NCBI RefSeq assembly: GCF_008042275.1
Contig: NZ_RDBK01000033.1
Span: 34,713-98,712, forward strand
Source of the DNA: Streptomyces sp. OR43
GTDB taxonomy: Bacteria > Actinomycetota > Actinomycetes > Streptomycetales > Streptomycetaceae
DNA length: 64,000 bases
Direction: 5' to 3'
In this document: positions 1 through 64,000 of the stretch, piece by piece
How positions within the stretch are numbered: the first letter of the stretch is position 1
How the letters are laid out: each line of letters opens with the position of its first letter
Position numbers and translations under genes: made by a program
The notes under the pieces: generated by a model
What the model saw: the letters and a program-made list of their open reading frames with translations, nothing else
Told to the model about the DNA's origin: nothing
The model's database searches: none

Positions 1-87
1 CCTTGACCGCACACGAGCAGTACCGACCCCTGGAGGCCGCGCCCACCGGCACCGGGGACGGCGCCGGACCCAGCCCGGTCCAGCGCC
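1..87 (+). repeat. Inverted copy of the qcrB 3' end
   Basis: These bases are the reverse complement of 2823-2909, with one mismatch in 87 by my alignment (base 11, A for G). They would encode the same C-terminal stretch of cytochrome b that occurs in the full gene on the opposite strand. Identity stops abruptly at base 87/88, where sequence resembling an E2 interdomain linker begins. The copy probably continues to the left of the window. It marks a recombination breakpoint or an assembly join. Confidence 0.9.
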
Positions 88-88
88 G

Positions 89-850
89 GTGCACACGGCC
101 CCCGCGGAAGCATCTTCGCTCCGCGGTCGCACGGTCCCGATGCCCCGTATCCGCCGGGCCATCGGCGAGAACCTCAGGAAGGCGCTGCTGGAGCAGGCAC
201 AGCTCACCAGCACGGTCGAGGCCGATGTCACGCGTCTGATGCGCCTGCGGAACCGGGCGAAGGACGGTTTCCTGGCCCGCGAGGGCCTCAAGCTGTCCCC
301 CCTGCCCTTCTTCCTCAAGGCAGCCGCCCAGGCTCTGAAGGCTCATCCCGTCGTCAACGCCAGGATCAACGACCACGAGGGGACGATCACCTACTTCGAC
401 ACCGAGAACGTCGGCATCGCCGTCGACACGGAGAGCGGGTTGATGACCCCGGTCGTCAAGGCGGCCGGTGACCTCACCGTCGCCGGACTCGCCCGGGCCG
501 TCCACGACCTGGCGGACCGGGCCCGCAGTGGCCACCTCACCCCCGACGACGTGTCGGGCGCGACCTTCACTCTCTCCGACACCGGTTCGCGCGGCGCACT
601 GTTCGACACGGTCATCGTGCCCCCGAACCAGGCGGCGATCCTCGGCGTGGGCACCACGGTCAGGAGGCCCGGTGTCGTGCGCAGTGGTGACGAGGAGGTA
701 GTCGGGATCCGGGATCTGGTGCACCTGTCCTTGTCGTACGACCACCGGCTGGTGGACGGGGCGGACGCGGCCCGATACCTGACGTCGGTCAAGGCACTCC
801 TGGAAACCGCGGCGTTCGAGGACGAGTTGTACCCCGACGCCCTGGCGTGA
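89..850 (+). pseudogene. Truncated 2-oxoacid dehydrogenase E2 (acyltransferase core only)
   Basis: The protein matches the catalytic core of dihydrolipoamide acyltransferase (E2 of pyruvate or branched-chain 2-oxoacid dehydrogenase complexes). It starts at the linker RGRTVPMPRIR and ends with the active-site motif DHRLVDGAD near the C terminus. E2 proteins normally carry one or more lipoyl domains and an E1/E3-binding domain before this core; both are absent here. The readable frame opens with a GTG at 89 (ATG at 140 is an alternative) directly after the qcrB-derived repeat, which is in a different frame, so no fusion protein is made. No E1 or E3 gene is visible. Without a lipoyl domain the product could not act as a normal E2, so I treat it as a 5'-truncated relic. 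Confidence 0.8.
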
Positions 851-899
851 GTATGGGCCACCGAGGGTGGCAGGCCGGCCGGAGGGAGCGGGTCGGTGA

Positions 900-925
900 G
901 GGGGGTGCCATCGCCGGCGCCCCCC
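900..925 (+). terminator. GC-rich hairpin after the E2 relic
   Basis: A 10-base stem (GGGGGGTGCC pairing with GGCGCCCCCC, one G-U pair) with a 6-base loop lies between the convergent E2 relic and the GNAT gene. There is no T-run, as is common for Streptomyces hairpin terminators. Confidence 0.4.
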
Positions 926-994
926 TTCACCATGCCGGGGGCGTGTCGTGGTCCGTACCCCCTTCACTCCGCCCGGGGGCGCCCTGTCCGGGCT

Positions 995-1486
995 TCACCG
1001 TCGGCGAGAGGACTGGCCGGGCGCCAGGTCGTTCACCCGGACCCAGGCGGTTACGGCACCGCCCTCCTCCGTCCGCCGGACGGGAAAGGGCGCGTGACGC
1101 AGCATCCCTTCGACCCGTTCGTCGCCGGTCAGGAAGAAGCCGTGAAGGGTCGTCCAGCCTCCGGCGCGCGCGTGCTGCCCCAGGTGGTGGAGCAGGCGGG
1201 TGCCGAGTCCGCGGCCCTGCCATGAGTCCTCGACGAGAAGCGCCGCCTCCGCGGATGTGTGATCCGGCATCAGATGGCCCATGGCCACGATGCGACCGGT
1301 GGCGCCCCGCGCCGCGAGGTGTACGGAACCGGGTCGGGAGAGCAGAGCGGGCAGATAGGTGCGCGGGTCAGCCATCGCCCGGTGGTAACGGCTCCACAGG
1401 GTCTGTGGCGAGCAGCGCCGGTGCATCGCCACGGTGCGGGCGAGATGACCGGGGCCTATCGGAATGATCCGCGGTTCGCGGCGCAT
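995..1486 (-). CDS. GNAT family N-acetyltransferase
   Basis: This is a 163-residue single-domain protein of normal GNAT length. The acetyl-CoA pyrophosphate-binding motif (Q/R-x-x-G-x-G/A) is seen as WQGRGLGTRLL after a beta strand rich in Ala and Leu (EAALLVED). The fold would transfer an acetyl group from acetyl-CoA to an unknown amine. The ATG at 1486 has a good ribosome site (AAGGAG) at proper spacing. It stands alone, convergent with the E2 relic and downstream of the secreted hydrolase on the same strand. No TGTCACA-type promoter was found for it. The substrate cannot be inferred. Confidence 0.75.
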   Translation of the reverse strand: MRREPRIIPIGPGHLARTVAMHRRCSPQTLWSRYHRAMADPRTYLPALLSRPGSVHLAARGATGRIVAMGHLMPDHTSAEAALLVEDSWQGRGLGTRLLHHLGQHARAGGWTTLHGFFLTGDERVEGMLRHAPFPVRRTEEGGAVTAWVRVNDLAPGQSSRRR

Positions 1487-1659
1487 GAGTCGCTCCTTGC
1501 GCGGCCGGGGCCGGTGCGGGCGTGCACGGGCGGTTCGGCGGTCGGGGGAACGGGGTCAGCGAGCACGGCCGGGCGGACCGCAAGCGCCGGGGCCGCTGTG
1601 TTCCGGGCAGGCGAAGGGGCCGACGGGTGAACCGCCGGCCCCGGATCGCGTGGTGCGGA

Positions 1660-2502
1660 TCAGCGCACCGAGCGAGCGGCGTCCTCGATGACGCCGGTGA
1701 CCTTTCCGGGCTGCGAGACGCTGACCGCGTGGGACGCCCGCACCTCCGTGGTCCTGGCTCCTGCCCGCTCGGCCATGAACTCCTGGGCGGCGGCGGGGAT
1801 GTTGCGGTCCTGGGCGGCCACCAGGACCCAGGAGGGAATGGTCTTCCAGCCGGGTTCGGCCGCGCTCTCACCGAGGGCGGCCTCGGTGACCGGTCGTTGG
1901 GTGACGGCCATCAGGTCCGTCGTGTTGCGGGGCACGTCGGCGGCGAACTGCCGGCGGAACTTGTCGTTCTGGATGTAGAGGTCGGTACCCTGCGAGCCGT
2001 CGGCGTTCGTGACCGGTACCGGACGCAGCGCTTCACCGAGGGTGCTGCCGGGAAACCGGCCGGCCAGGTCGGCAGCGCTCTCGCCCTTCTCCGGGAGGAA
2101 GGCGGCGAGGAAGACCAGCGCCTTGACGTTCTTGTTCCCGGTGGCCGCGTTGCTGATCACCGAACCGCCGTAGGAGTGACCGGCCAGGACCACGGGCCCG
2201 TCGATGCCGGCGAGGACAGCTTCGAGGTAGGCGGCGTCACCGCTCAGGGAACGCAGCGGGTTGGCGACGGCCACGACCGGATAGCCGTCGTCGTGGAGCC
2301 TGTCGATGACGCCGTTCCAACTCGTTGAGTCGGCGAACGCACCATGGACCAGAACGACGGTGGGCTTCGGGGGTCTGACGTTGCCGCCCTTGTCGGCCGA
2401 GGCCGGGGGGACCGTGGTGACGAGCAGCCCGGCGACGACGGTGGCGGCGGCCAGGACGTTCATCGGCGTACGGGCCCGGGCGGTGAAGAAGCTTCGGTTC
2501 AT
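1660..2502 (-). CDS. Secreted alpha/beta hydrolase
   Basis: This is a 280-residue alpha/beta-hydrolase with an export signal: basic start MNRSFFTARAR, hydrophobic core, and likely cleavage after PPASA near residue 36. The mature part has the oxyanion-loop motif VHGAFADSTSW, the nucleophile elbow GHSYGG, an acid in AAQDRNIP and a late His in ASHAVSVSQP, so the catalytic triad looks complete. It resembles the small esterase-like hydrolases often annotated as alpha/beta hydrolase or salicylate-esterase-like; the substrate is unknown. I chose ATG 2502 because a GAAAGG ribosome site precedes it and the signal peptide begins there. A TGTCACA-N16-TGTC promoter lies about 160 bases upstream, placing it in the proposed ECF41 regulon. 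Confidence 0.8.
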   Translation of the reverse strand: MNRSFFTARARTPMNVLAAATVVAGLLVTTVPPASADKGGNVRPPKPTVVLVHGAFADSTSWNGVIDRLHDDGYPVVAVANPLRSLSGDAAYLEAVLAGIDGPVVLAGHSYGGSVISNAATGNKNVKALVFLAAFLPEKGESAADLAGRFPGSTLGEALRPVPVTNADGSQGTDLYIQNDKFRRQFAADVPRNTTDLMAVTQRPVTEAALGESAAEPGWKTIPSWVLVAAQDRNIPAAAQEFMAERAGARTTEVRASHAVSVSQPGKVTGVIEDAARSVR

Positions 2503-2660
2503 GGCGAATGCCTTTCGGTTGGGATCGGTGCGCGGGACTCCCCCTGTGGGGATGCGCCGCGTGGAAGGCCGGCTGCACGGACCGCGGAGGGGCGGGGCGG
2601 GCCGCCGGGTGAAGGGGCCGGTCGCCTCGGCCGTACGTTGTGCTGCCTTCTCATCCTTGA

Positions 2661-2687
2661 GACAGGCGGAAAGACCAAGGTGTGACA
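2661..2687 (-). promoter_or_regulatory. ECF41-type promoter toward the secreted hydrolase
   Basis: Read on the minus strand this is TGTCACA, 16 bases, TGTC. It points at the hydrolase starting at 2502. Confidence 0.7.
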
Positions 2688-2721
2688 TGTCGGATGCCAC
2701 TCTCCGCGGGGCATCTTGGGA

Positions 2722-4341
2722 TCAGGGCCGGTGCCGGCCGGTGATCTCCGCGTACTCCGTGGCCGTGGGCTTGGGAACCTGCGTGCCGGGGCCGTAAAGG
2801 AACCTGCTCAGCCCGCTGCGCAGGCGCTGGACCGGGCTGGGTCCGGCGCCGTCCCCGGTGCCGGTGGGCGCGGCCTCCAGGGGTCGGTACTGCTCGTGCG
2901 CGGTCAAGGTGTGCAGCCGGGCCTGGTCGAGGGGCTCGTGGACCTCGGCGTACTCGCCGTGCGGCAGGCGCCTGATGACTCCGCTCTCGCGCCCGTGCAG
3001 CACCTTGTCGCGGTCTTGGCGCTGGAGAGCGAGGGCCACGCGCTTGGTGATCAGGAAGGCCAGCACCGGGACGGCGAAAAGGCCGATGCGCACGGCCCAG
3101 GTCACGGAGTTGACCGAAACGTGCAGACGGATGGCGATGATGTCGTTCGCGGCACCGATGAGCGCGACCGCATAGACGCTGAGCCAGGCCACGCCCAGAG
3201 CGGTGCGCACCGGGCGGTTGCGGGGGCGGTCCAGCAGGTGCTGCTCGCGGTCGTCGTCCGTGACCCAGGCCTCGATGAACGGATAGGCCCCCAGGGCCAA
3301 GAAGAGCAGCACACCGAACAGCAGGGGCAGGAGGTTGTCCAGGGCGAGCGTGTGGCCCCAGAGGCCGATCTCCCAGCCGGGCATGACACGAAGCAGTCCG
3401 TCGGCGACGCCCATGTACCAGTCGGGCTGGGAGCCGGCGGAGACCTGGTCGGGACGGAAGGGGCCGTAGTTCCACACGGGATTGATCTGGGCGACGGCGG
3501 CCATCACGGAGATCACGCCGGCCACGATGAAGCAGGAGGCGGCGGCCTTCACCGCGTACACCCTGAGCGGAAGTCCGACGACGTTGCGGCGGATGCGGCC
3601 GGGGCCGGCGTGCTGCGTGTGCCGGTGGCGCATGACCAAGGCCACGTGAGCGACCGTCAGGGCAATCATGAGGCCCGGAATGACCAGGACGTGCAGGGTG
3701 TTGAAGCGGGCGATCAGATCCTCACCGGGGAACTCACCGCCGAACAGGAAGAACGACAGGTAGGTCCCTACGACCGGGACCGACAGGATCGTGCCGTTCA
3801 CGACCTGGAGGCCGGTGCCGGACAACAGGTCGTCCGGCAGGTCGTAGCCGGTGAGGCCACCGAACATCGCCAGGATGAACAGTCCGAACCCCAAGAGCCA
3901 GTTCAGCTCTCGGGGCTTGCGGAAGGCACCGGTGAAGAAGACCCGCAGCAGGTGGACGAAGACGGCGGCGACGAAGATCAGGGCCGCCCAGTGGTGTGCC
4001 TGGCGGACGAGCAGACCGCCGCGGACGTCGAAGGAGAGGTGCAGCGTCGAGTCGAAGGCCTCCGACACGAGTCGGCCTCTCAGGGGGAGGTAGCTGCCCT
4101 CATAGACCACGAGCTCGGAGGAGGGGTGGAAGTAGAAACTCAGATAGACGCCGGTGATCATCAGGACCACCAGACTGTAGAGCGCGATCTCGCCGAGCAT
4201 GAACGACCAGTGGTCGGGGAAGACCGGGCGCCGAGCCGAGCGGGCGACACCGCGGCGGCCCACTCGGCTGTCCACCCAGCGGGCGACTCCCTCTCCCGTG
4301 TGCCCCTGCTCCGGCTCGACCGGTCGGCTGTCGTAGCCCAT
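2722..4341 (-). CDS. qcrB: Cytochrome bc1 complex cytochrome b subunit (orphan QcrB)
   Basis: This is a 539-residue polytopic membrane protein of normal actinobacterial QcrB length. The four heme-b histidines are visible as two pairs: H116 and H130 (LLVRQAHHW to FVHLLRVFF) and H217 and H232 (FNTLHVLV to VAHVALVM). The quinol-oxidation-site motif appears as QPDWY, and a long hydrophilic C-terminal tail is typical of actinobacteria. In the cell QcrB passes electrons from menaquinol within the bc1-aa3 supercomplex. No qcrA, qcrC or cytochrome oxidase genes are nearby, so this is probably a second, stand-alone copy. Its promoter is of the TGTCACA type, suggesting stress-induced expression. Its 3' end is duplicated in inverted orientation at 1-87. 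Confidence 0.92.
   Translation of the reverse strand: MGYDSRPVEPEQGHTGEGVARWVDSRVGRRGVARSARRPVFPDHWSFMLGEIALYSLVVLMITGVYLSFYFHPSSELVVYEGSYLPLRGRLVSEAFDSTLHLSFDVRGGLLVRQAHHWAALIFVAAVFVHLLRVFFTGAFRKPRELNWLLGFGLFILAMFGGLTGYDLPDDLLSGTGLQVVNGTILSVPVVGTYLSFFLFGGEFPGEDLIARFNTLHVLVIPGLMIALTVAHVALVMRHRHTQHAGPGRIRRNVVGLPLRVYAVKAAASCFIVAGVISVMAAVAQINPVWNYGPFRPDQVSAGSQPDWYMGVADGLLRVMPGWEIGLWGHTLALDNLLPLLFGVLLFLALGAYPFIEAWVTDDDREQHLLDRPRNRPVRTALGVAWLSVYAVALIGAANDIIAIRLHVSVNSVTWAVRIGLFAVPVLAFLITKRVALALQRQDRDKVLHGRESGVIRRLPHGEYAEVHEPLDQARLHTLTAHEQYRPLEAAPTGTGDGAGPSPVQRLRSGLSRFLYGPGTQVPKPTATEYAEITGRHRP
2823..2909 (-). repeat. qcrB 3' segment, partner of the inverted repeat at 1-87
   Basis: This in-gene segment encodes part of the QcrB C-terminal tail. 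Its reverse complement recurs at 1-87 with one mismatch. Upstream of base 1 the duplication may be longer. Confidence 0.9.
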
Positions 4342-4590
4342 CTCTTCACCTGTTTCCCTGCGTCACCCGCAGCTCGCCGCGGCCGGGACCCCTGTCCGGG
4401 GCTCTGCCGTGGATGTGTGGCGCCGCTGTGGCACGGGGCGTACGGCCGCCGTTCCATCCATGGCTGCGCGTGCCGGCGATCCGACGGGCCGCCCGGGCGC
4501 GGGGACCGGGGCATACCTGTGGCACGGCGCGTCCGGCTCGTCCACGGCTGTGCTGTTCGGGCATGATTCATGAACTGCTGTCGTCACCAT

Positions 4591-4617
4591 GACCGGCTGT
4601 ACCGTTCGGGTGTGACA
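4591..4617 (-). promoter_or_regulatory. ECF41-type promoter toward qcrB
   Basis: Read on the minus strand this is TGTCACA, 16 bases, GGTC. It lies 250 bases before the qcrB start, in the gene-less stretch 4342-4679, where I see no other convincing gene. Confidence 0.7.
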
Positions 4618-4679
4618 GGGGCTGTTCCCGGGGCACGAAGCGACCGGCCGGGCACGGTATCCGGCCCGGTGCCCAGGGG

Positions 4680-5624
4680 TCAGCGGCGGACCACGTTCTC
4701 GAGTTCCTCATCCGCGGCGAAGCGGATCAGCTGGCAGCGGATGAGCCTTTCGAGGCGAGGCCAGAGGCCAGCGGTGAACGCGCCGATGTGCGGGGTGAGC
4801 AGCACACCGGGTACGGACCGGAGCGGATGTCCCGGGGGAAGCGGCTCGGGGTCCGTCACGTCCAGGGCGGCCCGCAGCCGGCCTTCGTGGGTCTCCTTCA
4901 GCAGGGCGTCGGTGTCGACAACCGCCCCACGGGACACGTTGACGAGCAGGGCGTCGTCCTTCATGCGGGCCAGCATGCCCGCGTCGAAGAGCTGACGGGT
5001 CTTCGGGGTCAGGGGCGTGGACAGCACGACGACGTCCGCGTCCGCCACGAGCCGGGGCAGACGCGCGGTGGAATGGACCGGCCCCAGGAGCGCGTCCCGG
5101 TCCCGACTGGCGACGCGGGTCACCACGCAGCCGAAGGGCAGGAGCAGCTCCTCCAGCGCGGAACCCACGGCGCCGTAGCCCACGATCAGCACGGACCGCT
5201 CGTACAGGGAGGAGAAGACGTGGGTGTCCCCCGCCCCGCGGTCCTGGGCGCGGACCGAATCCGGAATGCCCCGCAGCGAGGTGAGAATCAGCGTCAGGGC
5301 CAGTTCGGCCGTGCCGGGAGCGGCGGCACCGCGCGCGTCGCACAGGGTGACCGGACGGGGAAGCCGGTCGAGCTCTCCTCGTAGTCCGTCCGTGCCCGAA
5401 CTGAGTGCCTGAACCACCCGGAGACGTGTCATGCCGGACAGGGGCTTCCTGATGATGTCGATGTCCTTGGTCAGGGGCGGGGCGTAGAACTCCACCCGAG
5501 CCGGGTCCGAAGGGAAGGCCGAACGGCCGTCCCAGCAGGCGTACTCGAGTGCTGGCGGCAGATCGGCGAGACGGACGAATTGCGCGGGCAGCCATACCTG
5601 GGGTGAGCGTGCGGTCATAACCAT
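4680..5624 (-). CDS. D-isomer 2-hydroxyacid dehydrogenase (NAD(P)-dependent)
   Basis: This is a 314-residue member of the D-2-hydroxyacid dehydrogenase family, which reduces 2-oxoacids such as glyoxylate or hydroxypyruvate. The dinucleotide fold motif GYGAVGSALEE is mid-protein. The catalytic Arg lies in VNVSRGAVVD, the Glu in DVTDPEPLPPGHPL and the His in TPHIGAFT, so the active site looks complete. ATG 5624 was chosen because GGAAG lies just upstream; a second ATG two codons later is possible. A TGTCACA-N16-AGTC promoter sits about 140 bases upstream and is divergent from the methyltransferase promoter. The natural substrate is not clear. Confidence 0.85.
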   Translation of the reverse strand: MVMTARSPQVWLPAQFVRLADLPPALEYACWDGRSAFPSDPARVEFYAPPLTKDIDIIRKPLSGMTRLRVVQALSSGTDGLRGELDRLPRPVTLCDARGAAAPGTAELALTLILTSLRGIPDSVRAQDRGAGDTHVFSSLYERSVLIVGYGAVGSALEELLLPFGCVVTRVASRDRDALLGPVHSTARLPRLVADADVVVLSTPLTPKTRQLFDAGMLARMKDDALLVNVSRGAVVDTDALLKETHEGRLRAALDVTDPEPLPPGHPLRSVPGVLLTPHIGAFTAGLWPRLERLIRCQLIRFAADEELENVVRR

Positions 5625-5763
5625 GTCTTCCGCTTTCCGTCGGGGTTCGGGGGCCTGACGCGGCCGGAATCCGCCGGTGCGCGGCCTCGGGGCCACCGAT
5701 CCGGGTCGCGCCCTCGCGGGTGGCGGTCGGTGGCAGGTCCGGCTCGGAGACCGGCAGAGAGAT

Positions 5764-5790
5764 GACTACGCGTGCCACTCCTCTGTGACA
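5764..5790 (-). promoter_or_regulatory. ECF41-type promoter toward the hydroxyacid dehydrogenase
   Basis: Read on the minus strand this is TGTCACA, 16 bases, AGTC. It is divergent from the plus-strand copy at 5851-5877. Confidence 0.7.
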
Positions 5791-5850
5791 GCACGGGCCC
5801 GTGGCGGGTGTCACCCCCGCCCCGCAGTAGGACCCCCTGCGTTCACTACG

Positions 5851-5877
5851 TGTCACATGCTCGGCCCGCATGCTGTC
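5851..5877 (+). promoter_or_regulatory. ECF41-type promoter of the methyltransferase, probably leaderless
   Basis: TGTCACA, 16 bases, TGTC. The -10-like tetrad ends only 9 bases before the ATG at 5887. Transcription starting 5-10 bases downstream would give a leaderless mRNA, consistent with the lack of a ribosome site. Confidence 0.7.
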
Positions 5878-5886
5878 TTGGTGGGC

Positions 5887-6645
5887 ATGCACCTTGTCAC
5901 CACACCGGCGCCCGTCACTCAGCCGGACTCCTACGCCGTCACCGCCGAGTTCTACGACATCCTGCAGGCCGAGCGAGACGGAGAGCGCGTCCGCGACCTC
6001 TACGCCCGGCAGGTCGCGCAGGCCCGTCTCGGCATACTGGACATCGGTGCCGGGACCGGACGGGTCACGCTGATGAGCCTGGCGGAGTCCGAGGCCGACA
6101 TCCACGCGATCGAACCCGCACGGGCCATGCGCACCTCTCTGCTCACCCGACTCGCCGTCCTGCCGGAGCGTCAGCGGGATCGCGTGACCGTGCACCCGCA
6201 CGCCCTGGACCGGGCGGAGTTGTACGCGGTCGCGGACGTGGCCGTGTGCCACAACACGATCGCCTGTCTGCCACCGGCCGCGCGTCACGTCCTCTGGCCC
6301 GCCGTCCACGCTGCCCTGGCCCCGGGCGGGTCGCTCTTCCTGGAGCTGCCGCCCGAGACGCCGCCCGCTCGCGACATCGTGCACCGGCTGCCGGAGAAGC
6401 GGGTGGGCGCGCACGCGTACGGCGGACGAATGTCCATGTCGGCGGCGGGCTACCGCATCCGCGCGCGCGTCGACTACTGGGTGCGCGACGAGCGCCGAGT
6501 GCTCCGCACGCACTCGGAATCGTTCTGGATGTGGCCCGCGTCGCGCTCCCGGATCGTGGAGGAGCTGGCGCGGCACGGATTCCTCCCACTGCCCGAGCAC
6601 GGCCATCCGCGCGTCCTGGCCGTTTCGCGGCCGGCCCGCTGGTGA
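5887..6645 (+). CDS. Class I SAM-dependent methyltransferase
   Basis: This is a 252-residue protein with the SAM-binding glycine motif LDIGAGTGRV near residue 52, followed by an acidic strand end (IHAIEPAR) and a later strand AVCHNTIACL. This is a class I methyltransferase of the type with domain order seen in small ubiE-like enzymes. A beta-rich C-terminal part (MSMSAAGYRIRARVDYWV) may bind substrate. No substrate can be named. Start choice is guided by the promoter: the -10 element is immediately upstream of ATG 5887, whereas the in-frame ATG at 5857 overlaps the -35 element. It is monocistronic and followed by a second promoter of the same type. Confidence 0.8.
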   Translation: MHLVTTPAPVTQPDSYAVTAEFYDILQAERDGERVRDLYARQVAQARLGILDIGAGTGRVTLMSLAESEADIHAIEPARAMRTSLLTRLAVLPERQRDRVTVHPHALDRAELYAVADVAVCHNTIACLPPAARHVLWPAVHAALAPGGSLFLELPPETPPARDIVHRLPEKRVGAHAYGGRMSMSAAGYRIRARVDYWVRDERRVLRTHSESFWMWPASRSRIVEELARHGFLPLPEHGHPRVLAVSRPARW

Positions 6646-6697
6646 GGCGGTCACGGTGAGCACCCGGGGTGCCCGGCCCGGGGTGCCCGCCCGGTCG

Positions 6698-6724
6698 TGT
6701 CACACCACGTGTCCTCGCCCGGTC
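6698..6724 (+). promoter_or_regulatory. ECF41-type promoter of the 6785-11358 operon
   Basis: TGTCACA, 16 bases, GGTC, 60 bases before the start of the flavin reductase gene. Confidence 0.75.
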
Positions 6725-6784
6725 TGAAAAGTGTCGGACCGCTCGGTTCGTCGTGTACGCCTCACAAACTGGAACGGGTATCTC

Positions 6785-8047
6785 ATGCCGCGTACTCATG
6801 CGTTCGTGATCGTCGGAGGCGGCCTGGCCGCCGCCAAGGCCGCGGAGGAACTGCGCGAGCACGGCCACCACGGGCCGCTCCTCGTCATCGGGAACGAGCG
6901 GGAACGGCCCTACATCCGGCCACCGCTGTCCAAGGGGTACCTCCTGGGCAAGGAGGGCCGGGACTCCCTCTACGTGCATCCCGAGAGCTGGTATCGGGAC
7001 AACGACGTCGACCTGCTCCTGGGCACGCGTGTGACGTCATTGAACCCACATGCCGCCGAGGTGACGCTGGACGACGGCCGTCGCGTGCCTTACGCGGGGC
7101 TGCTCCTGGCCACCGGTTCCTCGCCCCGCCGCCTGTCCGTGCCGGGCGCGGGGCTGGACGGCGTGCTGTACCTCCGGCGCATGGAGGACAGCGACCGGCT
7201 CAAGGCGGCATTTACCGCAGGTGCGCGGATCGTGGTGGTCGGCGGTGGATGGATCGGACTGGAGACGGCGGCGGCGGCTCGTACGGCCGGGGCGGAAGTG
7301 ACCTTGCTGGAGCGCGGGGAGCTGCCCCTGTCGAAGGTACTGGGCCGGGAGGCGGCCGAGGTCTTCGCCGGCCTTCACATGGACCACGGTGTGGATGTCC
7401 GCTCCCACGCCCGCGTCGAACGCATCACCGGTACCGGGGGCCGCGTCGACGGAGTCCGTCTCGCCGACGGCAGTCACCTGCCCGCAGATGCCGTGGTGGT
7501 GGGCGTCGGCATCACTCCCGACGTCCGTCTGGCCGAGGAGGCCGGCCTCGACGTGCGTAACGGCATCGTGACGGACGCGCACCTGCGGACTTCCGCGGCA
7601 GGCGTCCACGCCGCCGGTGACGTCGCCAACGCCTTCCACCCCCGCCTCGGCCGCCATCTGCGCGTGGAGCACTGGGCCAACGCCCTGCATCAGCCGCGTA
7701 CCGCCGCGCTGAGCATGCTCGGCCGGGAAGCGGTGTACGACCGGCTGCCGTACTTCTACACCGACCAGTACGACCTCGGCATGGAGTACACCGGGTACAC
7801 GGAACCGGGCGGCTACGACCGCGTCGTCTTCCGCGGCTCACGGGAAGAGCTCCGGTTCGTGGCGTTCTGGATGTCCGGCAGACGGGCGCTGGCCGGGATG
7901 AGCGTCAACGTGTGGGATGTCATCGGAACGGTCCGCGCTCTGATCGAGTCGGGCGTGGAGACGGAAGATGCCGTCCTCGCCGATCCCTCGGTTCCGCTGG
8001 AAAGCCTGATTCCCGCGCACGTGCGAGCAGACCGAGCCCAGTCATGA
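6785..8047 (+). CDS. FAD-dependent NAD(P)H:ferredoxin reductase family protein
   Basis: This is a 420-residue two-dinucleotide-domain flavoprotein of the rhodocoxin/putidaredoxin reductase type. The N-terminal FAD motif is VIVGGGLAAAKAAEEL. The central NAD(P)H motif is VVVGGGWIGLETAAAA, and the second FAD motif is AAGDVANAF followed by a reductase C-terminal domain. Such enzymes move electrons from NAD(P)H to a ferredoxin or small redox protein. It is the first gene of an operon (its stop overlaps the ATG of the PIG-L gene). No dedicated ferredoxin follows; the ferredoxin at 13761-14147, behind the same promoter type, is a candidate partner. Confidence 0.85.
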   Translation: MPRTHAFVIVGGGLAAAKAAEELREHGHHGPLLVIGNERERPYIRPPLSKGYLLGKEGRDSLYVHPESWYRDNDVDLLLGTRVTSLNPHAAEVTLDDGRRVPYAGLLLATGSSPRRLSVPGAGLDGVLYLRRMEDSDRLKAAFTAGARIVVVGGGWIGLETAAAARTAGAEVTLLERGELPLSKVLGREAAEVFAGLHMDHGVDVRSHARVERITGTGGRVDGVRLADGSHLPADAVVVGVGITPDVRLAEEAGLDVRNGIVTDAHLRTSAAGVHAAGDVANAFHPRLGRHLRVEHWANALHQPRTAALSMLGREAVYDRLPYFYTDQYDLGMEYTGYTEPGGYDRVVFRGSREELRFVAFWMSGRRALAGMSVNVWDVIGTVRALIESGVETEDAVLADPSVPLESLIPAHVRADRAQS

Positions 8048-8787
8048 CCGGCCGTACGCCCGCACCACTGCGGCCGATGCCGGACGACTGGCGACGGGCC
8101 CTGGCCGTGGTGGCCCATCCCGACGATCTCGAGTACGGATGCTCGGCGGCCGTGGCCTCCTGGGTGGCCGCCGGCAGGGAGGTCACCTACGTGCTCGCCA
8201 CCCGGGGTGAGGCGGGCATCGACACGCTGGCTCCCGAGCGGGCCCGGGTGCTGCGGGAGGCGGAGCAGCGTGCCGCCGCCGCGGCCGTCGGCGTCAGCGT
8301 GGTGGAGTTCCTCGACCACCGGGACGGTGTGGTCGAGTACGGCGTCCCGCTGCGGCGCGACATCGCCGCGGCCGTGCGGCGTCACCGTCCCGAGCTGGTG
8401 ATCACGCTGAACCACCGGGACACGTGGGCCCCCGGTGCCTGGAACACCCCGGACCACAGGGCGGTGGGACGCGCGGTGCTGGACGCGGCCGCGGACGCCG
8501 GCAACCGCTGGATCTTCCCGGAACTCACCGAGCGGGGACTTCCGCCCTGGAACGGCGTGCGATGGGTGGCCGTCGCCAACTCGCCCACGCCGTCCCACGC
8601 CGTGTCCGCCCGGGCCGGCTTCGAACGGGGGGTGCAGTCCCTGCTGCGGCACCGGACCTACATCGAAGCCCTGACCGAGGAGGACCCCGAGACGTACGCG
8701 CGCCGCTTCCTGTCCGCCGGCACCGGCGCCCACCGTGCCCGGTTCGACGGCGGTCCCGCTGTCGCCTTCGAACTGTTCAGCCGATGA
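8044..8787 (+). CDS. PIG-L family deacetylase
   Basis: This is a 247-residue zinc-dependent N-deacetylase of the PIG-L/MshB/LmbE fold. The metal-binding motif AHPDDLEYGC is near residue 25, and the downstream metal-site His is in TPDHRAVGRAV. Family members remove acetyl groups from N-acetylglucosamine-type sugars such as mycothiol precursors or teicoplanin-like glycans. The ATGA overlap with the preceding gene shows tight translational coupling. The pairing with LuxE/LuxC-like genes suggests a tailoring role in a small pathway rather than mycothiol synthesis, but this is inference. Confidence 0.85.
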   Translation: MTGRTPAPLRPMPDDWRRALAVVAHPDDLEYGCSAAVASWVAAGREVTYVLATRGEAGIDTLAPERARVLREAEQRAAAAAVGVSVVEFLDHRDGVVEYGVPLRRDIAAAVRRHRPELVITLNHRDTWAPGAWNTPDHRAVGRAVLDAAADAGNRWIFPELTERGLPPWNGVRWVAVANSPTPSHAVSARAGFERGVQSLLRHRTYIEALTEEDPETYARRFLSAGTGAHRARFDGGPAVAFELFSR

Positions 8788-8866
8788 CCAGGTCCCTCGG
8801 CTGTCGCGCGGCTCTCGTCCCCATCACCGTTCTTCCGCACGAGCCCGTGCCGGGAAAGGACCGATC

Positions 8867-9967
8867 ATGACGTACGACTACCTCTCCGTCCTGGACGCCG
8901 GGCCCTCCGACGGCGTCGACCCCGACCAGTTCGTACGCGCGGCCGTGCGCTGGCACTTCGACCCGGCGACCGGCTCCCGCTACTGGCTCGACCGGGCCGA
9001 ACGGCTCGACTTCGACCCGCGGCGGGACATCAGGGGCGTCGACGACCTGTCGCTCTTCCCCGACCTGACCGGCGAACTGCGCCATGTCCCGGTGGCCGAC
9101 CTGATCCCCCGGGGGTACGGCGGCGACGCCCGGCTGCTCAACGTCTTCGACAGCGGCGGTACGACCGGGGCGCCCAAGCGGGTCGTGCAGCTCGACGACT
9201 GGACGCGGCACAGCACCGCGCAGGTCGACACACGTCTGCGGGAGCACGGGCTGCCCACCGGTGCACAGTGGCTGACCGTGGCGCCGACCGGCCCGCACCT
9301 CGTGGGGGACGTGCTCCAGAGGGCGGCGGCGTCCCTCGGCGGCCCGGGGCTGAGCATCGACATGGACCCGCGGTGGGTCAGGAAGCTGATCGCCGCGGGC
9401 CGGAGCGAGGAGGTCGAGTCCTATACCGACCATCTCGTCGAACAGTGCCGGCGCGTTCTGCTGACCCAGGACATCGGGGTGCTGGCCGCCACCACTCCGC
9501 TGCTGGAGCGCTTCGCCCGCGAGGACGACCTCCTGGAGCGGATCAACGCCTCCGTCCGGGCCATCGTCTGGGGCGGCACGCACATGGACCCCGACACCCG
9601 TCATCTGCTGGCCACGGAGGTCTTCCCCGACGTGCCGCTCATCGGCATGTACGGCAACACCATGATGCTCACCGCACTGCTCGAGCGAGCCGGCCTCGGC
9701 TCCTCGCAGCCCTGCGTCTTCGACCCGGTGTCGCCGTACGTGTTCCTCTCCGTCGTCGACCCCGCCACCAAGGAACGCGTCGAGGTGGGCCGGCGGGGTC
9801 AGGTGGTGGTCAGCCACGTCAGCAAGTCCATGCTCATCCCGAACAACGCCGAACGGGACACGGCCGTACGCGCACTTCCGGTGAGCGGCCACGCCGGCGA
9901 CGCCGTGGCGGACGTGGCACCCGTGACCACGGTGAAGGGCGAGACCGTGATCGAGGGTGTGTACTGA
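8867..9967 (+). CDS. LuxE/PaaK-like acyl-activating enzyme
   Basis: This is a 366-residue adenylate-forming protein. The phosphate-binding loop appears as DSGGTTGAPKRVV around residues 95-107, and IGMYGNTMMLTAL may form the adenine-binding part. It is shorter than the usual 430-residue PaaK phenylacetate-CoA ligase and close to the roughly 370 residues of LuxE, the acyl-protein synthetase of bacterial fatty-acid reductase. It would activate a carboxylic acid as acyl-AMP and hand it to a thiol. The next gene, with a TGATG overlap, encodes a LuxC-like reductase, so the pair probably converts an acid to an aldehyde. ATG 8867 follows a GGAAAGGA ribosome site. Confidence 0.7.
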   Translation: MTYDYLSVLDAGPSDGVDPDQFVRAAVRWHFDPATGSRYWLDRAERLDFDPRRDIRGVDDLSLFPDLTGELRHVPVADLIPRGYGGDARLLNVFDSGGTTGAPKRVVQLDDWTRHSTAQVDTRLREHGLPTGAQWLTVAPTGPHLVGDVLQRAAASLGGPGLSIDMDPRWVRKLIAAGRSEEVESYTDHLVEQCRRVLLTQDIGVLAATTPLLERFAREDDLLERINASVRAIVWGGTHMDPDTRHLLATEVFPDVPLIGMYGNTMMLTALLERAGLGSSQPCVFDPVSPYVFLSVVDPATKERVEVGRRGQVVVSHVSKSMLIPNNAERDTAVRALPVSGHAGDAVADVAPVTTVKGETVIEGVY

Positions 9968-11358
9968 TGGCCGCGGCAGACGCCCCCGAACCGCTGTACC
10001 TGGACGCGCTGGGCCATCGCGGCCCCTACCGCACCCGCGTACCGGGCAGGGTGACGGACGTGTCCGGTGCCGAGGTGGCGCGGCTCAGCCTGGTACCGCC
10101 GGTCTACGTCGACCGGGCGCTGGCCGCACTGCGCAGAGCCGACGCGTTCCCTCCGGCCGGCCTTGACGCGCTGCTGGAAGTGGCCGCCGAGGAGTTCGCC
10201 AACGGCACCGTCGGCGGGCTCGGCGTGCGGGAGTACGAGCACCTGGTCAGCAGGACCTCAGGTACTCCGCTGGCCGTGGTGCGCGACGCGACCCGGGGCA
10301 CCGCGCGATTCGTCAGCCGCGCACGTTCGTCCGCCGAGCAGGGCAGGCCGCGCGGGACGGTCCGGGACGGACGGGATCCCTCATCCGCGGCCGGGCACGC
10401 CGTGTGGGCGCGTAGGGGCGAGGTGTTCGCCGTCAACGCCTCCGGCAATCACCCCGGCGTCCACCGGGTGTGGCTGGAGGCACTGGCCCTGGGCTACCGC
10501 GTCGCCGTACGGCCGTCGCGACGGGAGCCGTTCACCCCGCACCGCCTGGTCGGGGCACTCCACCGGGCGGGCGTCGGGACGGACCGGCTGGTGTTGCTGC
10601 CGACGGACCACCACACCGCGGGAACTCTGATCCGCGGCGCCGACCGCGCCGTCGTGTACGGCGGCGACGAAGTCGTCGCCCGCTACGCGCACGATGCGCG
10701 TGTGCTGCCTCAGGGGCCCGGCAGGACGAAGATCCTCGTCACCGCGGACACGGACTGGCGCGAGCACCTGGACACGATCGTGGGGTCCGTCGCCGACGAA
10801 GCGGGCACCGCGTGCGTCAACGCCACCGCCGTATTCGTCGAGGGCGACCCGGCACCGCTCGCCGAGGCCCTCGCCGCGCGTCTGTCCCGGCTGCCGGGCC
10901 TGCCGCCCCAGGACTCCCGCGCGGTTCTCCCGGTGTGCCCGTTCGACAGGGCTCGGGCGCTCGACTCCTACCTGCGGTCGGTCGCGATGGGGACCCGCGC
11001 CTGGCTCGGTGGGGACGGCATCGTCGAGGACCTCGGGGATGGCAGCGCCGTCCTGCGACCGGCCGTTCATCAGGTCGTCGACGCCGGCGCCCCGCAGCTG
11101 CGGACCGAACTGCCCTTCCCCTGCGTGTGGGTGGCTCCGTGGAAGCGCTCGGACGGAGTTGCTCCGCTGCGGGAGACGCTGGTGCTCTCGGTCCTCTCCC
11201 GCGATCGTGCACTGCTCGACCTGCTGGTGGCGGAACCCACCATCGCGAATGTGTACGCGGGTGACCATCCGACCTACTGGATGGCTCCAGGAGTGCCCCA
11301 CGACGGCTATCTCTCGGACTTCCTGATGCGCGGCAAGGCCGTCGTGGGCGTCGGCTGA
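9967..11358 (+). CDS. LuxC-like acyl-CoA/acyl-protein reductase (ALDH superfamily)
   Basis: This 463-residue protein has an aldehyde-dehydrogenase-like fold. The cofactor region VFAVNASGNHPGVH and the likely catalytic cysteine in DEAGTACVNATAV match the LuxC/acyl-CoA reductase group, which forms a thioester with an activated acid and reduces it with NADPH to an aldehyde. Its ATG overlaps the stop of the LuxE-like gene, so the two are translated together. There are no luxAB luciferase genes here, hence bioluminescence is not implied. The product is more likely an aldehyde intermediate or a detoxification step. It is convergent with the membrane protein gene at 11365. Confidence 0.72.
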   Translation: MAAADAPEPLYLDALGHRGPYRTRVPGRVTDVSGAEVARLSLVPPVYVDRALAALRRADAFPPAGLDALLEVAAEEFANGTVGGLGVREYEHLVSRTSGTPLAVVRDATRGTARFVSRARSSAEQGRPRGTVRDGRDPSSAAGHAVWARRGEVFAVNASGNHPGVHRVWLEALALGYRVAVRPSRREPFTPHRLVGALHRAGVGTDRLVLLPTDHHTAGTLIRGADRAVVYGGDEVVARYAHDARVLPQGPGRTKILVTADTDWREHLDTIVGSVADEAGTACVNATAVFVEGDPAPLAEALAARLSRLPGLPPQDSRAVLPVCPFDRARALDSYLRSVAMGTRAWLGGDGIVEDLGDGSAVLRPAVHQVVDAGAPQLRTELPFPCVWVAPWKRSDGVAPLRETLVLSVLSRDRALLDLLVAEPTIANVYAGDHPTYWMAPGVPHDGYLSDFLMRGKAVVGVG

Positions 11359-11364
11359 GACGGG

Positions 11365-12006
11365 TCAGTGGGGCAGGAGCAGCATCACGGCCGTGCCCAT
11401 CGCCATGGCGCCGTCGCGCACGTGCCCGCAGGGGTCCGTCGCGGCGGCGCGGTGCACGGCGTCGGTCGAGGTCCGCAGCGCCGGCATGGGGCGCGTCAAC
11501 GACCAGAGGGAGCAGCCGAGGAGATACACCGTCAGCGCGGCGGTGACCATGCTCGCCGTCATCGAGACGCTCGCGGTATGACCGTGGGTCAGCGGGTGCG
11601 GTGCGGCCGTGGCACCTCCGGCGAGGGTCTCGTGGGCGGGAACCACCATGCCGGGCGGTGGCCACGACATCCAGGCCATCGCGGCCATGCCGGCGGCGGA
11701 CGGCAGCCTGCCGGAGATCAGCGCGAGGTTGCCCCCGCGCCGGTGGCGGAATGCGGTGAGCGGGAACCACAGGGCGGCGGCGGCGAAAAGCACCGTCGTC
11801 GTCCGGCCGGACAGAGGCCGGTAGAAGCTCCAGGGCATCGCGGCCATGCCCGCCGCCATGGTGAAGTGCAGGAGGTGGTCCACCCGGTCGCGGACCTCCG
11901 CTCCCGGTGACCGGACACCCTGCCTCCACACGTGCAGGGCCACGAGCGTGAACAACAGTGTCAGCATGTAGTGCAGGCCATCGAGAGCCGGCGTCCTGTC
12001 CGACAC
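11365..12006 (-). CDS. Polytopic membrane protein, DUF5134-like
   Basis: This is a 213-residue hydrophobic protein with about five or six membrane segments. It has His- and Met-rich turns (FTMAAGMAAMPW, GMAAMAWMSW) like the actinobacterial DUF5134 family, whose function is unknown. The start is set at GTG 12006 because AGGAGG stands 8 bases upstream; the longer upstream frame lacks a ribosome site. It is divergent from the ECF41 sigma gene and convergent with the LuxC-like gene. I found no TGTCACA element for it. Confidence 0.65.
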   Translation of the reverse strand: MSDRTPALDGLHYMLTLLFTLVALHVWRQGVRSPGAEVRDRVDHLLHFTMAAGMAAMPWSFYRPLSGRTTTVLFAAAALWFPLTAFRHRRGGNLALISGRLPSAAGMAAMAWMSWPPPGMVVPAHETLAGGATAAPHPLTHGHTASVSMTASMVTAALTVYLLGCSLWSLTRPMPALRTSTDAVHRAAATDPCGHVRDGAMAMGTAVMLLLPH

Positions 12007-12224
12007 GGTGAGCGCCTCCTGAGGTACATGACGGTTCGCCCTCCTGACCAGGTACGCGATCGTTCCGTGACGGAGCGGAGTCCACGGAGTGGGCACCCCT
12101 GACCGGCGTTCCGTTGCCACGGTGTGCCAAATGAGGGCGCTGAAGGCACGCCACCACCGGCCGTCGGAGCGTCTGTCAGCGGCCGCTTGTAGCATGGGGT
12201 GCACGAAGCCAGAAGGGACGTTCC

Positions 12225-13121
12225 ATGCACGCTGGCGCCCGACCCGGCACCCTTGATCAAGCGACGAAGGATTTCCTCGCGGCCCGACCGCAGCTCTTCG
12301 GCATCGCGTACCGCATCCTGGGCAGCACGGCCGAGGCCGAGGACATCGTGCAGGATGCCTGGCTGCGGTGGCAGAACACCGATCGTTCGCAGGTGCACGA
12401 ACCGGCTGCCTTCCTGACCACGGTAGCCACGAGGCTGGCGATCAACCTGGCCCAGTCCGCTCGGGTACGCCGGGAGTCCTACATCGGACCGTGGCTTCCC
12501 GAGCCCGTCGACACCGCGCAGGATCCACAACTGGGCGCGGAGCGGGCCGAGGCCCTGGAGATGGCGGTCCTGCTCCTGATGGAGAAGTTGAACCCCGTGG
12601 AGCGCACCGCCTACGTGCTCCGGAAGGCGTTCGACTACTCCTACGGACGCATCGCGGAGATCCTGGAGACCACTGAGGCGAACGCGCGCCAGTTGGTCAG
12701 CCGCGGCCGGAGGCACTTGGCCGCCGAGCGCAAGGAGGCCGTCAGCCCCAAAGCCCACCGACGGCTGCTGGAGGTGTTCCTGTCCGCGGCACGGACCGGC
12801 GATCTGTCCGTGCTGGAGGACGTGCTCACCGCCGACGTCGTCAGCTACTCGGACGGCAACGGCATGCGCGGCGCGTCCAGGATCCCGGTCATCGGGCGGC
12901 TGCACGTCTCTCAGTACCTCGTGGCGTTCGCTCCGCGCTTCTGGCCGCGATCGGAGATCAGGTGGGTCGAGGCGAACGGCAGGCCGGCCGTGTTGGTCTC
13001 GTCCGACGACGAAGCCGTCGCCCTGCTGACCGCCGACATCTCGGCGGATGGTATCGACCGGCTCATGTGGGTGATGAGCCCGGCCAAACTGGCGCCGTAC
13101 GTGGCCTCTCTGCGCGGCTGA
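12225..13121 (+). CDS. sigJ: ECF41-group sigma factor with SnoaL-like C-terminal domain
   Basis: This is a 298-residue sigma factor. Region 2 (about residues 20-85) carries GIAYRILGSTAEAEDIVQDA, then the ECF41 linker WLPEP at residues 90-94, and region 4 spans about 110-165. A C-terminal NTF2/SnoaL-like domain (about 175-298) is the regulatory extension that replaces an anti-sigma factor in ECF41 proteins. The family signatures DGGGK and NPDKL are altered here to SDGNGM (209-214) and SPAKL (285-289). It is closely similar to the sigma at 18425, sharing the block around YIGPWLPEPVDT. ATG 12225 has an AGAAGGGA ribosome site. I see no clear TGTCACA element in front of it. It is a candidate activator of the repeated promoters in this island. 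Confidence 0.88.
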   Translation: MHAGARPGTLDQATKDFLAARPQLFGIAYRILGSTAEAEDIVQDAWLRWQNTDRSQVHEPAAFLTTVATRLAINLAQSARVRRESYIGPWLPEPVDTAQDPQLGAERAEALEMAVLLLMEKLNPVERTAYVLRKAFDYSYGRIAEILETTEANARQLVSRGRRHLAAERKEAVSPKAHRRLLEVFLSAARTGDLSVLEDVLTADVVSYSDGNGMRGASRIPVIGRLHVSQYLVAFAPRFWPRSEIRWVEANGRPAVLVSSDDEAVALLTADISADGIDRLMWVMSPAKLAPYVASLRG

Positions 13122-13156
13122 CCGACCGCCGAGGTGTCGCGGCTCCGAGGGGCAGA

Positions 13157-13183
13157 CGTCACAAGAGCGCTCGCCTTCCGGTC
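13157..13183 (+). promoter_or_regulatory. ECF41-type promoter toward the OsmC gene
   Basis: CGTCACA (one base off TGTCACA), 16 bases, GGTC, about 60 bases before the OsmC start. Confidence 0.6.
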
Positions 13184-13240
13184 ATCTGGTAGTCCCGGGC
13201 CCTATCGGGCCGCGTACCACGACCACAACGGAGTCATGCC

Positions 13241-13738
13241 GTGCATGAGCGGATCCAGTTGCCCACCCTGTCTACGGAAATGGACTACGACGGGGTGGAG
13301 TTCTCGCCCATCTACACGACCACGGTGACCGTGCACGGTGGTACGGCCTCGCACGGCCGGGCCTCCGGCCACGCGCGCTCGGCCGACGGCGCCCTGGACC
13401 TCCAGTTGCGGATGCCGGCCGCGCTGGGCGGCGACGGCCGGGGAACCAACCCCGAACAGCTCTTCGCCGCCGGTTTCGCCGCGTGTTTCCACGGCGCCCT
13501 GAGCCTGCTGGCACGACAGGAGGCACTCGACCCTGCGGCGATCTCCGTGGTGGCGACCGTCGCGTTCGGACGTGACCCGGAGGACGGTGGCTATCTGCTG
13601 CGTGTCGATCTGGTGGTGCGGTGGCCCGGCGTCGCACCGGAGACGGCCGACGTTCTTCTCGCGAAGGCCGACGCGTTGTGTCCCTACGCGCGCATGGCGT
13701 GGCGAGGCACACCCACCACGATCACACTCGCCCGCTGA
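13241..13738 (+). CDS. OsmC/Ohr family organic peroxide reductase
   Basis: This is a 165-residue peroxiredoxin-like protein. The two redox cysteines of the Ohr/OsmC fold are visible: the first in GTNPEQLFAAGFAACFHGAL and the second in ALCPYARMAW. Such enzymes reduce organic hydroperoxides with dihydrolipoyl groups as electron donors. GTG 13241 is the longest start; ATG 13280 would give a length nearer the usual 140 residues. The promoter of ECF41 type just upstream supports a role in oxidative stress. Confidence 0.88.
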   Translation: MHERIQLPTLSTEMDYDGVEFSPIYTTTVTVHGGTASHGRASGHARSADGALDLQLRMPAALGGDGRGTNPEQLFAAGFAACFHGALSLLARQEALDPAAISVVATVAFGRDPEDGGYLLRVDLVVRWPGVAPETADVLLAKADALCPYARMAWRGTPTTITLAR

Positions 13739-13760
13739 ACCTGCACGGCCCTCAGGGCGG

Positions 13761-14147
13761 TCAGGAGGGGAACCACAGATCTGCGTCGGCCGCTTCTTCC
13801 TTACGGACGCTGAAGACGGATATGCCCTTCTTCCGTGAACTCTGCCGGGGGAGTGCCTCGACGACGGGGTGATCACCGGGGGCGTCACGCTGTCCCCGCG
13901 GCTCGGATCCCCGCGTTTCGAAGTACTCCCCATTGACGGCGAGATAGTGGGCCCAGTGCCGCGGCAGATCGTCCTCGTGGAAGATGGCCTCCACCGGGCA
14001 GACAGGTTCACACGCATGGCAGTCGACGCACTCCGCCGGGTGGATGTAGAGCGTGCGTGAACCCTCGTAGATGCAGTCCACGGGGCACTCGGTGACGCAG
14101 GCCCGGTCCTTGATGTCGACACAGGGCTGTGCGATGACGTACGTCAT
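13761..14147 (-). CDS. fdxA: Ferredoxin with two iron-sulfur clusters (probable 7Fe type)
   Basis: This is a 128-residue ferredoxin. The cysteines are C9, C17, C21, C25 and C40, C43, C46, C50, a pattern close to the 3Fe-4S plus 4Fe-4S ferredoxins of actinobacteria (CVDIKDRACVTECPVDC, then CVDCHACEPVCPVEAI). The conserved acidic and Trp-containing region DDLPRHWAHYL follows. The C-terminal 40 residues are basic and unusual compared with the typical 105-110-residue FdxA. ATG 14147 has an AGGAGAG ribosome site. It is transcribed from the left arm of a back-to-back pair of TGTCACA promoters, opposite a fumarate-reductase-like flavoprotein. The two may exchange electrons. Confidence 0.88.
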   Translation of the reverse strand: MTYVIAQPCVDIKDRACVTECPVDCIYEGSRTLYIHPAECVDCHACEPVCPVEAIFHEDDLPRHWAHYLAVNGEYFETRGSEPRGQRDAPGDHPVVEALPRQSSRKKGISVFSVRKEEAADADLWFPS

Positions 14148-14215
14148 GTCGTCACTCTCCTAGGACGTCGGGCAGATCTCGGCACGGCTCGTACGGGCGT
14201 CGGGTTCGCCAGGTT

Positions 14216-14242
14216 GACCGGGGACGGCGACATGGTGTGACA
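14216..14242 (-). promoter_or_regulatory. ECF41-type promoter of the ferredoxin gene
   Basis: Read on the minus strand this is TGTCACA, 16 bases, GGTC. Only 15 bases separate it from the divergent copy at 14258. Confidence 0.75.
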
Positions 14243-14257
14243 CGCGTGCGCCGCCCC

Positions 14258-14284
14258 CGTCACAAACGGCCGCCTGACCTGGTC
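14258..14284 (+). promoter_or_regulatory. ECF41-type promoter of the flavoprotein gene
   Basis: CGTCACA, 16 bases, GGTC, 35 bases before the GTG start. It is back to back with the ferredoxin promoter. Confidence 0.7.
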
Positions 14285-14319
14285 CTAGTCAGTGACCATC
14301 CAGAGCGACGGGAGCAATC

Positions 14320-16050
14320 GTGCCTCTCACCGAACAACGTCTATCCACCACGGTGCTGGTGATCGGTACCGGCGGGGCCGGCCTGCGGGCGGCGATCGAG
14401 CTGGCCGAGGCCGGTGTCGACGTCATCGCCGTCGGCAAGCGCCCCAAGGAGGACACCCACACCTCCCTGGCTGCCGGCGGCATCAACGCGGCCCTGGCCA
14501 CCATGGACCCCGAGGACTCCTGGCAGCAGCACGCCGCGGACACGCTGAAGGAGAGCTACCTGCTCGGCGACCCCCGCACCGCCGAAATCGTCACCCGTGG
14601 CGCGGCCCTGGGCATCGACGACCTGGAGCGGTACGGCATGGCCTTCGCCCGCGAAGAGGACGGCCGCATCTCGCAGCGCTTCTTCGGTGCCCACACGTTC
14701 CGCCGTACGGCCTTCGCCGGTGACTACACCGGCCTGGAGATCCAGCGCACTCTCATCCGGCGCGCGAACCAGCTGAACATACCGATGCTGGACAGCGTGT
14801 ACATCACACGTCTCCTGGTCCACGACGGTGCCGTCTTCGGGGCCTACGGCTTCGACCTGGCCAACGGCACCCGGCACCTCGTGCACGCGGACGCCGTCAT
14901 CCTCGCGGCCGGGGGGCACACACGCATCTGGCGGCGCACCTCATCGCGCCGGGACGAGAACACCGGCGACTCCTTCCGACTGGCGGTCGAGGCCGGAGCC
15001 CGCCTGCGCGACCCCGAACTGGTGCAGTTCCACCCGTCCGGCATCATCGAACCGGAGAACGCCGCCGGGACCCTGGTCAGCGAGGCCGCCCGCGGTGAGG
15101 GCGGCGTCCTGCGCAACGCCCTCGGCGAGCGGTACATGAACCGCTACGACCCCGAGCGCATGGAACTCTCCACGCGCGACCGCGTGGCCCTGGCGTCCTA
15201 CACAGAGATCAGAGAAGGCCGTGGCACGGCCAACGGAGGGGTCTGGCTCGACGTCTCCCACCTGCCCCGTCAGACGATCATGAGCCGGCTGCCCCGGGTG
15301 TACCAGACGCTCCTGGACCTGCAGATGCTCGACATCACCCGGGATCCCATCGAGGTGGCCCCCACGGCGCACTACTCGATGGGCGGCGTCTGGGTACGTC
15401 CCGAGGACCACAGCACCGACGTCCGGGGCCTGTACGCCATCGGTGAGGCATCCAGCGGTCTGCACGGTGCCAACCGCCTGGGCGGCAACAGCCTGATCGA
15501 GCTCCTCGTCTACGGCCGCATCACCGGCCGGGCCGCTGCCGCGTACTCGGAGTCGCTCACCGCGCAGCCCCGGTCCACGACCGCTGTGGCACACGCGCGT
15601 TCCGAGGTCGACGCACTCCTCGCCGCCGACGGGCCCGAGAACGTCCGCGCGCTCCAGCGAGCCATCCGCGACACCATGACCCAGCACGCGGGTGTCGTCC
15701 GGGACGACGAGGGGCTGCGTACCGGCTTGGCGGAACTGGACACCATCGAGAAGCGCATGCAGAACGTCGGGGTCCATCCCGACATCGCCGGCTTCCAGGA
15801 CCTCGCCCACGCCTTCGACCTCAAGTCGGCGGCGCTGGCGGCGCGCGCCACCCTCGAAGCGGCGCTGGAACGCAGGGAGACCCGTGGTTGTCACAACCGC
15901 AGCGACTTCCCCGACATGGATCCTGCCTTCCGCGTCAACCTCGTCTGGTCCCCGGCGACCGGTATCACACACGAGCCCATTTCCGCCGTGCCCGACGAGA
16001 TCTTGTCCCTCATGGCGGAAGTCTCCACCGAGGGAAAGCTCGTCGAGTAA
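14320..16050 (+). CDS. Fumarate reductase/succinate dehydrogenase-like flavoprotein (orphan)
   Basis: This is a 576-residue flavoprotein of the SdhA/FrdA/NadB superfamily. The FAD motif is VLVIGTGGAGLRAAIELAEA at the N terminus. Substrate-site elements include ELVQFHPSGI, the Arg in STRDRVALA and the His in TAHYSMGGV. A helical C-terminal domain ends in FRVNLVW. It lacks partner iron-sulfur and membrane subunits, so it is either an L-aspartate oxidase relative or a soluble fumarate-reductase-like enzyme fed by another donor. The divergent ferredoxin, sharing the promoter region, is an obvious candidate. GTG 14320 has GGGAG 6 bases upstream. Confidence 0.85.
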   Translation: MPLTEQRLSTTVLVIGTGGAGLRAAIELAEAGVDVIAVGKRPKEDTHTSLAAGGINAALATMDPEDSWQQHAADTLKESYLLGDPRTAEIVTRGAALGIDDLERYGMAFAREEDGRISQRFFGAHTFRRTAFAGDYTGLEIQRTLIRRANQLNIPMLDSVYITRLLVHDGAVFGAYGFDLANGTRHLVHADAVILAAGGHTRIWRRTSSRRDENTGDSFRLAVEAGARLRDPELVQFHPSGIIEPENAAGTLVSEAARGEGGVLRNALGERYMNRYDPERMELSTRDRVALASYTEIREGRGTANGGVWLDVSHLPRQTIMSRLPRVYQTLLDLQMLDITRDPIEVAPTAHYSMGGVWVRPEDHSTDVRGLYAIGEASSGLHGANRLGGNSLIELLVYGRITGRAAAAYSESLTAQPRSTTAVAHARSEVDALLAADGPENVRALQRAIRDTMTQHAGVVRDDEGLRTGLAELDTIEKRMQNVGVHPDIAGFQDLAHAFDLKSAALAARATLEAALERRETRGCHNRSDFPDMDPAFRVNLVWSPATGITHEPISAVPDEILSLMAEVSTEGKLVE

Positions 16051-16088
16051 TGCCTGGTGATGAGAAATGCCGGTGCAGGCAGCCTTCT

Positions 16089-16115
16089 TGTCACAGAAGA
16101 AGTGAGTACCCGGTC
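16089..16115 (+). promoter_or_regulatory. ECF41-type promoter of the NmrA-like gene
   Basis: TGTCACA, 16 bases, GGTC, about 45 bases before ATG 16160. Confidence 0.75.
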
Positions 16116-16159
16116 TCTCCAAGTGCAGGCCATATCGCACATCCCGAAAGGAATTCACC

Positions 16160-16906
16160 ATGAAGGTCGTAGTCATCGGCGGAACCGGTCTGATCGGCTC
16201 GAAGCTGGTATCTAAGCTCAACGAGCACGGTCACGAGGCGGTGCCCGCCGCTCCCAACACCGGCGTCAACACGCTCACGGGCGAGGGCCTGGCCGAGGTC
16301 CTGACCGGCGCCTCCGTCGTGGTCGACGTCTCCAACTCCCCCTCGTTCGAGGACGAGGCCGTCATGGAGTTCTTCCGCACCTCCACCACCAACCTCCTCA
16401 AGGCCGAGGCGAACGCCGGTGTGACGCACCACGTGGCGCTGTCCGTGGTGGGCACGGAGCGGCTCCAGGAGAGCGGCTACTTCCGTGCCAAGCAGGCACA
16501 GGAGGGTCTGATCAAGGAATCGGGCATCCCGTACTCCGTCGTGCACGCCACGCAGTTCTTCGAGTTCATGAAGGGCATCGCCGAGTCGGCGACCGACGGT
16601 GACACCGTCCGGCTGGCGCCGGTCAGGATCCGGCCCATCTACTCGGACGACGTGGCCGCCGCCGTCGGCCGCACGGCGGTGGGGACACCGGTGGGCGGAG
16701 TCGTCGAGGTCGCCGGCCCGGAGGAGTTCCAGCTCGACGAGTTGATCCGCAAGGGCCTGGCCGCAAAGAAGGACCCTCGCCAGGTGGTGACCGACGTGCA
16801 CGCTCCGTACTTCGGTGCGGAATTGCAGGAGGCAACGCTGCTTCCCGGTCCGGACGCGCAGATCGCCGCGACCCGTTTCGCCGACTGGCTCGCGCAGCAG
16901 CACTGA
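16160..16906 (+). CDS. NmrA-like/atypical SDR NAD(P)-binding protein
   Basis: This is a 248-residue Rossmann protein. The dinucleotide motif VVVIGGTGLIGSKLV is at the N terminus; the middle has HHVALSVVGTERL and the YFRAKQAQE segment carrying the Tyr/Lys region. It resembles NAD(P)H-binding oxidoreductases and epimerase-like proteins of the extended SDR group. ECF41 loci in many bacteria control one neighbouring gene of the carboxymuconolactone decarboxylase, oxidoreductase or epimerase kind, and this gene fits that class. It has its own TGTCACA promoter and may be co-transcribed with the YceI gene 160 bases downstream. Confidence 0.85.
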   Translation: MKVVVIGGTGLIGSKLVSKLNEHGHEAVPAAPNTGVNTLTGEGLAEVLTGASVVVDVSNSPSFEDEAVMEFFRTSTTNLLKAEANAGVTHHVALSVVGTERLQESGYFRAKQAQEGLIKESGIPYSVVHATQFFEFMKGIAESATDGDTVRLAPVRIRPIYSDDVAAAVGRTAVGTPVGGVVEVAGPEEFQLDELIRKGLAAKKDPRQVVTDVHAPYFGAELQEATLLPGPDAQIAATRFADWLAQQH

Positions 16907-17068
16907 GCCATCGGAAGGGGCGGACCCCGGCAGAGGGATCCGCTCCGGTCGGAGGGGGCCTGTCGTCCGCATCGCGGCGCGGCGGGCCCCTCGTCATCTC
17001 CGGCACGAGTCGAAGCGCCGGCAGACCGTGCCGCCCTCGGACAGCAACCACAGAGAGAGCGAACCACC

Positions 17069-17668
17069 ATGCTGATACAACGTGACAAGGCCGCTTCGAA
17101 GAACCCGGGCTCGTACCCGGGCGTGACCGGTGTGTACACCATCGATCCGGTCCACAGCACGATCGGCTTCTCCGTCCGACACGCGATGATCACGAACGTC
17201 CGCGGCCGGTTCGACCGTTTCGAAGGCCTTCTGGAACTCGAGGGCTCCGCCCCGTCACGTTCCCGGGCGCACGTGAGTGTCCAGACCGACAGCCTGGACA
17301 CGGGCATCGCGGACAGGGACGCGCACCTCGCGGGACCCGACTTCTTCGACTCCGCGACCTTTCCCCTGATGACCTTCCGTTCCACGGGCATCTCGCCGCT
17401 CGGCGACGACGAGTTCCGCCTCATGGGCAGCCTGCGTATCAAGGACATCGAACTGCCCCTGGCCATCGACCTGGTCTACGGAGGGGCCGGCGTCGGCGCC
17501 GACGGCGCCCATCGAGTCGGCTTCGAGGGCTCCGCCACGCTGCGGCGTTCGGACTGGGGGCTGGTCTGGAACGCACCGCTGGAGACCGGGGGTGTCCTCA
17601 TCAGCGACAAGGTCCACCTGAGCCTCGACATCTCGGCTGTGAAGGCAGAGCGGGACTCGGAGGCCTGA
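17069..17668 (+). CDS. YceI family protein
   Basis: This is a 199-residue YceI-domain protein, a lipocalin-like beta barrel that binds isoprenoid quinones or similar lipids in characterised homologues. Family features include the opening YTIDPVHSTIGFSVRH, the middle FDSATFPLMTFRST and the closing SDWGLVW. There is no export signal, so it is probably cytoplasmic. The ATG has AGAGAG upstream. It follows the NmrA-like gene on the same strand without a clear promoter of its own. In a respiratory stress island a quinone-binding role would fit, but that is inference. Confidence 0.88.
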   Translation: MLIQRDKAASKNPGSYPGVTGVYTIDPVHSTIGFSVRHAMITNVRGRFDRFEGLLELEGSAPSRSRAHVSVQTDSLDTGIADRDAHLAGPDFFDSATFPLMTFRSTGISPLGDDEFRLMGSLRIKDIELPLAIDLVYGGAGVGADGAHRVGFEGSATLRRSDWGLVWNAPLETGGVLISDKVHLSLDISAVKAERDSEA

Positions 17669-17697
17669 CCGCGGCAGCGGCCCGAAGGGACAGCGGT

Positions 17698-17743
17698 GTG
17701 GGTGGGCGGCGTGGCCGGAATCCGGACCACCCCGCCCACCCAC
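17698..17743 (+). terminator. Bidirectional hairpin between the YceI and WhiB genes
   Basis: A 12-base perfect stem (GTGGGTGGGCGG with CCGCCCACCCAC) lies between convergent genes. Confidence 0.6.
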
Positions 17744-17781
17744 GTCTGTGCCGACCGGCCCCTGGCGGCGTCCTGGCCCGC

Positions 17782-18048
17782 TCAGGCGGCATTCTCCGCC
17801 GTACACCGCACACGTACCGGACGCCGTCGCAGGGCGCGGCGCTCCCGTTCCGTGGTACCTCCCCATATGCCCTCGACCGGTCCCATCTCGACGGCCCACG
17901 CCAGGCACCGCTGCATGACGGGGCAACGGCGGCAGACCGCTTTCGCGTCCTCCGTCTGTATCGTCACCGGCCCACTGTTGATGCTTCCGACCGGAAAGAA
18001 GAGTTCAGGGTCTTCACGCAGGCAGAGGCCCCGCACACGCCAATTCAT
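17782..18048 (-). CDS. WhiB family iron-sulfur transcription factor
   Basis: This is an 88-residue WhiB-like protein. The four cluster-binding cysteines are C9, C39, C42 and C48 (CRRCPVMQRC), followed by the family turn GIWGG and a basic tail (RERRALRRRPVRVR). Wbl proteins hold a redox- and NO-sensitive 4Fe-4S cluster and usually act with the primary sigma factor. ATG 18048 follows an AGGAG ribosome site, discarding the longer upstream frame. It has a TGTCACA-N16-GGTC promoter, so the island's sigma factor may switch on a second regulatory layer. Confidence 0.92.
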   Translation of the reverse strand: MNWRVRGLCLREDPELFFPVGSINSGPVTIQTEDAKAVCRRCPVMQRCLAWAVEMGPVEGIWGGTTERERRALRRRPVRVRCTAENAA

Positions 18049-18144
18049 GGAATGACTCCTGTAGGTGAAACGGATATCGGTTCCGGGGGTGGCTCGTGAA
18101 ACGAGAAAAGCGTCAGGTTTCGCATTGCCGCTTTTCACTGGAAA

Positions 18145-18171
18145 GACCGGACGCCCGGTGCGGGTGTGACA
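18145..18171 (-). promoter_or_regulatory. ECF41-type promoter of the WhiB gene
   Basis: Read on the minus strand this is TGTCACA, 16 bases, GGTC, about 100 bases before ATG 18048. Confidence 0.75.
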
Positions 18172-18263
18172 TCCGGCCATGACCGGATCCGTCACGGCAA
18201 GGACGCACCGCGGCACGGGACGAGCAGCTGGTCCGGACCGCCGGAAACAAATCCCCGCGAAAG

Positions 18264-18290
18264 TGTTACGAAGCGTCCGCCTCGCCGGTC
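18264..18290 (+). promoter_or_regulatory. Degenerate ECF41-type promoter of the second sigma gene
   Basis: TGTTACG, 16 bases, GGTC. The spacing and -10 tetrad match; the -35 box differs at two positions. It would allow autoregulation of the sigma gene at 18425. Confidence 0.45.
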
Positions 18291-18424
18291 ACTCGGGACG
18301 GAGGCGTGCACAGCGCCCTGCCGGATGCCTCGATGGGGCCGGCCGCTCCCGAGGTCTTCGACAGAGAGTCAGCCGACCGCCTCCGCCCACACACCGGCAA
18401 CAGAGAAACGGAGGCCGAGGGATC

Positions 18425-19345
18425 ATGCATCCAGAGGCGCCCCCCGTGGAAGGCGACCTGAACGAAGCCGTTTCCGTCTTCGTGGAACTCCGGCCCCGCC
18501 TGTTCGGCATCGCCTATCGCGTGCTGGGCAGTTCGGTGGAGGCCGAGGACGTCGTCCAGGAAGTGTGGCTGCGCTGGCAGCGGACGGACCGTAGCGTCGT
18601 GATCAGCCCCATCGCCTTCCTGTCGAGCACCACCACCCGGCTGGCCATCAACGTGGCTCAGTCGGCCCGCGTCCGCCGCGAGACCTACATCGGTCCGTGG
18701 CTGCCCGAGCCCGTCGACACCAGCCACGACCCGGAGGTCGGCGCCGAGCGGGCGGAAGCGCTGGAGTTCGCCCTGCTCCTGGTACTGGAGAGGCTCTCCC
18801 CGACCGAGCGCGCCGCGTACGTCCTGAGGGAAGCTTTCGACTACGGCTATCCCGAGATCGCGCAGATCCTGCGGCTCAGTCCCGTCAACGTGCGGAAAAT
18901 CGTGAGCCGCGCACGCAGGCACCTCACCGACGACCAGCGGGACAGCGTCGATGCCACCGAACACCGGACGCTGCTCCAGGCCTTCGTCGCCGCGGCCCAG
19001 AAGGGCGATGTCGCCGGCCTGGAAGCTCTGCTCACCCCCGACGCGGTCAGCCTGTCGGACGGGAACGGCATCCGCGGAGCGGCTCGGGTCCCCGTCCTCG
19101 GCCGTGCGCGTGTGGCGAACCTGTCCACGGCGTACCCCCGATTCTGGCCGACGATCGAGGCGGAGCCGGTGGAGGCCAACGGACGCGGTGGCATCCTGCT
19201 CCGCAGGGAAGGCCGGCCCGCCACCTTCATGACGATCGCGGCCACGTCCCGTGGCATCCACCAGGTGATGTGGGTCTTCAACCCGGCGAAGATCGCCGCC
19301 TTCCTGCACTCCGCCGGCCGATCCGCGGTGGTCAGCCGTGCCTGA
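18425..19345 (+). CDS. sigJ: Second ECF41-group sigma factor
   Basis: This is a 306-residue paralogue of the sigma at 12225. Region 2 contains GIAYRVLGSSVEAEDVVQE, the ECF41 linker WLPEP is at residues 92-96, and region 4 includes PEIAQILRLSPVNVRKIVSR. The SnoaL-like C-terminal domain carries SDGNGI and NPAKI in place of the usual DGGGK and NPDKL. Long identical blocks with the first sigma (for example INVAQSARVRRE versus INLAQSARVRRE) point to gene duplication. ATG 18425 follows GGAGGCCGAGGG. Its 3' end overlaps the convergent ECF41-like gene by 14 bases. Confidence 0.88.
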   Translation: MHPEAPPVEGDLNEAVSVFVELRPRLFGIAYRVLGSSVEAEDVVQEVWLRWQRTDRSVVISPIAFLSSTTTRLAINVAQSARVRRETYIGPWLPEPVDTSHDPEVGAERAEALEFALLLVLERLSPTERAAYVLREAFDYGYPEIAQILRLSPVNVRKIVSRARRHLTDDQRDSVDATEHRTLLQAFVAAAQKGDVAGLEALLTPDAVSLSDGNGIRGAARVPVLGRARVANLSTAYPRFWPTIEAEPVEANGRGGILLRREGRPATFMTIAATSRGIHQVMWVFNPAKIAAFLHSAGRSAVVSRA

Positions 19346-20246
19346 GCGGGCCCCCTGCCGCAGCACGTGGCCGGACACAGGGGCGGTTCCAGGAGCGCAG
19401 CTTGTCAGGGTTGAGGACAACCCAGACCTGTACGACCCGGGCGCCGGCCATGTCGAGGCCGACGACTGCGGCGACCTGATCGCCGTAGCGGACGACGAGA
19501 CCGGCGCGCCCGTTGACAGGACTGGTGTGCAGGGTGGTGCGCGGGTGCCGGCCGAACAGTGTCAGCAGGCTTCGAGCGACCCGGGCGCCGCCGATGACAG
19601 GTCGCGTCAGCGTGCGGACCTTGCCTCCGCCGTCGTAGAACACGGCTGCGTCGGGGTCCAGCAGGGAGGTCAGGCGGTCGACGTCCTCGGCGGCACACGC
19701 GTCGCGTACCGCGTCGACCAGTTCGTCCTTCCGGCGCCCCGAAATGGGCCGGGCCGCACCGGCCGACTGGCTGTGCCGGGCCCGGTCCAACGGCTCCACG
19801 GAGACCGGGCCGGGCAGGCGGGTGCCGGACCGGCCCGGGGTTCCCACGGATTCCCGGGCGGCGACGGCGAAGACGTCGCGTACCGGCGCGGCTCGCTCCG
19901 CAGGTGCCGGCCTGCCCGAAGTCCCCGCCCCCTGCGCGCCGGTGTCCTCCTGCGGTCCCGACCCGAAGCCCTCACAGGTCCGCGCGAGTGCCGCTGGTTC
20001 ACCGGCCTGAGCAAAGGCGTCCAGCCGCGCCAGACAGATGCTTCCCACCACCTGGGTCAGCCAGGTCCGCGGTGTCCCTATGCGGCCCCGCTGGCGATCG
20101 GACAGCCCGTACCACTCCCGGTAGGCCTCGTCGGTGACGAGCTCGGCGGCGACGCCACTGCCCAGCATCCAGTGTGCGACTTCCAGCAGATGCCGCCGCT
20201 CATCGAGCAGCTCCGCGATCGGCATGGTGTCAACCGCCGGTTCCAT
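19332..20246 (-). CDS. ECF41-like protein with degenerate sigma domains
   Basis: This is a 304-residue protein. The last 130 residues are a clear ECF41 SnoaL-like domain with the canonical signatures FYDGGGK and LNPDKL. The N-terminal half aligns only loosely with a sigma factor (HLLEVAHWMLGSGVAAELVTDEAYREWYGL). The acidic VQE-type core-binding motif of region 2 is gone, and region 4 is largely replaced by a Pro/Gly/Arg-rich stretch, leaving only a trace (PAERAAPVRDVFAV). It is unlikely to act as a sigma factor. ATG 20246 has an AGGAGGA ribosome site, so it looks translated. It could modulate the true sigma factors or sense a ligand. Confidence 0.7.
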   Translation of the reverse strand: MEPAVDTMPIAELLDERRHLLEVAHWMLGSGVAAELVTDEAYREWYGLSDRQRGRIGTPRTWLTQVVGSICLARLDAFAQAGEPAALARTCEGFGSGPQEDTGAQGAGTSGRPAPAERAAPVRDVFAVAARESVGTPGRSGTRLPGPVSVEPLDRARHSQSAGAARPISGRRKDELVDAVRDACAAEDVDRLTSLLDPDAAVFYDGGGKVRTLTRPVIGGARVARSLLTLFGRHPRTTLHTSPVNGRAGLVVRYGDQVAAVVGLDMAGARVVQVWVVLNPDKLRSWNRPCVRPRAAAGGPLRHG

Positions 20247-20548
20247 ACCGTCTCCTCCTGAAAGACCCTCTCCGCCTGAACGCGGTCGCCGCACCGCGCA
20301 CGTTACCCGCGCCACTGCAACAGCCGCAGCAGGTCCGGGGCACCACGCGGAGCCCCGCTTCCGCACCGCTCCGGCGGTGCCCGGAAGGAGACGGACGCAG
20401 GTCGTCAGCATCAAGAAACACACTTTGATACGCCGATTCCCCGAACATTGCATTCAAAGTAATACAGTGCGCCCTTTCGGGCGGGCCCGGTCATGAGGTG
20501 CATCTACCCGTGACGGCCTCTCACACACCCTCTCCAGAAGGAATCATC

Positions 20549-20983
20549 ATGTCCCACACCTTGCGTGCCGTAGCCGTCACCACCTCCCTCCTGGGGCTCT
20601 CACTGGTCCCGGGCGCCGCCCACGCCACTCCCGGAGGGTCCGGCGTCAGCGGCAGGGTGCTGGCCCAGCACACCATCGGCGACACGGACTACGTCCTCCG
20701 TGAGGTCACCGTCCCGCCCGGACAGGCGACGGGATGGCATTACCACGACGGGACCTTGTACGCCTACGTCAGACAGGGGACGCTGAGCCACTTCGACGCC
20801 ACGTGCGACTCCGACGGTGTGTACGAGAAGGGCAGCTTCCTCGAAGAGCCGTCAGGCGCGGACCATGTGCACGTCGGTGAGAACCGGGGCACGAACGACG
20901 TGGTCCTCGAGGTCCTCTACGTGCTGCCCCACGATGCTCCCTTCTCCCAGGACGCTCCCGCCCCGGGCTGCTCAACGCGGTAG
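20549..20983 (+). CDS. Secreted cupin-domain protein
   Basis: This is a 144-residue protein with a signal peptide (hydrophobic segment AVAVTTSLLGLSLVPG, likely cleavage after AAHA near residue 26) and a single cupin barrel. Metal-binding cupin residues are visible in PGQATGWHYHDGTLYAYV and SGADHVHVGEN. Its enzymatic activity, if any, is unknown. ATG 20549 has an AGAAGGA ribosome site. Its stop lies shortly before a TGTCACA promoter that drives the next small gene. Confidence 0.78.
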   Translation: MSHTLRAVAVTTSLLGLSLVPGAAHATPGGSGVSGRVLAQHTIGDTDYVLREVTVPPGQATGWHYHDGTLYAYVRQGTLSHFDATCDSDGVYEKGSFLEEPSGADHVHVGENRGTNDVVLEVLYVLPHDAPFSQDAPAPGCSTR

Positions 20984-21006
20984 GCCGGCGGGCCGTCCGC
21001 CAGGGC

Positions 21007-21033
21007 TGTCACAGCGCTCCTCCTTGTCCGGTC
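21007..21033 (+). promoter_or_regulatory. ECF41-type promoter upstream of the small coiled-coil gene
   Basis: TGTCACA, 16 bases, GGTC. The first convincing downstream gene starts at 21192. Confidence 0.65.
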
Positions 21034-21191
21034 AATGCGGTGTCGACGGCTCGTGGCGACGCCCGCGCGAGTCCCCCAGCGAACAGGGAGAAGCATGGCA
21101 GGGATACACGTCAGCCCATGCGTTCGGTCTTTCGCTGAACCCGCCGTGACCTGTCCACGGGCCGACGGCACGAGCCGAGGAAGGACGAGGG

Positions 21192-21428
21192 ATGTCCCCC
21201 AGCACTGACCGGCAGACAGATCCGGCTGCCACCATCGCGTCACTGGCGGCGGAGGCAGCCCTGCTCCAAGGACGGCTGATCGTGCTCCGCGAGGCGATCG
21301 ACACGGTGGACGCACGCATCGACACGGTCTCCAAGACTCTCGGACGACTACTGCGTCCGCCGACCGGGCCTACCCGGGGTGCGGATAATCCGGGGCGGAC
21401 GAAGAGCGCGGGGTGCGGCCTTCGTTGA
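21192..21428 (+). CDS. Small coiled-coil protein of unknown function
   Basis: This is a 78-residue protein. Residues 12-56 form a likely amphipathic helix (ATIASLAAEAALLQGRL then IDTVDARIDTVSKTLGRL) and the tail is polar. Its helix resembles that of the next gene in size and composition. It has GAGGAAGGACGAGGG before the ATG and a TGTCACA promoter 160 bases upstream, which argues that it is a real gene. I recognise no family. Confidence 0.5.
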   Translation: MSPSTDRQTDPAATIASLAAEAALLQGRLIVLREAIDTVDARIDTVSKTLGRLLRPPTGPTRGADNPGRTKSAGCGLR

Positions 21429-21630
21429 GGCGCCGAACCTGACGGAGCGGTGAGGCGTGCACGGTGCCGCGGACGGTGTGTTTCGCAGCGCCGTCGGCTC
21501 GCTGCGCTCCCCGGCCGTATGGGTCCCCCTTCCGCGATGTCCGGGTATTCTGCAACCCGGTGCAGGGCCGGGTGACGGAGCCCGCATCGGGCGGCCCCGC
21601 CGGAACAAGGGGTCAGGACGAGAGGAACGC

Positions 21631-22164
21631 ATGGTCTCCGTGACCCCCATGGCCCGTAACATCGAGATCACCGCCGAGGGCCTCCAGGAGGACCTGGCGC
21701 GTCTGGAGATCCAGAAGCAGGCGCTGGAGAGGGAACTGGCCGCGGTCACCGCTCACCTGGACTCCGTACAGCGCGCCCTGGGCGCCCTTCAGGCCCTCAT
21801 GCCCGAGTCCGCTTCCGCGCCCGAGGCGCCCCGTCCGCCGGAGGAGGCGGCAGAGGCCACGGCGGCGCCGGCACCTCTGCCGCCCCTGAACGAGGCCGGG
21901 GAAAGTGCCGGAAGCCGAACGGCGGGGGGCATCGACGGCGAAACCGACAGCTCGAAGGCGTACGGCAAGCTCACCGAGCAGATCCTGGACTACTTCGCGC
22001 AAGCAGGGAAGGCGGATGTCCGTGCCCGGGACGTCGCGTCAGCACTGGGACGTGACACCGACAGTGGCAGCATCAACGCCGTCCGGAGCACGCTCGACCG
22101 TCTCGTGGGCCAGTCCCGCGTCCGCCGTGTCGGCCGCGGTCTGTACCGGGCGTCCAACCACTGA
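21631..22164 (+). CDS. Coiled-coil protein with C-terminal winged helix-like domain
   Basis: This is a 177-residue protein in three parts: an N-terminal coiled coil (about residues 10-50, EDLARLEIQKQALERELAAV), a Pro/Ala/Glu-rich linker (about 60-110), and a C-terminal domain (about 118-175). That last domain, with LTEQILDYFAQAGKADVRARD and LDRLVGQSRVRRVGRGLY, looks like a winged helix. A DNA-binding or nucleoid-associated role is plausible but unproven. ATG 21631 follows GAGAGGAACGC. A strong hairpin terminator lies after it. Confidence 0.6.
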   Translation: MVSVTPMARNIEITAEGLQEDLARLEIQKQALERELAAVTAHLDSVQRALGALQALMPESASAPEAPRPPEEAAEATAAPAPLPPLNEAGESAGSRTAGGIDGETDSSKAYGKLTEQILDYFAQAGKADVRARDVASALGRDTDSGSINAVRSTLDRLVGQSRVRRVGRGLYRASNH

Positions 22165-22209
22165 GCCGAGCCGTCCCCCCTCCGGCAGCGTCGTGGAGCG
22201 GTGAAGCCG

Positions 22210-22245
22210 CGGGCGGCCGTGGCCCTCGTGGGACACGGCCGCCCG
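22210..22245 (+). terminator. Strong hairpin between convergent genes
   Basis: A 12-base perfect stem (CGGGCGGCCGTG with CACGGCCGCCCG) and 12-base loop sit between the coiled-coil gene and the convergent NADH dehydrogenase gene. Confidence 0.65.
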
Positions 22246-22260
22246 ACGGAGTCCAAGGCG

Positions 22261-23613
22261 CTAACCGACGACGGCGTCCGTCGTCCTCCCGCCCTCTCGT
22301 CCAGGGTCACCGCCGGCGACGAAGGCCTCCCTGGGGCGCTGGACCGAGGCGAGGGAAACGACATCGCGGCCGAAGAGAGCGGCGGTCGCCCAGACGGCGA
22401 ACACTCGCCCCTTGCGCTCCCAGCTCGGCACGGCCAGGACGTGGTAGCCCCGGTGCATCAACCAGGCCGGGAAACCCTTGATGACCAGGCGCCGGTACTG
22501 GAAGATGCCACGGCCGAGACCGAGCGTCGCCACCACGCCCAGACTGTGGTGCACGTAGTCCTTCGTCGGCCGGTCGCGCAGTGAGGCAAGGATGTTCTTG
22601 GCCAGCCGCTTGCCCTGGCGGACCGCGTGCTGGGCGTTGGGCACCGTGCGGGCATCCGGCCGGCCGGCGGCCAGATCCGGGACGGACGCGTCGTCACCGG
22701 CCGCCCACACGTCCGCCACGACCTCGTTGTCCGTCCCGACACGGAGGTCCGCGCGCACCTTCAGCAGGCCCCGCTCGTCGACGGGGAGGTCGGTGTGGTT
22801 GTGCACGACCGGGTTGGCGGCGTTCCCGGCCGCCCACACGAGCAGACCCGAATCGTATTCCTCTCCGTCCGACAGCACGACGTGCCCGCCGTTCGCGGAG
22901 AGGAGCTGGGTGTTCAGATGGACCCGCGCGCCCCTCTTGCGCAGCGAGCGCACCACCCACTCCCCCGGCCCATCGGTGACCTCGGGCAGTATCCGGCCCC
23001 GGGCCTCGACCAGGTGGAAGGCGAGCTCCTCCGCCTCGATCTCCGGATAGTGCTTGAGGAGCGCGGTCGCCAGGCCCAGCAGCTCGCCGAAGCCCTCCAC
23101 CCCGGAGAACCCGCCGCCGACGACGGTAGCGGTGAGCAGCCTGCGCCGTTCGGGGCCGGGGGGCAGGGGCGCCGCACGGTCGAACGAGGTGAGCAGCCGG
23201 TCCCGGATCGCCACGGCCTCCTCGACATGCTTCAGGCCGTACGCCTGGTCGCTCAGCCCTGGGATCGGAAAGGTGCGTGTGACAGCTCCGGCGGTCACCA
23301 CCAGCACGTCGTAGTGGAGGTCGAAGTCCGGCCCCGAGTGCGGCCGGACCGTCACCGCGTGTGCGCCTTCGCGGATCTCCGTCACCGAGCCCGCGATCAG
23401 GCGGGTCCGGTGCAGGTGGCGCCGGAGGGAGACCGCGGCATGACGGGCCTCCACCGACCCGGCGAGCACCTCGGGCAGGAACGGCTGGTACGTCATGTAG
23501 GGGCGCGGGTCGACCACGGTCACCCGTGCTTCACCTCGCCGTAGCTTCTTCTCCAGGCCCCACGCGGTGTAGAAACCCGCGTAACCGCCGCCCACGATCA
23601 AGATCTCACGCAC
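22261..23613 (-). CDS. ndh: Type II NADH dehydrogenase (NDH-2) family protein
   Basis: This is a 450-residue flavoprotein. The FAD motif ILIVGGGYAGFYTAWGLE opens the protein, followed by VVDPRPYMTYQPFLPEVLAG, typical of NDH-2. The NADH-binding motif ATVVGGGFSGVEGFGELL is central, and VWAAGDDASV closes the second FAD site. A C-terminal amphipathic region (FPAWLMHRGYHVLAVPSW) would attach it to the membrane. NDH-2 passes electrons from NADH to menaquinone without pumping protons. GTG 23613 follows AGAGGACACC. A TGTCACA-N16-GGTC promoter lies 35 bases upstream, so it is a strong member of the stress regulon. Confidence 0.9.
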   Translation of the reverse strand: MREILIVGGGYAGFYTAWGLEKKLRRGEARVTVVDPRPYMTYQPFLPEVLAGSVEARHAAVSLRRHLHRTRLIAGSVTEIREGAHAVTVRPHSGPDFDLHYDVLVVTAGAVTRTFPIPGLSDQAYGLKHVEEAVAIRDRLLTSFDRAAPLPPGPERRRLLTATVVGGGFSGVEGFGELLGLATALLKHYPEIEAEELAFHLVEARGRILPEVTDGPGEWVVRSLRKRGARVHLNTQLLSANGGHVVLSDGEEYDSGLLVWAAGNAANPVVHNHTDLPVDERGLLKVRADLRVGTDNEVVADVWAAGDDASVPDLAAGRPDARTVPNAQHAVRQGKRLAKNILASLRDRPTKDYVHHSLGVVATLGLGRGIFQYRRLVIKGFPAWLMHRGYHVLAVPSWERKGRVFAVWATAALFGRDVVSLASVQRPREAFVAGGDPGREGGRTTDAVVG

Positions 23614-23647
23614 GGTGTCCTCTGTTCCTCTCGGCTTCACCCGTTAA

Positions 23648-23674
23648 GACCGCCCGGCGCCGCACCGTGTGACA
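23648..23674 (-). promoter_or_regulatory. ECF41-type promoter of the NDH-2 gene
   Basis: Read on the minus strand this is TGTCACA, 16 bases, GGTC. Confidence 0.75.
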
Positions 23675-23746
23675 CGGGGCGGACGCCCGTGCAGCGCGAC
23701 CGGCGGCCGGCCCGACCGCGGTCCGGCCGCGCTGCCGACGCGTTCG

Positions 23747-24481
23747 TCAGTGAGCGGCGTGCACGCTCCAGTGCTGCTCCAGGAGCTCGGCAACCTCCGC
23801 CGGACGCTGGAGCACCGGCCAGTGGTTGCAGTCCAGCTCGATCACCTCGGAGACGCGCAGGGAGTCACCGAGCCTGCGCCCGAACTCGATCTGGCAGGCA
23901 GGGTCCCGCGCCCCCCAGAACACGGCGCACGGCGCCGACACCGCGGACAGTGCCGGCTCCCACTCCGCACCCATGGTGAGCGCCGATCTGTACAGCTTGA
24001 GGACCGCGTCCTTCATCGGCTCGTCCACCCGGCCCGCCATCTCCTTCGCCAGGTGGAGCGGCACGTCGAAGGCGGCCGCCAACTCCTCGGCGAAGGAGTC
24101 CGTCCGCAGCTCGGACATGTAGCGCTCGCCCTCGCCCGGCTCCTGCCAGATCCTGGCCAGCGGGTGCCACACGTACGCGGCGTTGACGGGTCCGTTACCA
24201 CCCGCCCAGGTACGCACGAGGTCAGGGCGGAGGGAGGCGACGCGGAGGGTGAGGATGCAGCCCCAGTCGTGCCCGACCAAGTCCACCGGCTCGCCCACCC
24301 GCTCCAGGCGCTGGATGAGCCAGTCCACGTACTCCTCCTTGGTGGAACCGAATCCGGTCGGGCGCCCGGCTCCGAAGCCGGGGAGGTCCCAGGCCTCGAT
24401 GTCGGGCCGGTTCAGGCGACGGCGCACACCGTCCCACACGTGGTGGGTGTCAGGAACGCCGTGGACGAGGATCGCGGGCAT
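23747..24481 (-). CDS. Alpha/beta hydrolase, epoxide hydrolase/haloalkane dehalogenase type
   Basis: This is a 244-residue hydrolase. The oxyanion motif is VHGVPDTHHVW. The nucleophile elbow is GHDWGC, with Asp as the nucleophile, which is characteristic of epoxide hydrolases and haloalkane dehalogenases rather than Ser esterases. A later acid is in WGARDPA and the base in DCNHWPVL. The protein is somewhat shorter than usual. ATG 24481 follows GGAGG at 8 bases. The isolated TGTCACA at about 24536 points away from it and lacks a -10 partner. Confidence 0.8.
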   Translation of the reverse strand: MPAILVHGVPDTHHVWDGVRRRLNRPDIEAWDLPGFGAGRPTGFGSTKEEYVDWLIQRLERVGEPVDLVGHDWGCILTLRVASLRPDLVRTWAGGNGPVNAAYVWHPLARIWQEPGEGERYMSELRTDSFAEELAAAFDVPLHLAKEMAGRVDEPMKDAVLKLYRSALTMGAEWEPALSAVSAPCAVFWGARDPACQIEFGRRLGDSLRVSEVIELDCNHWPVLQRPAEVAELLEQHWSVHAAH

Positions 24482-24600
24482 GGTGGATTCCTCCATCGGT
24501 TGAACGAGGTCTGCCGGAGAACGACCATTCATGCTGTCACACTGTCGCGGTTCGGATCCGGCCCGTCTCTTCCGCGGACCGGACATCGGCCATGAGTCGT

Positions 24601-24627
24601 TGTCACACGATCTGCTTCCGTGCGGTC
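24601..24627 (+). promoter_or_regulatory. ECF41-type promoter of the second degenerate ECF41-like gene
   Basis: TGTCACA, 16 bases, GGTC, about 70 bases before ATG 24699. Confidence 0.75.
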
Positions 24628-24698
24628 TGCACTGCCGAGGGCACTGCGATCGTGTGCGGTGGTGTCCACGTGGTGCTGGAAGAGTGAAAGGACACCTC

Positions 24699-25664
24699 AT
24701 GGGTCAGGCCGGTGACACGGCACCGATCGCGGAGCTGCTGGAAGAGCGGCAGCACCTCCTCGACGTCGCTCGCTGGATGCTGGGCACGGGGCTCGGCGCC
24801 GAAGCCGCCGTCACCGGCACCTACCGGCGCTGGTACGGCCTGACCGACAACCAGCGGTCAGCGATCGCCGATCCCCGTGCCTGGCTGACCAGGAACACGG
24901 GCTCCATCTGTCTGGCCGGCCTGTCCGTGCCCGAACGCCGGCTGCCGCACACCTGCGGGGCGGACCCTCATAACCCCCTCGCACTCGACCGGGCGCTACG
25001 GGAGGAAATCAGCGGCGTCCTGCTGGCTGCTCTGGACTCCCTCTCCCCGTCCGAACGTGCGGCATTCGCGCTCGACGACGCCTTCGCCATGCCCCCTGAA
25101 ACGGTCGTCGGCCTCGTGGGGCAGGCGCCGTTCGCGTGCGACGGCCGTGAGCGCCGCAGCCTGCTCGCCACCGAGGCGCGCTCCGACTCCCCGCGGCACC
25201 ACGACAGGATCGTCCGCGCCGTCCGGAGCGCCTGTGCCACGACCGATGCGACGTACCTGGTCTCCCTGCTGTGTCCGCACGCCGCCGCGTTCTTCGACGG
25301 CGGAGGTAAGATCCGCGCCCTGAACAGGCCGGTACATGGTGACCGGCACGTCGCTCGCGCCCTCCTGACGCTCCTGGCCCCCCGCCCGCACACCACGCTG
25401 CGCCTCCATTCCGCCAATGGCCGTACTGCGATCGTCGTCGGCCACCACGACCGGGTCGCCGCTGTCATCAGCTTCGACATCAGTGCCCATGGAGTCACCC
25501 ATGTCTGGGCCGTCCTGAACCCCGACAAGCTGCGCAACTGGAACCGGCCCCCTCTGCCAGCCGGCGGGCCCGGCCCCGTTGGCTCTTCTGACAGCGCGGC
25601 TCGGGCCTTTCGCCGAGTGGCCACCACGTCTCATCAGGAGGGACTACGGGTCAGGGAGGCCTGA
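24699..25664 (+). CDS. ECF41-like protein with degenerate sigma domains (second copy)
   Basis: This is a 321-residue paralogue of the protein at 19332-20246. The C-terminal SnoaL-like domain keeps perfect FFDGGGK and LNPDKL signatures. The region-2 remnant (HLLDVARWMLGTGLGAEAAV) lacks the usual acidic VQE motif. Region 4 begins normally (LSPSERAAFALDDAFAM) but its recognition helix is replaced (VGLVGQAPFACDGRERR). Unlike the other copy, it has a full TGTCACA promoter, so it would be made when the true sigma is active. That is the arrangement expected of a feedback modulator, though this is inference. Confidence 0.72.
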   Translation: MGQAGDTAPIAELLEERQHLLDVARWMLGTGLGAEAAVTGTYRRWYGLTDNQRSAIADPRAWLTRNTGSICLAGLSVPERRLPHTCGADPHNPLALDRALREEISGVLLAALDSLSPSERAAFALDDAFAMPPETVVGLVGQAPFACDGRERRSLLATEARSDSPRHHDRIVRAVRSACATTDATYLVSLLCPHAAAFFDGGGKIRALNRPVHGDRHVARALLTLLAPRPHTTLRLHSANGRTAIVVGHHDRVAAVISFDISAHGVTHVWAVLNPDKLRNWNRPPLPAGGPGPVGSSDSAARAFRRVATTSHQEGLRVREA

Positions 25665-26353
25665 GGCCGTGCTGGTGTCCGTGGACCCTGCCGCCACCGT
25701 TCAGCACCGTGTCGCAGGGCCGGCCCCCCGCAGAAGAGGACGCGGAAGCATCAACGCTGCGCGCAGCCCGCTCGACGTTTCGTCGGGGCTGCCCGTGTCC
25801 TGGGGGCGGTCGATGCCTCTACCGCGCCAGGTGACGCGGCGCAGAGTGCTCCGGCGGCTGGGAGAGGCCCCGGACGCCGGGTGCGGGGGATCGGTTCGGC
25901 GTCCGGGGCACACCGCACCCGCCGGACTCTCAGTGGTGGGTGCCATGGCGTTCGCGACGCCTCAAGGGTGTCCAACCCAACGTCGCGAACACTGTGATGA
26001 GCGTACCGCAACCTCACACACTTTTGCACTGCCCCCGGCACTGTCAACGGTGTCGTGAGGGAGAGTGGTACGCCACGGGTAGGAGCGTTCCCCGTGTCCC
26101 GCACGGGTGACCGCCCATAATCCGTGCCCCCTCCAGGCCCAGTCGTTCCTGGAGAAAGCCCAGCCCAAAGGCCTGTACCAGCCCGTCATCGGGTCGTACT
26201 CGCGCGGCTTGAGAGCGGTCGGCCGAAGACGCTGTTCGAGGAGATCCTGCATGCCGGCCCAGCGCGACAGTGCTGTCGACCAGTCATAACAGTGTCATCA
26301 CACGTTGTGTTCTTGCTTGCTCGATCCCTGGCCTTCACTGATCATCGGAAGGC
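25665..26353 (+). other. Gene-poor intergenic stretch
   Basis: About 690 bases without a recognisable gene. Short frames exist on both strands (for example 25962-26252 on the minus strand) but lack ribosome sites and family resemblance. An imperfect TGTCATC is present near 26293 with no fitting -10 element. Confidence 0.4.
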
Positions 26354-27301
26354 GTGAAGCGCATATATCAGCCTCGGACACTCCCGCGGACACCCGAAGA
26401 TCCCTTCTCGCCCCTCTCTCCCGGAACGCACACGATCACCGTCCCTCACGGGCCCGGCCGCCTGGAGTTGCGGTACCACGTCGCCGGTTCCGGCCCCGTA
26501 TGCGTGGCTCACCCGGGCGGGCCGGGCATCGGCTGGGAGTACCTGCGCATGACCGGTCTGGAGGACTCCCTGACCATGGTCTACGTCGAGCCGGTCGGCA
26601 CGGGCGACTCCGGTCGGCTGCCTGATCCGGGCGATTACACCGTGGCGGCGTACTCGCATTTCCTGCACGCACTGATCCAACACCTGGCAGTGCCGCAGGT
26701 CGCCCTACTGGGCCACTCGCACGGGGGCTTCGTCGCTCAGCGGTACGCCCTCGAACATCCAGGTCTGCTGTCGGCCCTTGTTCTGTACGACTCCTCACCG
26801 GTTGCCGACGAGGAGTTCTGGTCAGCGGCGGTGGCCGCCATGGATCAGTTCGCGAAGGACCACGTCGACGAGCATCCGGAGGTCGCCCGCTACGTCGCCG
26901 CCCTCACCTGCCGTCTCGACGTTCTGGACGACAACGGAGCCACCGCCGTCCTGCGCACGACGATGCCGGCCTATCTGTTCGACTACTGGGGAAGGGAGAC
27001 AGAGTTCGCGCCTGCTCGTGACACGCTCCGGATGTACGCGGCTCCCGCCGGAGGCGCTGACTCCCCCTTCGACCTCCGGGACCGGCTGGCCGCCGTCACC
27101 ACACCGAGCCTCGTACTGGCCGGCCGTCATGACGTCATCTGCGGACCGCGATGGGCCGCACTGCTGCACAAGGGCCTGCCTGTGGCCGAGTCGGTGATCG
27201 TGGACGACGCCGGCCATCTCGCCCACCTCGAACGCCCCGCCGAGTTCACCGCCTCCCTCCTCGGGTTCCTTCGGGCCCATGGGGTCCTCCCGGCCGACTG
27301 A
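26354..27301 (+). CDS. Alpha/beta hydrolase, proline iminopeptidase-like
   Basis: This is a 315-residue hydrolase. HPGGPG is the oxyanion-loop motif shared with proline iminopeptidases; the nucleophile elbow is GHSHGG, the acid is in GRHDVICGP, and the base is in DDAGHLAHLERP. A helical cap (about residues 155-235) is present. The start is GTG 26354 with GGAAGGC directly upstream. Whether it is a peptidase or an esterase cannot be settled. It lies immediately before the globin gene, which has its own promoter. Confidence 0.8.
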   Translation: MKRIYQPRTLPRTPEDPFSPLSPGTHTITVPHGPGRLELRYHVAGSGPVCVAHPGGPGIGWEYLRMTGLEDSLTMVYVEPVGTGDSGRLPDPGDYTVAAYSHFLHALIQHLAVPQVALLGHSHGGFVAQRYALEHPGLLSALVLYDSSPVADEEFWSAAVAAMDQFAKDHVDEHPEVARYVAALTCRLDVLDDNGATAVLRTTMPAYLFDYWGRETEFAPARDTLRMYAAPAGGADSPFDLRDRLAAVTTPSLVLAGRHDVICGPRWAALLHKGLPVAESVIVDDAGHLAHLERPAEFTASLLGFLRAHGVLPAD

Positions 27302-27366
27302 TCCCGTAACCCCTCTCCGGACACCGGCATTCCACTTCGTCGCTCAGCGGCCGGGTTCTGATCGGG

Positions 27367-27393
27367 TGTCACGTACTCGGCCGCTGCCCAGTC
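27367..27393 (+). promoter_or_regulatory. ECF41-type promoter of the flavohemoglobin fragment
   Basis: TGTCACG, 16 bases, AGTC, about 80 bases before ATG 27474. Confidence 0.55.
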
Positions 27394-27473
27394 AATACGG
27401 AGAAGGCGGACTCGCCACTCGGGTCCGCGGCACATGGAACGACTCGCATCGTGAATGCCAATTCGGAGTAGAC

Positions 27474-28244
27474 ATGCTCTCCAGTCAGTCGGCCCAGATC
27501 GTCCGCAGTACGCTCCCCGCTGTCGGAGCGTCGCTCGGGACCATCACCGAACTTTTCTACCGCCGCATGTTCGAGGAACGTCCCGAACTTCTGCGCGACC
27601 TGTTCAACCGCGCGAACCAGGCCAGCGGCGCCCAGCGTGAGGCACTGGCCGGCGCGGTCGCAGCCTTCGCGACCGCACTCGTGGAACACCCCGATGAGCG
27701 CCCCGACGCCGTACTCGGCCGCATAGCGAACAAACACGCTTCGCTGGGCATCACCTCCGACCAGTACACCGTGGTAGCCCGCCACCTCCTCGCGGCCGTC
27801 GCCGACGTTCTCGGTGACGCCGTGACTCCGGCGGTGGCAGCCGCCTGGGACGAGGTCTACTGGCTCATGGCGAACGCCCTCATCGCCCTGGAGGCGCGCC
27901 TCTACGCCCGAGCCGACGTCGAGGACGGCGCTGTCTGGCAGAGCATGGAGATCGCCGAACGCACCGAGGAGACCCCCGAGACGGCCTCGTTCGTCGTGCG
28001 CCCCGCCGACGGCTCACCCACCCCGAACTTCGTTCTCAACTCCACGGCCCAGGCGGCCGAATCACGCACGGGCACCCTGGCAACGCCCGTCCCCAGGCAG
28101 GCGGGCAGGATGGACCGGGGGATGGGGCCCTTGTTCCGGCGGCCCTGCCCGGTCTCCTCCCACGCGTGGGCCAGGATGCCCACCGACCGGCTGATGACGA
28201 ACAGGCCCCTGGCCAGCGGGGCGGGGAAACCGAGCTCGGCGTAG
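27474..28244 (+). CDS. hmp: Truncated flavohemoglobin (globin domain only)
   Basis: Residues 1-145 match the globin domain of Hmp: LSSQSAQIVRSTLPAVGASL at the start, then NKHASLGITSDQYTVVARHLL with the proximal His, and WDEVYWLMANALIALEARLY. The sequence runs into the beginning of the FAD domain (ETASFVVRPADGSPTPNF) and then departs from the family at about base 28032. The expected roughly 220 residues of FAD and NAD domains are missing; the remaining 70 codons are antisense to the lyase gene. A full Hmp detoxifies nitric oxide; this product could at most act as a single-domain globin. ATG 27474 follows CGGAG. Confidence 0.82.
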   Translation: MLSSQSAQIVRSTLPAVGASLGTITELFYRRMFEERPELLRDLFNRANQASGAQREALAGAVAAFATALVEHPDERPDAVLGRIANKHASLGITSDQYTVVARHLLAAVADVLGDAVTPAVAAAWDEVYWLMANALIALEARLYARADVEDGAVWQSMEIAERTEETPETASFVVRPADGSPTPNFVLNSTAQAAESRTGTLATPVPRQAGRMDRGMGPLFRRPCPVSSHAWARMPTDRLMTNRPLASGAGKPSSA

Positions 28245-28900
28245 ATGACGGCGGTGGCGCCGTCGATGTTCATCGGTACCGGACGGGCGCCGGCGCGGCG
28301 CTGCCGCAGGGCGCGTTCGACAGCCAGGGCGGCCTGCAGGTGGTCGCCTGCCACGACCCCGGCGGCCACGGCCTCCTCCGTCAGTCTCAGAAGCGGATCG
28401 CGGCGGGGATCGACGGGGTGGAAGCGGTGGCCGAAGCCCGGCAGGTAGCGGGTACGTGCCTGGTGCAGCGCCATGACCTCGGTGGCGGACGTATCCCAGT
28501 CCAGGCCCTGCGTGTGAAGGGTGCGTATTTCTTCGAGCATTTCCACGCACTGCTGGCCTGCTCCGCCATGGACGTCACCGAGCATGTTGACCCCGGTGGC
28601 GATCGCGTTGTTGAGCCCCACGCCACAGGTCGCCGCCATGCGCGCGGCAGCGATCGAGGGCGCCTGGGGCCCGTGGTCGACCCCGGCCACCAGGGCGGCT
28701 TCCAGCAGGGCGGACTCGCGTGGTGAGGGCAGGGCTCCGCGCAACAGGAGCCACAGGGTGTCCACGAGGCCGACCGAGCCGATCAGGCCCTGCACGGGCC
28801 GGTCCCGTAGTTCGATGGAACCGGGCTCGATGTGGCTCACGGCGGTGGCCCACCACTGTGCTGCCTCGTCGTGGGCGGATGTGGACGCGGACGTGCTCAT
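27902..28900 (-). CDS. Citrate synthase-like protein (citryl-CoA lyase type), 3' end altered
   Basis: This is a 332-codon frame whose first about 270 residues match the short citrate synthase/citryl-CoA lyase group. It has SIELRDRPVQGLIG near the start, the active-site region LPGFGHRFHPVDPRRDP, and PLARGLFVISRSVGILAHAWEE. The last about 58 codons (after LPACLGTG) are antisense to the flavohemoglobin fragment and are not part of the family. The natural C terminus is therefore lost or replaced at about 28.03-28.10 kb. ATG 28900 overlaps the CoA-transferase stop, so the two are coupled. A CoA-transferase and lyase pair would activate and cleave a hydroxy-dicarboxylate. Confidence 0.75.
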   Translation of the reverse strand: MSTSASTSAHDEAAQWWATAVSHIEPGSIELRDRPVQGLIGSVGLVDTLWLLLRGALPSPRESALLEAALVAGVDHGPQAPSIAAARMAATCGVGLNNAIATGVNMLGDVHGGAGQQCVEMLEEIRTLHTQGLDWDTSATEVMALHQARTRYLPGFGHRFHPVDPRRDPLLRLTEEAVAAGVVAGDHLQAALAVERALRQRRAGARPVPMNIDGATAVIYAELGFPAPLARGLFVISRSVGILAHAWEETGQGRRNKGPIPRSILPACLGTGVARVPVRDSAAWAVELRTKFGVGEPSAGRTTNEAVSGVSSVRSAISMLCQTAPSSTSARA

Positions 28901-30102
28901 GAGCCTGTCGCCTCCTTCGCGGTGGTGACGGTGGCGGCCCAGCGTGAGGCGAGCTCGTCCCGTTCATGATTGTGCTCACCCAGCAACGGCGGCGGGGTCC
29001 GGGGCAGGAAGGCTTCCCCGTCGAAGAGCACCCCGCTTCCCAGTACGGGCAGCACGGTGCCCGAGGCGTCGGGCCGGCGGAGTTCGGCGATGAATCCCCG
29101 GTGCCGCAACTGGGGTTGGGCCAGGGCCTGGGGGACGGTGAGGACGCGGGCCGCGGGAACTCCGGCGGCGGTCAGCAACTGCTCCCATTCCGCTGCCGGG
29201 CGTTGTGAGAGCGCGTGGTTGAGGGCGGAGTTGAGTTCCTCCCGGTGGGCCTTGCGGCTCTCGCGTTCGGTGAAGCGGGGGTCGGTCAGGAGCTCCGGGG
29301 CGCCCACCAGCCGGCACAGGATTTCGAACTGGCGCTGCTGGTTGGCGGCGATGTTCAGCGGCCCGTCTGCCGTCCGGAAGGTGCCGGACGGGGCCGCGGT
29401 CGCGTTCTGGTCGCCCATCGGCTCCGGGGGAACACCGCTGACCATGTAGTTCGAGACGGCCCATCCCATGGCCGACAGGGATGTTTCCAGCATGGAGACG
29501 TCCAGCCTGCTGCCCTGCCCCGTGCGTTCCCGGTGCAGAAGCGCGGCGCTGACCGCGAGGGCCGCGGACAGGCCGCCGGTGGTGTCGCACACGGGGAATC
29601 CGACCCGCAGCGGGGCTGTGCCGGCGGTCCCGGTCACGCTCATCATCCCGGAGAGTCCCTGGATGATCTGGTCGTACGCCGGTGCGTCGCTCATCGGCCC
29701 GCTCTGGCCGAAGCCGGAGATGGAACAGCAGATCAGCCGGGGGTTGATCCGGTCGAGGCGCTCCTGGTCGTAGCCCATCCGGGAGAGCACACCGGCGCGG
29801 AAGTTCTCCAGGAGGACGTCGGCGCCGGCGAGCATCTCCTCGAAGACGTCACGGTCGGCCGGATCCTTGAGGTCCAGCTCCACGGACTTCTTGCCGGCGT
29901 TCTGTGCCAGGAAGGAAGCGCCGATGCCGGCGCGGTTCAGGTCCGGGTCGGGGCCGAGGTTCCGGGCCAGATCGCCCTGCCCGGGGCGTTCGATCTTGAT
30001 GACCTCCGCCCCGAGGAGCATGAGGTGGTAACTGCAGTACGGCCCTGCCAGGACGTTCGTCAGGTCCAGGACTCTTATGTCGTCGAGCGGTCGCACATCC
30101 AT
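28897..30102 (-). CDS. Family III CoA-transferase (CaiB/BaiF)
   Basis: This is a 401-residue CoA-transferase of normal length. Family features are VLDLTNVLAGPYCSY at the start, GAEVIKIERPGQGD, NAGKKSVELDLKDP, and FPVCDTTGGLSAAL, which contains the catalytic Asp. The C-terminal lobe includes GVPAARVLTVPQAL and HRGFIAEL. It would move CoA from one acyl-CoA to a free acid. ATG 30102 follows GAGGAGACACC. It is the middle gene of IclR, CoA-transferase, lyase on the minus strand. Confidence 0.9.
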   Translation of the reverse strand: MDVRPLDDIRVLDLTNVLAGPYCSYHLMLLGAEVIKIERPGQGDLARNLGPDPDLNRAGIGASFLAQNAGKKSVELDLKDPADRDVFEEMLAGADVLLENFRAGVLSRMGYDQERLDRINPRLICCSISGFGQSGPMSDAPAYDQIIQGLSGMMSVTGTAGTAPLRVGFPVCDTTGGLSAALAVSAALLHRERTGQGSRLDVSMLETSLSAMGWAVSNYMVSGVPPEPMGDQNATAAPSGTFRTADGPLNIAANQQRQFEILCRLVGAPELLTDPRFTERESRKAHREELNSALNHALSQRPAAEWEQLLTAAGVPAARVLTVPQALAQPQLRHRGFIAELRRPDASGTVLPVLGSGVLFDGEAFLPRTPPPLLGEHNHERDELASRWAATVTTAKEATGS

Positions 30103-30158
30103 AGATGGTGTCTCCTCACGCGGTGCCGGGGGACGGCACCGCTTTTCCGGCACGCTGG

Positions 30159-30926
30159 TCAGCTCCGCGGTCCCAGGGGGTGGTCGAACCCTTGCGACAT
30201 GATCTGTGCGGCCACCTGCATCAGGTCCTGGGCGAACTCGTCGATCGCGTCCTGCGTGATGCGGGCGCTGGGGCCGCTGAGGGACAGCGCCGCGACGACC
30301 ATGCCCGACGAGGTGGTGAGCGGCGCGGCCACGGCCGTGAGGCCCACGTCGCGCTCGCCGTGGCTCACCGCGTATCCCTGCTCGGTGACCTGATCCGCCC
30401 ACTCCCGCAGGCGCTCGGCGTGGGGTCTGCCATGGGGCGAGGCCAGCGCGATCCGCTGCAGCAGCGCGTCGCTCGCGCCGCTCAACAGCACCTTGGACGA
30501 AGCGCCTGCCCACAGGGGCAGTTCGTCGCCCACCCGCACCACGTGGCGAAGCGGCTGGGGGCTCTCCTGCTGCGCGACGCAGACGCGGTGGATATCGCGC
30601 CGGATCATCACGTTGGCTGTCTCACCGCGCCGGTCCGCGAGCTCCCGCAGCAGCTTGAGTGTCTCCTGCGGCAGCTCCCAGCTCTGGTGAGCGAGATGGG
30701 CCCAGCGCCACAGACCCGGCCCCGCCGCGTAACCCGCGTCCGTGGACCACAGCAACCCGTAGCCCTCCAGTGTCTGCACCAGCCTGACCACAGTGGTCTT
30801 CGCCAGGCCGGTTGCCTCCACCATCGTCTTGAGTGAGACGACGGGCTGGTCCTCGGTCAGCAGCGACAGGATGTCCAGGGCTCTGCGAACGCTGCGTACG
30901 CCGCCCGGTCCTTGATCGGAATCCAT
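30159..30926 (-). CDS. IclR family transcriptional regulator
   Basis: This is a 255-residue regulator. The N-terminal winged helix (VRSVRRALDILSLL, then VSLKTMVEATGLAKTTVVRLVQTLEGYGLL) binds DNA; the C-terminal effector domain contains GASSKVLLSGA and GERDVGLTAVAAPL. IclR proteins usually control adjacent catabolic genes and respond to a pathway metabolite. ATG 30926 follows AAGGAGG. It is divergent from the aldehyde dehydrogenase operon across 30927-31137, which should contain its operator, though I could not define a convincing palindrome there. Confidence 0.9.
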   Translation of the reverse strand: MDSDQGPGGVRSVRRALDILSLLTEDQPVVSLKTMVEATGLAKTTVVRLVQTLEGYGLLWSTDAGYAAGPGLWRWAHLAHQSWELPQETLKLLRELADRRGETANVMIRRDIHRVCVAQQESPQPLRHVVRVGDELPLWAGASSKVLLSGASDALLQRIALASPHGRPHAERLREWADQVTEQGYAVSHGERDVGLTAVAAPLTTSSGMVVAALSLSGPSARITQDAIDEFAQDLMQVAAQIMSQGFDHPLGPRS

Positions 30927-31137
30927 GATTCCTCCTTCGTAGGGTCTGTTCCGGAGTGCCTGTCAGAGATACACCAGGACGACGGCATGTCCAGCCGGTG
31001 GCACCGATTCGGTGCGAAACCTGAAAATTCAACTTCTTTCGTGCGGGCTATTGCCAAGCCCAACCGGCGCCCGTACGTTACACGCCAGTCCACAAGGCGG
31101 TCTACGAAAACCGCTAGATGGCTTGTCTGGAGAAGTG

Positions 31138-32640
31138 ATGCTGGAAGTCATCCTCAAATCCGTCGCCGATGCGGATGTCGTCGACGCACCGGCCTTCCTG
31201 GCGGGTGCATGGTCCAGTGACGGAGCGGCCTCGGAACGAAACGGCCCCTACCTACGACGCACCGTCAGCCGGGCTCCCACCGCGCTGCCCGCCGGGATCG
31301 ACCGGGCCGTGGCGGACGCCCGGAAGTACGCCCCCCAGGTCGCGACGCTCGCCCCGGCGGCGCGGGCCGAGATCTTGCAGCGCGCCTCGGTGGCCGCGCT
31401 GGCCCACCGCGACCAACTGGCCCAACTGCTCGCTCTGGAGCTGGGGAAACCGGTCAAGGACAGCCGCGTCGAGATCGAGCGGGTCGCCTCGACCTTCGAG
31501 GTCTGCGCGGCCGAGGCCCGGCGCATCGACGGGGAGACCCTGCCGGTCGCCGGCTGGCACACGGGCGTCGGCAACAGCGCCTTCACCTACCGAGCCCCCG
31601 CCGGAGTGGCCCTTGCCATCACCCCGTTCAACGCTCCCGCGAACCTGCTGGCGCACAAGCTGGGTGCCTCGTTCGCGGCGGGCAACACCACCCTCGTCAA
31701 GGCTCCGCCGCAAGCGCCCGGCATCTCGGCAGCCGTAGTGGCCCTGCTCCTGGAGAGCGGTATGCCCTATCAGGCGGTCCAGTTGCTGCACGGCGGGGGA
31801 GACGTCGGCGCCGCACTGTGCGCGGCCACCGAGGTCGACGTCATCAGCTTCACCGGCAGCGCCGCCACCGGAGCGGCCGTCGCACGTGCCGCCGGCGCCA
31901 AGCGGCTGGCGCTCGAACTCGGGGGCAACGCCGCCACGATCGTCTGCGAGGACGCCGACATCGAGGCAGCGGCCAAGACCGCGGCGCGCACCGGGTACAG
32001 CAACTCCGGGCAGAGCTGCATCTCCGTCCAGCGCGTCTACGTGCACCGCAGCCGCTACGCCGACTTCCTCGACGCCTTTGCCGCGGCGGTCGACACCCTG
32101 GTCATCGGCGATCCCATGGACCCACGGACAGACATCGGATCCATGGTCGACGACGACGCGGCGGAACGAGTGGTCCGCTGGTCGGCCGAGGCCAAGGGCC
32201 TCGGTGCCACGGTACTGCGAGGCGGTACACGTGACGGAGCCACCGCGACCCCGACGATCATCGCCGGCCCGCCGGCCAAGGCCTCGGTCGTCGTCCACGA
32301 GGTATTCGGCGCACTCGTCGCCGTCATGCCCTACGACGATTTCGACACGGTCATCGGCGAGTGCAACGCCAGCCGCTACGGGCTGCAGGCCGGCCTCTAC
32401 ACCCATGACATCAACCGCATCTTCACCGCCTGGCGCCGTCTGGAGGTGGGCGGACTCATCGTCAACGGCACGTCGAACTACCGCCTGGACCACGTCCCGT
32501 TCGGCGGGGTCAAGGACTCCGGGTTCGGACGCGAGTCGCCGCGCTGGCTGATCGACGACTACACCGTCGTCAAAACCCTCATGCTCCGCAACCTGTCCAT
32601 CTGGGGCGATCGCCACGACCTCACGAAAGAGAACCAGTGA
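31138..32640 (+). CDS. NAD(P)-dependent aldehyde dehydrogenase
   Basis: This is a 500-residue aldehyde dehydrogenase of normal length. The cofactor region is ITPFNAPANLLAHK and ISFTGSAATGAAV; the general-base Glu is in LALELGGNA and the catalytic Cys in NSGQSCISVQRV. The C terminus has FGGVKDSGFGRE. It oxidises an aldehyde to an acid. ATG 31138 has GGAGAAGTG upstream. Its last codons overlap the GTGA start of the ThDP enzyme gene, so an aldehyde produced by decarboxylation there could be its substrate. Confidence 0.92.
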   Translation: MLEVILKSVADADVVDAPAFLAGAWSSDGAASERNGPYLRRTVSRAPTALPAGIDRAVADARKYAPQVATLAPAARAEILQRASVAALAHRDQLAQLLALELGKPVKDSRVEIERVASTFEVCAAEARRIDGETLPVAGWHTGVGNSAFTYRAPAGVALAITPFNAPANLLAHKLGASFAAGNTTLVKAPPQAPGISAAVVALLLESGMPYQAVQLLHGGGDVGAALCAATEVDVISFTGSAATGAAVARAAGAKRLALELGGNAATIVCEDADIEAAAKTAARTGYSNSGQSCISVQRVYVHRSRYADFLDAFAAAVDTLVIGDPMDPRTDIGSMVDDDAAERVVRWSAEAKGLGATVLRGGTRDGATATPTIIAGPPAKASVVVHEVFGALVAVMPYDDFDTVIGECNASRYGLQAGLYTHDINRIFTAWRRLEVGGLIVNGTSNYRLDHVPFGGVKDSGFGRESPRWLIDDYTVVKTLMLRNLSIWGDRHDLTKENQ

Positions 32641-34385
32641 CCACCGTTACCGCTGCTGAAGCCCTCGTCGCCCAACTGGAGTCGTACGGCGTCGAATACG
32701 TATTCGGGACGTGCGGGCACACCAACATCGCCCTCCTCGACGCCCTCGGCCCCAGCACCGTCCACTTCGTGATCGCCCGCCACGAACAGGCCGCCGCCCA
32801 CGCCGCCGACGGCTACGCCCGCGCCTCCGGAAAGCCCGGCGTCCTGCTCACCCACGTCGGCCCGGGCATGATGAACGCGGTTACCGGCGTCGCCACCGCC
32901 GCCATGGACTCCGTCCCGCTCATCGTCATCTCCGGAGACATCCCCTCCTACTACTACGGCCGTCATCCGCACCAGGAGGTCAACCTCCACGCGGACGCCG
33001 ACCAGACCGCGATCTACCGGCCCTTCTGCAAGCGCGCCTGGCCCGTCCAGCGCACCGCCGACCTGCCCCGGACCCTGGAACGCGCCTTCTGGACCGCGAC
33101 CTCCGGCCGACCCGGCGCCGTGCTCGTCAACGTCCCCATGGACCTCTTCTCGCGCCAGGTCGAGCCGTACGTCCCCGGATCGCACGCCCTGCCCGACAGC
33201 GCGCTCCCCGGACTCACCGAGGAGACCGCCGAGCGCATCGCCCGGGCTCTGATCGAGGCCGAACGCCCCCTCATCTACTTCGGCGGCGGACTGCGCACCC
33301 CCGACGCCAAGCAGGCGCTGCTCGCGCTGGCCGACCACCTCGACATACCCCTCGCCCACTCCCTCATGGGCAAGGGCGCCATCCCCGACCGGCACCCCCT
33401 GCTGCTCGGCATGCCCGGCTTCTGGGGCCTGGACTCCACGCACGCCCACACCAAGGACGCCGATGTGGTGCTGGCCCTCGCCACCCGCTTCGCCGAGACC
33501 GACGCGAGTTCCTGGGAAGCCGCCTACACCTGGAACTTCCCACCGAGCAAGCTCATCCAGATCGACATCGACCCGGCCGAGATCGGCCGCAACTACCCGG
33601 TGGAGATCGGTGCGGTGGCCGACGTCGGCCACTCCGTACGCGCCATCGAAGCGGCCGTCCGCGCGCTTCGGCCGGAGCCCACACGCAGGCCGGGACTGCG
33701 GGAGACCATCGCCACCAGCCGTGCCGAACTCTTCAGCACCGCAGACGAGAACGGGGCCGCCGACGACTTCCCGCTGCGGCCCCAGCGCATCCTCGCCGAC
33801 CTGCGGGCGAGCCTTCCGGCCGACGCGATCCTGGTCACCGACGTCGGCTGGAACAAGAACGGCGTCGCCCAGTCCTACGACCTGCCGCCCGAGGGACGTT
33901 TCATCACCCCCGGCGGAGCCTCCACGATGGGCTTCGGACCGGCCGCGGCGGTGGGCGTGCAGATGGCACAGCCGCAGCGCACCGTGGTCGCGCTCATCGG
34001 CGACGGCGGGATGAGCGCTCAGCTGCCGGCGGTCCCGATGGCCGTGGAACAGGGCCTGCCCGTGATCTTCGCCGTGATGAACAACCGCGCCCACGGCACC
34101 ATCTCCGACCTTCAGCGCTCCAACTACGGCCGCGGGTACGGGTGCGACTTCACCGGGCCGGACGGCGCGCCCTACAGCCCCGACTTCGCCGCATACGGCA
34201 GGTCCTGCGGAGCCGACGGCTACGAGGTGTCCACCGCCGAGGAACTGGCCAAGGTACTGGCCGCGGCAGTGGAGCGACGACGGCCCGCCGTCATCGACAT
34301 CCCCATGGTCAACGAGCCGGTCCCCACGCCCGGTCACTGGAACATCAACGACATCTACCAGGGCAAGTTTCAGGACGAAGGATGA
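32637..34385 (+). CDS. Thiamine-diphosphate-dependent decarboxylase/lyase
   Basis: This is a 582-residue enzyme with the three-domain layout of the acetolactate synthase/benzoylformate decarboxylase family. The activating Glu is in VIARHEQAAAHAADGYAR, and the ThDP-Mg motif starts at IGDGGMSAQLPAV and ends in VMNNRAHG. The central nucleotide-fold domain has PLIYFGGGLRTPDAK. It may decarboxylate a 2-oxoacid or cleave a 2-hydroxyacyl-CoA; the exact reaction is unresolved. GTG 32637 overlaps the previous stop. It is followed directly by the transporter genes, which suggests that the imported compound feeds this enzyme or the dehydrogenase. Confidence 0.85.
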   Translation: MTTVTAAEALVAQLESYGVEYVFGTCGHTNIALLDALGPSTVHFVIARHEQAAAHAADGYARASGKPGVLLTHVGPGMMNAVTGVATAAMDSVPLIVISGDIPSYYYGRHPHQEVNLHADADQTAIYRPFCKRAWPVQRTADLPRTLERAFWTATSGRPGAVLVNVPMDLFSRQVEPYVPGSHALPDSALPGLTEETAERIARALIEAERPLIYFGGGLRTPDAKQALLALADHLDIPLAHSLMGKGAIPDRHPLLLGMPGFWGLDSTHAHTKDADVVLALATRFAETDASSWEAAYTWNFPPSKLIQIDIDPAEIGRNYPVEIGAVADVGHSVRAIEAAVRALRPEPTRRPGLRETIATSRAELFSTADENGAADDFPLRPQRILADLRASLPADAILVTDVGWNKNGVAQSYDLPPEGRFITPGGASTMGFGPAAAVGVQMAQPQRTVVALIGDGGMSAQLPAVPMAVEQGLPVIFAVMNNRAHGTISDLQRSNYGRGYGCDFTGPDGAPYSPDFAAYGRSCGADGYEVSTAEELAKVLAAAVERRRPAVIDIPMVNEPVPTPGHWNINDIYQGKFQDEG

Positions 34386-34390
34386 TTCCC

Positions 34391-35545
34391 ATGCGTGCAA
34401 GAAACCGTCACATCGTCGCCGCTCCAGCCCTCGCGCTGGGTGTTCTCCTCGCCGCGACCGCATGCAGCGCCCCCGGTGACTCCTCCTCCGACGACGCGGA
34501 CAGCAGCGGTCCCATCAAGCTCGCCGTGGTGGACGCGCAGAGCGGCCAGCTCGCCTCGCTCGGCGACTGGGAGGCCAAGGGAGCCAAGCTCGCTGTCGAG
34601 GAGTGGAACAAGAAGGGCGGCATCGACGGCCGCAAGATCGACCTGACGGTCTTCGACGACCAGGGCGACCCGACCACCGGTACCAACATCGCACGCAAGC
34701 TGGACAGCGGAAACTACGTCGCGATGATCGGCACCGCCGAGAGCGCCGTCACCGTGGCGATGGCACCCATCCTCAAGCAGGCGGAGATACCCAACATCAC
34801 CTCCGGCCAGGCCACCGCGCTCGTCGACGTGAAGAGCCCCTTCCTCTTCCTCAACGGCCCCACAAGCACCACCTACGACTCCACACTGGCCGACTACCTG
34901 GTCAAGACCAAGAAGTTCAAGAAGATCGCGATGATCTCCAACAACGGCTCCTACGGCAAGGGCGAGCACGACGCCTTCACTGCCGCGCTCAAGGAGGCGG
35001 GCGTAACCCCGGTCACCGACCAGGTCGTCACCACCGACCAGAAGGACTTCAGCGCCTCCCTCTCACGAATCCGCCAGGCCAAGCCCGACGCCATCTTCAT
35101 CGGTTCGGAAGAAGTCGAAGCCGGCCTCATCGTGAAGCAGTCCCGCGACCTCGGCATCACCGCCCCGTTCGCCGGCGCGGCCCCGCAGGGCACCCCGGTC
35201 TTCATCGACACCGCCGGCGCCGCGAACGCCGAGGGCACGATCGTCAGCTCGCCCTACCTGAGCAATGAGATCAGCGAAGCCAGCCGCGCCTTCGCCACGG
35301 CCTACAAGGCCAAGTACGGCAAGGACGCCGAGCTCCACGGAGCCAAGGCGTACGACGGCACCAACATCGTGCTCACCGCGCTGAAGACCAGCGGCGGCGC
35401 CACCGGCAAGAAGCTCGCCGACGCCATCCGGGCCACCAAGTACACCGGCCTGCTCGGCAACTTCGCCTACGACGAGACCGGCGTCGGCATTTTCGAGACC
35501 ACCATCGGCGTCATCAAGGACGGAAAGCTCTCCGCAGCTCAGTAA
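34391..35545 (+). CDS. livK: Branched-chain amino acid-type ABC transporter substrate-binding lipoprotein
   Basis: This is a 384-residue extracellular binding protein. The signal sequence is basic (MRARNRH) with a hydrophobic core and a lipobox ending at C25 (AATAC), so it would be lipid-anchored. The mature part is a Leu/Ile/Val-binding type fold (IKLAVVDAQSGQLASLGDWE, KKIAMISNNGSYGKG, GAKAYDGTNIVLTAL). ATG 34391 was preferred over ATG 34382 because GAAGG stands 9 bases before it. Liv-type systems also import aromatic acids and other carboxylates, so the ligand need not be an amino acid. Confidence 0.88.
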   Translation: MRARNRHIVAAPALALGVLLAATACSAPGDSSSDDADSSGPIKLAVVDAQSGQLASLGDWEAKGAKLAVEEWNKKGGIDGRKIDLTVFDDQGDPTTGTNIARKLDSGNYVAMIGTAESAVTVAMAPILKQAEIPNITSGQATALVDVKSPFLFLNGPTSTTYDSTLADYLVKTKKFKKIAMISNNGSYGKGEHDAFTAALKEAGVTPVTDQVVTTDQKDFSASLSRIRQAKPDAIFIGSEEVEAGLIVKQSRDLGITAPFAGAAPQGTPVFIDTAGAANAEGTIVSSPYLSNEISEASRAFATAYKAKYGKDAELHGAKAYDGTNIVLTALKTSGGATGKKLADAIRATKYTGLLGNFAYDETGVGIFETTIGVIKDGKLSAAQ

Positions 35546-35596
35546 CCAGCCCGTCGAGCCGAGAGCCGGGCTCCGCACCGGCATCAGGGAGCCACC

Positions 35597-36466
35597 ATGC
35601 AAGTCACCCTGCAAACCCTCGTCGGAGGTCTCAGCCTCGGAGCGATCTACGCACTGATCGCTGTCGGATTCTCCGTCGTCTACCGCACCATGGGCCTGGT
35701 CAACTTCGCCCACGCCGATGTCGCCATGATCGGCGCGTACGCCGCCTCCACGTTCTACCTCACCACCCACATGCCGTTCATAGCGGCCACGGTCATCGCC
35801 ATCGTCGTCACCGGCATCATCGGTCTGGTCATCGAGCGGGTCCTGCGCCCGCTGGAGCACAAGGACTTCGACCTGATGCTGATCGGCACCATCGGATTCG
35901 GAACCGTCCTCCAGGCAGCCGCCACCCTCATCTGGGGAACCACCGGACGGGCCATGCCCTCGCCGATCACTTCCGGGCCCATCGATGTCATGGGGATCCG
36001 CATCCGCACCTACGACCTGATGGTCATCGCGGTCACCGCCGTAGCCGTGGTCCTGCTCACCCTGTTCCTTCAGCGCACCAAGCCAGGAGCCGCGATGCAG
36101 GCCGTGGCCATGGACCACGAGGCCGCCACCGCTGTCGGCATCCACGTCGGCCGGAGCAACGCCCTCGCCTTCGCGATCGGTGCCGGCCTCGCGGCGCTGG
36201 CCGGCAGCCTCGCAGGACCCATGCTCTACGTCGACGCCACCCTCGGGGGCGCCCTCGGCGTGAAGGGCTTCGCCGCCGCCATGCTCGGCGGATTCGGCAG
36301 TATCCCCGGAGCGGTGGTCGGCGGCCTGGCCATAGGCGTCCTGGACTCCTACGCCGGCGACCACTTCCAGGGCTACTCCGTCCTGGTCACCTTCCTGGTC
36401 TTCACCGTGGCCATCATGATCCGGCCCACAGGCATCTTCGGTGAAAGGACGGTGAGCCGGGCATGA
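35597..36466 (+). CDS. livH: ABC transporter permease, LivH type
   Basis: This is a 289-residue permease with about eight membrane helices. The family segment SLGAIYALIAVGFSVVYRTM is at the start and the cytoplasmic coupling loop contains AVAMDHEAATAVGI. ATG 35597 follows CAGGGAGCC. Its stop overlaps the start of the LivM-LivG fusion gene by ATGA. Confidence 0.92.
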   Translation: MQVTLQTLVGGLSLGAIYALIAVGFSVVYRTMGLVNFAHADVAMIGAYAASTFYLTTHMPFIAATVIAIVVTGIIGLVIERVLRPLEHKDFDLMLIGTIGFGTVLQAAATLIWGTTGRAMPSPITSGPIDVMGIRIRTYDLMVIAVTAVAVVLLTLFLQRTKPGAAMQAVAMDHEAATAVGIHVGRSNALAFAIGAGLAALAGSLAGPMLYVDATLGGALGVKGFAAAMLGGFGSIPGAVVGGLAIGVLDSYAGDHFQGYSVLVTFLVFTVAIMIRPTGIFGERTVSRA

Positions 36467-38295
36467 GCATCCTCAGATCGAAGCCGGCGCTCATCCTGCT
36501 GGGGTGCGTCGCCGCCTACCTGCTCCCGTACGGCCTGAACAGCTACTCGATCCACGTGGTCGACATCGCGATCATCTTCGCGCTCCTCGCCATCGGCATG
36601 GGGCTCGTCATGGGAGTCGCGGGCCAGATCAACCTCGCCCAGGTCGCCTTCTTCGGAGTCGGCGCGTACACGACGGCCATCCTGACCACCCATTCCGGGT
36701 TCGGCTTCTGGACCGCGGCGATCGTCGGGCTGGCAGCCACCGTCCTGGTGGGACTCCTCGTCGGCCTGCCGGCGCTGCGGATGCAGTCCCACTACCTCGG
36801 CATCGTCACGCTCGGTCTCGCACTGGGATTCGTCAACTGGATCACCAACGCGGAGATCACCGGGGGAGCGGACGGCATCTCCGGCATTCCGGTGCCGCCG
36901 TTCTTCGGGATCGATCTCGCCGACGAGTACCTCTACTACTACCTGGAGATCGTGGTCTTCGGGCTGGCCCTCGCCTTCGGCACCTTCGTGGTGCGCACCC
37001 GGCTCGGCCGCAGGCTCCGCGCCATGCGGGACGACGCCCTGGCGGCCGGTGCCATGGGCGCGGAGATCCCGCTGCTGCGGATGACCGCGTTCACACTCGC
37101 CAGCGTGTACGGAGGGGCCGCGGGCATCCTGTACGCCGGTCTCATCCGGTACGTCGCCCCTGAGACCTTCAGCCTCAGCAACATGTTCCTGCTGCTGGCC
37201 ATGGTCATCATCGGAGGCCGGCGCAGCCTCATCGGCTGCGTCGTCGGCGCGGTCGGCCTCGTACTGATCCGTGAGGCCCTCGTCGACTTCGCCGTCTACG
37301 CACAGCTCGGCTACGGGACCATCGTCGTCCTCATGGTCGTCTTCGCTCCCACCGGACTCGCCGGAATCCCAGAAAGAATCCGGGAAGCCATCGCCCGCCG
37401 CAGGCAGAGCGACGAGGTGCGATCCGCCGAACTGGGCCCCTACCTGCCCGAGCCCGTACCCGCCGAGCAGGTGCCCGGTGGTGGAGCCGACAGCGGGCCG
37501 GCCCTGGAGATCAGCCACCTCACCAAGCGGTTCGGGGCGCTGACCGCGCTCAACGACGTCACGCTGACGGTGAAGCGTGGCGAGATCCGCGGCATCGTGG
37601 GCCCCAACGGATCCGGAAAGACAACCCTGTTCAACGTGATCAGCGGGCTGTACCGGCCCTCCGCCGGGCAGGTCTCCGGTGTCGGCCGCGACATCAGCCG
37701 GGCCCGCCCGTACCAATTGTCCCTGGCGGGAATGGCGCGCACGTTCCAGAATCTGCGCCTCTTCTCCCAGATGACGGTCCGCGAGAACATCCTTGTCGTC
37801 CTCGACCGGTCCCGCACGAGCACGGTCTGGCAGTACGCCGTGTGGCCCGTCGGTGTCCTCTCCAACGAACACCGGCTCCAGGCGGAGGCGGATCGCATCC
37901 TCAAGGAGTACGGGCTCACGGCCTTCGCCGACGCCCATCCGCAGTCGCTCCCGTACGGCATCCAGCGAAGGATCGAGATAGCGCGAGCCATGGCGGGACG
38001 GCCCAGCCTCCTGCTTCTGGACGAGCCGGCGGCCGGGCTGAACGGTGAGGAGGTCGGACAGCTGTCCTCGATCGTCCGGTCCATCCGCGACCAGGGCGTC
38101 ACCGTCGTCCTCATCGAGCACAACATGGGACTCGTCATGTCCCTGTGCGAACGGATCACCGTCCTCGCCGCAGGCAGCGTCATCGCGGAAGGCGCACCCG
38201 CCGAAGTGGCGGCGACCCCCGAAGTCATCGAGGCGTACCTCGGCGACTCGGCGCCGGCCGACCTACCCGTACACGCCGCACCGGAGGTTCCGTGA
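36463..38295 (+). CDS. livM: ABC transporter fusion: LivM permease plus LivG ATPase
   Basis: This is a 610-residue fusion. Residues 1-310 are a LivM-type permease (MGLVMGVAGQINLAQVAFFG, LVVRTRLG-like coupling region, RRLRAMRDDALAAGAMG). After an acidic linker (about 310-345), a LivG-type ATPase follows: Walker A GPNGSGKTTLFN, Q-loop region ARTFQNLRLFSQMTV, signature LPYGIQRRIEIARAMAG and Walker B LLLLDEPAAGLN. The fusion keeps a 1:1 ratio of the two subunits. ATGA and TGATG overlaps with livH and livF show a tightly coupled operon. Confidence 0.92.
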   Translation: MSILRSKPALILLGCVAAYLLPYGLNSYSIHVVDIAIIFALLAIGMGLVMGVAGQINLAQVAFFGVGAYTTAILTTHSGFGFWTAAIVGLAATVLVGLLVGLPALRMQSHYLGIVTLGLALGFVNWITNAEITGGADGISGIPVPPFFGIDLADEYLYYYLEIVVFGLALAFGTFVVRTRLGRRLRAMRDDALAAGAMGAEIPLLRMTAFTLASVYGGAAGILYAGLIRYVAPETFSLSNMFLLLAMVIIGGRRSLIGCVVGAVGLVLIREALVDFAVYAQLGYGTIVVLMVVFAPTGLAGIPERIREAIARRRQSDEVRSAELGPYLPEPVPAEQVPGGGADSGPALEISHLTKRFGALTALNDVTLTVKRGEIRGIVGPNGSGKTTLFNVISGLYRPSAGQVSGVGRDISRARPYQLSLAGMARTFQNLRLFSQMTVRENILVVLDRSRTSTVWQYAVWPVGVLSNEHRLQAEADRILKEYGLTAFADAHPQSLPYGIQRRIEIARAMAGRPSLLLLDEPAAGLNGEEVGQLSSIVRSIRDQGVTVVLIEHNMGLVMSLCERITVLAAGSVIAEGAPAEVAATPEVIEAYLGDSAPADLPVHAAPEVP

Positions 38296-39047
38296 TGACC
38301 ACCACCGCCGCCGAGTCCTCCGCCGCCGGGACGGGCACCGACAGCCTCGCCGTCACCGACCTGACCGTTCACTACGGGGGAGTCTGCGCCGTCAGATCCG
38401 TGGCACTGAGCGTGGCCCCGGGCGAGTCCATGGGCATCATCGGCTCCAACGGCGCCGGCAAGACATCCACGCTCAAGGCGCTCATGGGGCTCGTCCCGCG
38501 CAGCAGCGGCCGGATCACCCTCGGCGACACCGATCTCAGCAAGGTACGGGCTCGGGACATGGTCCGGCACGGGGTGGGCTACGTCCCGGAGGGCCGGCAC
38601 GTGTTCCCCGGGCTCCCGGTGGAGAAGAACCTGCTGCTCGGCGCGTACAGCCGGTCATGGAAGGGAGAAACACGCGACACCCTCGACCACGTGTACGACC
38701 TCTTCCCCGTCCTGCGGGACTTCCGCGGCCGGGCCGCCGGCGACCTGTCCGGAGGCCAGCAGCAGATGCTGGCCATCGGCCGGGCTCTCATGTCACGGCC
38801 GAGGCTCCTGCTGCTGGACGAACCCTCCATGGGCCTCTCACCGAAGCTGATCGAGAACGTCCTGGACATCCTCGTCCGCCTGCGGAGCGAAGGGCTGGGT
38901 CTTCTGCTCGTTGAGCAGAACGCCAAGCTGACGTTCGGCGTCACCAGTCACTGCCTGGTGATGGAGAACGGCTCAGTGGCCATGTCCGGCCCGTCCGAGG
39001 AACTCGCGCACGATGAGCGCGTCCGGCAGATCTACCTCGGGCTGTAG
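38295..39047 (+). CDS. livF: ABC transporter ATP-binding protein, LivF type
   Basis: This is a 250-residue ATPase. Walker A is GSNGAGKTSTLK, followed by the LivF-specific GVGYVPEGRHVFPGLPVEKN, signature DLSGGQQQMLAIGRALM and Walker B LLLLDEPSMGLSP. ATG 38295 overlaps the stop of the preceding fusion gene. With the LivG half of the fusion it forms the ATPase pair of the importer. It is the last transporter gene and is followed by a strong hairpin. Confidence 0.93.
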   Translation: MTTTAAESSAAGTGTDSLAVTDLTVHYGGVCAVRSVALSVAPGESMGIIGSNGAGKTSTLKALMGLVPRSSGRITLGDTDLSKVRARDMVRHGVGYVPEGRHVFPGLPVEKNLLLGAYSRSWKGETRDTLDHVYDLFPVLRDFRGRAAGDLSGGQQQMLAIGRALMSRPRLLLLDEPSMGLSPKLIENVLDILVRLRSEGLGLLLVEQNAKLTFGVTSHCLVMENGSVAMSGPSEELAHDERVRQIYLGL

Positions 39048-39207
39048 GCGGGCGAAGGCCGGGGCGTGGACTCCGCGGAACGCACCTCCGGTCCGGGCAG
39101 GCCTTGACCAGCCGCCGGGGCGAGCGGGTGGTCGAGGAAGCCAAACGGCCGGGCCGGCCCCCGGCTTGCTCCGGAAGCAACCGGGCCCGACAGGGACGCG
39201 CACGCGT

Positions 39208-39250
39208 ACGACGGGGCGGGCGGAAGCATGGCTGCCGCCCGCCCCGTCGT
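39208..39250 (+). terminator. Perfect 16-base hairpin after the Liv operon
   Basis: The arms ACGACGGGGCGGGCGG and CCGCCCGCCCCGTCGT pair fully around an 11-base loop. It lies in the 400-base gap between livF and the flavoprotein gene; no T-run follows. Confidence 0.6.
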
Positions 39251-39455
39251 GTGCCGAGCACATGCCCGTCCGACTTCGACCGCACGACGATCCGGTCCCA
39301 GCGGGACCTGGGCCCGGAAGATACGCAAGGAAAACGGGCCCGAGGCGTACCGCAGCTTTCCCAGCGACCTGCCCACCTGGCCGGTCACTGGGCCCGAAGC
39401 CGTCCCCCGCAGGGGAGCCCGAGCCGACCCCCAGTACTTCGAAGGGAACCGCACG

Positions 39456-41165
39456 ATGATCGACTCCTGGGACCGGCAGGTGGACCTCCTCGTCCTGGGC
39501 TCCGGCGCCGGCGGACTGGGAGCGGCAGTTGTCGGAGCCCACGAGGGACTCGACGTGCTCGTCCTGGAGAAGACCGAATGGCTCGGCGGCACCACTGCCC
39601 TCTCCGCCGGAACGGCCTGGATCCCCGGGCACCGGCACCAGAGTGATCCCGAGGCGGACACCACCGCAGCGCACGCCTACCTGGACGCCCTTGTCGGCGA
39701 CCGGGCGCCCCGAGAGCTGCGCGAGAGCTACCTCGCACACGGACCCGGGATGATCGACTGTCTGGAGACGATCGGTGTCTCGTTCCGGCACTCCGCGACG
39801 GTCGTCGACTACCACCCCGAGATCCCGGGTCACGGCACCGGACGGGCCCTCGAGCCCCACACGTTCGACGGCCGCCGCCTCGGCCGAGTCCGCTTCGGAC
39901 GGGTGCGCCGACCAGTTCCGGAGTTCGCGCTGTTCCGCGGCACGCTCATGGTCCGACGGTCCGAAGTCAACGACCTTCTGAAGATCTTCCGCGGGTCGAT
40001 CAGGGGAACGGCCACTGCACTGCGCCTGGGTGCGCGGTGGGCGTGGGACATGCTCCGCTACCCGCGCGGCACTCGGCTCGCCATGGGTAACGCCCTCACC
40101 GCGAACCTCTGCCACCAGCTCCTGCGCCGGGGCGGTGACGTCTGGTTCGCCGCGCAGACCGTCGAGCTCGTCGCGGACGGTGCCGGCCGTGTGACCGGCG
40201 CCGTCGTCTCGTACAACGGCCGCACCCTCCGTGTCTCCGCCCGTGCCGGAGTCGTCCTCGCCGGCGGGGGATTCCCCGCCGGCCCCGAGCTGCGGGCCCG
40301 TTACCTGCCGCACCCCGTCCCGCAGTTCACGCGGGCCGGGGAGGGCGCCACCGGCGACACGATCGCCCTCGCCCGCGCGGTCGGCGGCACGCTCGGAGAA
40401 CCCTGCGACGACAACGCACTGTGGTTCCCGAGCTCCGTCGGGCGCCGCCGTGACGGCTCCACCGCGGTCTTCCCCCACATATGGGACCGGGCCAAGCCAG
40501 GCATCATCGCGGTCAACACCGCCGGACGCCGGTTCGTGGACGAATCGGTTTCGTACCACCGCTTCACCCGTGCCATGTACGAGTCCCATGCCTCCGTGCC
40601 GACGATTCCCGCCTGGCTCGTGACCGACGCACGCGCCCTGGCGGCGTACGGCCTCGGCATGATCCGCCCGCACACGCCCCGACCCTTCCTGAAGCGGCAC
40701 CTGGCCTCCGGCTACCTGCGCTCCGGACGGACTCTCCACGAGCTCGCGACCGTCATCGGGGTGGACCCCGACGGCCTCGCCCGCACCGTCGCCGACAGCA
40801 ACCGGCACGCCCGAACCGGCACCGACCCGGAATTCGGCAAGGGCCGGCACTCCTTCGGGCGTCAGTACGGCGACCCCGCCCATGGACCGAACGTCAACCT
40901 CGGCCCGATCGAACGCGCACCCTTCTACGCGGTCGCCGTGGTTCCGACACCTCTGGCGACTTCGCTCGGGCTCAGGATCGGCCCCGAAGCACAGGTCCTC
41001 GGTGCGCACGGGCAGCCGGTCCCCGGGCTGTACGCATGCGGCAACGACGCGAACTCCGTCATGGGCGCGGAGTATCCGGGCGCGGGGTGCCAGATCGGTC
41101 CGGGGCTCACCTTCGGATACCTGGCCGCCCGCCACGCGGCTCGCGCGGCTTCGCCACGCGGCTGA
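39456..41165 (+). CDS. FAD-dependent dehydrogenase, KstD/fumarate reductase-like
   Basis: This is a 569-residue flavoprotein. The FAD motif [15 protein letters not shown] and [17 protein letters not shown] open the protein. The C-terminal portion has [32 protein letters not shown], resembling 3-ketosteroid Delta1-dehydrogenases and related FAD-binding oxidoreductases. It would introduce or remove a carbon-carbon double bond next to a carbonyl. ATG 39456 has GAAGGGAACC upstream. Its position after the importer suggests a role in the same catabolic route, but it is separated by a hairpin and may be transcribed separately. Confidence 0.85.
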
Positions 41166-41342
41166 TCCGGCGGTTGGCCGAACCGGCGATGCCGACGACG
41201 ATGACTCACCGTTTCCGAAGGGCCGGCAACGCGTCGCCAGACAGTGGCCGGTGCGTCGCACCGAGCGTGGCGGTGAGCAGAGCTGAGGCGGCTGGTGAGG
41301 CCAGGGCGATCCCGCCGTACGAGAGTGCGGGCGGGCGGCGGG

Positions 41343-41948
41343 TCACGTCGCGGCCAGTAGTGGACGCAGTGGGCCGTCCTTCAGTCGGGCGGCGATCGCG
41401 TCCTGCTTGCGCCGCACTGCCCAGGTGGTGAGGAGGGCCACCAGGGCGCCGACAACGAATCCGACAAGGACGTCGTGCGGGTAGTGCACACCCACCCACA
41501 CCCGGGAGGCCGCCATCAGGCCCGCTGCGGCCAGGGCGATGAGGCCCAGTCGGCGCGATACGAGAAGGAGTGCGAAGGCCGCCGCGGAGGCGAGGGCCGC
41601 GTGGTTGCTGGGGAAGGACCAGTCGCCGGGTGCGGGGCACGCTTCGAGGGTGGCCACGTGCAGTTGGTCGCAGGGCCGGTCCTCGTGGACTGCCAGTTTC
41701 AGAAGGGAGTCGACGCCGAAGGCGAGGACGGTGATCAGGGGGACGGCGAGCGCGGTGATCACGGCCGGGGTCCCGGCGCGGCGGGCCTGCCACCACGCGA
41801 TGAGCATCAGCAGGGCGAACAGTCCCAGCCCGTACGCCGACCAGCCCGTGACCAGGCTGTCGACCCATCCGGGGGCCCGGTGGGCGAGGTCGACGATCTT
41901 GAGGTAGGCGGGGCCGTCGATGGCCGAACCGTCGTAGGCGAGAGGCAT
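41343..41948 (-). CDS. PAP2-family membrane phosphatase
   Basis: This is a 201-residue membrane protein with about five helices. The three PAP2 phosphatase motifs are visible: KLAVHEDRP, PSNH (in WSFPSNHAALAS) and SRVWVGVHYPHDVLVG. Such enzymes dephosphorylate lipid phosphates or undecaprenyl diphosphate at the outer face of the membrane. ATG 41948 is preceded by an in-frame TTG; the ribosome site (GAGACC) is weak. The next 290 bases up to the BlaI operator contain no clear gene. Confidence 0.85.
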   Translation of the reverse strand: MPLAYDGSAIDGPAYLKIVDLAHRAPGWVDSLVTGWSAYGLGLFALLMLIAWWQARRAGTPAVITALAVPLITVLAFGVDSLLKLAVHEDRPCDQLHVATLEACPAPGDWSFPSNHAALASAAAFALLLVSRRLGLIALAAAGLMAASRVWVGVHYPHDVLVGFVVGALVALLTTWAVRRKQDAIAARLKDGPLRPLLAAT

Positions 41949-42239
41949 CAAGGGGTCTCATTCCGGTGCTTGGCGGCTCGCCGGGAACGGAGCGGTTCGG
42001 CTGCGAGCGGGAGCAGGGACGCAGTGGCGATCACAGCGACGATGGCAGGAGGCAGGGGTCCACGTCGGTCTCGGCTCCTCCGTCCCCGGCGCGATACCCG
42101 GGACGCCGGACGCCGGCAGCGGCGACTGGACGTCGAGGAGGTTCACCGCGCGTGGAGACGAGGTGATGGCATGTAGGGCCATGGTCGGGTGGCCTCTCAC
42201 TGAACGCGGGCAGGGGGCAGCCGGGACAGAACCACCGGG

Positions 42240-42277
42240 CGTCTACAATGACGTAGACGGTCTACTGAACTGTAGAC
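42240..42277 (+). promoter_or_regulatory. Tandem BlaI-type operators
   Basis: Two dyads of identical layout, GTCTAC-6-GTAGAC at 42240-42257 and again at about 42260-42277. They contain the TAC/GTA half-sites typical of BlaI/MecI/CopY repressors. They end 22 bases before the BlaI start and probably mediate autorepression. Confidence 0.75.
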
Positions 42278-42299
42278 GATCCGGAGATGGGGGAGTGCC

Positions 42300-42674
42300 A
42301 TGGCGGAGGGTGTTGCCGAGCGCAGAGCGGCGGGGGAGCTGGAGGCGAGCGTGCTCGCGGCGCTGTGGGCCGCGGACGGTCCTCAGACCGTCGGCCAGGT
42401 ACAGCAGAGCCTGGCGGCCGAGCTGGCCCGCACGACCGTGACGACGGCCCTGACCCGTCTCTTCGGGAAGGGCGTCGTCGGCCGGGAACGCTCCGGTCGC
42501 GGATTCGCCTACTTCCCAGTCCAGGACGCCCAGGGCCTGACCGCTCAGCGTATGCACCACGAGCTCGACAAGGACCACGACCGCCAGACCGTGCTCGCCC
42601 GGTTCGTCTCCGATCTGGATCCCGAGGACGAACGCATACTGCGCGACCTCTTGGGGAGCGGTGGCGGCCAGTGA
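42300..42674 (+). CDS. BlaI/MecI/CopY family transcriptional repressor
   Basis: This is a 124-residue winged-helix repressor. The DNA-binding part is about residues 10-80 (ELEASVLAALWAADGPQTV, then RTTVTTALTRLFGKGVVGRE), with a C-terminal dimerisation helix. In this family an M56 membrane peptidase triggers cleavage or release of the repressor. The gene lies just downstream of two perfect BlaI-like operators and overlaps the M56 gene by GTGA, an arrangement seen in many actinobacteria. The inducing signal is unknown. Confidence 0.9.
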   Translation: MAEGVAERRAAGELEASVLAALWAADGPQTVGQVQQSLAAELARTTVTTALTRLFGKGVVGRERSGRGFAYFPVQDAQGLTAQRMHHELDKDHDRQTVLARFVSDLDPEDERILRDLLGSGGGQ

Positions 42675-43603
42675 TCACCGCCCTGATCGTGCCGCTGCTG
42701 ATGCCACTCGCGGCTCCGGTACTCGTCCGGTGGGCAGGACCCCGCCAGAGCCCGGTGGCTGCGATGTGGACGCTGACCACGACCGCGTGTGTGCTGGCGG
42801 CCGGCTGGCTCGCGGCACTCGGCGGCCTGCTTCTCGCCGGCGCGCTCACCGTGTCCGCCCTGGCCCACCTCGGTCACCTGATCCGCCCCCTGGACGTCGC
42901 ACCCGCCGTGGTCGTCTTTCCGGTGACCGCGCTCGTCCTCGGGACGCTGTCCGTCTGCGCTTGCGCCGTGTTCCGGGCGGCGCTGCGTCAGCTCCGCCAG
43001 TACCGCACCGCGCACACGCGGTTGCGCGACGCGCCCTCCGCGGGAGACCTCAGCGTCCTGGACAGCCCCGAACCCGACGCCTACGCCCTTCCCGGGAGCC
43101 CGGGGCGCATCGTGGTGACCTCCGGCATGCTGCGTACCCTGGACGGACCCGAGAGAGAAGCCCTCCTCGCGCACGAACGGGCCCATCTGGCCGGCCGCCA
43201 CCACTACTTCCTCGCCGCGGGCGACCTCGCCACCCGCTGCCACCCCGCCATGGGCGGACTGCGCAACGCCATCGGCCTGGCCGTCGAACGCGTCGCCGAC
43301 GAAGCCGCCGCGACCGCGGTCGGTGACCGCAACCTGACAGCGCGTGCCATCGGCCGCGCAGCCCTGGCCAAGAACGCCGACAGCTCCACTCGGCCCGTCT
43401 TCGCCGCGGGAGCCGCGGGCGGGCCCGTGCCGCAGCGTGTGAAAGCGCTGCTCCAGCCGGCGGCCACACCTCGCAGGCTGGCAGTCGCGGCAGCAGGCCT
43501 GCTCCTCGCCTGCTCGGCCGTAACCGGTGGGGGAGCCGCTGCCGGGCTCGTGACCCTGCACCACCACGTGGAGATCGCCCAGGGCGAAGCGCAGGACGAC
43601 TGA
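42671..43603 (+). CDS. M56 family membrane metallopeptidase (BlaR1-like, no sensor domain)
   Basis: This is a 310-residue membrane protein. Three helices come first, then a cytosolic zinc-peptidase domain with HERAHLAGRHH (HExxH type; here HERAH) and a downstream Glu region VERVADEAAATAV, then one last helix. It lacks the penicillin-binding sensor domain of BlaR1, so it detects another cue. GTG 42671 overlaps the stop of the BlaI gene. Confidence 0.88.
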   Translation: MITALIVPLLMPLAAPVLVRWAGPRQSPVAAMWTLTTTACVLAAGWLAALGGLLLAGALTVSALAHLGHLIRPLDVAPAVVVFPVTALVLGTLSVCACAVFRAALRQLRQYRTAHTRLRDAPSAGDLSVLDSPEPDAYALPGSPGRIVVTSGMLRTLDGPEREALLAHERAHLAGRHHYFLAAGDLATRCHPAMGGLRNAIGLAVERVADEAAATAVGDRNLTARAIGRAALAKNADSSTRPVFAAGAAGGPVPQRVKALLQPAATPRRLAVAAAGLLLACSAVTGGGAAAGLVTLHHHVEIAQGEAQDD

Positions 43604-43694
43604 CCGGGCAGCGCGGCAACAGGCCGGCCGCTACCGCGACCGGCTCGCCCTCGTCCAAGCCGCCGGAGTCCCGGCGATGGCCAGGCACCTGTGG

Positions 43695-43871
43695 TCAGCC
43701 GCGGTGGTGGCCGAGTTCCTCCACCCGGCGCGCGGCGAAGACGCCGACCGTGCTGCCGTGCGGGCGGGCACCGTCCATGGCGGAGGCCGCGGCGACCGGG
43801 GAGGCGACGGCGGCCATGGCGTCGCGGAACGCCTGCGCGGAGCCGGCCGACTCGGCGGTGGTGGGGGTCAT
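43695..43871 (-). pseudogene. Truncated flavin reductase (N-terminal fragment)
   Basis: The frame from ATG 43871 reads MTPTTAESAGSAQAFRDAMA and continues to DGARPHGSTVG, matching the start of NADH:flavin reductase (FMN reductase-like) domains. Similarity stops after about 45 codons near base 43740. The ATG overlaps the stop of the monooxygenase gene upstream, so this was probably the partner reductase of a two-component monooxygenase. About 100 residues including the flavin site are missing. Confidence 0.6.
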
Positions 43872-45209
43872 GACCGGGGCTGCTTCGTGAGGCGCGGGTC
43901 GAGGCCGTACTGCTCGTGGGCGCCGAGGTGCGCGCGGAGGGTGGCGCCTTCGTAGTCCTCGTGGAACAGGCCGCGCTCCTGGAGGAGCGGGACGACCTGG
44001 TCGACGAAGGCGTCGTAGCCGTCGTGGAAGGCGTCGAGGGCGATCGTGAAGCCGTCGCAGGCCCCCGCCTCGAACCATTCCTGCATGTGGTCGGCCACGT
44101 CGGCGGCCGTGCCGGCGATCACCGGGTGGTAGTCGATGACGCCGTGGGCGAGCACGTCGCGCAGCGTCCAGCCCTCGCGCGCGACTTCGAGCGCGCGGGC
44201 GGAGCGCGGGTCGTGCGGGCTGGGCTCGGCATCGGCCAACTGCTGTTCCGTCAGCGGCTCGTCGAGCTGCGCGGGGCCGAGCGGGAGACCGATCATGGCC
44301 CCCAGATAGCGGACGCGCTGCTCCAGATCGACGACCTCGTCCAGGAAGCGCCGCCGCTGAAGGGCGGCCCCGGCGGACGCGGCGATGGTCGGCATGAATC
44401 CGGCGAGCATCTTCACCTCGTCCGGATCGCGTCCGGCGCGCTCGGCGGCGTCCCGCAGGGCCTCGCGCTGCGCCCGGGCGTCGGCGATGGTGTACGGGTT
44501 GGCGTAGACACCGCTGGCGTAGCGGCCGGCGATCTCCAGCCCGTAACTTCCGCCGCCCGCCTGGAAGATGACCGGCTGGCCCTGTTCGGAAGGCGGGATG
44601 GGAAGCGGGCCGCGGGAGGCGACGTGCTTGCCTTGCAAGTTGACGGGCTGGATCTTGTCCATGTCGGCGAACCGCTTGTTCCCGACGTCGAGAATCCAGG
44701 CGTCCTGCCCCCAACTGCCCCACAGTCCCTGCACGATCTGGATGACCTCGTGGGCCCCCCTCGTACTTCTCCGCGCGCGGGGGGATCCGGCTCCCGAAGT
44801 TGGCGGCGGCGGTGGGGTGGGAGGTGGTGACCGCGTTCCAGCCGGCCCGGCCGTGGCTGATGACGTCCAGGGCCTTGAACTGGCGGGCCAGGTTGTAGGG
44901 CTCGCTGAACGTGGTGGAGGCGGTGGTGACCAGGCCGATGCGCTCGGTCTCGCGCGCGAGGACGGTCAGGAGCAGCAGCGGATCGATCGGCATCGTCGGG
45001 GAGTGGTGGGTGAGGTCGACGTCCAGGACCGGGGTGTCGGCGATGAACAGCAGCTGGATCTTGCCGCGCTCGGCGGCTTGCGCGTACCGCACGAACTGGT
45101 CCATGTCCGTGTAGCTGCGCAGATTCGCGCCGGGCAGGCGCCAGGCTCCGGGTTCGGCGCCGTAGCCGCCGGTGAACTGCATGCCCAGGATCATCTGCCG
45201 GCTTGTCAT
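43868..45209 (-). pseudogene. Flavin-dependent monooxygenase (NtaA/SnaA/DszA type) with a frameshift
   Basis: The N-terminal part (from ATG 45209, GAAGGAACCACC upstream) reads MILGMQFTGGYGAEPGAWR and continues to PPRAEKYEGG. The C-terminal part continues in another frame from VQGLWGSWGQDAW to the stop at 43868. The break is at a run of six G (C on the plus strand, 44755-44760); removing one base restores the expected continuation after AEKYEG. The family uses reduced FMN to oxidise sulfur or nitrogen compounds. Either the run was misread in sequencing or the gene is inactive or phase-variable. The downstream flavin reductase is truncated, which favours decay. Confidence 0.82.
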
Positions 45210-45573
45210 GGTGGTTCCTTCGGACGAGGTCAAAGGGGGTGGGGCGGGCGCGGAAGGGGTGCGGTCCAGGGCGCGCAGCCACGGCCACGGCGTATGCGGC
45301 GCGGCTCGGGGCATTCTGAAGCGCGGAGCCGGCCACGTGAGCGGTGCCGCTGGTGGGCGGCGCACCGCGTAGGAGCGGCACGCGTCGTGGACGCTCACGG
45401 TGGCGGCACGCCGGGGCTACGGGCCGCAGCGCGGAGCCTGATGGACTGCGTCCCGGTCGGGCTCGTCCCACGTCGATGCGTCTCACGTACGCGCGGCGTT
45501 CGCGGGTGGCGGTACGTGAGGTGCTGACAGCGCCGTCCTCGTGCGGCTGGTGCACGAGGGGGCGCCGGGCGGG

Positions 45574-46311
45574 TCAGCGGTGGGCGGCGCGGTTCATCTC
45601 GACGATGTCGTCGAGGGTGGCGTCGGCCGGAAGGGCGGCGAAGCGTTCCGGGACGCTGTCACGGACGGCCGCGTCCTTGACGCGGTCGGCCGCGGCCAGG
45701 GCCGCCGGCAGCTCCGCAAGGGTCAACTCGGTGCAGTAAGCAGGACCGTTGGGCTGCTGGCGCCAGGAGTCGGCCAGGACGCCGGCGTCGTAGGGGTCGA
45801 AGCCGGTGTCGTCCACCAGGCTCATGGCCACCTTCCGTGCCTCGTCGGAGTCGCCGGCGACCGGGATGGCGATACGGCCGGGAGTCCCCGCCGGGACTCC
45901 GCGGGTGCGCTGCGTCTCGGCCAGCGCGGCGTTCCACGCCTTGACGACGGGCCGGCCGAGCAGCTGCGCGGTGTACTCGCTCTCCACCTGGCCGTCGTCC
46001 ACCGCCTTGATCGGCTCGCCGAGCATGCCCGGGTAGTAGTTCGCGGTGTCGATGACCACGGTCTCCTCGGGCACCGACGCGAAGAGGTCCGCCAGCTGTC
46101 CCGCCACCCCGAACGGGATCGACAGGATGATCACGTCCCGGTCCTGGACCGACTCCTCCAGGGCAACCGCGCGGGCCCCGGATTCCAGGATCTCGGCCCG
46201 GACCGCCTCGTGACCGCGGGCGCCGGCGACCTGGACGTCGTGACCGGTGGTGCTGAGCTTGGAGGCGAGGTTTCCGCCGATGGCGCCGGCGCCTATCACG
46301 GTGATTTTCAT
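45574..46311 (-). CDS. NADPH-dependent F420 reductase-like oxidoreductase
   Basis: This is a 245-residue Rossmann protein. The N-terminal motif ITVIGAGAIGGNLASKL is characteristic of the F420:NADP reductase/NADP oxidoreductase coenzyme F420-dependent family; VIILSIPFGVAGQLADLF and VVKAWNAALAET follow. It may act on F420 or on a small carbonyl compound. ATG 46311 has AAAGGACAAGTC upstream. It lies directly downstream of the TetR gene on the same strand and may be controlled by it. A fragment of a related protein lies at 48001-48267. Confidence 0.82.
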   Translation of the reverse strand: MKITVIGAGAIGGNLASKLSTTGHDVQVAGARGHEAVRAEILESGARAVALEESVQDRDVIILSIPFGVAGQLADLFASVPEETVVIDTANYYPGMLGEPIKAVDDGQVESEYTAQLLGRPVVKAWNAALAETQRTRGVPAGTPGRIAIPVAGDSDEARKVAMSLVDDTGFDPYDAGVLADSWRQQPNGPAYCTELTLAELPAALAAADRVKDAAVRDSVPERFAALPADATLDDIVEMNRAAHR

Positions 46312-46411
46312 GACTTGTCCTTTGAAAGGTCGCGTCGGCCCAGGGGGCAGCGCGAGGCGAGGCTGCGCGGCGCGCAGCCCGGAAGGGTGGGGTGGAGCGG
46401 GTGTCGGGCCG

Positions 46412-47005
46412 CTATGCCAGGGTGTCTCGCTCGAGATATCCGCTCGCGATGAGCGAGCGGAGGCGGTCGAGCGAATCCTCCTCGGCGTCGTTGCCCTTGA
46501 TCCAGGCGAGGGAACACGCCGCCAGGAAGAGGTCGTATCCCCTTACGGACGCGCGCACGTGTCCCGCGCGCTGCGCCGCGTGCACGTACTGGTCGGTGGT
46601 GGTGATGAGGATGTCGCAGGGGATCGTGAGCGGGCTGTCCGGTTCCTGCGCCCGGGCCGCGGTCATCAGTGGCTCCGGCAGGCCGCTGTAGGCGCTGAAG
46701 TATTCCACCATCGCGCGCAGCCACAGCTCCAACGCCTCGGCGGCGTCGCCGAGTTCCTCGATGTCGGCCTGGCGGGCGACGAGCTCCTCGGAGCGCGTCT
46801 GCAGCACGGCGGCCAGCAGGGCCTCCCGGGTGGGGAAGTGCCGGTACAAGGTGGCGGGTCCGACGCCCGCCTCCTTGGCCACCGCCTCCAGGGAGGTGCC
46901 GACCCCGTGCCGCAGGAAGTGCCGCTGGGCTGTCTCCAGGAGGGCCACGCGATTGCGCTGCACGTCCGCACGGGGCTTGCGCCCCCGCTGTTCACCGGCG
47001 TTCAC
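46412..47005 (-). CDS. TetR family transcriptional regulator
   Basis: This is a 197-residue regulator. The helix-turn-helix is at about residues 20-65 (LLETAQRHFLRHGVGTSLEA, KEAGVGPATLYRHFPTREAL). The C-terminal ligand domain is of the type that often includes EPLMTAARAQEPD. GTG 47005 follows AGGAGGACGC. A perfect 16-base inverted repeat at 47044-47092, just upstream, is its likely operator region or a transcription hairpin. Confidence 0.9.
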   Translation of the reverse strand: MNAGEQRGRKPRADVQRNRVALLETAQRHFLRHGVGTSLEAVAKEAGVGPATLYRHFPTREALLAAVLQTRSEELVARQADIEELGDAAEALELWLRAMVEYFSAYSGLPEPLMTAARAQEPDSPLTIPCDILITTTDQYVHAAQRAGHVRASVRGYDLFLAACSLAWIKGNDAEEDSLDRLRSLIASGYLERDTLA

Positions 47006-47043
47006 GCGTCCTCCTGTGGTGGTCCTGCGGCCGCATCAAAAAA

Positions 47044-47092
47044 CGGATGCTGCCTCCGTATGTATGCGACAGTAAAACGGAGGCAGCATCCG
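47044..47092 (+). promoter_or_regulatory. Perfect 16-base inverted repeat upstream of the TetR gene
   Basis: CGGATGCTGCCTCCGT at 47044-47059 and its exact complement ACGGAGGCAGCATCCG at 47077-47092, separated by an AT-richer 17-base spacer. It is long and perfect for a TetR operator and could hold the promoter in the spacer. Confidence 0.6.
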
Positions 47093-47150
47093 GTCAAATC
47101 GTGACGCCCGTGCGAAACGCCCGTGCTGGAGCCCTGCGGCTCCGTGACGC

Positions 47151-47402
47151 TCATCCTGCTCCCGCTGATTCCCAGGGTCTCGACCTGTTGGTGTGCCCGA
47201 GCACCGGGTCGTCCGAGCTGAGCACGGTGATGCCGGAGGTGAGCTGGATTCGCTCGGTGCGGGTGGCGATGCCCGCCGGCGCCGTCTCGGGCGTGGAGGC
47301 GGCGTACGCGGGGCGAGGGTGCTTGCCGAGCGCGTCCACGCCTGCGGAGTCGGCGAGTACGGTCTCGTTTGCGACCTGCAAGCCCGGTAGTAGCACCAGC
47401 AC
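47151..47402 (-). pseudogene. LLM-class flavin-dependent oxidoreductase fragment
   Basis: The frame contains TVLADSAGVDALGKHPRPAY, then IATRTERIQLTSGITVLSSD. These correspond to the N-terminal region of luciferase-like monooxygenases (DEAGVDxFGxGEHHRPDY, ARTERIRLTSAVTVLSSDDP). Residues are missing around the GEHH motif, and the rest of the protein is absent. It is a relic. Confidence 0.6.
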
Positions 47403-47517
47403 GACAGACTCTCGCCATCACCGAACGGGTCCGGCGAAACGGCTGAATGGGGTGACGGAGCTCGCATGGCATGAAACTGTCATCTGACCTGTTCCGGAAC
47501 CAGTGTGGGGGTCTGCA

Positions 47518-47796
47518 ATGAGCCTGATGTTCTTAGGTGCTGTGGCTTTTGCGGTTCTCTGGTGGCTGATCGCTAGGGTGCCGCGGAGCACTCCATCCGC
47601 AGCCAAGGGATGGGGTATGGGGGTTCTGGGCGCCTCTCTTCTTATCGTTCTGGTTGCCTATCTTCTGAGTTCAGACATACAGGTATCGGCCAGTTACACC
47701 GGCCCGTCACCTCAGAACGTCGTGACGCTCGTAGCAGCGATCGCCGTTGCGCCCGGCGCCATCACGGCCCTCGTGCGGGTCGGGAAGAACGGATAG
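47518..47796 (+). CDS. Small membrane protein of unknown function
   Basis: This is a 92-residue protein with three hydrophobic segments (about residues 3-20, 34-52, 68-84), for example FLGAVAFAVLWWLIA and GVLGASLLIVLVAYLL. The ribosome site before ATG 47518 is G-rich but not canonical. It overlaps the relics on either side. I recognise no family. Confidence 0.45.
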   Translation: MSLMFLGAVAFAVLWWLIARVPRSTPSAAKGWGMGVLGASLLIVLVAYLLSSDIQVSASYTGPSPQNVVTLVAAIAVAPGAITALVRVGKNG

Positions 47797-47951
47797 ACGG
47801 CTCACTGAGCGGGCTCGTCGCTCTGGTGTACCTGCGCAAGCACGGCACGTTGGCCCAGCTCGCCGCGGCCTTCGGCGTATCGGTCGGCACCGCCCACGCC
47901 TACACCACCGCGGTCATCGACCTCCTGGTCGACCGTCACCGGGTCTGCTGA
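47796..47951 (+). mobile_element. IS5-family transposase N-terminal fragment
   Basis: The frame reads LSGLVALVYLRKHGTLAQLA and continues with SVGTAHAYTTAVIDLLVDR, the N-terminal helix-turn-helix region of actinobacterial IS5-type transposases. The catalytic DDE part is absent. A C-terminal fragment of a similar transposase occurs on the other strand at 57983-58210. Confidence 0.65.
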
Positions 47952-48000
47952 GGGTCCTGCGTGAGGCCGTGAGGCTTCTCGGTCCGCTGGGGCCAGGCCG

Positions 48001-48267
48001 AAGAAGCACTACAGGGACTTCGGTGCTGACCGACCGCGCACGGTCCTGTTCGGGTCCGGCGACGACCCGGAGGTGAAGAAACTGGTCGTGGGCATGCTCG
48101 ACGGCGCGGGTTTTGCCGCAGTCGATCTGGGGGCGCTCGCCGTCGGCGGCTCGATGCACGAGGTCGGGGCTCCGCTGCTGGGACTCGAGCTCATGGCGTA
48201 CGCCCGTCACCTGCGGAGGCGACGGGCGTGGTGCTGCCGCGTATCACCAAGCGGTGCGGGGCCGTGA
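48001..48267 (+). pseudogene. NADP oxidoreductase C-terminal fragment
   Basis: The frame reads KKHYRDFGADRPRTVLFGSG, then VVGMLDGAGFAAVDLGALAV and GGSMHEVGAPLLGLEL. This matches the C-terminal third of NADPH-dependent F420 reductase-like proteins (SGDDPEAK, GFAAVDLG, GGPLSGLEL). The N-terminal Rossmann part is missing, so it is a relic. Its end overlaps the LacI gene on the other strand. Confidence 0.6.
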
Positions 48268-49237
48268 GGTCCGAGGGAGGGACCTCGTTGTCCGGGCTGT
48301 AGATCCGATCCGCCAGGCATTGCAGGGCGAGCTGAGCGATCTGCCGTTTGTCGGGGGAGACCGTGGTCAGCGTCGGGCGGCCGTAACGGCCGTCCTCGAT
48401 GTCGTCGAACCCGACGACCACGAGTTCCTCCGGAACACGTACGCCCCTCTCGTACGCCATGTGCAGTACGCCCAGGGCCAGTTCGTCGCTGAAGGCGAAC
48501 ACCGCGTCCGGGATTTCGTCGCCGCTGTCGAGCAGGTCCGCCAGGGCCAGGGCGCCGTCCTTGCGGTGCAGCGTGTCCACGGAGCGTTCCCACTGCGGCC
48601 GGGGTTTGATGCCGGCCCGCCGCAGCGCCCTGCGGTAGCCCTCGGCGCGCAGGTCGGACGTTCCGTTGTGCAGATGTGGCTGCAGGCCGATGGCCGCGAC
48701 ACGGCGGCGCCCCAGCATCAGCAGATGAGTGGTGGCCTCATCCGCGGCGCTCACGTTGTCGACGGCCACGCGGTCGGCGAAGCCCTGGGGGCTGCGCTCG
48801 CCGAGCAACACGATCGGCAGAGATCTCGCGGTCGACGCCAACTCCTGAGCGGTCAGCGCCCACGGGCTGATGATCAACCCGTCCATCACGCGTCCACCGT
48901 GGCCGGTCAGCAACCGGCGCTCCGCCTCGGCGTCCCCCAGGGTCTGGTCGATGATCACGGTCCAGGAGCGTTTCCGTGCCTCCTCCACGATCAGGCCCGC
49001 CAGCTCCGCGAAATAGGGGGAGTGCAGCTCCGGGATGGCCAGCCCGATGATGCCGGTGCGACCGGCCCGCAGGCTGCGCGCGGCGAGGTTGGGCCGGTAT
49101 CCCAGTTCGTCGATCGCTTCCTGGACCCGGCGGCGGGTTTCCGCCGCGACCCGCGCGGAACCGCTGACCACGTTCGACACGGTGCGTGCCGAAACCCCGG
49201 CGCGGGCGGCTACGTCTTTCAGGCTGCTGCTCACCAC
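48191..49237 (-). CDS. LacI family transcriptional regulator
   Basis: This is a 348-residue regulator. The N-terminal LacI headpiece (LKDVAARAGVSARTVSNVVS, then RVQEAIDELGYRPNLAARSL) is followed by a periplasmic-binding-protein-like effector domain (IIGLAIPELHSPYFAELAG, VVGFDDIEDGRYGRP). The start is a GTG at 49237 or the adjacent GTG. It is divergent from the PhyH gene, and two GTTGCAAC palindromes lie between them, a plausible operator. The 3' end overlaps an NADP reductase relic. Confidence 0.9.
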   Translation of the reverse strand: MVSSSLKDVAARAGVSARTVSNVVSGSARVAAETRRRVQEAIDELGYRPNLAARSLRAGRTGIIGLAIPELHSPYFAELAGLIVEEARKRSWTVIIDQTLGDAEAERRLLTGHGGRVMDGLIISPWALTAQELASTARSLPIVLLGERSPQGFADRVAVDNVSAADEATTHLLMLGRRRVAAIGLQPHLHNGTSDLRAEGYRRALRRAGIKPRPQWERSVDTLHRKDGALALADLLDSGDEIPDAVFAFSDELALGVLHMAYERGVRVPEELVVVGFDDIEDGRYGRPTLTTVSPDKRQIAQLALQCLADRIYSPDNEVPPSDLTAPHRLVIRGSTTPVASAGDGRTP

Positions 49238-49288
49238 GCCATCCTGACATGCCGCCCCCGGCAGCGATCAAGATTCTCGGCCGCAAGT

Positions 49289-49316
49289 GTTGCAACGTTG
49301 AAATCATCGTTGCAAC
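49289..49316 (+). promoter_or_regulatory. Paired GTTGCAAC palindromes (LacI-type operator)
   Basis: GTTGCAAC occurs at 49289-49296 and at 49309-49316, 12 bases apart, also forming a larger dyad TTGCAACG-10-CGTTGCAA. It sits between the LacI gene and the PhyH gene. Confidence 0.7.
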
Positions 49317-49349
49317 ATGTCTCGGACAGTCTGCTGCAAGGAGGCACGC

Positions 49350-50201
49350 ATGAGCCCGCACGCGCACCCCGGAATCTGCCCGGCCGACCTCGACGTGAAC
49401 GTGAGCACCGAGGTCGAGGCCCTGTACTCGCTCGGCATCACGGCCCGCAAAGGCGCGTTCACCACGGAGTGGGCCGACCGCCTGCGCGAGGACATCGAGG
49501 CCGCCTTCCGGGAGGCCCTGACACGGCCCGGCGGCACCGTCGGACGCGGTCCGCACCGCTACTACGTGGAGATCCACCCCGAGCAGCTGCGCGGCTTCGT
49601 CGAACTCGTGGACCATCCCTGGGTGCGCTCGGTCTGCGAGGCCGTGCTCGGCGCCGACTACCGCATTGTCGAACTCGGCTTCGACGTACCGCTCGAAGGC
49701 GCAGTCAACCAGCCCTGGCACCGGGACTTCCCCCTCCCCGAGGAAACCCGTGCGGAGCGGCGGCTCACCTCTCTGGCCTTCAACGTCACCGCCGTCGATA
49801 CGGAGGAGGACATGGGCCCCTTCGAGATCGCGCCGGGTACCCAGTGGGACGACAGCCCGGAGTTCGGACACGGCATGTTCCCGCCTCGGTCCCACTACCC
49901 GCGCTACGAGGAACGCGCCGTACGTAAGTACCCGCAGCGCGGCGACATTTCGGCGCGCAGCGCCCTCACCATCCACCGCGGGACGAGGAACGACTCCGCG
50001 AAGTCCCGTCCCGTGCTGGTTCTGGGGGTGGACGGTCCTGAGGCCGCCAACGGCGAACGGCATGACACTGCCGTGACGCGTGCCTTCTGGGAGGCGCTGC
50101 CCGAGCGCGTCCGGCGGCATCTGCACTGCCCGGTCGTCGACCAGCTGACGCCCATCACCCAGAAGCACACCATCGAGGGTCTCGTCATGGGTGACGCCTG
50201 A
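49350..50201 (+). CDS. Phytanoyl-CoA dioxygenase (PhyH) family protein
   Basis: This is a 283-residue Fe(II)/2-oxoglutarate-dependent dioxygenase. The metal-binding His and Asp are in NQPWHRDFPLP, and the distal His is probably in ALTIHRGTRNDS, followed by an Arg for 2-oxoglutarate (SKSRPVLVLG). Family members hydroxylate phytanoyl-CoA, ectoine or natural-product intermediates; the substrate here is unknown. ATG 49350 follows AAGGAGG, so it is preferred over ATG 49317. It is the likely target of the divergent LacI regulator. Confidence 0.85.
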   Translation: MSPHAHPGICPADLDVNVSTEVEALYSLGITARKGAFTTEWADRLREDIEAAFREALTRPGGTVGRGPHRYYVEIHPEQLRGFVELVDHPWVRSVCEAVLGADYRIVELGFDVPLEGAVNQPWHRDFPLPEETRAERRLTSLAFNVTAVDTEEDMGPFEIAPGTQWDDSPEFGHGMFPPRSHYPRYEERAVRKYPQRGDISARSALTIHRGTRNDSAKSRPVLVLGVDGPEAANGERHDTAVTRAFWEALPERVRRHLHCPVVDQLTPITQKHTIEGLVMGDA

Positions 50202-50261
50202 GCTGGCAACGAGGCGGGAACGCTACCGTGCGCCAGCCGACAAGGCCCGCCCACCTTGCGC

Positions 50262-50402
50262 GTGCTTGCCGTGGTCTACGCCGTCTCTGTCCTGGGCGTA
50301 CGGCTGCTCGCCTACGACACCGCCATCCTCTTTGGCGTACTGCTGCACCTGCTGCACCTGCGGGAGCTGCGCAAACTCGGACCGGTGACCGGTGACCCGT
50401 GA
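50262..50402 (+). CDS. Possible small hydrophobic protein
   Basis: A 46-codon frame starting GTG reads VLAVVYAVSVLGVRLLAYD and ends in LHLRELRKLGPVTGDP. It could be one membrane segment with a basic tail, or the end of a decayed gene. There is no good ribosome site. Confidence 0.2.
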   Translation: MLAVVYAVSVLGVRLLAYDTAILFGVLLHLLHLRELRKLGPVTGDP

Positions 50403-50680
50403 ACTCACCGGCCGCTCCACCGACTGGGCCCTGTACGACCACCCTCGCCGCACTTCTCGTCCGAGCCCTCTCATGTCGAACACCTCCGCCTGAGACGCAC
50501 GACGCTTCGGCAGACGGGCCGGCGAACGTCACGACGCGACCTGCCCTTCCCCGCCTGTGAGGGCCGACCTCCACCTCGCCGTCGGCGGCGCAGAGAGGTA
50601 TGAGTCCAGGGTGAAGGGCTTGCGCGGCGGGCGGCGACCCATGCGGGATCGGCGGTCTGCCTGTCCGGTGGCAGTGCTGT

Positions 50681-50700
50681 AGCCAGCCAGCCAGCCAGCC
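50681..50700 (+). repeat. AGCC tetranucleotide repeat
   Basis: Five perfect copies of AGCC followed by imperfect ones to about 50708. It lies in non-coding DNA. Confidence 0.85.
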
Positions 50701-50810
50701 GGCCAGTCAGGTTCCGGTTCGCCGCCGGCCTCCTCCGGGGTGCGGGCGACGGTCCTCCCGCGCCTGTGGTCCGGCCCGCCCTCCGGCGGGTCCGGGCCGC
50801 AGGCGGCGGG

Positions 50811-52970
50811 TCAGGAGGTGCGGCAGACCGTTCCGTTGAGGGTGAACGTCGTCGGGGCGGGGTTGGCGCCGTCGTTGGCTCCGACGAAGCCGAAGGTGGC
50901 GGTGGAGCCGCCGCGCGGGGCCAGCTCGGCGTTGGCGCCGTTGTCGGTCACATGGACGCGCGTGCCCGAGCCGGTGACGTTCGCGTTCCAGGAGCTCTGT
51001 ACGGACTGGCCTGTGGACGGCCAGGTGAAGTCCAGGGTCCAGCCGTTGACCGGGGTGTCACCGACGTTGGAGACGGTGACGGTGGCGACGAAGCCGTTGC
51101 CCCAGCCGCTGTCGACCCGGTAGTTGACCAGACAGCTGCTGTCGAGCGGAGCCGTGGTGGCGAAGGTCAGCGGCTCGGACGGGCGCGAGAGGCGGCCGTC
51201 GGCGTCCCGGGCGAGGACGTTGACCGTGTGTTCGGAGCCCGGCGGCAGGTTGTGCAGCGTTGCCGAGGCGGAGGTGGCGGTGGCGAGCAACTGCGCGTTG
51301 GTGCCCAGCTGTTCGTACACCTCGTAACGCACTGCCTTGCCGTTCGTGGGGGCCGTCCAGCTCACCGTGGCGGTCGAGCTGTCCACTTCCGTGGTCCTCG
51401 GTGTGCCGGGCGCGCCGACCGAGGCCGCGGCGGCGTGCGGGGCGACGGTGATCGTGGTGATCGAGTACGGCGGCAGCACCTGCGCTCCCCCGGCGCTGGC
51501 GGCCACCCGGGTGATATCGGTGTCGCCGCGGCCGTACCGGTGCACGACCGGTGCCTGGGTGGTGGGCGTGTATCCGGCGTAACTGATGTTTGCGGTAAGG
51601 GAGTTCAGCGGGTCCTTGTTGATCAGCATCACGCTCAGCGTGCCGTCGGCCCGGTGCACGGCATGCGCGGACACCTGGTCGCTGTCGGTGGAGGAAGCGA
51701 CCATCGTGTCGCCGGGACGGCCCAGCTCGGTCAGCGATTTGAGGCCGTAGTACGGGTGGAACGGCGTGTTCACGGCGGGCTGGCAGACGTCGCCGACGCA
51801 GCCGCCGCTGGAGAGCAGGCCGAAGTCGTTGAAGTCGGTGTCGCCGTCCACCGTCTCCACCTTGGTGGGCCCGTTGTGGACGTTCCACCAGTCGACGTTG
51901 AAGACACCGTTCTCCAGCGCCGTCATGTAGGTGTCCGCGGCGAACAGGCCGTTGGGGCGGCTGTTCATCTGGACGTTGGAGTTGACCTCGGTGAGCGCGA
52001 TGCCGATCCTCGACGAGCGTTCGCCGGCGTACCGGTCGATCTGCCTGCGGACCTCGCGGAGCTGTCCGGGCAGCCGGGCGGTCCGCTCCAGGGCCTCGTC
52101 GGCGGTGGCGCCGCCCGGGTAGGAATGCACGATGGCGAAGTCGATCGTCCCGGCGACCGCGGACAGCACGGTGTGGTTCCAGTCGGCCGAGTCGCCCGGG
52201 CCGGTGATGCCGTCCGGCCAGTCGCCCGGCGTGGTCAGCACGGCGCCGACCTTGATCGTCGGGTCGACCGCCTTCATCGCCCCCGCGTAGGCGAGGACGT
52301 TGCGGGCGTACTCGCGCGGGCTCTTGTCCGGGTGGTCGTCGGCCTCCCAGCCGTTGCCGTAGTGGCCGTTGCCGTAGATCTCGTTGCCGATCTCCCAGTA
52401 CTTCGCCCCGTAGCCGCGGGTGACGTTGGCGTACCGGACCCAGTCGGCCGCCTCCTGCGGGGTGCCGGTGCCGTAGTTGGCGATGATCATCGACTGGGAG
52501 CCGGAGGCGCGGACGCTCCCCATGAACTCGTCGAAGGTGGTGCCGGGAGCCACGTAGCCGCCGGGGGCGGTGTGGTCCTTCCAGTGGTAGATGTCGCCGT
52601 AGGAGCCGCCCGGGTAGCGCATCATGCCGACACCCGCCTCGCCCAGCAGACCGGTCACCTCGGGGTCGTTCATGTGCGCGTCCCAGAGGGCGTGGTTGAC
52701 CCCGAACGCCGCCTTGTCGATCGTGCCGAGCCCCACCCCCGCGTTGACGGAGACCGCGACGGTCGACGCCTCGTCGGCGGCCGTAGCTACTGCGGCCGGG
52801 TCCGCGGTGGCCCGGCCGGTCGCGGCGGGGGCCGGGGGAGCGGTGGCGAGGGCGGCGACCGTGGCCAGGGCGCAGACGAGCGCTGCGGCGGGGCGTCTGC
52901 CCGCGCTTCGTCCGGTCCTGCGGGGCGGCTGCTCTAACCGGCCGGTGGCGGGGAGGTGTGCGAGCGGCAT
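50811..52970 (-). CDS. Secreted glycoside hydrolase with fibronectin III and CBM2 domains
   Basis: This is a 719-residue exported enzyme. The signal peptide is long (hydrophobic AALVCALATVAALATA, cleavage near residue 50). The catalytic part (about 70-510) has a GH clan-A TIM-barrel pattern: the acid/base Glu197 in YWEIGNEIYG and a likely nucleophile Glu328 in GIALTEVNSN. It resembles alpha-L-arabinofuranosidase-like enzymes. A fibronectin III domain (about 520-607) and a family 2 carbohydrate-binding module (about 613-717, Cys at each end, TrpS as in GWGNGF and GWTLDFTW) follow. ATG 52970 has GAGGAGGACACG upstream. A CebR-type operator precedes it, so cellulose-derived sugars probably induce it. 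Confidence 0.85.
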   Translation of the reverse strand: MPLAHLPATGRLEQPPRRTGRSAGRRPAAALVCALATVAALATAPPAPAATGRATADPAAVATAADEASTVAVSVNAGVGLGTIDKAAFGVNHALWDAHMNDPEVTGLLGEAGVGMMRYPGGSYGDIYHWKDHTAPGGYVAPGTTFDEFMGSVRASGSQSMIIANYGTGTPQEAADWVRYANVTRGYGAKYWEIGNEIYGNGHYGNGWEADDHPDKSPREYARNVLAYAGAMKAVDPTIKVGAVLTTPGDWPDGITGPGDSADWNHTVLSAVAGTIDFAIVHSYPGGATADEALERTARLPGQLREVRRQIDRYAGERSSRIGIALTEVNSNVQMNSRPNGLFAADTYMTALENGVFNVDWWNVHNGPTKVETVDGDTDFNDFGLLSSGGCVGDVCQPAVNTPFHPYYGLKSLTELGRPGDTMVASSTDSDQVSAHAVHRADGTLSVMLINKDPLNSLTANISYAGYTPTTQAPVVHRYGRGDTDITRVAASAGGAQVLPPYSITTITVAPHAAAASVGAPGTPRTTEVDSSTATVSWTAPTNGKAVRYEVYEQLGTNAQLLATATSASATLHNLPPGSEHTVNVLARDADGRLSRPSEPLTFATTAPLDSSCLVNYRVDSGWGNGFVATVTVSNVGDTPVNGWTLDFTWPSTGQSVQSSWNANVTGSGTRVHVTDNGANAELAPRGGSTATFGFVGANDGANPAPTTFTLNGTVCRTS

Positions 52971-53057
52971 GACGTGTCCTCCTCGGGCGAGCGCCGCGTC
53001 GGTCGGCAGGACGCCCGGTGTGAGTGGTCGATGGGTGCCATCGGTGCGGGACACCTG

Positions 53058-53071
53058 TGGGAGCGCTCCCA
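53058..53071 (+). promoter_or_regulatory. CebR-type operator
   Basis: TGGGAGCGCTCCCA, a perfect 14-base palindrome identical to the known binding site of the cellobiose-responsive repressor CebR of Streptomyces. It lies about 90 bases before the glycosidase start. Confidence 0.85.
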
Positions 53072-53099
53072 CGATGATGCAGGGGAGGCATGACCGCGT

Positions 53100-53748
53100 C
53101 AATGGCGCGGACGAGGGCATGCACGTGCCCCGTACCGACGCGCGGTGAGCCGTTCGGCTTTCCGCGTGCCGCTGGGCGGGCAGGGGGGGCCGGTGGCACG
53201 GGTGGCCGGCTGGTCCGGGTGCAGGGCCGGCCAGTGCGGGGCCGGGCACGGGGGATGCGGACGCGGATGCGGATCTCGGTCCGGTCGGGGATGAGGGCTC
53301 CGCTGATGAGAGCGGCGTACTTCTCCGAGCGGCGTGAGCGGAGCGGTGGCTGCCGGTGCTGCTCTGTTCTGTTCTGGGGTTGCCCAAGATGGCGTGGGGC
53401 CGGGCTGTGCGTGGTGGGCGTCGAGGCGGCGGCCGGGGGAGGCGGCGGCGCGCACCGCACTGCGCGAGCGCGACGAGGTCGAGGGCGTCCGCGCAGTGGC
53501 TGAGAGGTGACATCCGGCGGGCCGTGCGGCTGGACGTGCGCGCCGAGCGGCTTGTCGCCGCCTGGCGCCTTCGGCCGCGGTGTACAGGGCGGTGGCGATG
53601 CTCATCCCTGCAGCGACAACGACGCCACCCCCTACCCCTGACCGGTGAAAACGCAGTCGTCGGAAGCGGATAGGCAATGGCCTCGCAGGCGGCGCAGCTC
53701 CCATGGGCGGGATGGGACGGGCGCCACGGCCATGGCTGCGGCGACGGC
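53100..53748 (+). other. Gene-poor stretch
   Basis: About 650 bases between the glycosidase promoter and the thioredoxin-like gene. Long frames cross it but have no ribosome site or family resemblance. Confidence 0.4.
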
Positions 53749-54087
53749 TCAGAGGTGACGGTCCAGGAACGTCCGCATCTCGGTGACGGTCATAGGTCCC
53801 GTGCCGTGCGCCACCACGTTTCCCTCCTTCAGCAGGATGTAGGACGGGGCTCCGGTGATCTCGTACCGCTGGGTCGCGGCCGGACAGCGAGTGATGTCGG
53901 CGCGGACGGCCGTAAGGCGACCCGTGTAGTCGTCGGCGACGCCATCCACGACGAGGTCCATCACCCGGCAGGGCTCGATTGCCTTGGGCCATGTTCCGGC
54001 GAAGTATGCGAGGACCGGAACTCTGCTCATTCCGAGGATGAAATCGAACTCGGCATCCTCACGGGGTCGGTGAACCCGCTTCGCCAT
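53749..54087 (-). CDS. Thioredoxin-like protein lacking one active-site cysteine
   Basis: This is a 112-residue thioredoxin-fold protein. It has VPVLAYFAGTWPKAIEPCRV where a thioredoxin would have W-C-G-P-C; only the second cysteine remains and the loop is longer. The cis-Pro strand is YEITGAPSYILLKEG. Without the CxxC pair it is unlikely to be a general disulfide reductase; it may form mixed disulfides or act as a structural partner. ATG 54087 follows AGGAGACACC. Confidence 0.75.
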   Translation of the reverse strand: MAKRVHRPREDAEFDFILGMSRVPVLAYFAGTWPKAIEPCRVMDLVVDGVADDYTGRLTAVRADITRCPAATQRYEITGAPSYILLKEGNVVAHGTGPMTVTEMRTFLDRHL

Positions 54088-54291
54088 GGTGTCTCCTGAC
54101 CTCACGTTCCGTCATGCCATCCCCATCATCCCTTGCGCGCTGTGCAAGACGATCGAGCAAAACGATCGAGCAAACCGGCCTCGCGCTCGCACTGGGCACG
54201 GCCGGGGCGCTTTTCCCTTGTCGCCGGGCGCTGATCAACCAGGCACTCGGCCGGAGGCGAAGGCCGATTACGCGCACATCACGGACCGTCG

Positions 54292-54582
54292 CTACGAGGC
54301 GGCGGCGGTGCCGTCCACCATCGAGCGAGAGAGCGACGTGGACACCGGGCGCTCGCCCGGCGGGATTACGGCGTCGGCGCCATCGGCGTCCTCGACATGG
54401 CCCTGGGCGTCGATGGTGATGGCCGTCGTCCGCCCCTGCGACGTGATGAGCCAGGCCAGTACCTCTTCCGTCAGCCTCGTCCTTCCCATGCACCCGCCGC
54501 TCCCGCCAGGCACCGCGGCGGCGACCTGGTCGGCTCGCTCCAGTCGCTCTGCACATTCATCCGTACGCGGCTCTCTGTACAT
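54292..54582 (-). CDS. Hypothetical small protein
   Basis: A 96-codon frame; an internal ATG at 54489 with GGGAG upstream would give about 65 residues, starting MGRTRLTEEVLAWLITS and containing TTAITIDAQGHVEDADG. I recognise no family. The rest of 54088-54600 shows nothing else. Confidence 0.3.
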   Translation of the reverse strand: MYREPRTDECAERLERADQVAAAVPGGSGGCMGRTRLTEEVLAWLITSQGRTTAITIDAQGHVEDADGADAVIPPGERPVSTSLSRSMVDGTAAAS

Positions 54583-54600
54583 AGGCGAGTACGCCGACAG

Positions 54601-55236
54601 TCAGGAGCGGGAAGGGCCGTGCGGCAAAGGCCCTTCCATGCTCCCGGTGCGCGCTTTCAGTCCGTCGCGGACGACCGCACGGGCGCGATGTGCGGACTCC
54701 GGGTGGCCGTCCAGGTGCTCCAGCATGCGGCAGGTGCCCACCAGGATCGCCGTGAGCTCCGGTACCTCCAGATCCCGTCGCACCACGCCGGCCCGCTGGG
54801 CGCTGTCGAGGAGCTTGGTGAGCACCTCGCCGAGGGCGCGTCCAGCCTCGGAGGTAGCGGCCCGGACATCGACTCCCGCGTCCGCGAGCGCCGCAGCGAA
54901 GGCGTTCTTGACCGGAGACTGATCCAGTACCAGGTCGAAGAACGCGAAGAGGGCGTCCGTCGGACCGATCTCGGCCGCCAGGCGTCGTCCCTCCTCGGCC
55001 AGCCGTTCCAATCGCCGGACGAGCACCGCTTCCAGCAGGGCTTCCTTGGTGGGGAAATGCCGGAACACGGTGGCGATTCCGACGTTCGCGTCGCGGGCGA
55101 TCTCCTCCGTGGAAGCGCCGGTGCCCCGCGCGGTGAAGACCGCCTCGGCGACCTCCAGCAGCCGCGCGCGGTTTCGCCGTGCGTCGGCGCGCAAGGGCTT
55201 CGCGCCCGTGTCGGGGGGAGTCTGATCAGTCGTCAA
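54601..55236 (-). CDS. TetR family transcriptional regulator
   Basis: This is a 211-residue regulator. The helix-turn-helix spans about residues 18-65 (NRARLLEVAEAVFTARGTGA, RDANVGIATVFRHFPTKEAL). The C-terminal domain (about 85-200) is of the type often seen with SnoaL-like or oxidoreductase partner genes. The start is taken as TTG 55236 because GAGG lies at proper spacing; an upstream TTG at 55260 is possible. It is divergent from the SnoaL-like gene across a pair of CGGA...TCCG repeats. Confidence 0.88.
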   Translation of the reverse strand: MTTDQTPPDTGAKPLRADARRNRARLLEVAEAVFTARGTGASTEEIARDANVGIATVFRHFPTKEALLEAVLVRRLERLAEEGRRLAAEIGPTDALFAFFDLVLDQSPVKNAFAAALADAGVDVRAATSEAGRALGEVLTKLLDSAQRAGVVRRDLEVPELTAILVGTCRMLEHLDGHPESAHRARAVVRDGLKARTGSMEGPLPHGPSRS

Positions 55237-55258
55237 GTGGACCTCACCATGCCTGGAC

Positions 55259-55306
55259 AAACGGAGTCGCGTATCCGTATCGTTCGGAAACGGAGTCGCC
55301 TATCCG
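55259..55306 (+). promoter_or_regulatory. Two direct copies of a CGGA-N8-TCCG operator-like element
   Basis: AAACGGAGTCGCGTATCCG at 55259-55277 and AAACGGAGTCGCCTATCCG at 55288-55306 differ at one base. Each contains the inverted half-sites CGGA and TCCG. They lie between the TetR gene and the SnoaL-like gene, as expected for a TetR operator controlling both. Confidence 0.7.
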
Positions 55307-55337
55307 ATTGTAGGCGGCAGGATCACGGAGGTCAGCC

Positions 55338-55781
55338 ATGCCTGCACCCACTGCGCCGCAAGAGATCTTCGGGCGGTTGATCGGCCTTGTCTCGGCGGGC
55401 AAGTGGAGCGAACTCACCGAGCTCTACGCGGAGGACGCCGAGGTGGAGATCGTCTTCTCGCCGGTTCCCCCACGCCGTATCCACGGCCGGGCGGAACTCC
55501 GTAAGCGCTTCGCCGCCCTGGAGGCCGCCGACGCGATCCGCCTGCGCGCCGAGAACATCCACGTCCACAAGACCGACGACCCCGAGGTCGTGATCGCGGA
55601 GTTCGACTACGAGGGCCTGTACCCCGCCACCGGCCGCACCTTCCGTACCGCCAACATCCAGGTCCTGCGTATCAGGGACGGCCTGATCGTCGAGACCCGC
55701 GACTTTCACGACCACCTCACCTTCGCCGCAGCGGACGGACGCGCGAGCCAGTTGCTCGCCGCGCTGGACCAGCGAGGGTGA
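55338..55781 (+). CDS. SnoaL-like (NTF2 fold) protein
   Basis: This is a 147-residue single-domain NTF2-like protein. It has IFGRLIGLVSAGKWSELTEL, then YAEDAEVEIVFSP, then NIQVLRIRDGLIVETRDFHD, as in the SnoaL/ketosteroid isomerase-like group. It may be an isomerase, hydrolase or binding protein. GGAGGTCAGCC precedes ATG 55338. It is the probable target of the divergent TetR regulator. Confidence 0.85.
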   Translation: MPAPTAPQEIFGRLIGLVSAGKWSELTELYAEDAEVEIVFSPVPPRRIHGRAELRKRFAALEAADAIRLRAENIHVHKTDDPEVVIAEFDYEGLYPATGRTFRTANIQVLRIRDGLIVETRDFHDHLTFAAADGRASQLLAALDQRG

Positions 55782-56062
55782 CGGATGCGTGGCGTGAGGT
55801 CGGGCTGCCGCGAGAGCAGCCAGCATGTAGCCCGTGATCACGCTGGGGCTGAAGCCTGGTGGCGGCCGGGCCGGCGGGCTGGTCGGTCCGGGAACGCGGG
55901 TTGCACAGGTCGCGGTCCAACGCGGCATGCTGACGCTGACCTGCGTAGACGTGCGTAGACCGGCGGTACCGGTGTACTGGCGTTGGACGCCGACGGTGTG
56001 GGTGCCTTCCTGACGACGCCGGTCTTGTCCACGATCAGCACCGCCGGGCGTCGACAGGGTGC
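55782..56062 (-). mobile_element. IS701/IS4-like transposase remnant with frameshifts
   Basis: On the minus strand the DNA reads VLIVDKTGVVRK, then in another frame GTHTVGVQRQYTGTAG, and then in a third LDRDLCNPRSRTDQPAG. Together these match the DDE region of IS701-type transposases (DETG...KKGTHSVGVQRQYTGTAGR...LIDRxLYLPxSW). At least two frameshifts are needed, so it is dead. No intact ends were recognised. Confidence 0.7.
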
Positions 56063-56242
56063 CCGACTACGTCTTCGCTGCGACCCGCGGTCACCGCAAC
56101 GTCGTTTGTCTTCACGCCGATGAACAACGGTGGCTGCACCCACACGCGTTCATGAAGGCGGGCTCCGGCTCGGCATTCGTGGTCCGCTACCGTGAGCGGC
56201 AATCAGGGATCGGATCGACCCGTCAGAGAGTGAGAACGCCCG

Positions 56243-56494
56243 ATGATGCCGCCGTCCTGCGATATATGCCGTGTTCCGCCCCGGCATTCAGGCTTCGAGT
56301 ACAGCGACTTCACCCTCGTGAGCTTCCGGCTCACAACGACGTATCCGGATGACTGGGCTGGTCACCCTGCTCACTGTGTGTGGTTCTGCCCCTCCCATCT
56401 CCCTCTCTCGGAGGGCCTCACGCATCTGCCGGCCGTGGAAGCCCTGGCCCGCATCCAGGCGAACCTGCGCGAGACGACGGCCCAGGGAAACTAG
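56243..56494 (+). CDS. Small Cys/His-rich protein, likely zinc-binding
   Basis: This is an 83-residue protein. It has PSCDICRVPPRHSGFEYSDF, then GHPAHCVWFCPSHLPLSEG, a CxxC and a HxxHCxxFCxxH arrangement that could bind zinc. It resembles small conserved actinobacterial proteins of unknown role. ATG 56243 follows GAGAGTGAG. It lies between IS relics and the SUKH gene. The 56063-56242 and 56495-56763 gaps hold nothing clear. Confidence 0.55.
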   Translation: MMPPSCDICRVPPRHSGFEYSDFTLVSFRLTTTYPDDWAGHPAHCVWFCPSHLPLSEGLTHLPAVEALARIQANLRETTAQGN

Positions 56495-56763
56495 GGCCTG
56501 TATGGAAAGTGGATCTTTCTCCATGAATGATCTTCGTTCATGGGGCGGGGTGATCTCACTGAGCTTCTTCGAGTTGGCCACCGATCGGGTGATTGCGACT
56601 GAGCGCCTCAGTGTCGAGTGGGCGGCTACAGCGTCCGGTGCCAGCAGCTTGGTGAGCCGGGACAAGGGACCGCTCGAAGCTTGCCGGCCTGAACGCCAAC
56701 CGGCGGCAAGGCTGGTGAGCGACGATCAAGTTATTGTCAGCCGCTGGCTCTAAGGTCGGCCCT

Positions 56764-57909
56764 ATGACATCAGACCTGGTCCGGGACTCATGGACTCGCA
56801 TCGACGCGTGGCTGCGCGAGCATGCGCCCCGCACGTTTGCCACGCTTCGGCCGCCTGCAGGCGGCGAGGAGATCGCAGCAGCGCAACAGGAACTGGGGGT
56901 CACCTTTCCTCCGGACCTGGTCGCTTCACTCCTCCGGCACAACGGGGCGCTGGAGGGACCTGAGGCTTTCCGCTTCAGCACGGGCGACCGGCTGCTCGGA
57001 GTGAGCGGAATCCTCGGGGACACCGGGTTCATGCGCGGCATCGACCAGGGCCTCGACGGGGAGACCGAGGGCTACTGGCTTCACGATTACGTGAAGTTCG
57101 GTTCCTACGACGTGACATCGGACGGTCTTCTGATGGATTGCCGTACCGGGCGGGGCTCCTTCGGTGTGATCGGACGGTTCTTCGACGAGACCGGCACCAG
57201 TTTCGGGCAGGCCGACTCGCTGGGTGAGTATCTGGCCGAACTGGCCGGCACGCTTGAGCGCGGCCAGGACGCCGGTGTCGTCACCTTCAACGGCCGGCTG
57301 TTCTGGGAGGCGCGTCCGCCTGCCAGGCCGCAGTACAGTGCCCACGAGCCCCTTCCCGCACCTGATGAGCAGCTGCCAGAGCTGGACCTGTCCTACAGTC
57401 CCACCGACCTCCTCCACGTGAGTCACCTGGACGGGCATGAGGAACTCGGTGCGCTGATCGCGGTCCTGCCGTATGAGCAGGTGGTCGACGCCGCGCGGAA
57501 GCAGCTGCGCAGACTGGCGGTCGAAACGGGTCTGAACAGCTACCCGGAGGTCAAGTCAGCCCTGGACGCGTGGGAGTGCGGTGTGGCCCTGCCGCAGCCT
57601 GACCAGACCGGCCCGCTCGCCTTGCGACTCCGCGCGGTGCTCGCACAGGCCGACACCGGCCGGGACCACACGCGCAGGTGGGCCGCTGAGAAGATAGCCC
57701 TCGGGATCTGGGGGTCCCCGTACAGGTCCGTGTGCGAGAGCGCGGAGACCCGGAGTCACTTCACTCTCGACTGGCGTGCGGATCTGCATGCGGACCTGGG
57801 CAATCAGCCCCTGCCACCGATACCTGACGACCGATTCTGGGGGGCGCTGCGCAACCCCGCCATCGACTCCAGTTGGTACGCGGCCCAGTACGGCCAAGAT
57901 CAGGACTGA
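56764..57909 (+). CDS. SMI1/KNR4 (SUKH) domain protein
   Basis: This is a 381-residue protein. Residues 1-165 form a SUKH-type fold: WTRIDAWLREHAPRTFATL, GEEIAAAQQELGVTFPPDL with LRHNGAL, then GGSFGVIG-like and LGEYLAEL. The C-terminal half is unrecognised and may be a second domain (HVSHLDGHEELGALIAVL). SUKH proteins commonly act as immunity or toxin-partner proteins in polymorphic toxin systems. No toxin gene is adjacent, but IS and integrase relics surround it, which suits an accessory gene. Confidence 0.75.
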   Translation: MTSDLVRDSWTRIDAWLREHAPRTFATLRPPAGGEEIAAAQQELGVTFPPDLVASLLRHNGALEGPEAFRFSTGDRLLGVSGILGDTGFMRGIDQGLDGETEGYWLHDYVKFGSYDVTSDGLLMDCRTGRGSFGVIGRFFDETGTSFGQADSLGEYLAELAGTLERGQDAGVVTFNGRLFWEARPPARPQYSAHEPLPAPDEQLPELDLSYSPTDLLHVSHLDGHEELGALIAVLPYEQVVDAARKQLRRLAVETGLNSYPEVKSALDAWECGVALPQPDQTGPLALRLRAVLAQADTGRDHTRRWAAEKIALGIWGSPYRSVCESAETRSHFTLDWRADLHADLGNQPLPPIPDDRFWGALRNPAIDSSWYAAQYGQDQD

Positions 57910-57982
57910 CCCCAAGGGTTTCGGTTCCGCGTGAGCGCTTCATGCGGCGGTGATAGCCAGACGAAGCGCTCACTAAGGATCT

Positions 57983-58210
57983 TCAGCGCTGCCGCTCCAG
58001 CGTGAGGATGGCCTTGACGATTGACGTCATGCGGTTGGGGCTGCACCGGGACCTGCGGAAGATCCGCCAGGACTTCAGGCTCGCGACACCGCGTTCAACA
58101 GGCGCTCGTGCTGCGGCCAGCGCCCGGTTGAGGGTCTTCTCGGTGGGAGTGAGTTCCTGGAGTGGCTTGCGTTTGATGCCGGTCGTCAGCCACGGTCCTG
58201 CCATCACAGA
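57983..58210 (-). mobile_element. IS5-family transposase C-terminal fragment
   Basis: The minus-strand frame reads LTTGIKRKPLQELTPTEKTL, then ARAPVERGVASLKSWRIFRR and ILTLERQR, the conserved C-terminal end of IS5-type transposases of Streptomyces, including the catalytic-Glu region. The N-terminal two thirds are absent locally. A complementary N-terminal fragment lies at 47796-47951 in opposite orientation. Confidence 0.72.
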
Positions 58211-58649
58211 AGTTGACCCAGAGCCCGAAGGGTTGACCTGACTTCGCCGCCGCGACCTGCTGGGAGTCCGCCTTGATACCCGTGTCGGACCTGCCCCGCG
58301 TCCCGCGCCTCTGGCGAGGTGACGCGACCACGGTCGCCAGGGCTCGCGCCGGAGTTCTCCGCGCCGGGGACGGTGTCCTTCGGGCGCGCCGACGCACCCA
58401 TCGCAGCCGGCCGAGGAGCGGCGGGGGCCGGACTAGGAGCGAAAGTGCGGGCAGCGGTGCGGGTCGCGCCCACTTCGACCCGTGGCATCGCATCACCACC
58501 CTGGTCCAGGCAACCCCTGTCCTTCCCCGTGTTTCAACATGCGGTCGGAAGAGGCGCCGCCCACGGAAAGGGCTTCGTCTACGGAAGAGGATCCGTCTGC
58601 GGAAGGCGGAATTACGTCGTATGCGCCTTTACGGCGCTCCTGCGTCGCG

Positions 58650-58778
58650 TGCTTCACCTGCCTGGCCAGTCATGGGGCGCCGGATCACTTGCTGGCACGA
58701 TGGGCGGGGCACACCAACGTCAAGACCACCAAGCGTTGGTACGTGAAGCCGGACGTAGAGGATCGGCGAGGTGCATAA
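58650..58778 (+). mobile_element. Tyrosine recombinase (integrase) C-terminal remnant
   Basis: The frame ends with HLLARWAGHTNVKTTKRWYV and KPDVEDRRGA, matching the box containing GH-x-x-x-x-TT-x-x-Y at the end of phage and ICE integrases. The rest of the catalytic domain is missing. It indicates that an integrated element once occupied this area. Confidence 0.6.
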
Positions 58779-58914
58779 GGCCAGGTCAGCTCGCTGTGGC
58801 CCAGGCGCGTCTACGTAGTTGGTGAGACGCGTGTGAGAGAAACACCCCTGCTGGCTGGTGTCGGCGGGGGTTCCCCGCGAGCGGGGGCGCCCGCTGAAAT
58901 GCTGCCCCATGCCA

Positions 58915-59766
58915 TCACGCTGGGCAGTTGCGGCGAGCCGGAGAACTCGACCGTTCAAGGCCCCTGGGCTGAGTGCCCGGCGGTACTGTCAGGCTCGCGG
59001 CGCGGGCCGCAGCGACGAAGTCCTTCCGGTGGGATTCGACGCGCTCGATGAGCGGGTCGCGAACCCATCCACCGATCAGTTGGTCCCACATGGCTGGGCA
59101 TCGGTCGACTAGACGGAGAGTCTGAGTTACCTGTATTTCGGTGAGGGTGGCGCTGTTGCGGAGGCAGTAGTCCAGAACACCCCGATCGCTTCTTCGTTTC
59201 TCCTCGTCCTTGCGTGCCCAATCGACGATGAATTCCCAGGCTACGTACGCCGCGTCATGACTGTCGTCGGTGCAGTCTTCCGGGTCGCCGGGGCACCAAC
59301 CTGCCTCCAGCGCGCTGACCGTTGCGCGTAGTACCGCGCGATCGAGGGCGCAGCGTTCCAGGAGGCGGCATTGCGAGAGAAGGCATTCTGCTGCTGCAAG
59401 GAGAGCAGGAGGTGCAAGTAGCTCCAGTGAGGCGTAGCGCGTTTCTACCGGGACGGCGTGCTTGGCCACGAGTGCTTGGCGTTCATTGCTATCGATACTC
59501 GGGAGTCGCTTCACGACGCCCACCAGGGCGTCGGAGACACTCAGGAACTCCAGGCACGCGCTGCCGAGCGCAATGTTGCGTTGCTGATCCCGGTCGAGGA
59601 AGCTCTGGCTCTGCACCGCTGCGATGGCGGCATCTGCCTGGATTCGCCCGGCGAGGAGTGCGGCAGAAGTTGCGCCTTCTGCGCTGCGCTTGGTCCACCA
59701 CGCCGCAACTACGGCAGTGGGAACGGAGAGAAGGGCTGCGACCGAACCCAAGTCGACTATGTCCAT
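58915..59766 (-). CDS. Hypothetical protein with one N-terminal membrane segment
   Basis: This is a 283-residue protein. The N terminus (MDIVDLGSVAALLSVPTAVV) can form a membrane helix, followed by a polar Ala-rich helical region (SAALLAGRIQADAAIAAVQS) and a soluble remainder rich in Cys and Trp (ALEAGWCPGDPEDCTDDS). Similar proteins occur in many Streptomyces without known function. The ribosome site before ATG 59766 is weak. Confidence 0.55.
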   Translation of the reverse strand: MDIVDLGSVAALLSVPTAVVAAWWTKRSAEGATSAALLAGRIQADAAIAAVQSQSFLDRDQQRNIALGSACLEFLSVSDALVGVVKRLPSIDSNERQALVAKHAVPVETRYASLELLAPPALLAAAECLLSQCRLLERCALDRAVLRATVSALEAGWCPGDPEDCTDDSHDAAYVAWEFIVDWARKDEEKRRSDRGVLDYCLRNSATLTEIQVTQTLRLVDRCPAMWDQLIGGWVRDPLIERVESHRKDFVAAARAASLTVPPGTQPRGLERSSSPARRNCPA

Positions 59767-59955
59767 GGTCCAATGCTGGGCGAAGAGAAGGTGTCCTGCG
59801 GGAGTTTCGGTGCAGATCGATAGGCCCGGACATTTGTTCCCGTTCGCTGGCTGTCGAGAGACGGTCCGTTTCCATGAGACGCGAGCACCGTGTCGTGTGG
59901 AAGCTGCTGAACCCGCGCTGGAACGGGCGGGGCTTAGTTTGTCGTGTGCCGTCAC

Positions 59956-60747
59956 CTTCTCCCGTGGCCGGCGCCGGTCGGCGAACAGCGGTTGAAGGCG
60001 GAGCTGGGCGCGGTCGGCAATGCCCAGCCATGACCATCGGTCCGCCGCCGAGTCACGCAGGCGCTGGCGGTTCGAGCCGGGGGACCGCAGTGGGTGACCT
60101 GACAGTCAAGGGACGTGACAGGGCATCGAGCAGGGAAGGCGCTCGACTGACTGTGCCGCTGAGTCCTCGGAGAGGAGCGTTCGTGAGGACAGTTCAGAGG
60201 GCCGGGGCGTGTCCAACCCGCAGACGCCGTGGGACGAAGTCAGGCCGCGGCTGTGGCTGGGCGGGCACTTCTGGGCCGGCCCTGACGGCGAGGTGCAGAC
60301 TGAGGTGGTCGGTGCTGAATTCGACTCGGTCTCAGGAGGCGTAGCCCGAGGGTGCCGTCGACCTTGCGGTGGCTCTGCGTCGGCAAGCCGTGCAGGCGTG
60401 ATAGCTGGAGGGTCCGTAGCGGTTGATGGGCGTGCCGCAGCCGGCGCCGGGGCCGATGTGCCAGGGCAGGCAGTGCTGGCGGTGGGCTGCCTGTTGCCGT
60501 TCGTCGGGTCCGAGGATCAGGCGGCGTTCTTGGCGGGGGATGCGATACAGGTGAGCGGGCACTTCGTCCCAGGTGTGCGGGGCGGCGGCTGCGGGTGGGT
60601 CTATGCGGGCGGCAATGGGTGGCGACCGCCCGCAGCAACGCCTACTGCGGATGCAGTAGGGAACTGTCGGCAGCCGCACGAAGACGGGAAATGCCTGGCC
60701 GGACAGGGTGGAACGGTTCCCCGAATTTCGGATGTGGAGATCCTTCT
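59956..60747 (-). other. Gene-poor stretch with a possible small Cys-rich frame
   Basis: About 790 bases without a secure gene. A minus-strand frame (60332-60679) contains PRQERRLILGPDERQQAAHR and GCGTPINRYGPSSYHACTAC, a Cys/His pattern suggestive of a zinc-binding remnant. It lacks a clear start and family. Confidence 0.35.
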
Positions 60748-62997
60748 GTGGCTGCCTTTCTTGACCGATTGGGCCGATCGGCCTTCCGACGGCGCTGGCG
60801 CGTCCTGGTGCTGTGGGTGCTGGCGCTGGTCGCCGCGGGCATGGCGTCGGCGCTGGCTCCGGCCGCGCCTGACGGCTCCTACTCGATGCCGGGGACGGAG
60901 TCGCAGCGCGCCTTCGACCTCATCGAGGACCGCTTCCCCGCGGGCAGTACCGGCAGTGCCGCGTCCGAGGGGGCGAGCGCGAAGCTTGTGTTCGTGGCCC
61001 CGCAGGGCCAAAAGCTCACCGACCGGGAGAACCGGTCGGCCGTCGAGGCGGTCGTGGACCGGGTGGGCGGACTCGATCAGGTGGTCCGGGCGGCCGCCCC
61101 GTACGGTACGGGTGCGGTGAGCGAGGACGGCACTACGGCGTACGTGTCGGTCACCTTCGAGGTGAAGGCGAAGGACGTCGATGACAAGGTCAAGCAGGAC
61201 CTGGAGCAGGCTGTCGAGGACGGCCGGGAGGCGGGGCTGACGGTCGAGGTCGGCGGTTCGGTGCTGGCCACTCAGCCGTCGGGCGGGGCGACCGAACTGG
61301 TCGGCGTCGTGGTGGCGGCGGTCGTCCTGCTGATCACGTTCGCCTCACTGGCCGCGGCGGGGCTGCCGTTGCTGACCGCGCTGATCGGCGTCGGGATCGG
61401 CGCCGCGACGATCATGGCGCTCAGCAGCGCGCTGGGGCTGTCCAGTGCCACCAGCACGCTGGCGATGATGCTGGGCCTGGCCGTCGGGATCGACTACGCG
61501 ATGTTCATCGTCTCTCGCTACCGGGAGGAGCGGGCCAGGGGGCTCGCGCCGCAGGACGCGGCCGGAGTGGCCGTGGGGACGGCCGGGTCGTCGGTGGTGT
61601 TCGCGGGCCTGACTGTGGTGATCGGTCTGGCCGGGCTGTCCGTGGTGGGCATCCCGACGCTGACCCAGATGGGGCTGGCCGCAGCCGGCACTGTGGCGCT
61701 GTCCGTGCTGGTCGCCGTCACGCTGGTCCCGGCCCTGCTCGGGATCTTCCCGCGCGCCGCCCTGGCACGCTCGACGCGCCGTTCCGCCCGCAGTGGCGGG
61801 CGGAACGCGGTGTCGGGCGGGGGCGAGGGGAAGCCGAATCTGGGCAGTCGCTGGGCCCGCCTGGTGGTGCGCCGGCCCCTGCCGGTGCTGCTGGTGGCGG
61901 TCGCGGCACTGGGCGTGATCGCCCTGCCCGCCGCCCAGCTGGACCTGGGCACGTCGGGTGACGGGTCCAAGCCGGCCTCGACCACCGAACGCCGCGCCTA
62001 CGACGCCCTCGCCGACGGCTTCGGCCCGGGTTTCAACGGCCCGCTGACGATCGTCGTGGACGCCAAGGACGCGCAGGACCCCAAGGCCGCCGTGGCGGAG
62101 AGCGCCCGCCAGATCGGTGCCGTCGATGGCGTCGTGTCCGTGTCACCGGCGCGCTTCAACACCGCGGGCGATACCGCGGTCCTCTCCGTCACTCCCGCCA
62201 CCGACCCGCAGGACGAGCGGACCAGCACCCTGATCCACACCCTGCGGGACGACCGCCCGGCGGTCGAGAAGACCACCGGCACCACGTTCATGGTCAGCGG
62301 CAGCACGGCCGCGAACATCGACAGCGACCAGAAGGTCCAGGGCGCCCTCGTGCCCTACCTCGCCCTGGTAGTGGGCCTGGCCTTCCTCCTGCTGCTGGTC
62401 GTCTTCCGCTCCGTGCTGGTCCCGCTCAAGGCGGCCCTCGGCTTCCTGCTGTCGGTCCTGGCCGCCCTCGGCGCGGTCGTCGCCGTGTTCCAGTGGGGAT
62501 GGCTCGCCGGCCTGCTCGGCGTGCACCAGACCGGCCCCATCATGAACACCATGCCAATCGTCATGGTCGGCATCGTCTTCGGCCTCGCCATGGACTACGA
62601 GGTCTTCCTCGTCACCCGCATCCGCGAAGCCCACCTGAAGGGCGAACGCCCCGGCCAGGCCATCGTCTCCGGCTTCCGGCACAGCGCCCGGGTGGTCGCC
62701 GCCGCGGCCGTCATCATGATCTCGGTGTTCTCCGGCTTCATCGGCGTCAGCGAACCCATGATCAAGATGATCGGGTTCGGGCTCGCGAGCGCCGTACTGT
62801 TCGACGCGCTCGTCGTACGGATGACGATCGTGCCCGCCGTACTCGCCCTGCTGGGCAAGCACGCCTGGACGATGCCCCGCTGGCTGGAGCGCATCGTGCC
62901 CCGTGTCGACGTCGAGGGCCACGCCCTGACCCGCGACGAGGACGCCACACCCGCACGGCCCGAGGCCGAGCAGCCAGGACTGCCCGTTCACCAGTGA
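60748..62997 (+). CDS. MMPL family transporter
   Basis: This is a 749-residue membrane transporter of the MMPL/RND superfamily with two repeated halves, each of about six helices plus an extracytoplasmic loop. Characteristic sequences are GLAVGIDYAMFIVSRYREER in the first half and VFGLAMDYEVFLVTRIREAH in the second, with the proton-relay Asp-Tyr pairs. Such proteins export lipids or drugs. GTG 60748 follows GGAG at 8 bases. A sensor kinase gene follows 100 bases later on the same strand, a common arrangement for regulated MMPL exporters. Confidence 0.9.
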   Translation: MAAFLDRLGRSAFRRRWRVLVLWVLALVAAGMASALAPAAPDGSYSMPGTESQRAFDLIEDRFPAGSTGSAASEGASAKLVFVAPQGQKLTDRENRSAVEAVVDRVGGLDQVVRAAAPYGTGAVSEDGTTAYVSVTFEVKAKDVDDKVKQDLEQAVEDGREAGLTVEVGGSVLATQPSGGATELVGVVVAAVVLLITFASLAAAGLPLLTALIGVGIGAATIMALSSALGLSSATSTLAMMLGLAVGIDYAMFIVSRYREERARGLAPQDAAGVAVGTAGSSVVFAGLTVVIGLAGLSVVGIPTLTQMGLAAAGTVALSVLVAVTLVPALLGIFPRAALARSTRRSARSGGRNAVSGGGEGKPNLGSRWARLVVRRPLPVLLVAVAALGVIALPAAQLDLGTSGDGSKPASTTERRAYDALADGFGPGFNGPLTIVVDAKDAQDPKAAVAESARQIGAVDGVVSVSPARFNTAGDTAVLSVTPATDPQDERTSTLIHTLRDDRPAVEKTTGTTFMVSGSTAANIDSDQKVQGALVPYLALVVGLAFLLLLVVFRSVLVPLKAALGFLLSVLAALGAVVAVFQWGWLAGLLGVHQTGPIMNTMPIVMVGIVFGLAMDYEVFLVTRIREAHLKGERPGQAIVSGFRHSARVVAAAAVIMISVFSGFIGVSEPMIKMIGFGLASAVLFDALVVRMTIVPAVLALLGKHAWTMPRWLERIVPRVDVEGHALTRDEDATPARPEAEQPGLPVHQ

Positions 62998-63003
62998 CAA
63001 CCT

Positions 63004-63045
63004 GGAGGGGGCCGACTACCCGGAAACGGGCGGCCGGCCCCCTCC
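63004..63045 (+). terminator. Hairpin after the MMPL gene
   Basis: A 10-base perfect stem (GGAGGGGGCC with GGCCCCCTCC) lies between the MMPL and kinase genes. Confidence 0.45.
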
Positions 63046-63098
63046 GCGACGTTCCGCCGTCCCGCACGCACCCACAACCCCTACAGGTGGAAGGCACG

Positions 63099-64000
63099 AT
63101 GATCACGACCTGGCAGCGCTACCTGCGCCGTCACCCCCGCGGCGCCGACACCACGGTGGCCCTGGTGCTGTTCGTCGTAGCCTTTCCCGGCAGCTTCGCC
63201 AACGTCGACCACCTGACCGCCCCCGCCCACCGCTGGCTCGGCGTCCTCCTGGCCGGCATCTCCTGCACCGCCCTGCTCTGGCACCGCTCCCGGCCCAGGA
63301 CCGTCGCCACCCTCGCCATCGTGTGCGCGATGGCCATGGCCCTGGCTGGCTACGTGATGACGGTTCTGCTGCTCGCCCCGCTGATGGCGGCGCTCTACTC
63401 CCTGGCCGAACGCACCGACCGGAAAACGACCCGCAACCTCACGCTTGCGGCCGTCGTCCTGGTCGCCGGAGCCTGCGTCATCGGTGGTCCCGCCGGGGAA
63501 TCCCTGGCACTCATGGTGATCGGCCCGATCGCCTACCTCCTCCTGCCGGCCGCCCTCGGCTCCACCGCCCGCTTCCGCACCGCCTACCTCGACTCCGTAC
63601 GCGCCCGCGCCGACCACGCCGAACGCACCCGCGAGGAAGAAGCCCGCCACCGCGTCGCCGAAGAACGCATGCGCATCGCCCGCGAACTCCACGACGTCTC
63701 CGCCCACCACCTCGCCCTGGCCAACGCCCAGGCCACCACCGCCGCCCTCCTCATCCGCAGCCACCCCGAACAGGCCGAGAAACTGGTCACCGCCCTCGGC
63801 GAGACCACCGGCACCGCCCTGCGCGAGATGAAAGCCACCGTCACGCTCCTGCGCCAGCAGGGCGACACGCCCGACAACCCCCTCCAGCCCGCCCCGGGCC
63901 TCGCCCAGCTCCCCGCACTCCTCGACACCCACGCCGCCGCAGGACTCACTGTCACCGTCACCACCCACGGAGAATCCCGGCCGCTGACGCCCGGAGTGGA
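63099..64000 (+). CDS. Sensor histidine kinase, NarL-partner type (cut by window end)
   Basis: The first 300 residues are visible. Four or five membrane helices (about residues 15-165) are followed by a coiled coil (ADHAERTREEEARHRVAEER) and a HisKA_3 dimerisation domain with the phospho-acceptor His in RIARELHDVSAHHLALA. The ATPase domain is beyond the window. Kinases of this group phosphorylate LuxR-type response regulators, whose gene is expected to follow. It may control the MMPL gene upstream. ATG 63099 has a GGTGGAAGG ribosome site. Confidence 0.85.
   Translation, partial: MITTWQRYLRRHPRGADTTVALVLFVVAFPGSFANVDHLTAPAHRWLGVLLAGISCTALLWHRSRPRTVATLAIVCAMAMALAGYVMTVLLLAPLMAALYSLAERTDRKTTRNLTLAAVVLVAGACVIGGPAGESLALMVIGPIAYLLLPAALGSTARFRTAYLDSVRARADHAERTREEEARHRVAEERMRIARELHDVSAHHLALANAQATTAALLIRSHPEQAEKLVTALGETTGTALREMKATVTLLRQQGDTPDNPLQPAPGLAQLPALLDTHAAAGLTVTVTTHGESRPLTPGV

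Follow-up and report, generated by a model that had tools for sequence, protein, structure and literature searches.

The window analysed here is a stretch of 64,000 nucleotides from Streptomyces sp. OR43 (GCF_008042275.1, contig NZ_RDBK01000033.1, positions 34,713 to 98,712 of the forward strand), and all positions refer to it. It contains an operon of four genes:

6698 to 6724, plus strand: ECF41-type promoter of the operon, TGTCACA-N16-GGTC, 87 nt before FdR
6785 to 8047, plus strand: ferredoxin--NAD(P)+ reductase (FdR), Pyr_redox_2 and Reductase_C domains; accessory gene of the operon
8044 to 8787, plus strand: accessory gene for a metal-dependent deacetylase of the PIG-L/LmbE type, similar to LnmX and with the HPDD and DH motifs
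8867 to 9967, plus strand: EhpF-type adenylating enzyme (LuxE-like in the initial annotation), ANL superfamily, without the C-terminal domain
9967 or 9970 to 11358, plus strand: EhpG-type ALDH-fold reductase (LuxC-like in the initial annotation), assigned from similarity to the Pantoea EhpG-position protein, alignments and AF2 fold

The FdR and PIG-L genes overlap by 4 nt and the last two genes abut or overlap at TGATG, with a 79-nt gap between the PIG-L and EhpF-type genes, so that the initial description of four genes that overlap or nearly abut is accurate as to their positions and slightly generous as to their spacing. The first gene, previously described as a flavin reductase, encodes a ferredoxin reductase of the ring-dioxygenase type.

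The adenylating enzyme (about 366 residues) carries the ANL phosphate-binding loop SGGTTGAPKR at residue 96, lacks a C-terminal domain and aligns with the EhpF crystal structures 3l2k/3hgu at 278 bits over residues 18-366, and its full-length similarity, length, loop and truncated architecture place it in the EhpF family. It is 41% identical to the protein at the EhpF position in Pantoea, and its neighbor is 35% identical to the protein at the EhpG position. The reductase, whose gene adjoins that of the EhpF-type enzyme, is modeled by AF2 as an ALDH fold with a pLDDT of 91 and retains the nucleophile Cys282 together with Asn160, with Gln248 in the place of the general-base Glu of ALDH enzymes (residues counted from codon 2). 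Cys282, Asn160 and Lys254 are invariant in all 27 aligned reductases, and column 248 is occupied by Q or N, never by E. Fold searches with the reductase returned no solved LuxC or EhpG among the matches listed, which has no bearing on membership, and short ubiquitin matches in a PDB sequence search were judged spurious. By these similarities the two proteins are relatives of EhpF and EhpG, a pair already known from phenazine biosynthesis; within the reach of the literature search, the initial statement that no pathway had been described is right about the set of four genes but not about the enzyme pair, and the caveat entered there, that the pair might belong to a known route, is partly borne out.

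Homologous pairs occur in several genomic contexts. On a plasmid of Pantoea agglomerans, a phenazine cluster with PhzA/B-D-E-F-G continues with an AMP-binding protein and an aldehyde-dehydrogenase-family protein; a Burkholderia ubonensis plasmid phenazine cluster holds a homologous pair (51% and 56% identity), as do six Streptomyces phenazine clusters, and ehpF/ehpG are annotated in Proteus mirabilis BL95 (PMC11278526). Two further contexts of relatives are also aromatic: in Nocardia they adjoin genes for AurF, PabAB-type proteins and an aminotransferase, and in Streptomyces they belong to a cluster with an aromatic amino-acid lyase. Biosynthetic clusters that contain AurF, ACP/KS or DAHP synthase harbor relatives as well. 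A further group of LuxE-like loci (cluster 18: L096, L101-L108) was considered as GriC/GriD loci, an assignment not backed by the neighboring Pfam families in L102 and L108 (acyl-CoA dehydrogenase, HAD hydrolase, acyltransferase-like). In the tree, the orthologs of the OR43 pair form one clade with a support of 100, on a long stem and not nested among the phenazine pairs, and their substrate may therefore differ from that of the phenazine pairs; for the same reason, the idea that the pair recently left a phenazine cluster of Streptomyces is unsupported. As no PhzA/B is found in the genome by a search that detects it in three phenazine-cluster genomes, an endogenous phenazine is unlikely to be the substrate.

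The complete order claimed initially, with FdR and PIG-L both ahead of the pair, is present in just 11 of the 31 orthologous loci, which rules out the four genes as a conserved unit. The EhpF-type/EhpG-type pair persists and is the conserved core of the operon; FdR is absent beside it in most orthologous loci. FdR and PIG-L, found mostly in one Streptomyces subgroup, are accessory and would not be needed for the core reaction proposed below. The PIG-L protein matches LnmX (PDB 5bmo) at 272 bits over nearly its full length; it falls below the curated deacetylase cut-offs (BshB1, 63 versus 182.5 bits; Mca, 29.5 versus 277; MshB, 20.4 versus 224), and its assignment as a mycothiol (MshB/Mca) or bacillithiol deacetylase was rejected on that basis.

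The operon promoter is conserved along with the genes. In 13 of 13 FdR promoters (the window and 12 orthologous loci, each picked for holding the motif) the -35 and -10 elements are invariant, against a mean identity of 65% in the 30 nt upstream; the motif is not a chance occurrence. A motif scan of the orthologous loci finds it before FdR in 11 of 11 cases and before the EhpF-type gene in 13 loci, nearly all of them without FdR and PIG-L at that place; in most orthologous loci an ECF41-type promoter heads the first gene of the unit, this being the EhpF-type gene where FdR and PIG-L are missing. In loci L039, L043 and L048 the scan shows no motif immediately before the pair's own unit. The 9.1-Mb genome contains 17 strict motifs, 13 of them in a single 50-kb stretch, compared with 1 for the reversed control and a Markov expectation of 0.07 for the whole contig, and across 27 loci 180 of 187 matches have their midpoint in noncoding DNA, which makes up 16% of the sequence. 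The published ECF41 consensus consists of TGTCACA, a spacer of 16±1 and CGTC (Wecke et al. 2012, PMC3426412); the motifs found here match it in -35 element and spacer, and their -10 GGTC differs by one mismatch. The initial reading, in which an ECF41-like promoter drives a module that converts acid to aldehyde and has no luciferase, is supported, and the motif suggests that the operon is under ECF41 control.

The 50-kb stretch, an island of stress type and referred to below as the island, includes the following further features:

2661 to 2687, minus strand: ECF41-type motif (-10 TGTC) before the alpha/beta hydrolase gene 1660-2502; same gene in 4 of 12 loci
4591 to 4617, minus strand: ECF41-type promoter before the cytochrome b gene 2722-4341; 11 of 13 loci
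5764 to 5790, minus strand: ECF41-type motif (-10 AGTC) before the 2-hydroxyacid dehydrogenase gene 4680-5618; 4 of 5 loci
5851 to 5877, plus strand: ECF41-type motif (-10 TGTC) before the methyltransferase gene, likely start giving 5887-6645; 10 of 11 loci
12225 to 13121, plus strand: SigJ-type ECF41 sigma factor that may be the regulator; position conserved in orthologous loci
14216 to 14242, minus strand: ECF41-type promoter before the ferredoxin FdxA gene 13761-14147; 18 of 19 loci
14258 to 14284, plus strand: variant CGTCACA-N16-GGTC before the SdhA-like flavoprotein gene 14320-16050; all 20 orthologous loci have the canonical TGTCACA
16089 to 16115, plus strand: ECF41-type promoter before the NAD(P)H-binding protein gene 16160-16906; motif scan
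18145 to 18171, minus strand: ECF41-type promoter before the WhiB-like gene (about 17782-18048; Whib, 84.6 bits)
18425 to 19345, plus strand: second ECF41-like sigma factor, Sigma70_r2/r4
23648 to 23674, minus strand: ECF41-type promoter before the NDH-2-like flavoprotein gene 22261-23640; motif scan
24601 to 24627, plus strand: ECF41-type promoter before the degenerate ECF-like ORF 24699-25664; motif scan

The motif also precedes CMD and OsmC genes of the island. An MFS transporter gene is present as well, and the operon's neighbors in the island are generic redox genes that vary between strains. Several ECF41-like factors are encoded in the island; the product of 12225-13121 has Sigma70 regions 2 and 4 and the C-terminal extension of ECF41 proteins, and scores 334.4 bits against TIGR02957 (cut-off 323.25) and 270.1 against PRK09636 SigJ (271). 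Actinobacteria commonly encode ECF41 factors, a Streptomyces genome having no fewer than four, and published work concluded that each controls a single target (PMC3426412). The multi-promoter ECF41 island suggested by the motif would be the new part. Whether some Streptomyces possess a dedicated island of this kind, in which roughly twelve promoters form a physically clustered regulon that includes its own ECF41 factors and has recruited an aryl-carboxylate reductase related to phenazine tailoring, is in our judgment evenly balanced.

For the core of the operon, we favor with reasonable confidence an EhpF/EhpG-type reductase in which two proteins together reduce an aryl carboxylic acid, acting within the ECF41 regulon of the island and probably in a redox or electrophile response. 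The EhpF-like enzyme would convert an aromatic acid and ATP to an acyl-AMP and, because it lacks the C-terminal phosphopantetheine/CoA half-domain, would pass the acyl group straight on to Cys282 in its EhpG-like partner, where the thioester would be reduced by NAD(P)H to the aldehyde; loss of the ALDH general base to Gln or Asn would disfavor hydrolysis back to the acid. The pair would form one unit of a regulon under an island ECF41 factor, together with other redox genes, and its substrate would probably be an aromatic acid of external origin or made elsewhere in the cell.

A rival reading, possible though doubtful, is detoxification, in which soil competitors release phenazine carboxylic acids, or other aryl acids of similar redox activity, that induce the ECF41 regulon and are reduced by the pair. 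The nearest named homologs work in phenazine clusters, the host has no PhzA/B and the regulon neighbors are of redox type (OsmC-type, NDH-2, WhiB-like, cytochrome b and CMD genes, with the MFS transporter), but the clade stands apart from the phenazine pairs and turning the acid into an aldehyde would not obviously lower its toxicity. We hold with equal reserve that a small metabolite or pigment of aromatic aldehyde type is made under ECF41 control and tailored by the products of the neighboring methyltransferase and redox genes: the motif-bearing methyltransferase gene just upstream of the operon, the biosynthetic clusters that harbor relatives and the LnmX-like PIG-L protein are consistent with such a pathway, whereas no aromatic-acid-forming genes were found among the island genes checked, and the variable, generic redox neighbors also speak against it. 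That the TGTCACA-N16-GGTC elements are sites of another regulator seems improbable; a different DNA-binding protein could share the box, and the -10 is one base off CGTC, but the -35 TGTCACA is reported to be ECF41-specific (PMC3426412), the spacing of 16 fits, the island encodes two or more factors of the ECF41 type, and partners of the COE type (CMD, NAD(P)H-binding) carry the motif too. Finally, the initial suggestion of a LuxC/LuxE-like fatty-acid reductase producing long-chain aldehydes shares the logic of an acyl-activating enzyme beside an ALDH-type reductase and is nonetheless very improbable, since the proteins group with EhpF and EhpG, whose known genomic contexts suggest aromatic acids, and since profile searches rule out LuxCE membership: at E<=10, Pfam LuxC (PF05893) gave five matches in the whole genome, none at the reductase gene, with matches in 11 of 14 control genomes, and Pfam LuxE (PF04443) gave none in the genome, with matches in five control genomes, in none above the cut-off.

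A dedicated ECF41 island would, if real, overturn the published single-target rule and hint that the signal is an aromatic or quinone-like compound; we know of no established signal for ECF41 factors. The conserved island with its 13 strict promoters offers a testable ECF41 regulon, for which the predicted reductase suggests a compound class to try as inducer. The pair itself would extend, by a branch outside phenazine biosynthesis, a family of carboxylic acid reductases that is little studied, apparently independent of CoA and possibly useful in biocatalysis.

Among known systems, LuxE/LuxC of the luciferase fatty-acid reductase complex follow the same logic of acid activation and conversion of an acyl intermediate to an aldehyde, but have Pfam profiles that the Streptomyces pair does not match. 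GriC/GriD of grixazone biosynthesis in Streptomyces griseus, which are reported to reduce the aryl acid 3,4-AHBA to the aldehyde through an acyl-AMP (PMC10179220), are comparable as a two-protein aryl-acid reduction, and no grixazone genes were recognized at the operon's locus. The ECF41 sigma factor-COE units (Wecke et al. 2012, PMC3426412) share with the island the -35 TGTCACA, the spacer of 16, nearby ECF41 factors and CMD and NAD(P)H-binding partners, whereas the island has its 13 strict motifs before many non-COE genes and GGTC as -10. LnmX, the PIG-L family protein of the leinamycin cluster, is alike in sequence over almost the whole PIG-L protein but differs in setting, as no leinamycin-type cluster was recognized at the locus. 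The cluster for D-alanylgriseoluteic acid, a phenazine, in Pantoea agglomerans likewise has an adenylating enzyme that lacks the C-terminal domain directly followed by an ALDH-family reductase; its EhpF/EhpG reaction was reportedly proposed by Bera et al. in 2010 from a structure and a mutant. The Streptomyces pair differs from it in lying outside a phenazine cluster, in a host without PhzA/B, in forming a separate clade, and in having an ECF41-type promoter.

The four genes noticed in the initial annotation are present as described, in a window that spans C68:34713-98712 of a 9.1-Mb genome, and the closest named orthologous loci are those of Streptomyces:

6785-8047 (+), ferredoxin reductase
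8044-8787 (+), PIG-L family protein
8867-9967 (+), EhpF-like adenylating enzyme, first named LuxE
9967/9970-11358 (+), EhpG-like reductase of the aldehyde dehydrogenase (ALDH) type, first named LuxC

The first two genes overlap by 4 nt, a gap of 79 nt separates the second from the third, and the last two overlap within TGATG; a codon-usage gene finder returned the same set with slightly different start codons. A strict ECF41-type motif, TGTCACA-N16-GGTC, lies 87 nt 5' of the ferredoxin reductase gene, with its first base at 6698. The PIG-L protein resembles LnmX and falls well under the cut-offs for mycothiol and bacillithiol deacetylases.

The proposed LuxE/LuxC identity was not borne out, as the Pfam LuxC and LuxE profiles, searched against the whole genome to an E value of 10, gave no match at either gene. 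The LuxE-like protein aligns over nearly its full length with EhpF (3l2k, 3hgu; 278 bits), the adenylating partner of a phenazine-cluster pair, and its sole Pfam match is a weak one to AMP-binding; it keeps the ANL loop SGGTTGAPKR and terminates at residue 366, the same end as EhpF, which is said to be missing the C-terminal domain. The reductase gives a partial Aldedh match, and AF2 predicts for it, at a pLDDT of 91, a structure with the ALDH fold (Z 35). Cys282, Asn160 and Lys254 are invariant among 27 aligned EhpG-like proteins, and profile alignment with betaine aldehyde dehydrogenase places Cys282 at the catalytic Cys and column 248 at the Glu of the ELGG motif, a column that holds Gln or Asn in the EhpG-like alignment and Glu in 0 of 27. 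The two enzymes are very likely an additional member of the EhpF/EhpG kind, and their substrate is probably aromatic.

Some LuxE homologue occurs in 119 of 393 sampled genomes of the genus, and orthologues of at least 74% identity form one clade (support 100), separate from the phenazine pairs. The adenylating enzyme precedes the reductase in all 31 orthologous loci examined; both ferredoxin reductase and PIG-L genes stand 5' of the pair in 11 of these loci, one of them in 3, neither in 15 and truncation by a contig end in 2, in a non-random sample picked by query-derived patterns or scores. The surroundings of most orthologues recur and comprise DUF5134, ECF41, FdxA, SdhA-like and Ohr genes, some of which are lost in one strain or another. 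At L043 and L048, two orthologous loci, the ferredoxin reductase gene sits elsewhere in the island under its own motif. A further paralogue group, in which LuxC comes ahead of LuxE (L113-L116, in G360, G384, G164 and G055), adjoins DUF305 and DUF3105 genes and is devoid of ECF41 motifs.

The published ECF41 promoter consensus is TGTCACA, a spacer of 16 ± 1 and CGTC (PMC3426412); in that paper, Wecke et al. concluded that an ECF41 factor has a single target. The strict form occurs 17 times in the host genome, 13 of them at 8.8-59.3 kb of the contig bearing the window (C68), for which a first-order Markov model predicts 0.07; the reversed-motif control occurs once genome-wide. Across 27 orthologous loci, the midpoint is noncoding in 180 of 187 matches (noncoding DNA being 16% of sequence), and 163 are oriented to a gene start at most 350 nt away. 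The motif stands 5' of the genes for ferredoxin reductase (11/11 loci), SdhA-like protein (20/20), FdxA (18/19), cytochrome b (11/13) and methyltransferase (10/11), and 5' of LuxE itself in 13 loci. It is absent immediately 5' of the unit containing the pair at L039, L043 and L048; at L052, with the LuxE start wrongly called, a motif was counted as orphan. Within the window and the part of the contig upstream of it, the motif also accompanies genes for NAD(P)H-binding proteins, OsmC, CMD, WhiB-like and NDH-2. Strict motifs mostly number 0-3 per genome among 61 of the genus, the host (17), G020 (24, with the orthologue) and a few others (6-12) standing higher. On this motif evidence, an ECF41 factor quite likely controls the operon; a role in redox or aromatic-compound response is conceivable, if tentative. 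No multi-promoter ECF41 regulon in Streptomyces was found in the literature searched, which included few subscription papers.

Three genomes of the genus outside the set with a LuxE match carry clusters of 3-7 strict motifs, and several further features were seen in the window:

G011:C1:143.7-161.0 kb, strict-motif cluster
G049:C1:1.0196-1.0288 Mb, strict-motif cluster
G027:C1:4.504-4.514 Mb, strict-motif cluster
17782-18048 (-), WhiB-like gene that the codon-usage gene finder did not call, some 120 nt 3' of an ECF41-type motif
19332-20246 (-), degenerate-looking ECF sigma factor ORF, no Pfam match
24699-25664 (+), a second such ORF, no Pfam match, ECF41-type motif 98 nt 5'
27902-41165, catabolic-looking block (citrate-synthase-like, CoA-transferase III, IclR regulator, aldehyde dehydrogenase, TPP enzyme, periplasmic-binding-protein transporter, FAD enzyme)
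43868-44734 (-), member of the luciferase-like monooxygenase family, some 33 kb away from the operon (partial Bac_luciferase match of 54 bits)

Relatives of the pair occur in the Proteus mirabilis BL95 phenazine cluster (PMC11278526), in six phenazine clusters of Streptomyces and in one on a Burkholderia ubonensis plasmid (51% and 56% identity to the window proteins). In Nocardia the pair adjoins AurF, chorismate-enzyme and aminotransferase genes, and one Streptomyces cluster combines it with an aromatic amino-acid lyase, 3-hydroxyacyl-CoA dehydrogenase, P450 and aldehyde dehydrogenase; its neighbours vary in Ktedonobacteria, Solirubrobacterales and sphingomonads. In pair-bearing phenazine clusters of Streptomyces, Burkholderia and Proteus, phzE is in each case followed by a gene for a small protein (about 110-118 aa):

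L117 3161-3517, small protein 3' of phzE, no Pfam match
L146 6545-6880, small protein 3' of phzE
Proteus mirabilis BL95 gene QCK92_15865, small protein 3' of phzE

A Pantoea agglomerans cluster from the plasmid collection holds, in this order, PhzA/B, PhzD, PhzE, PhzF, PhzG, an AMP-binding and an aldehyde-dehydrogenase-family protein (the last two at 41% and 35% identity to the window LuxE and LuxC), the AMP-binding one agreeing with the residues shown for the EhpF crystal sequence. PhzA/B was not found in the host genome by a search that was positive in three phenazine-cluster genomes. Deletion of EhpF reportedly leads to build-up of phenazine-1,6-dicarboxylate, and Bera and colleagues are said to have proposed in 2010 that EhpF/EhpG yield a formyl compound via an adenylate. 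By analogy, the window pair would perform EhpF/EhpG-like chemistry, from adenylate to aldehyde, on a different aryl acid.
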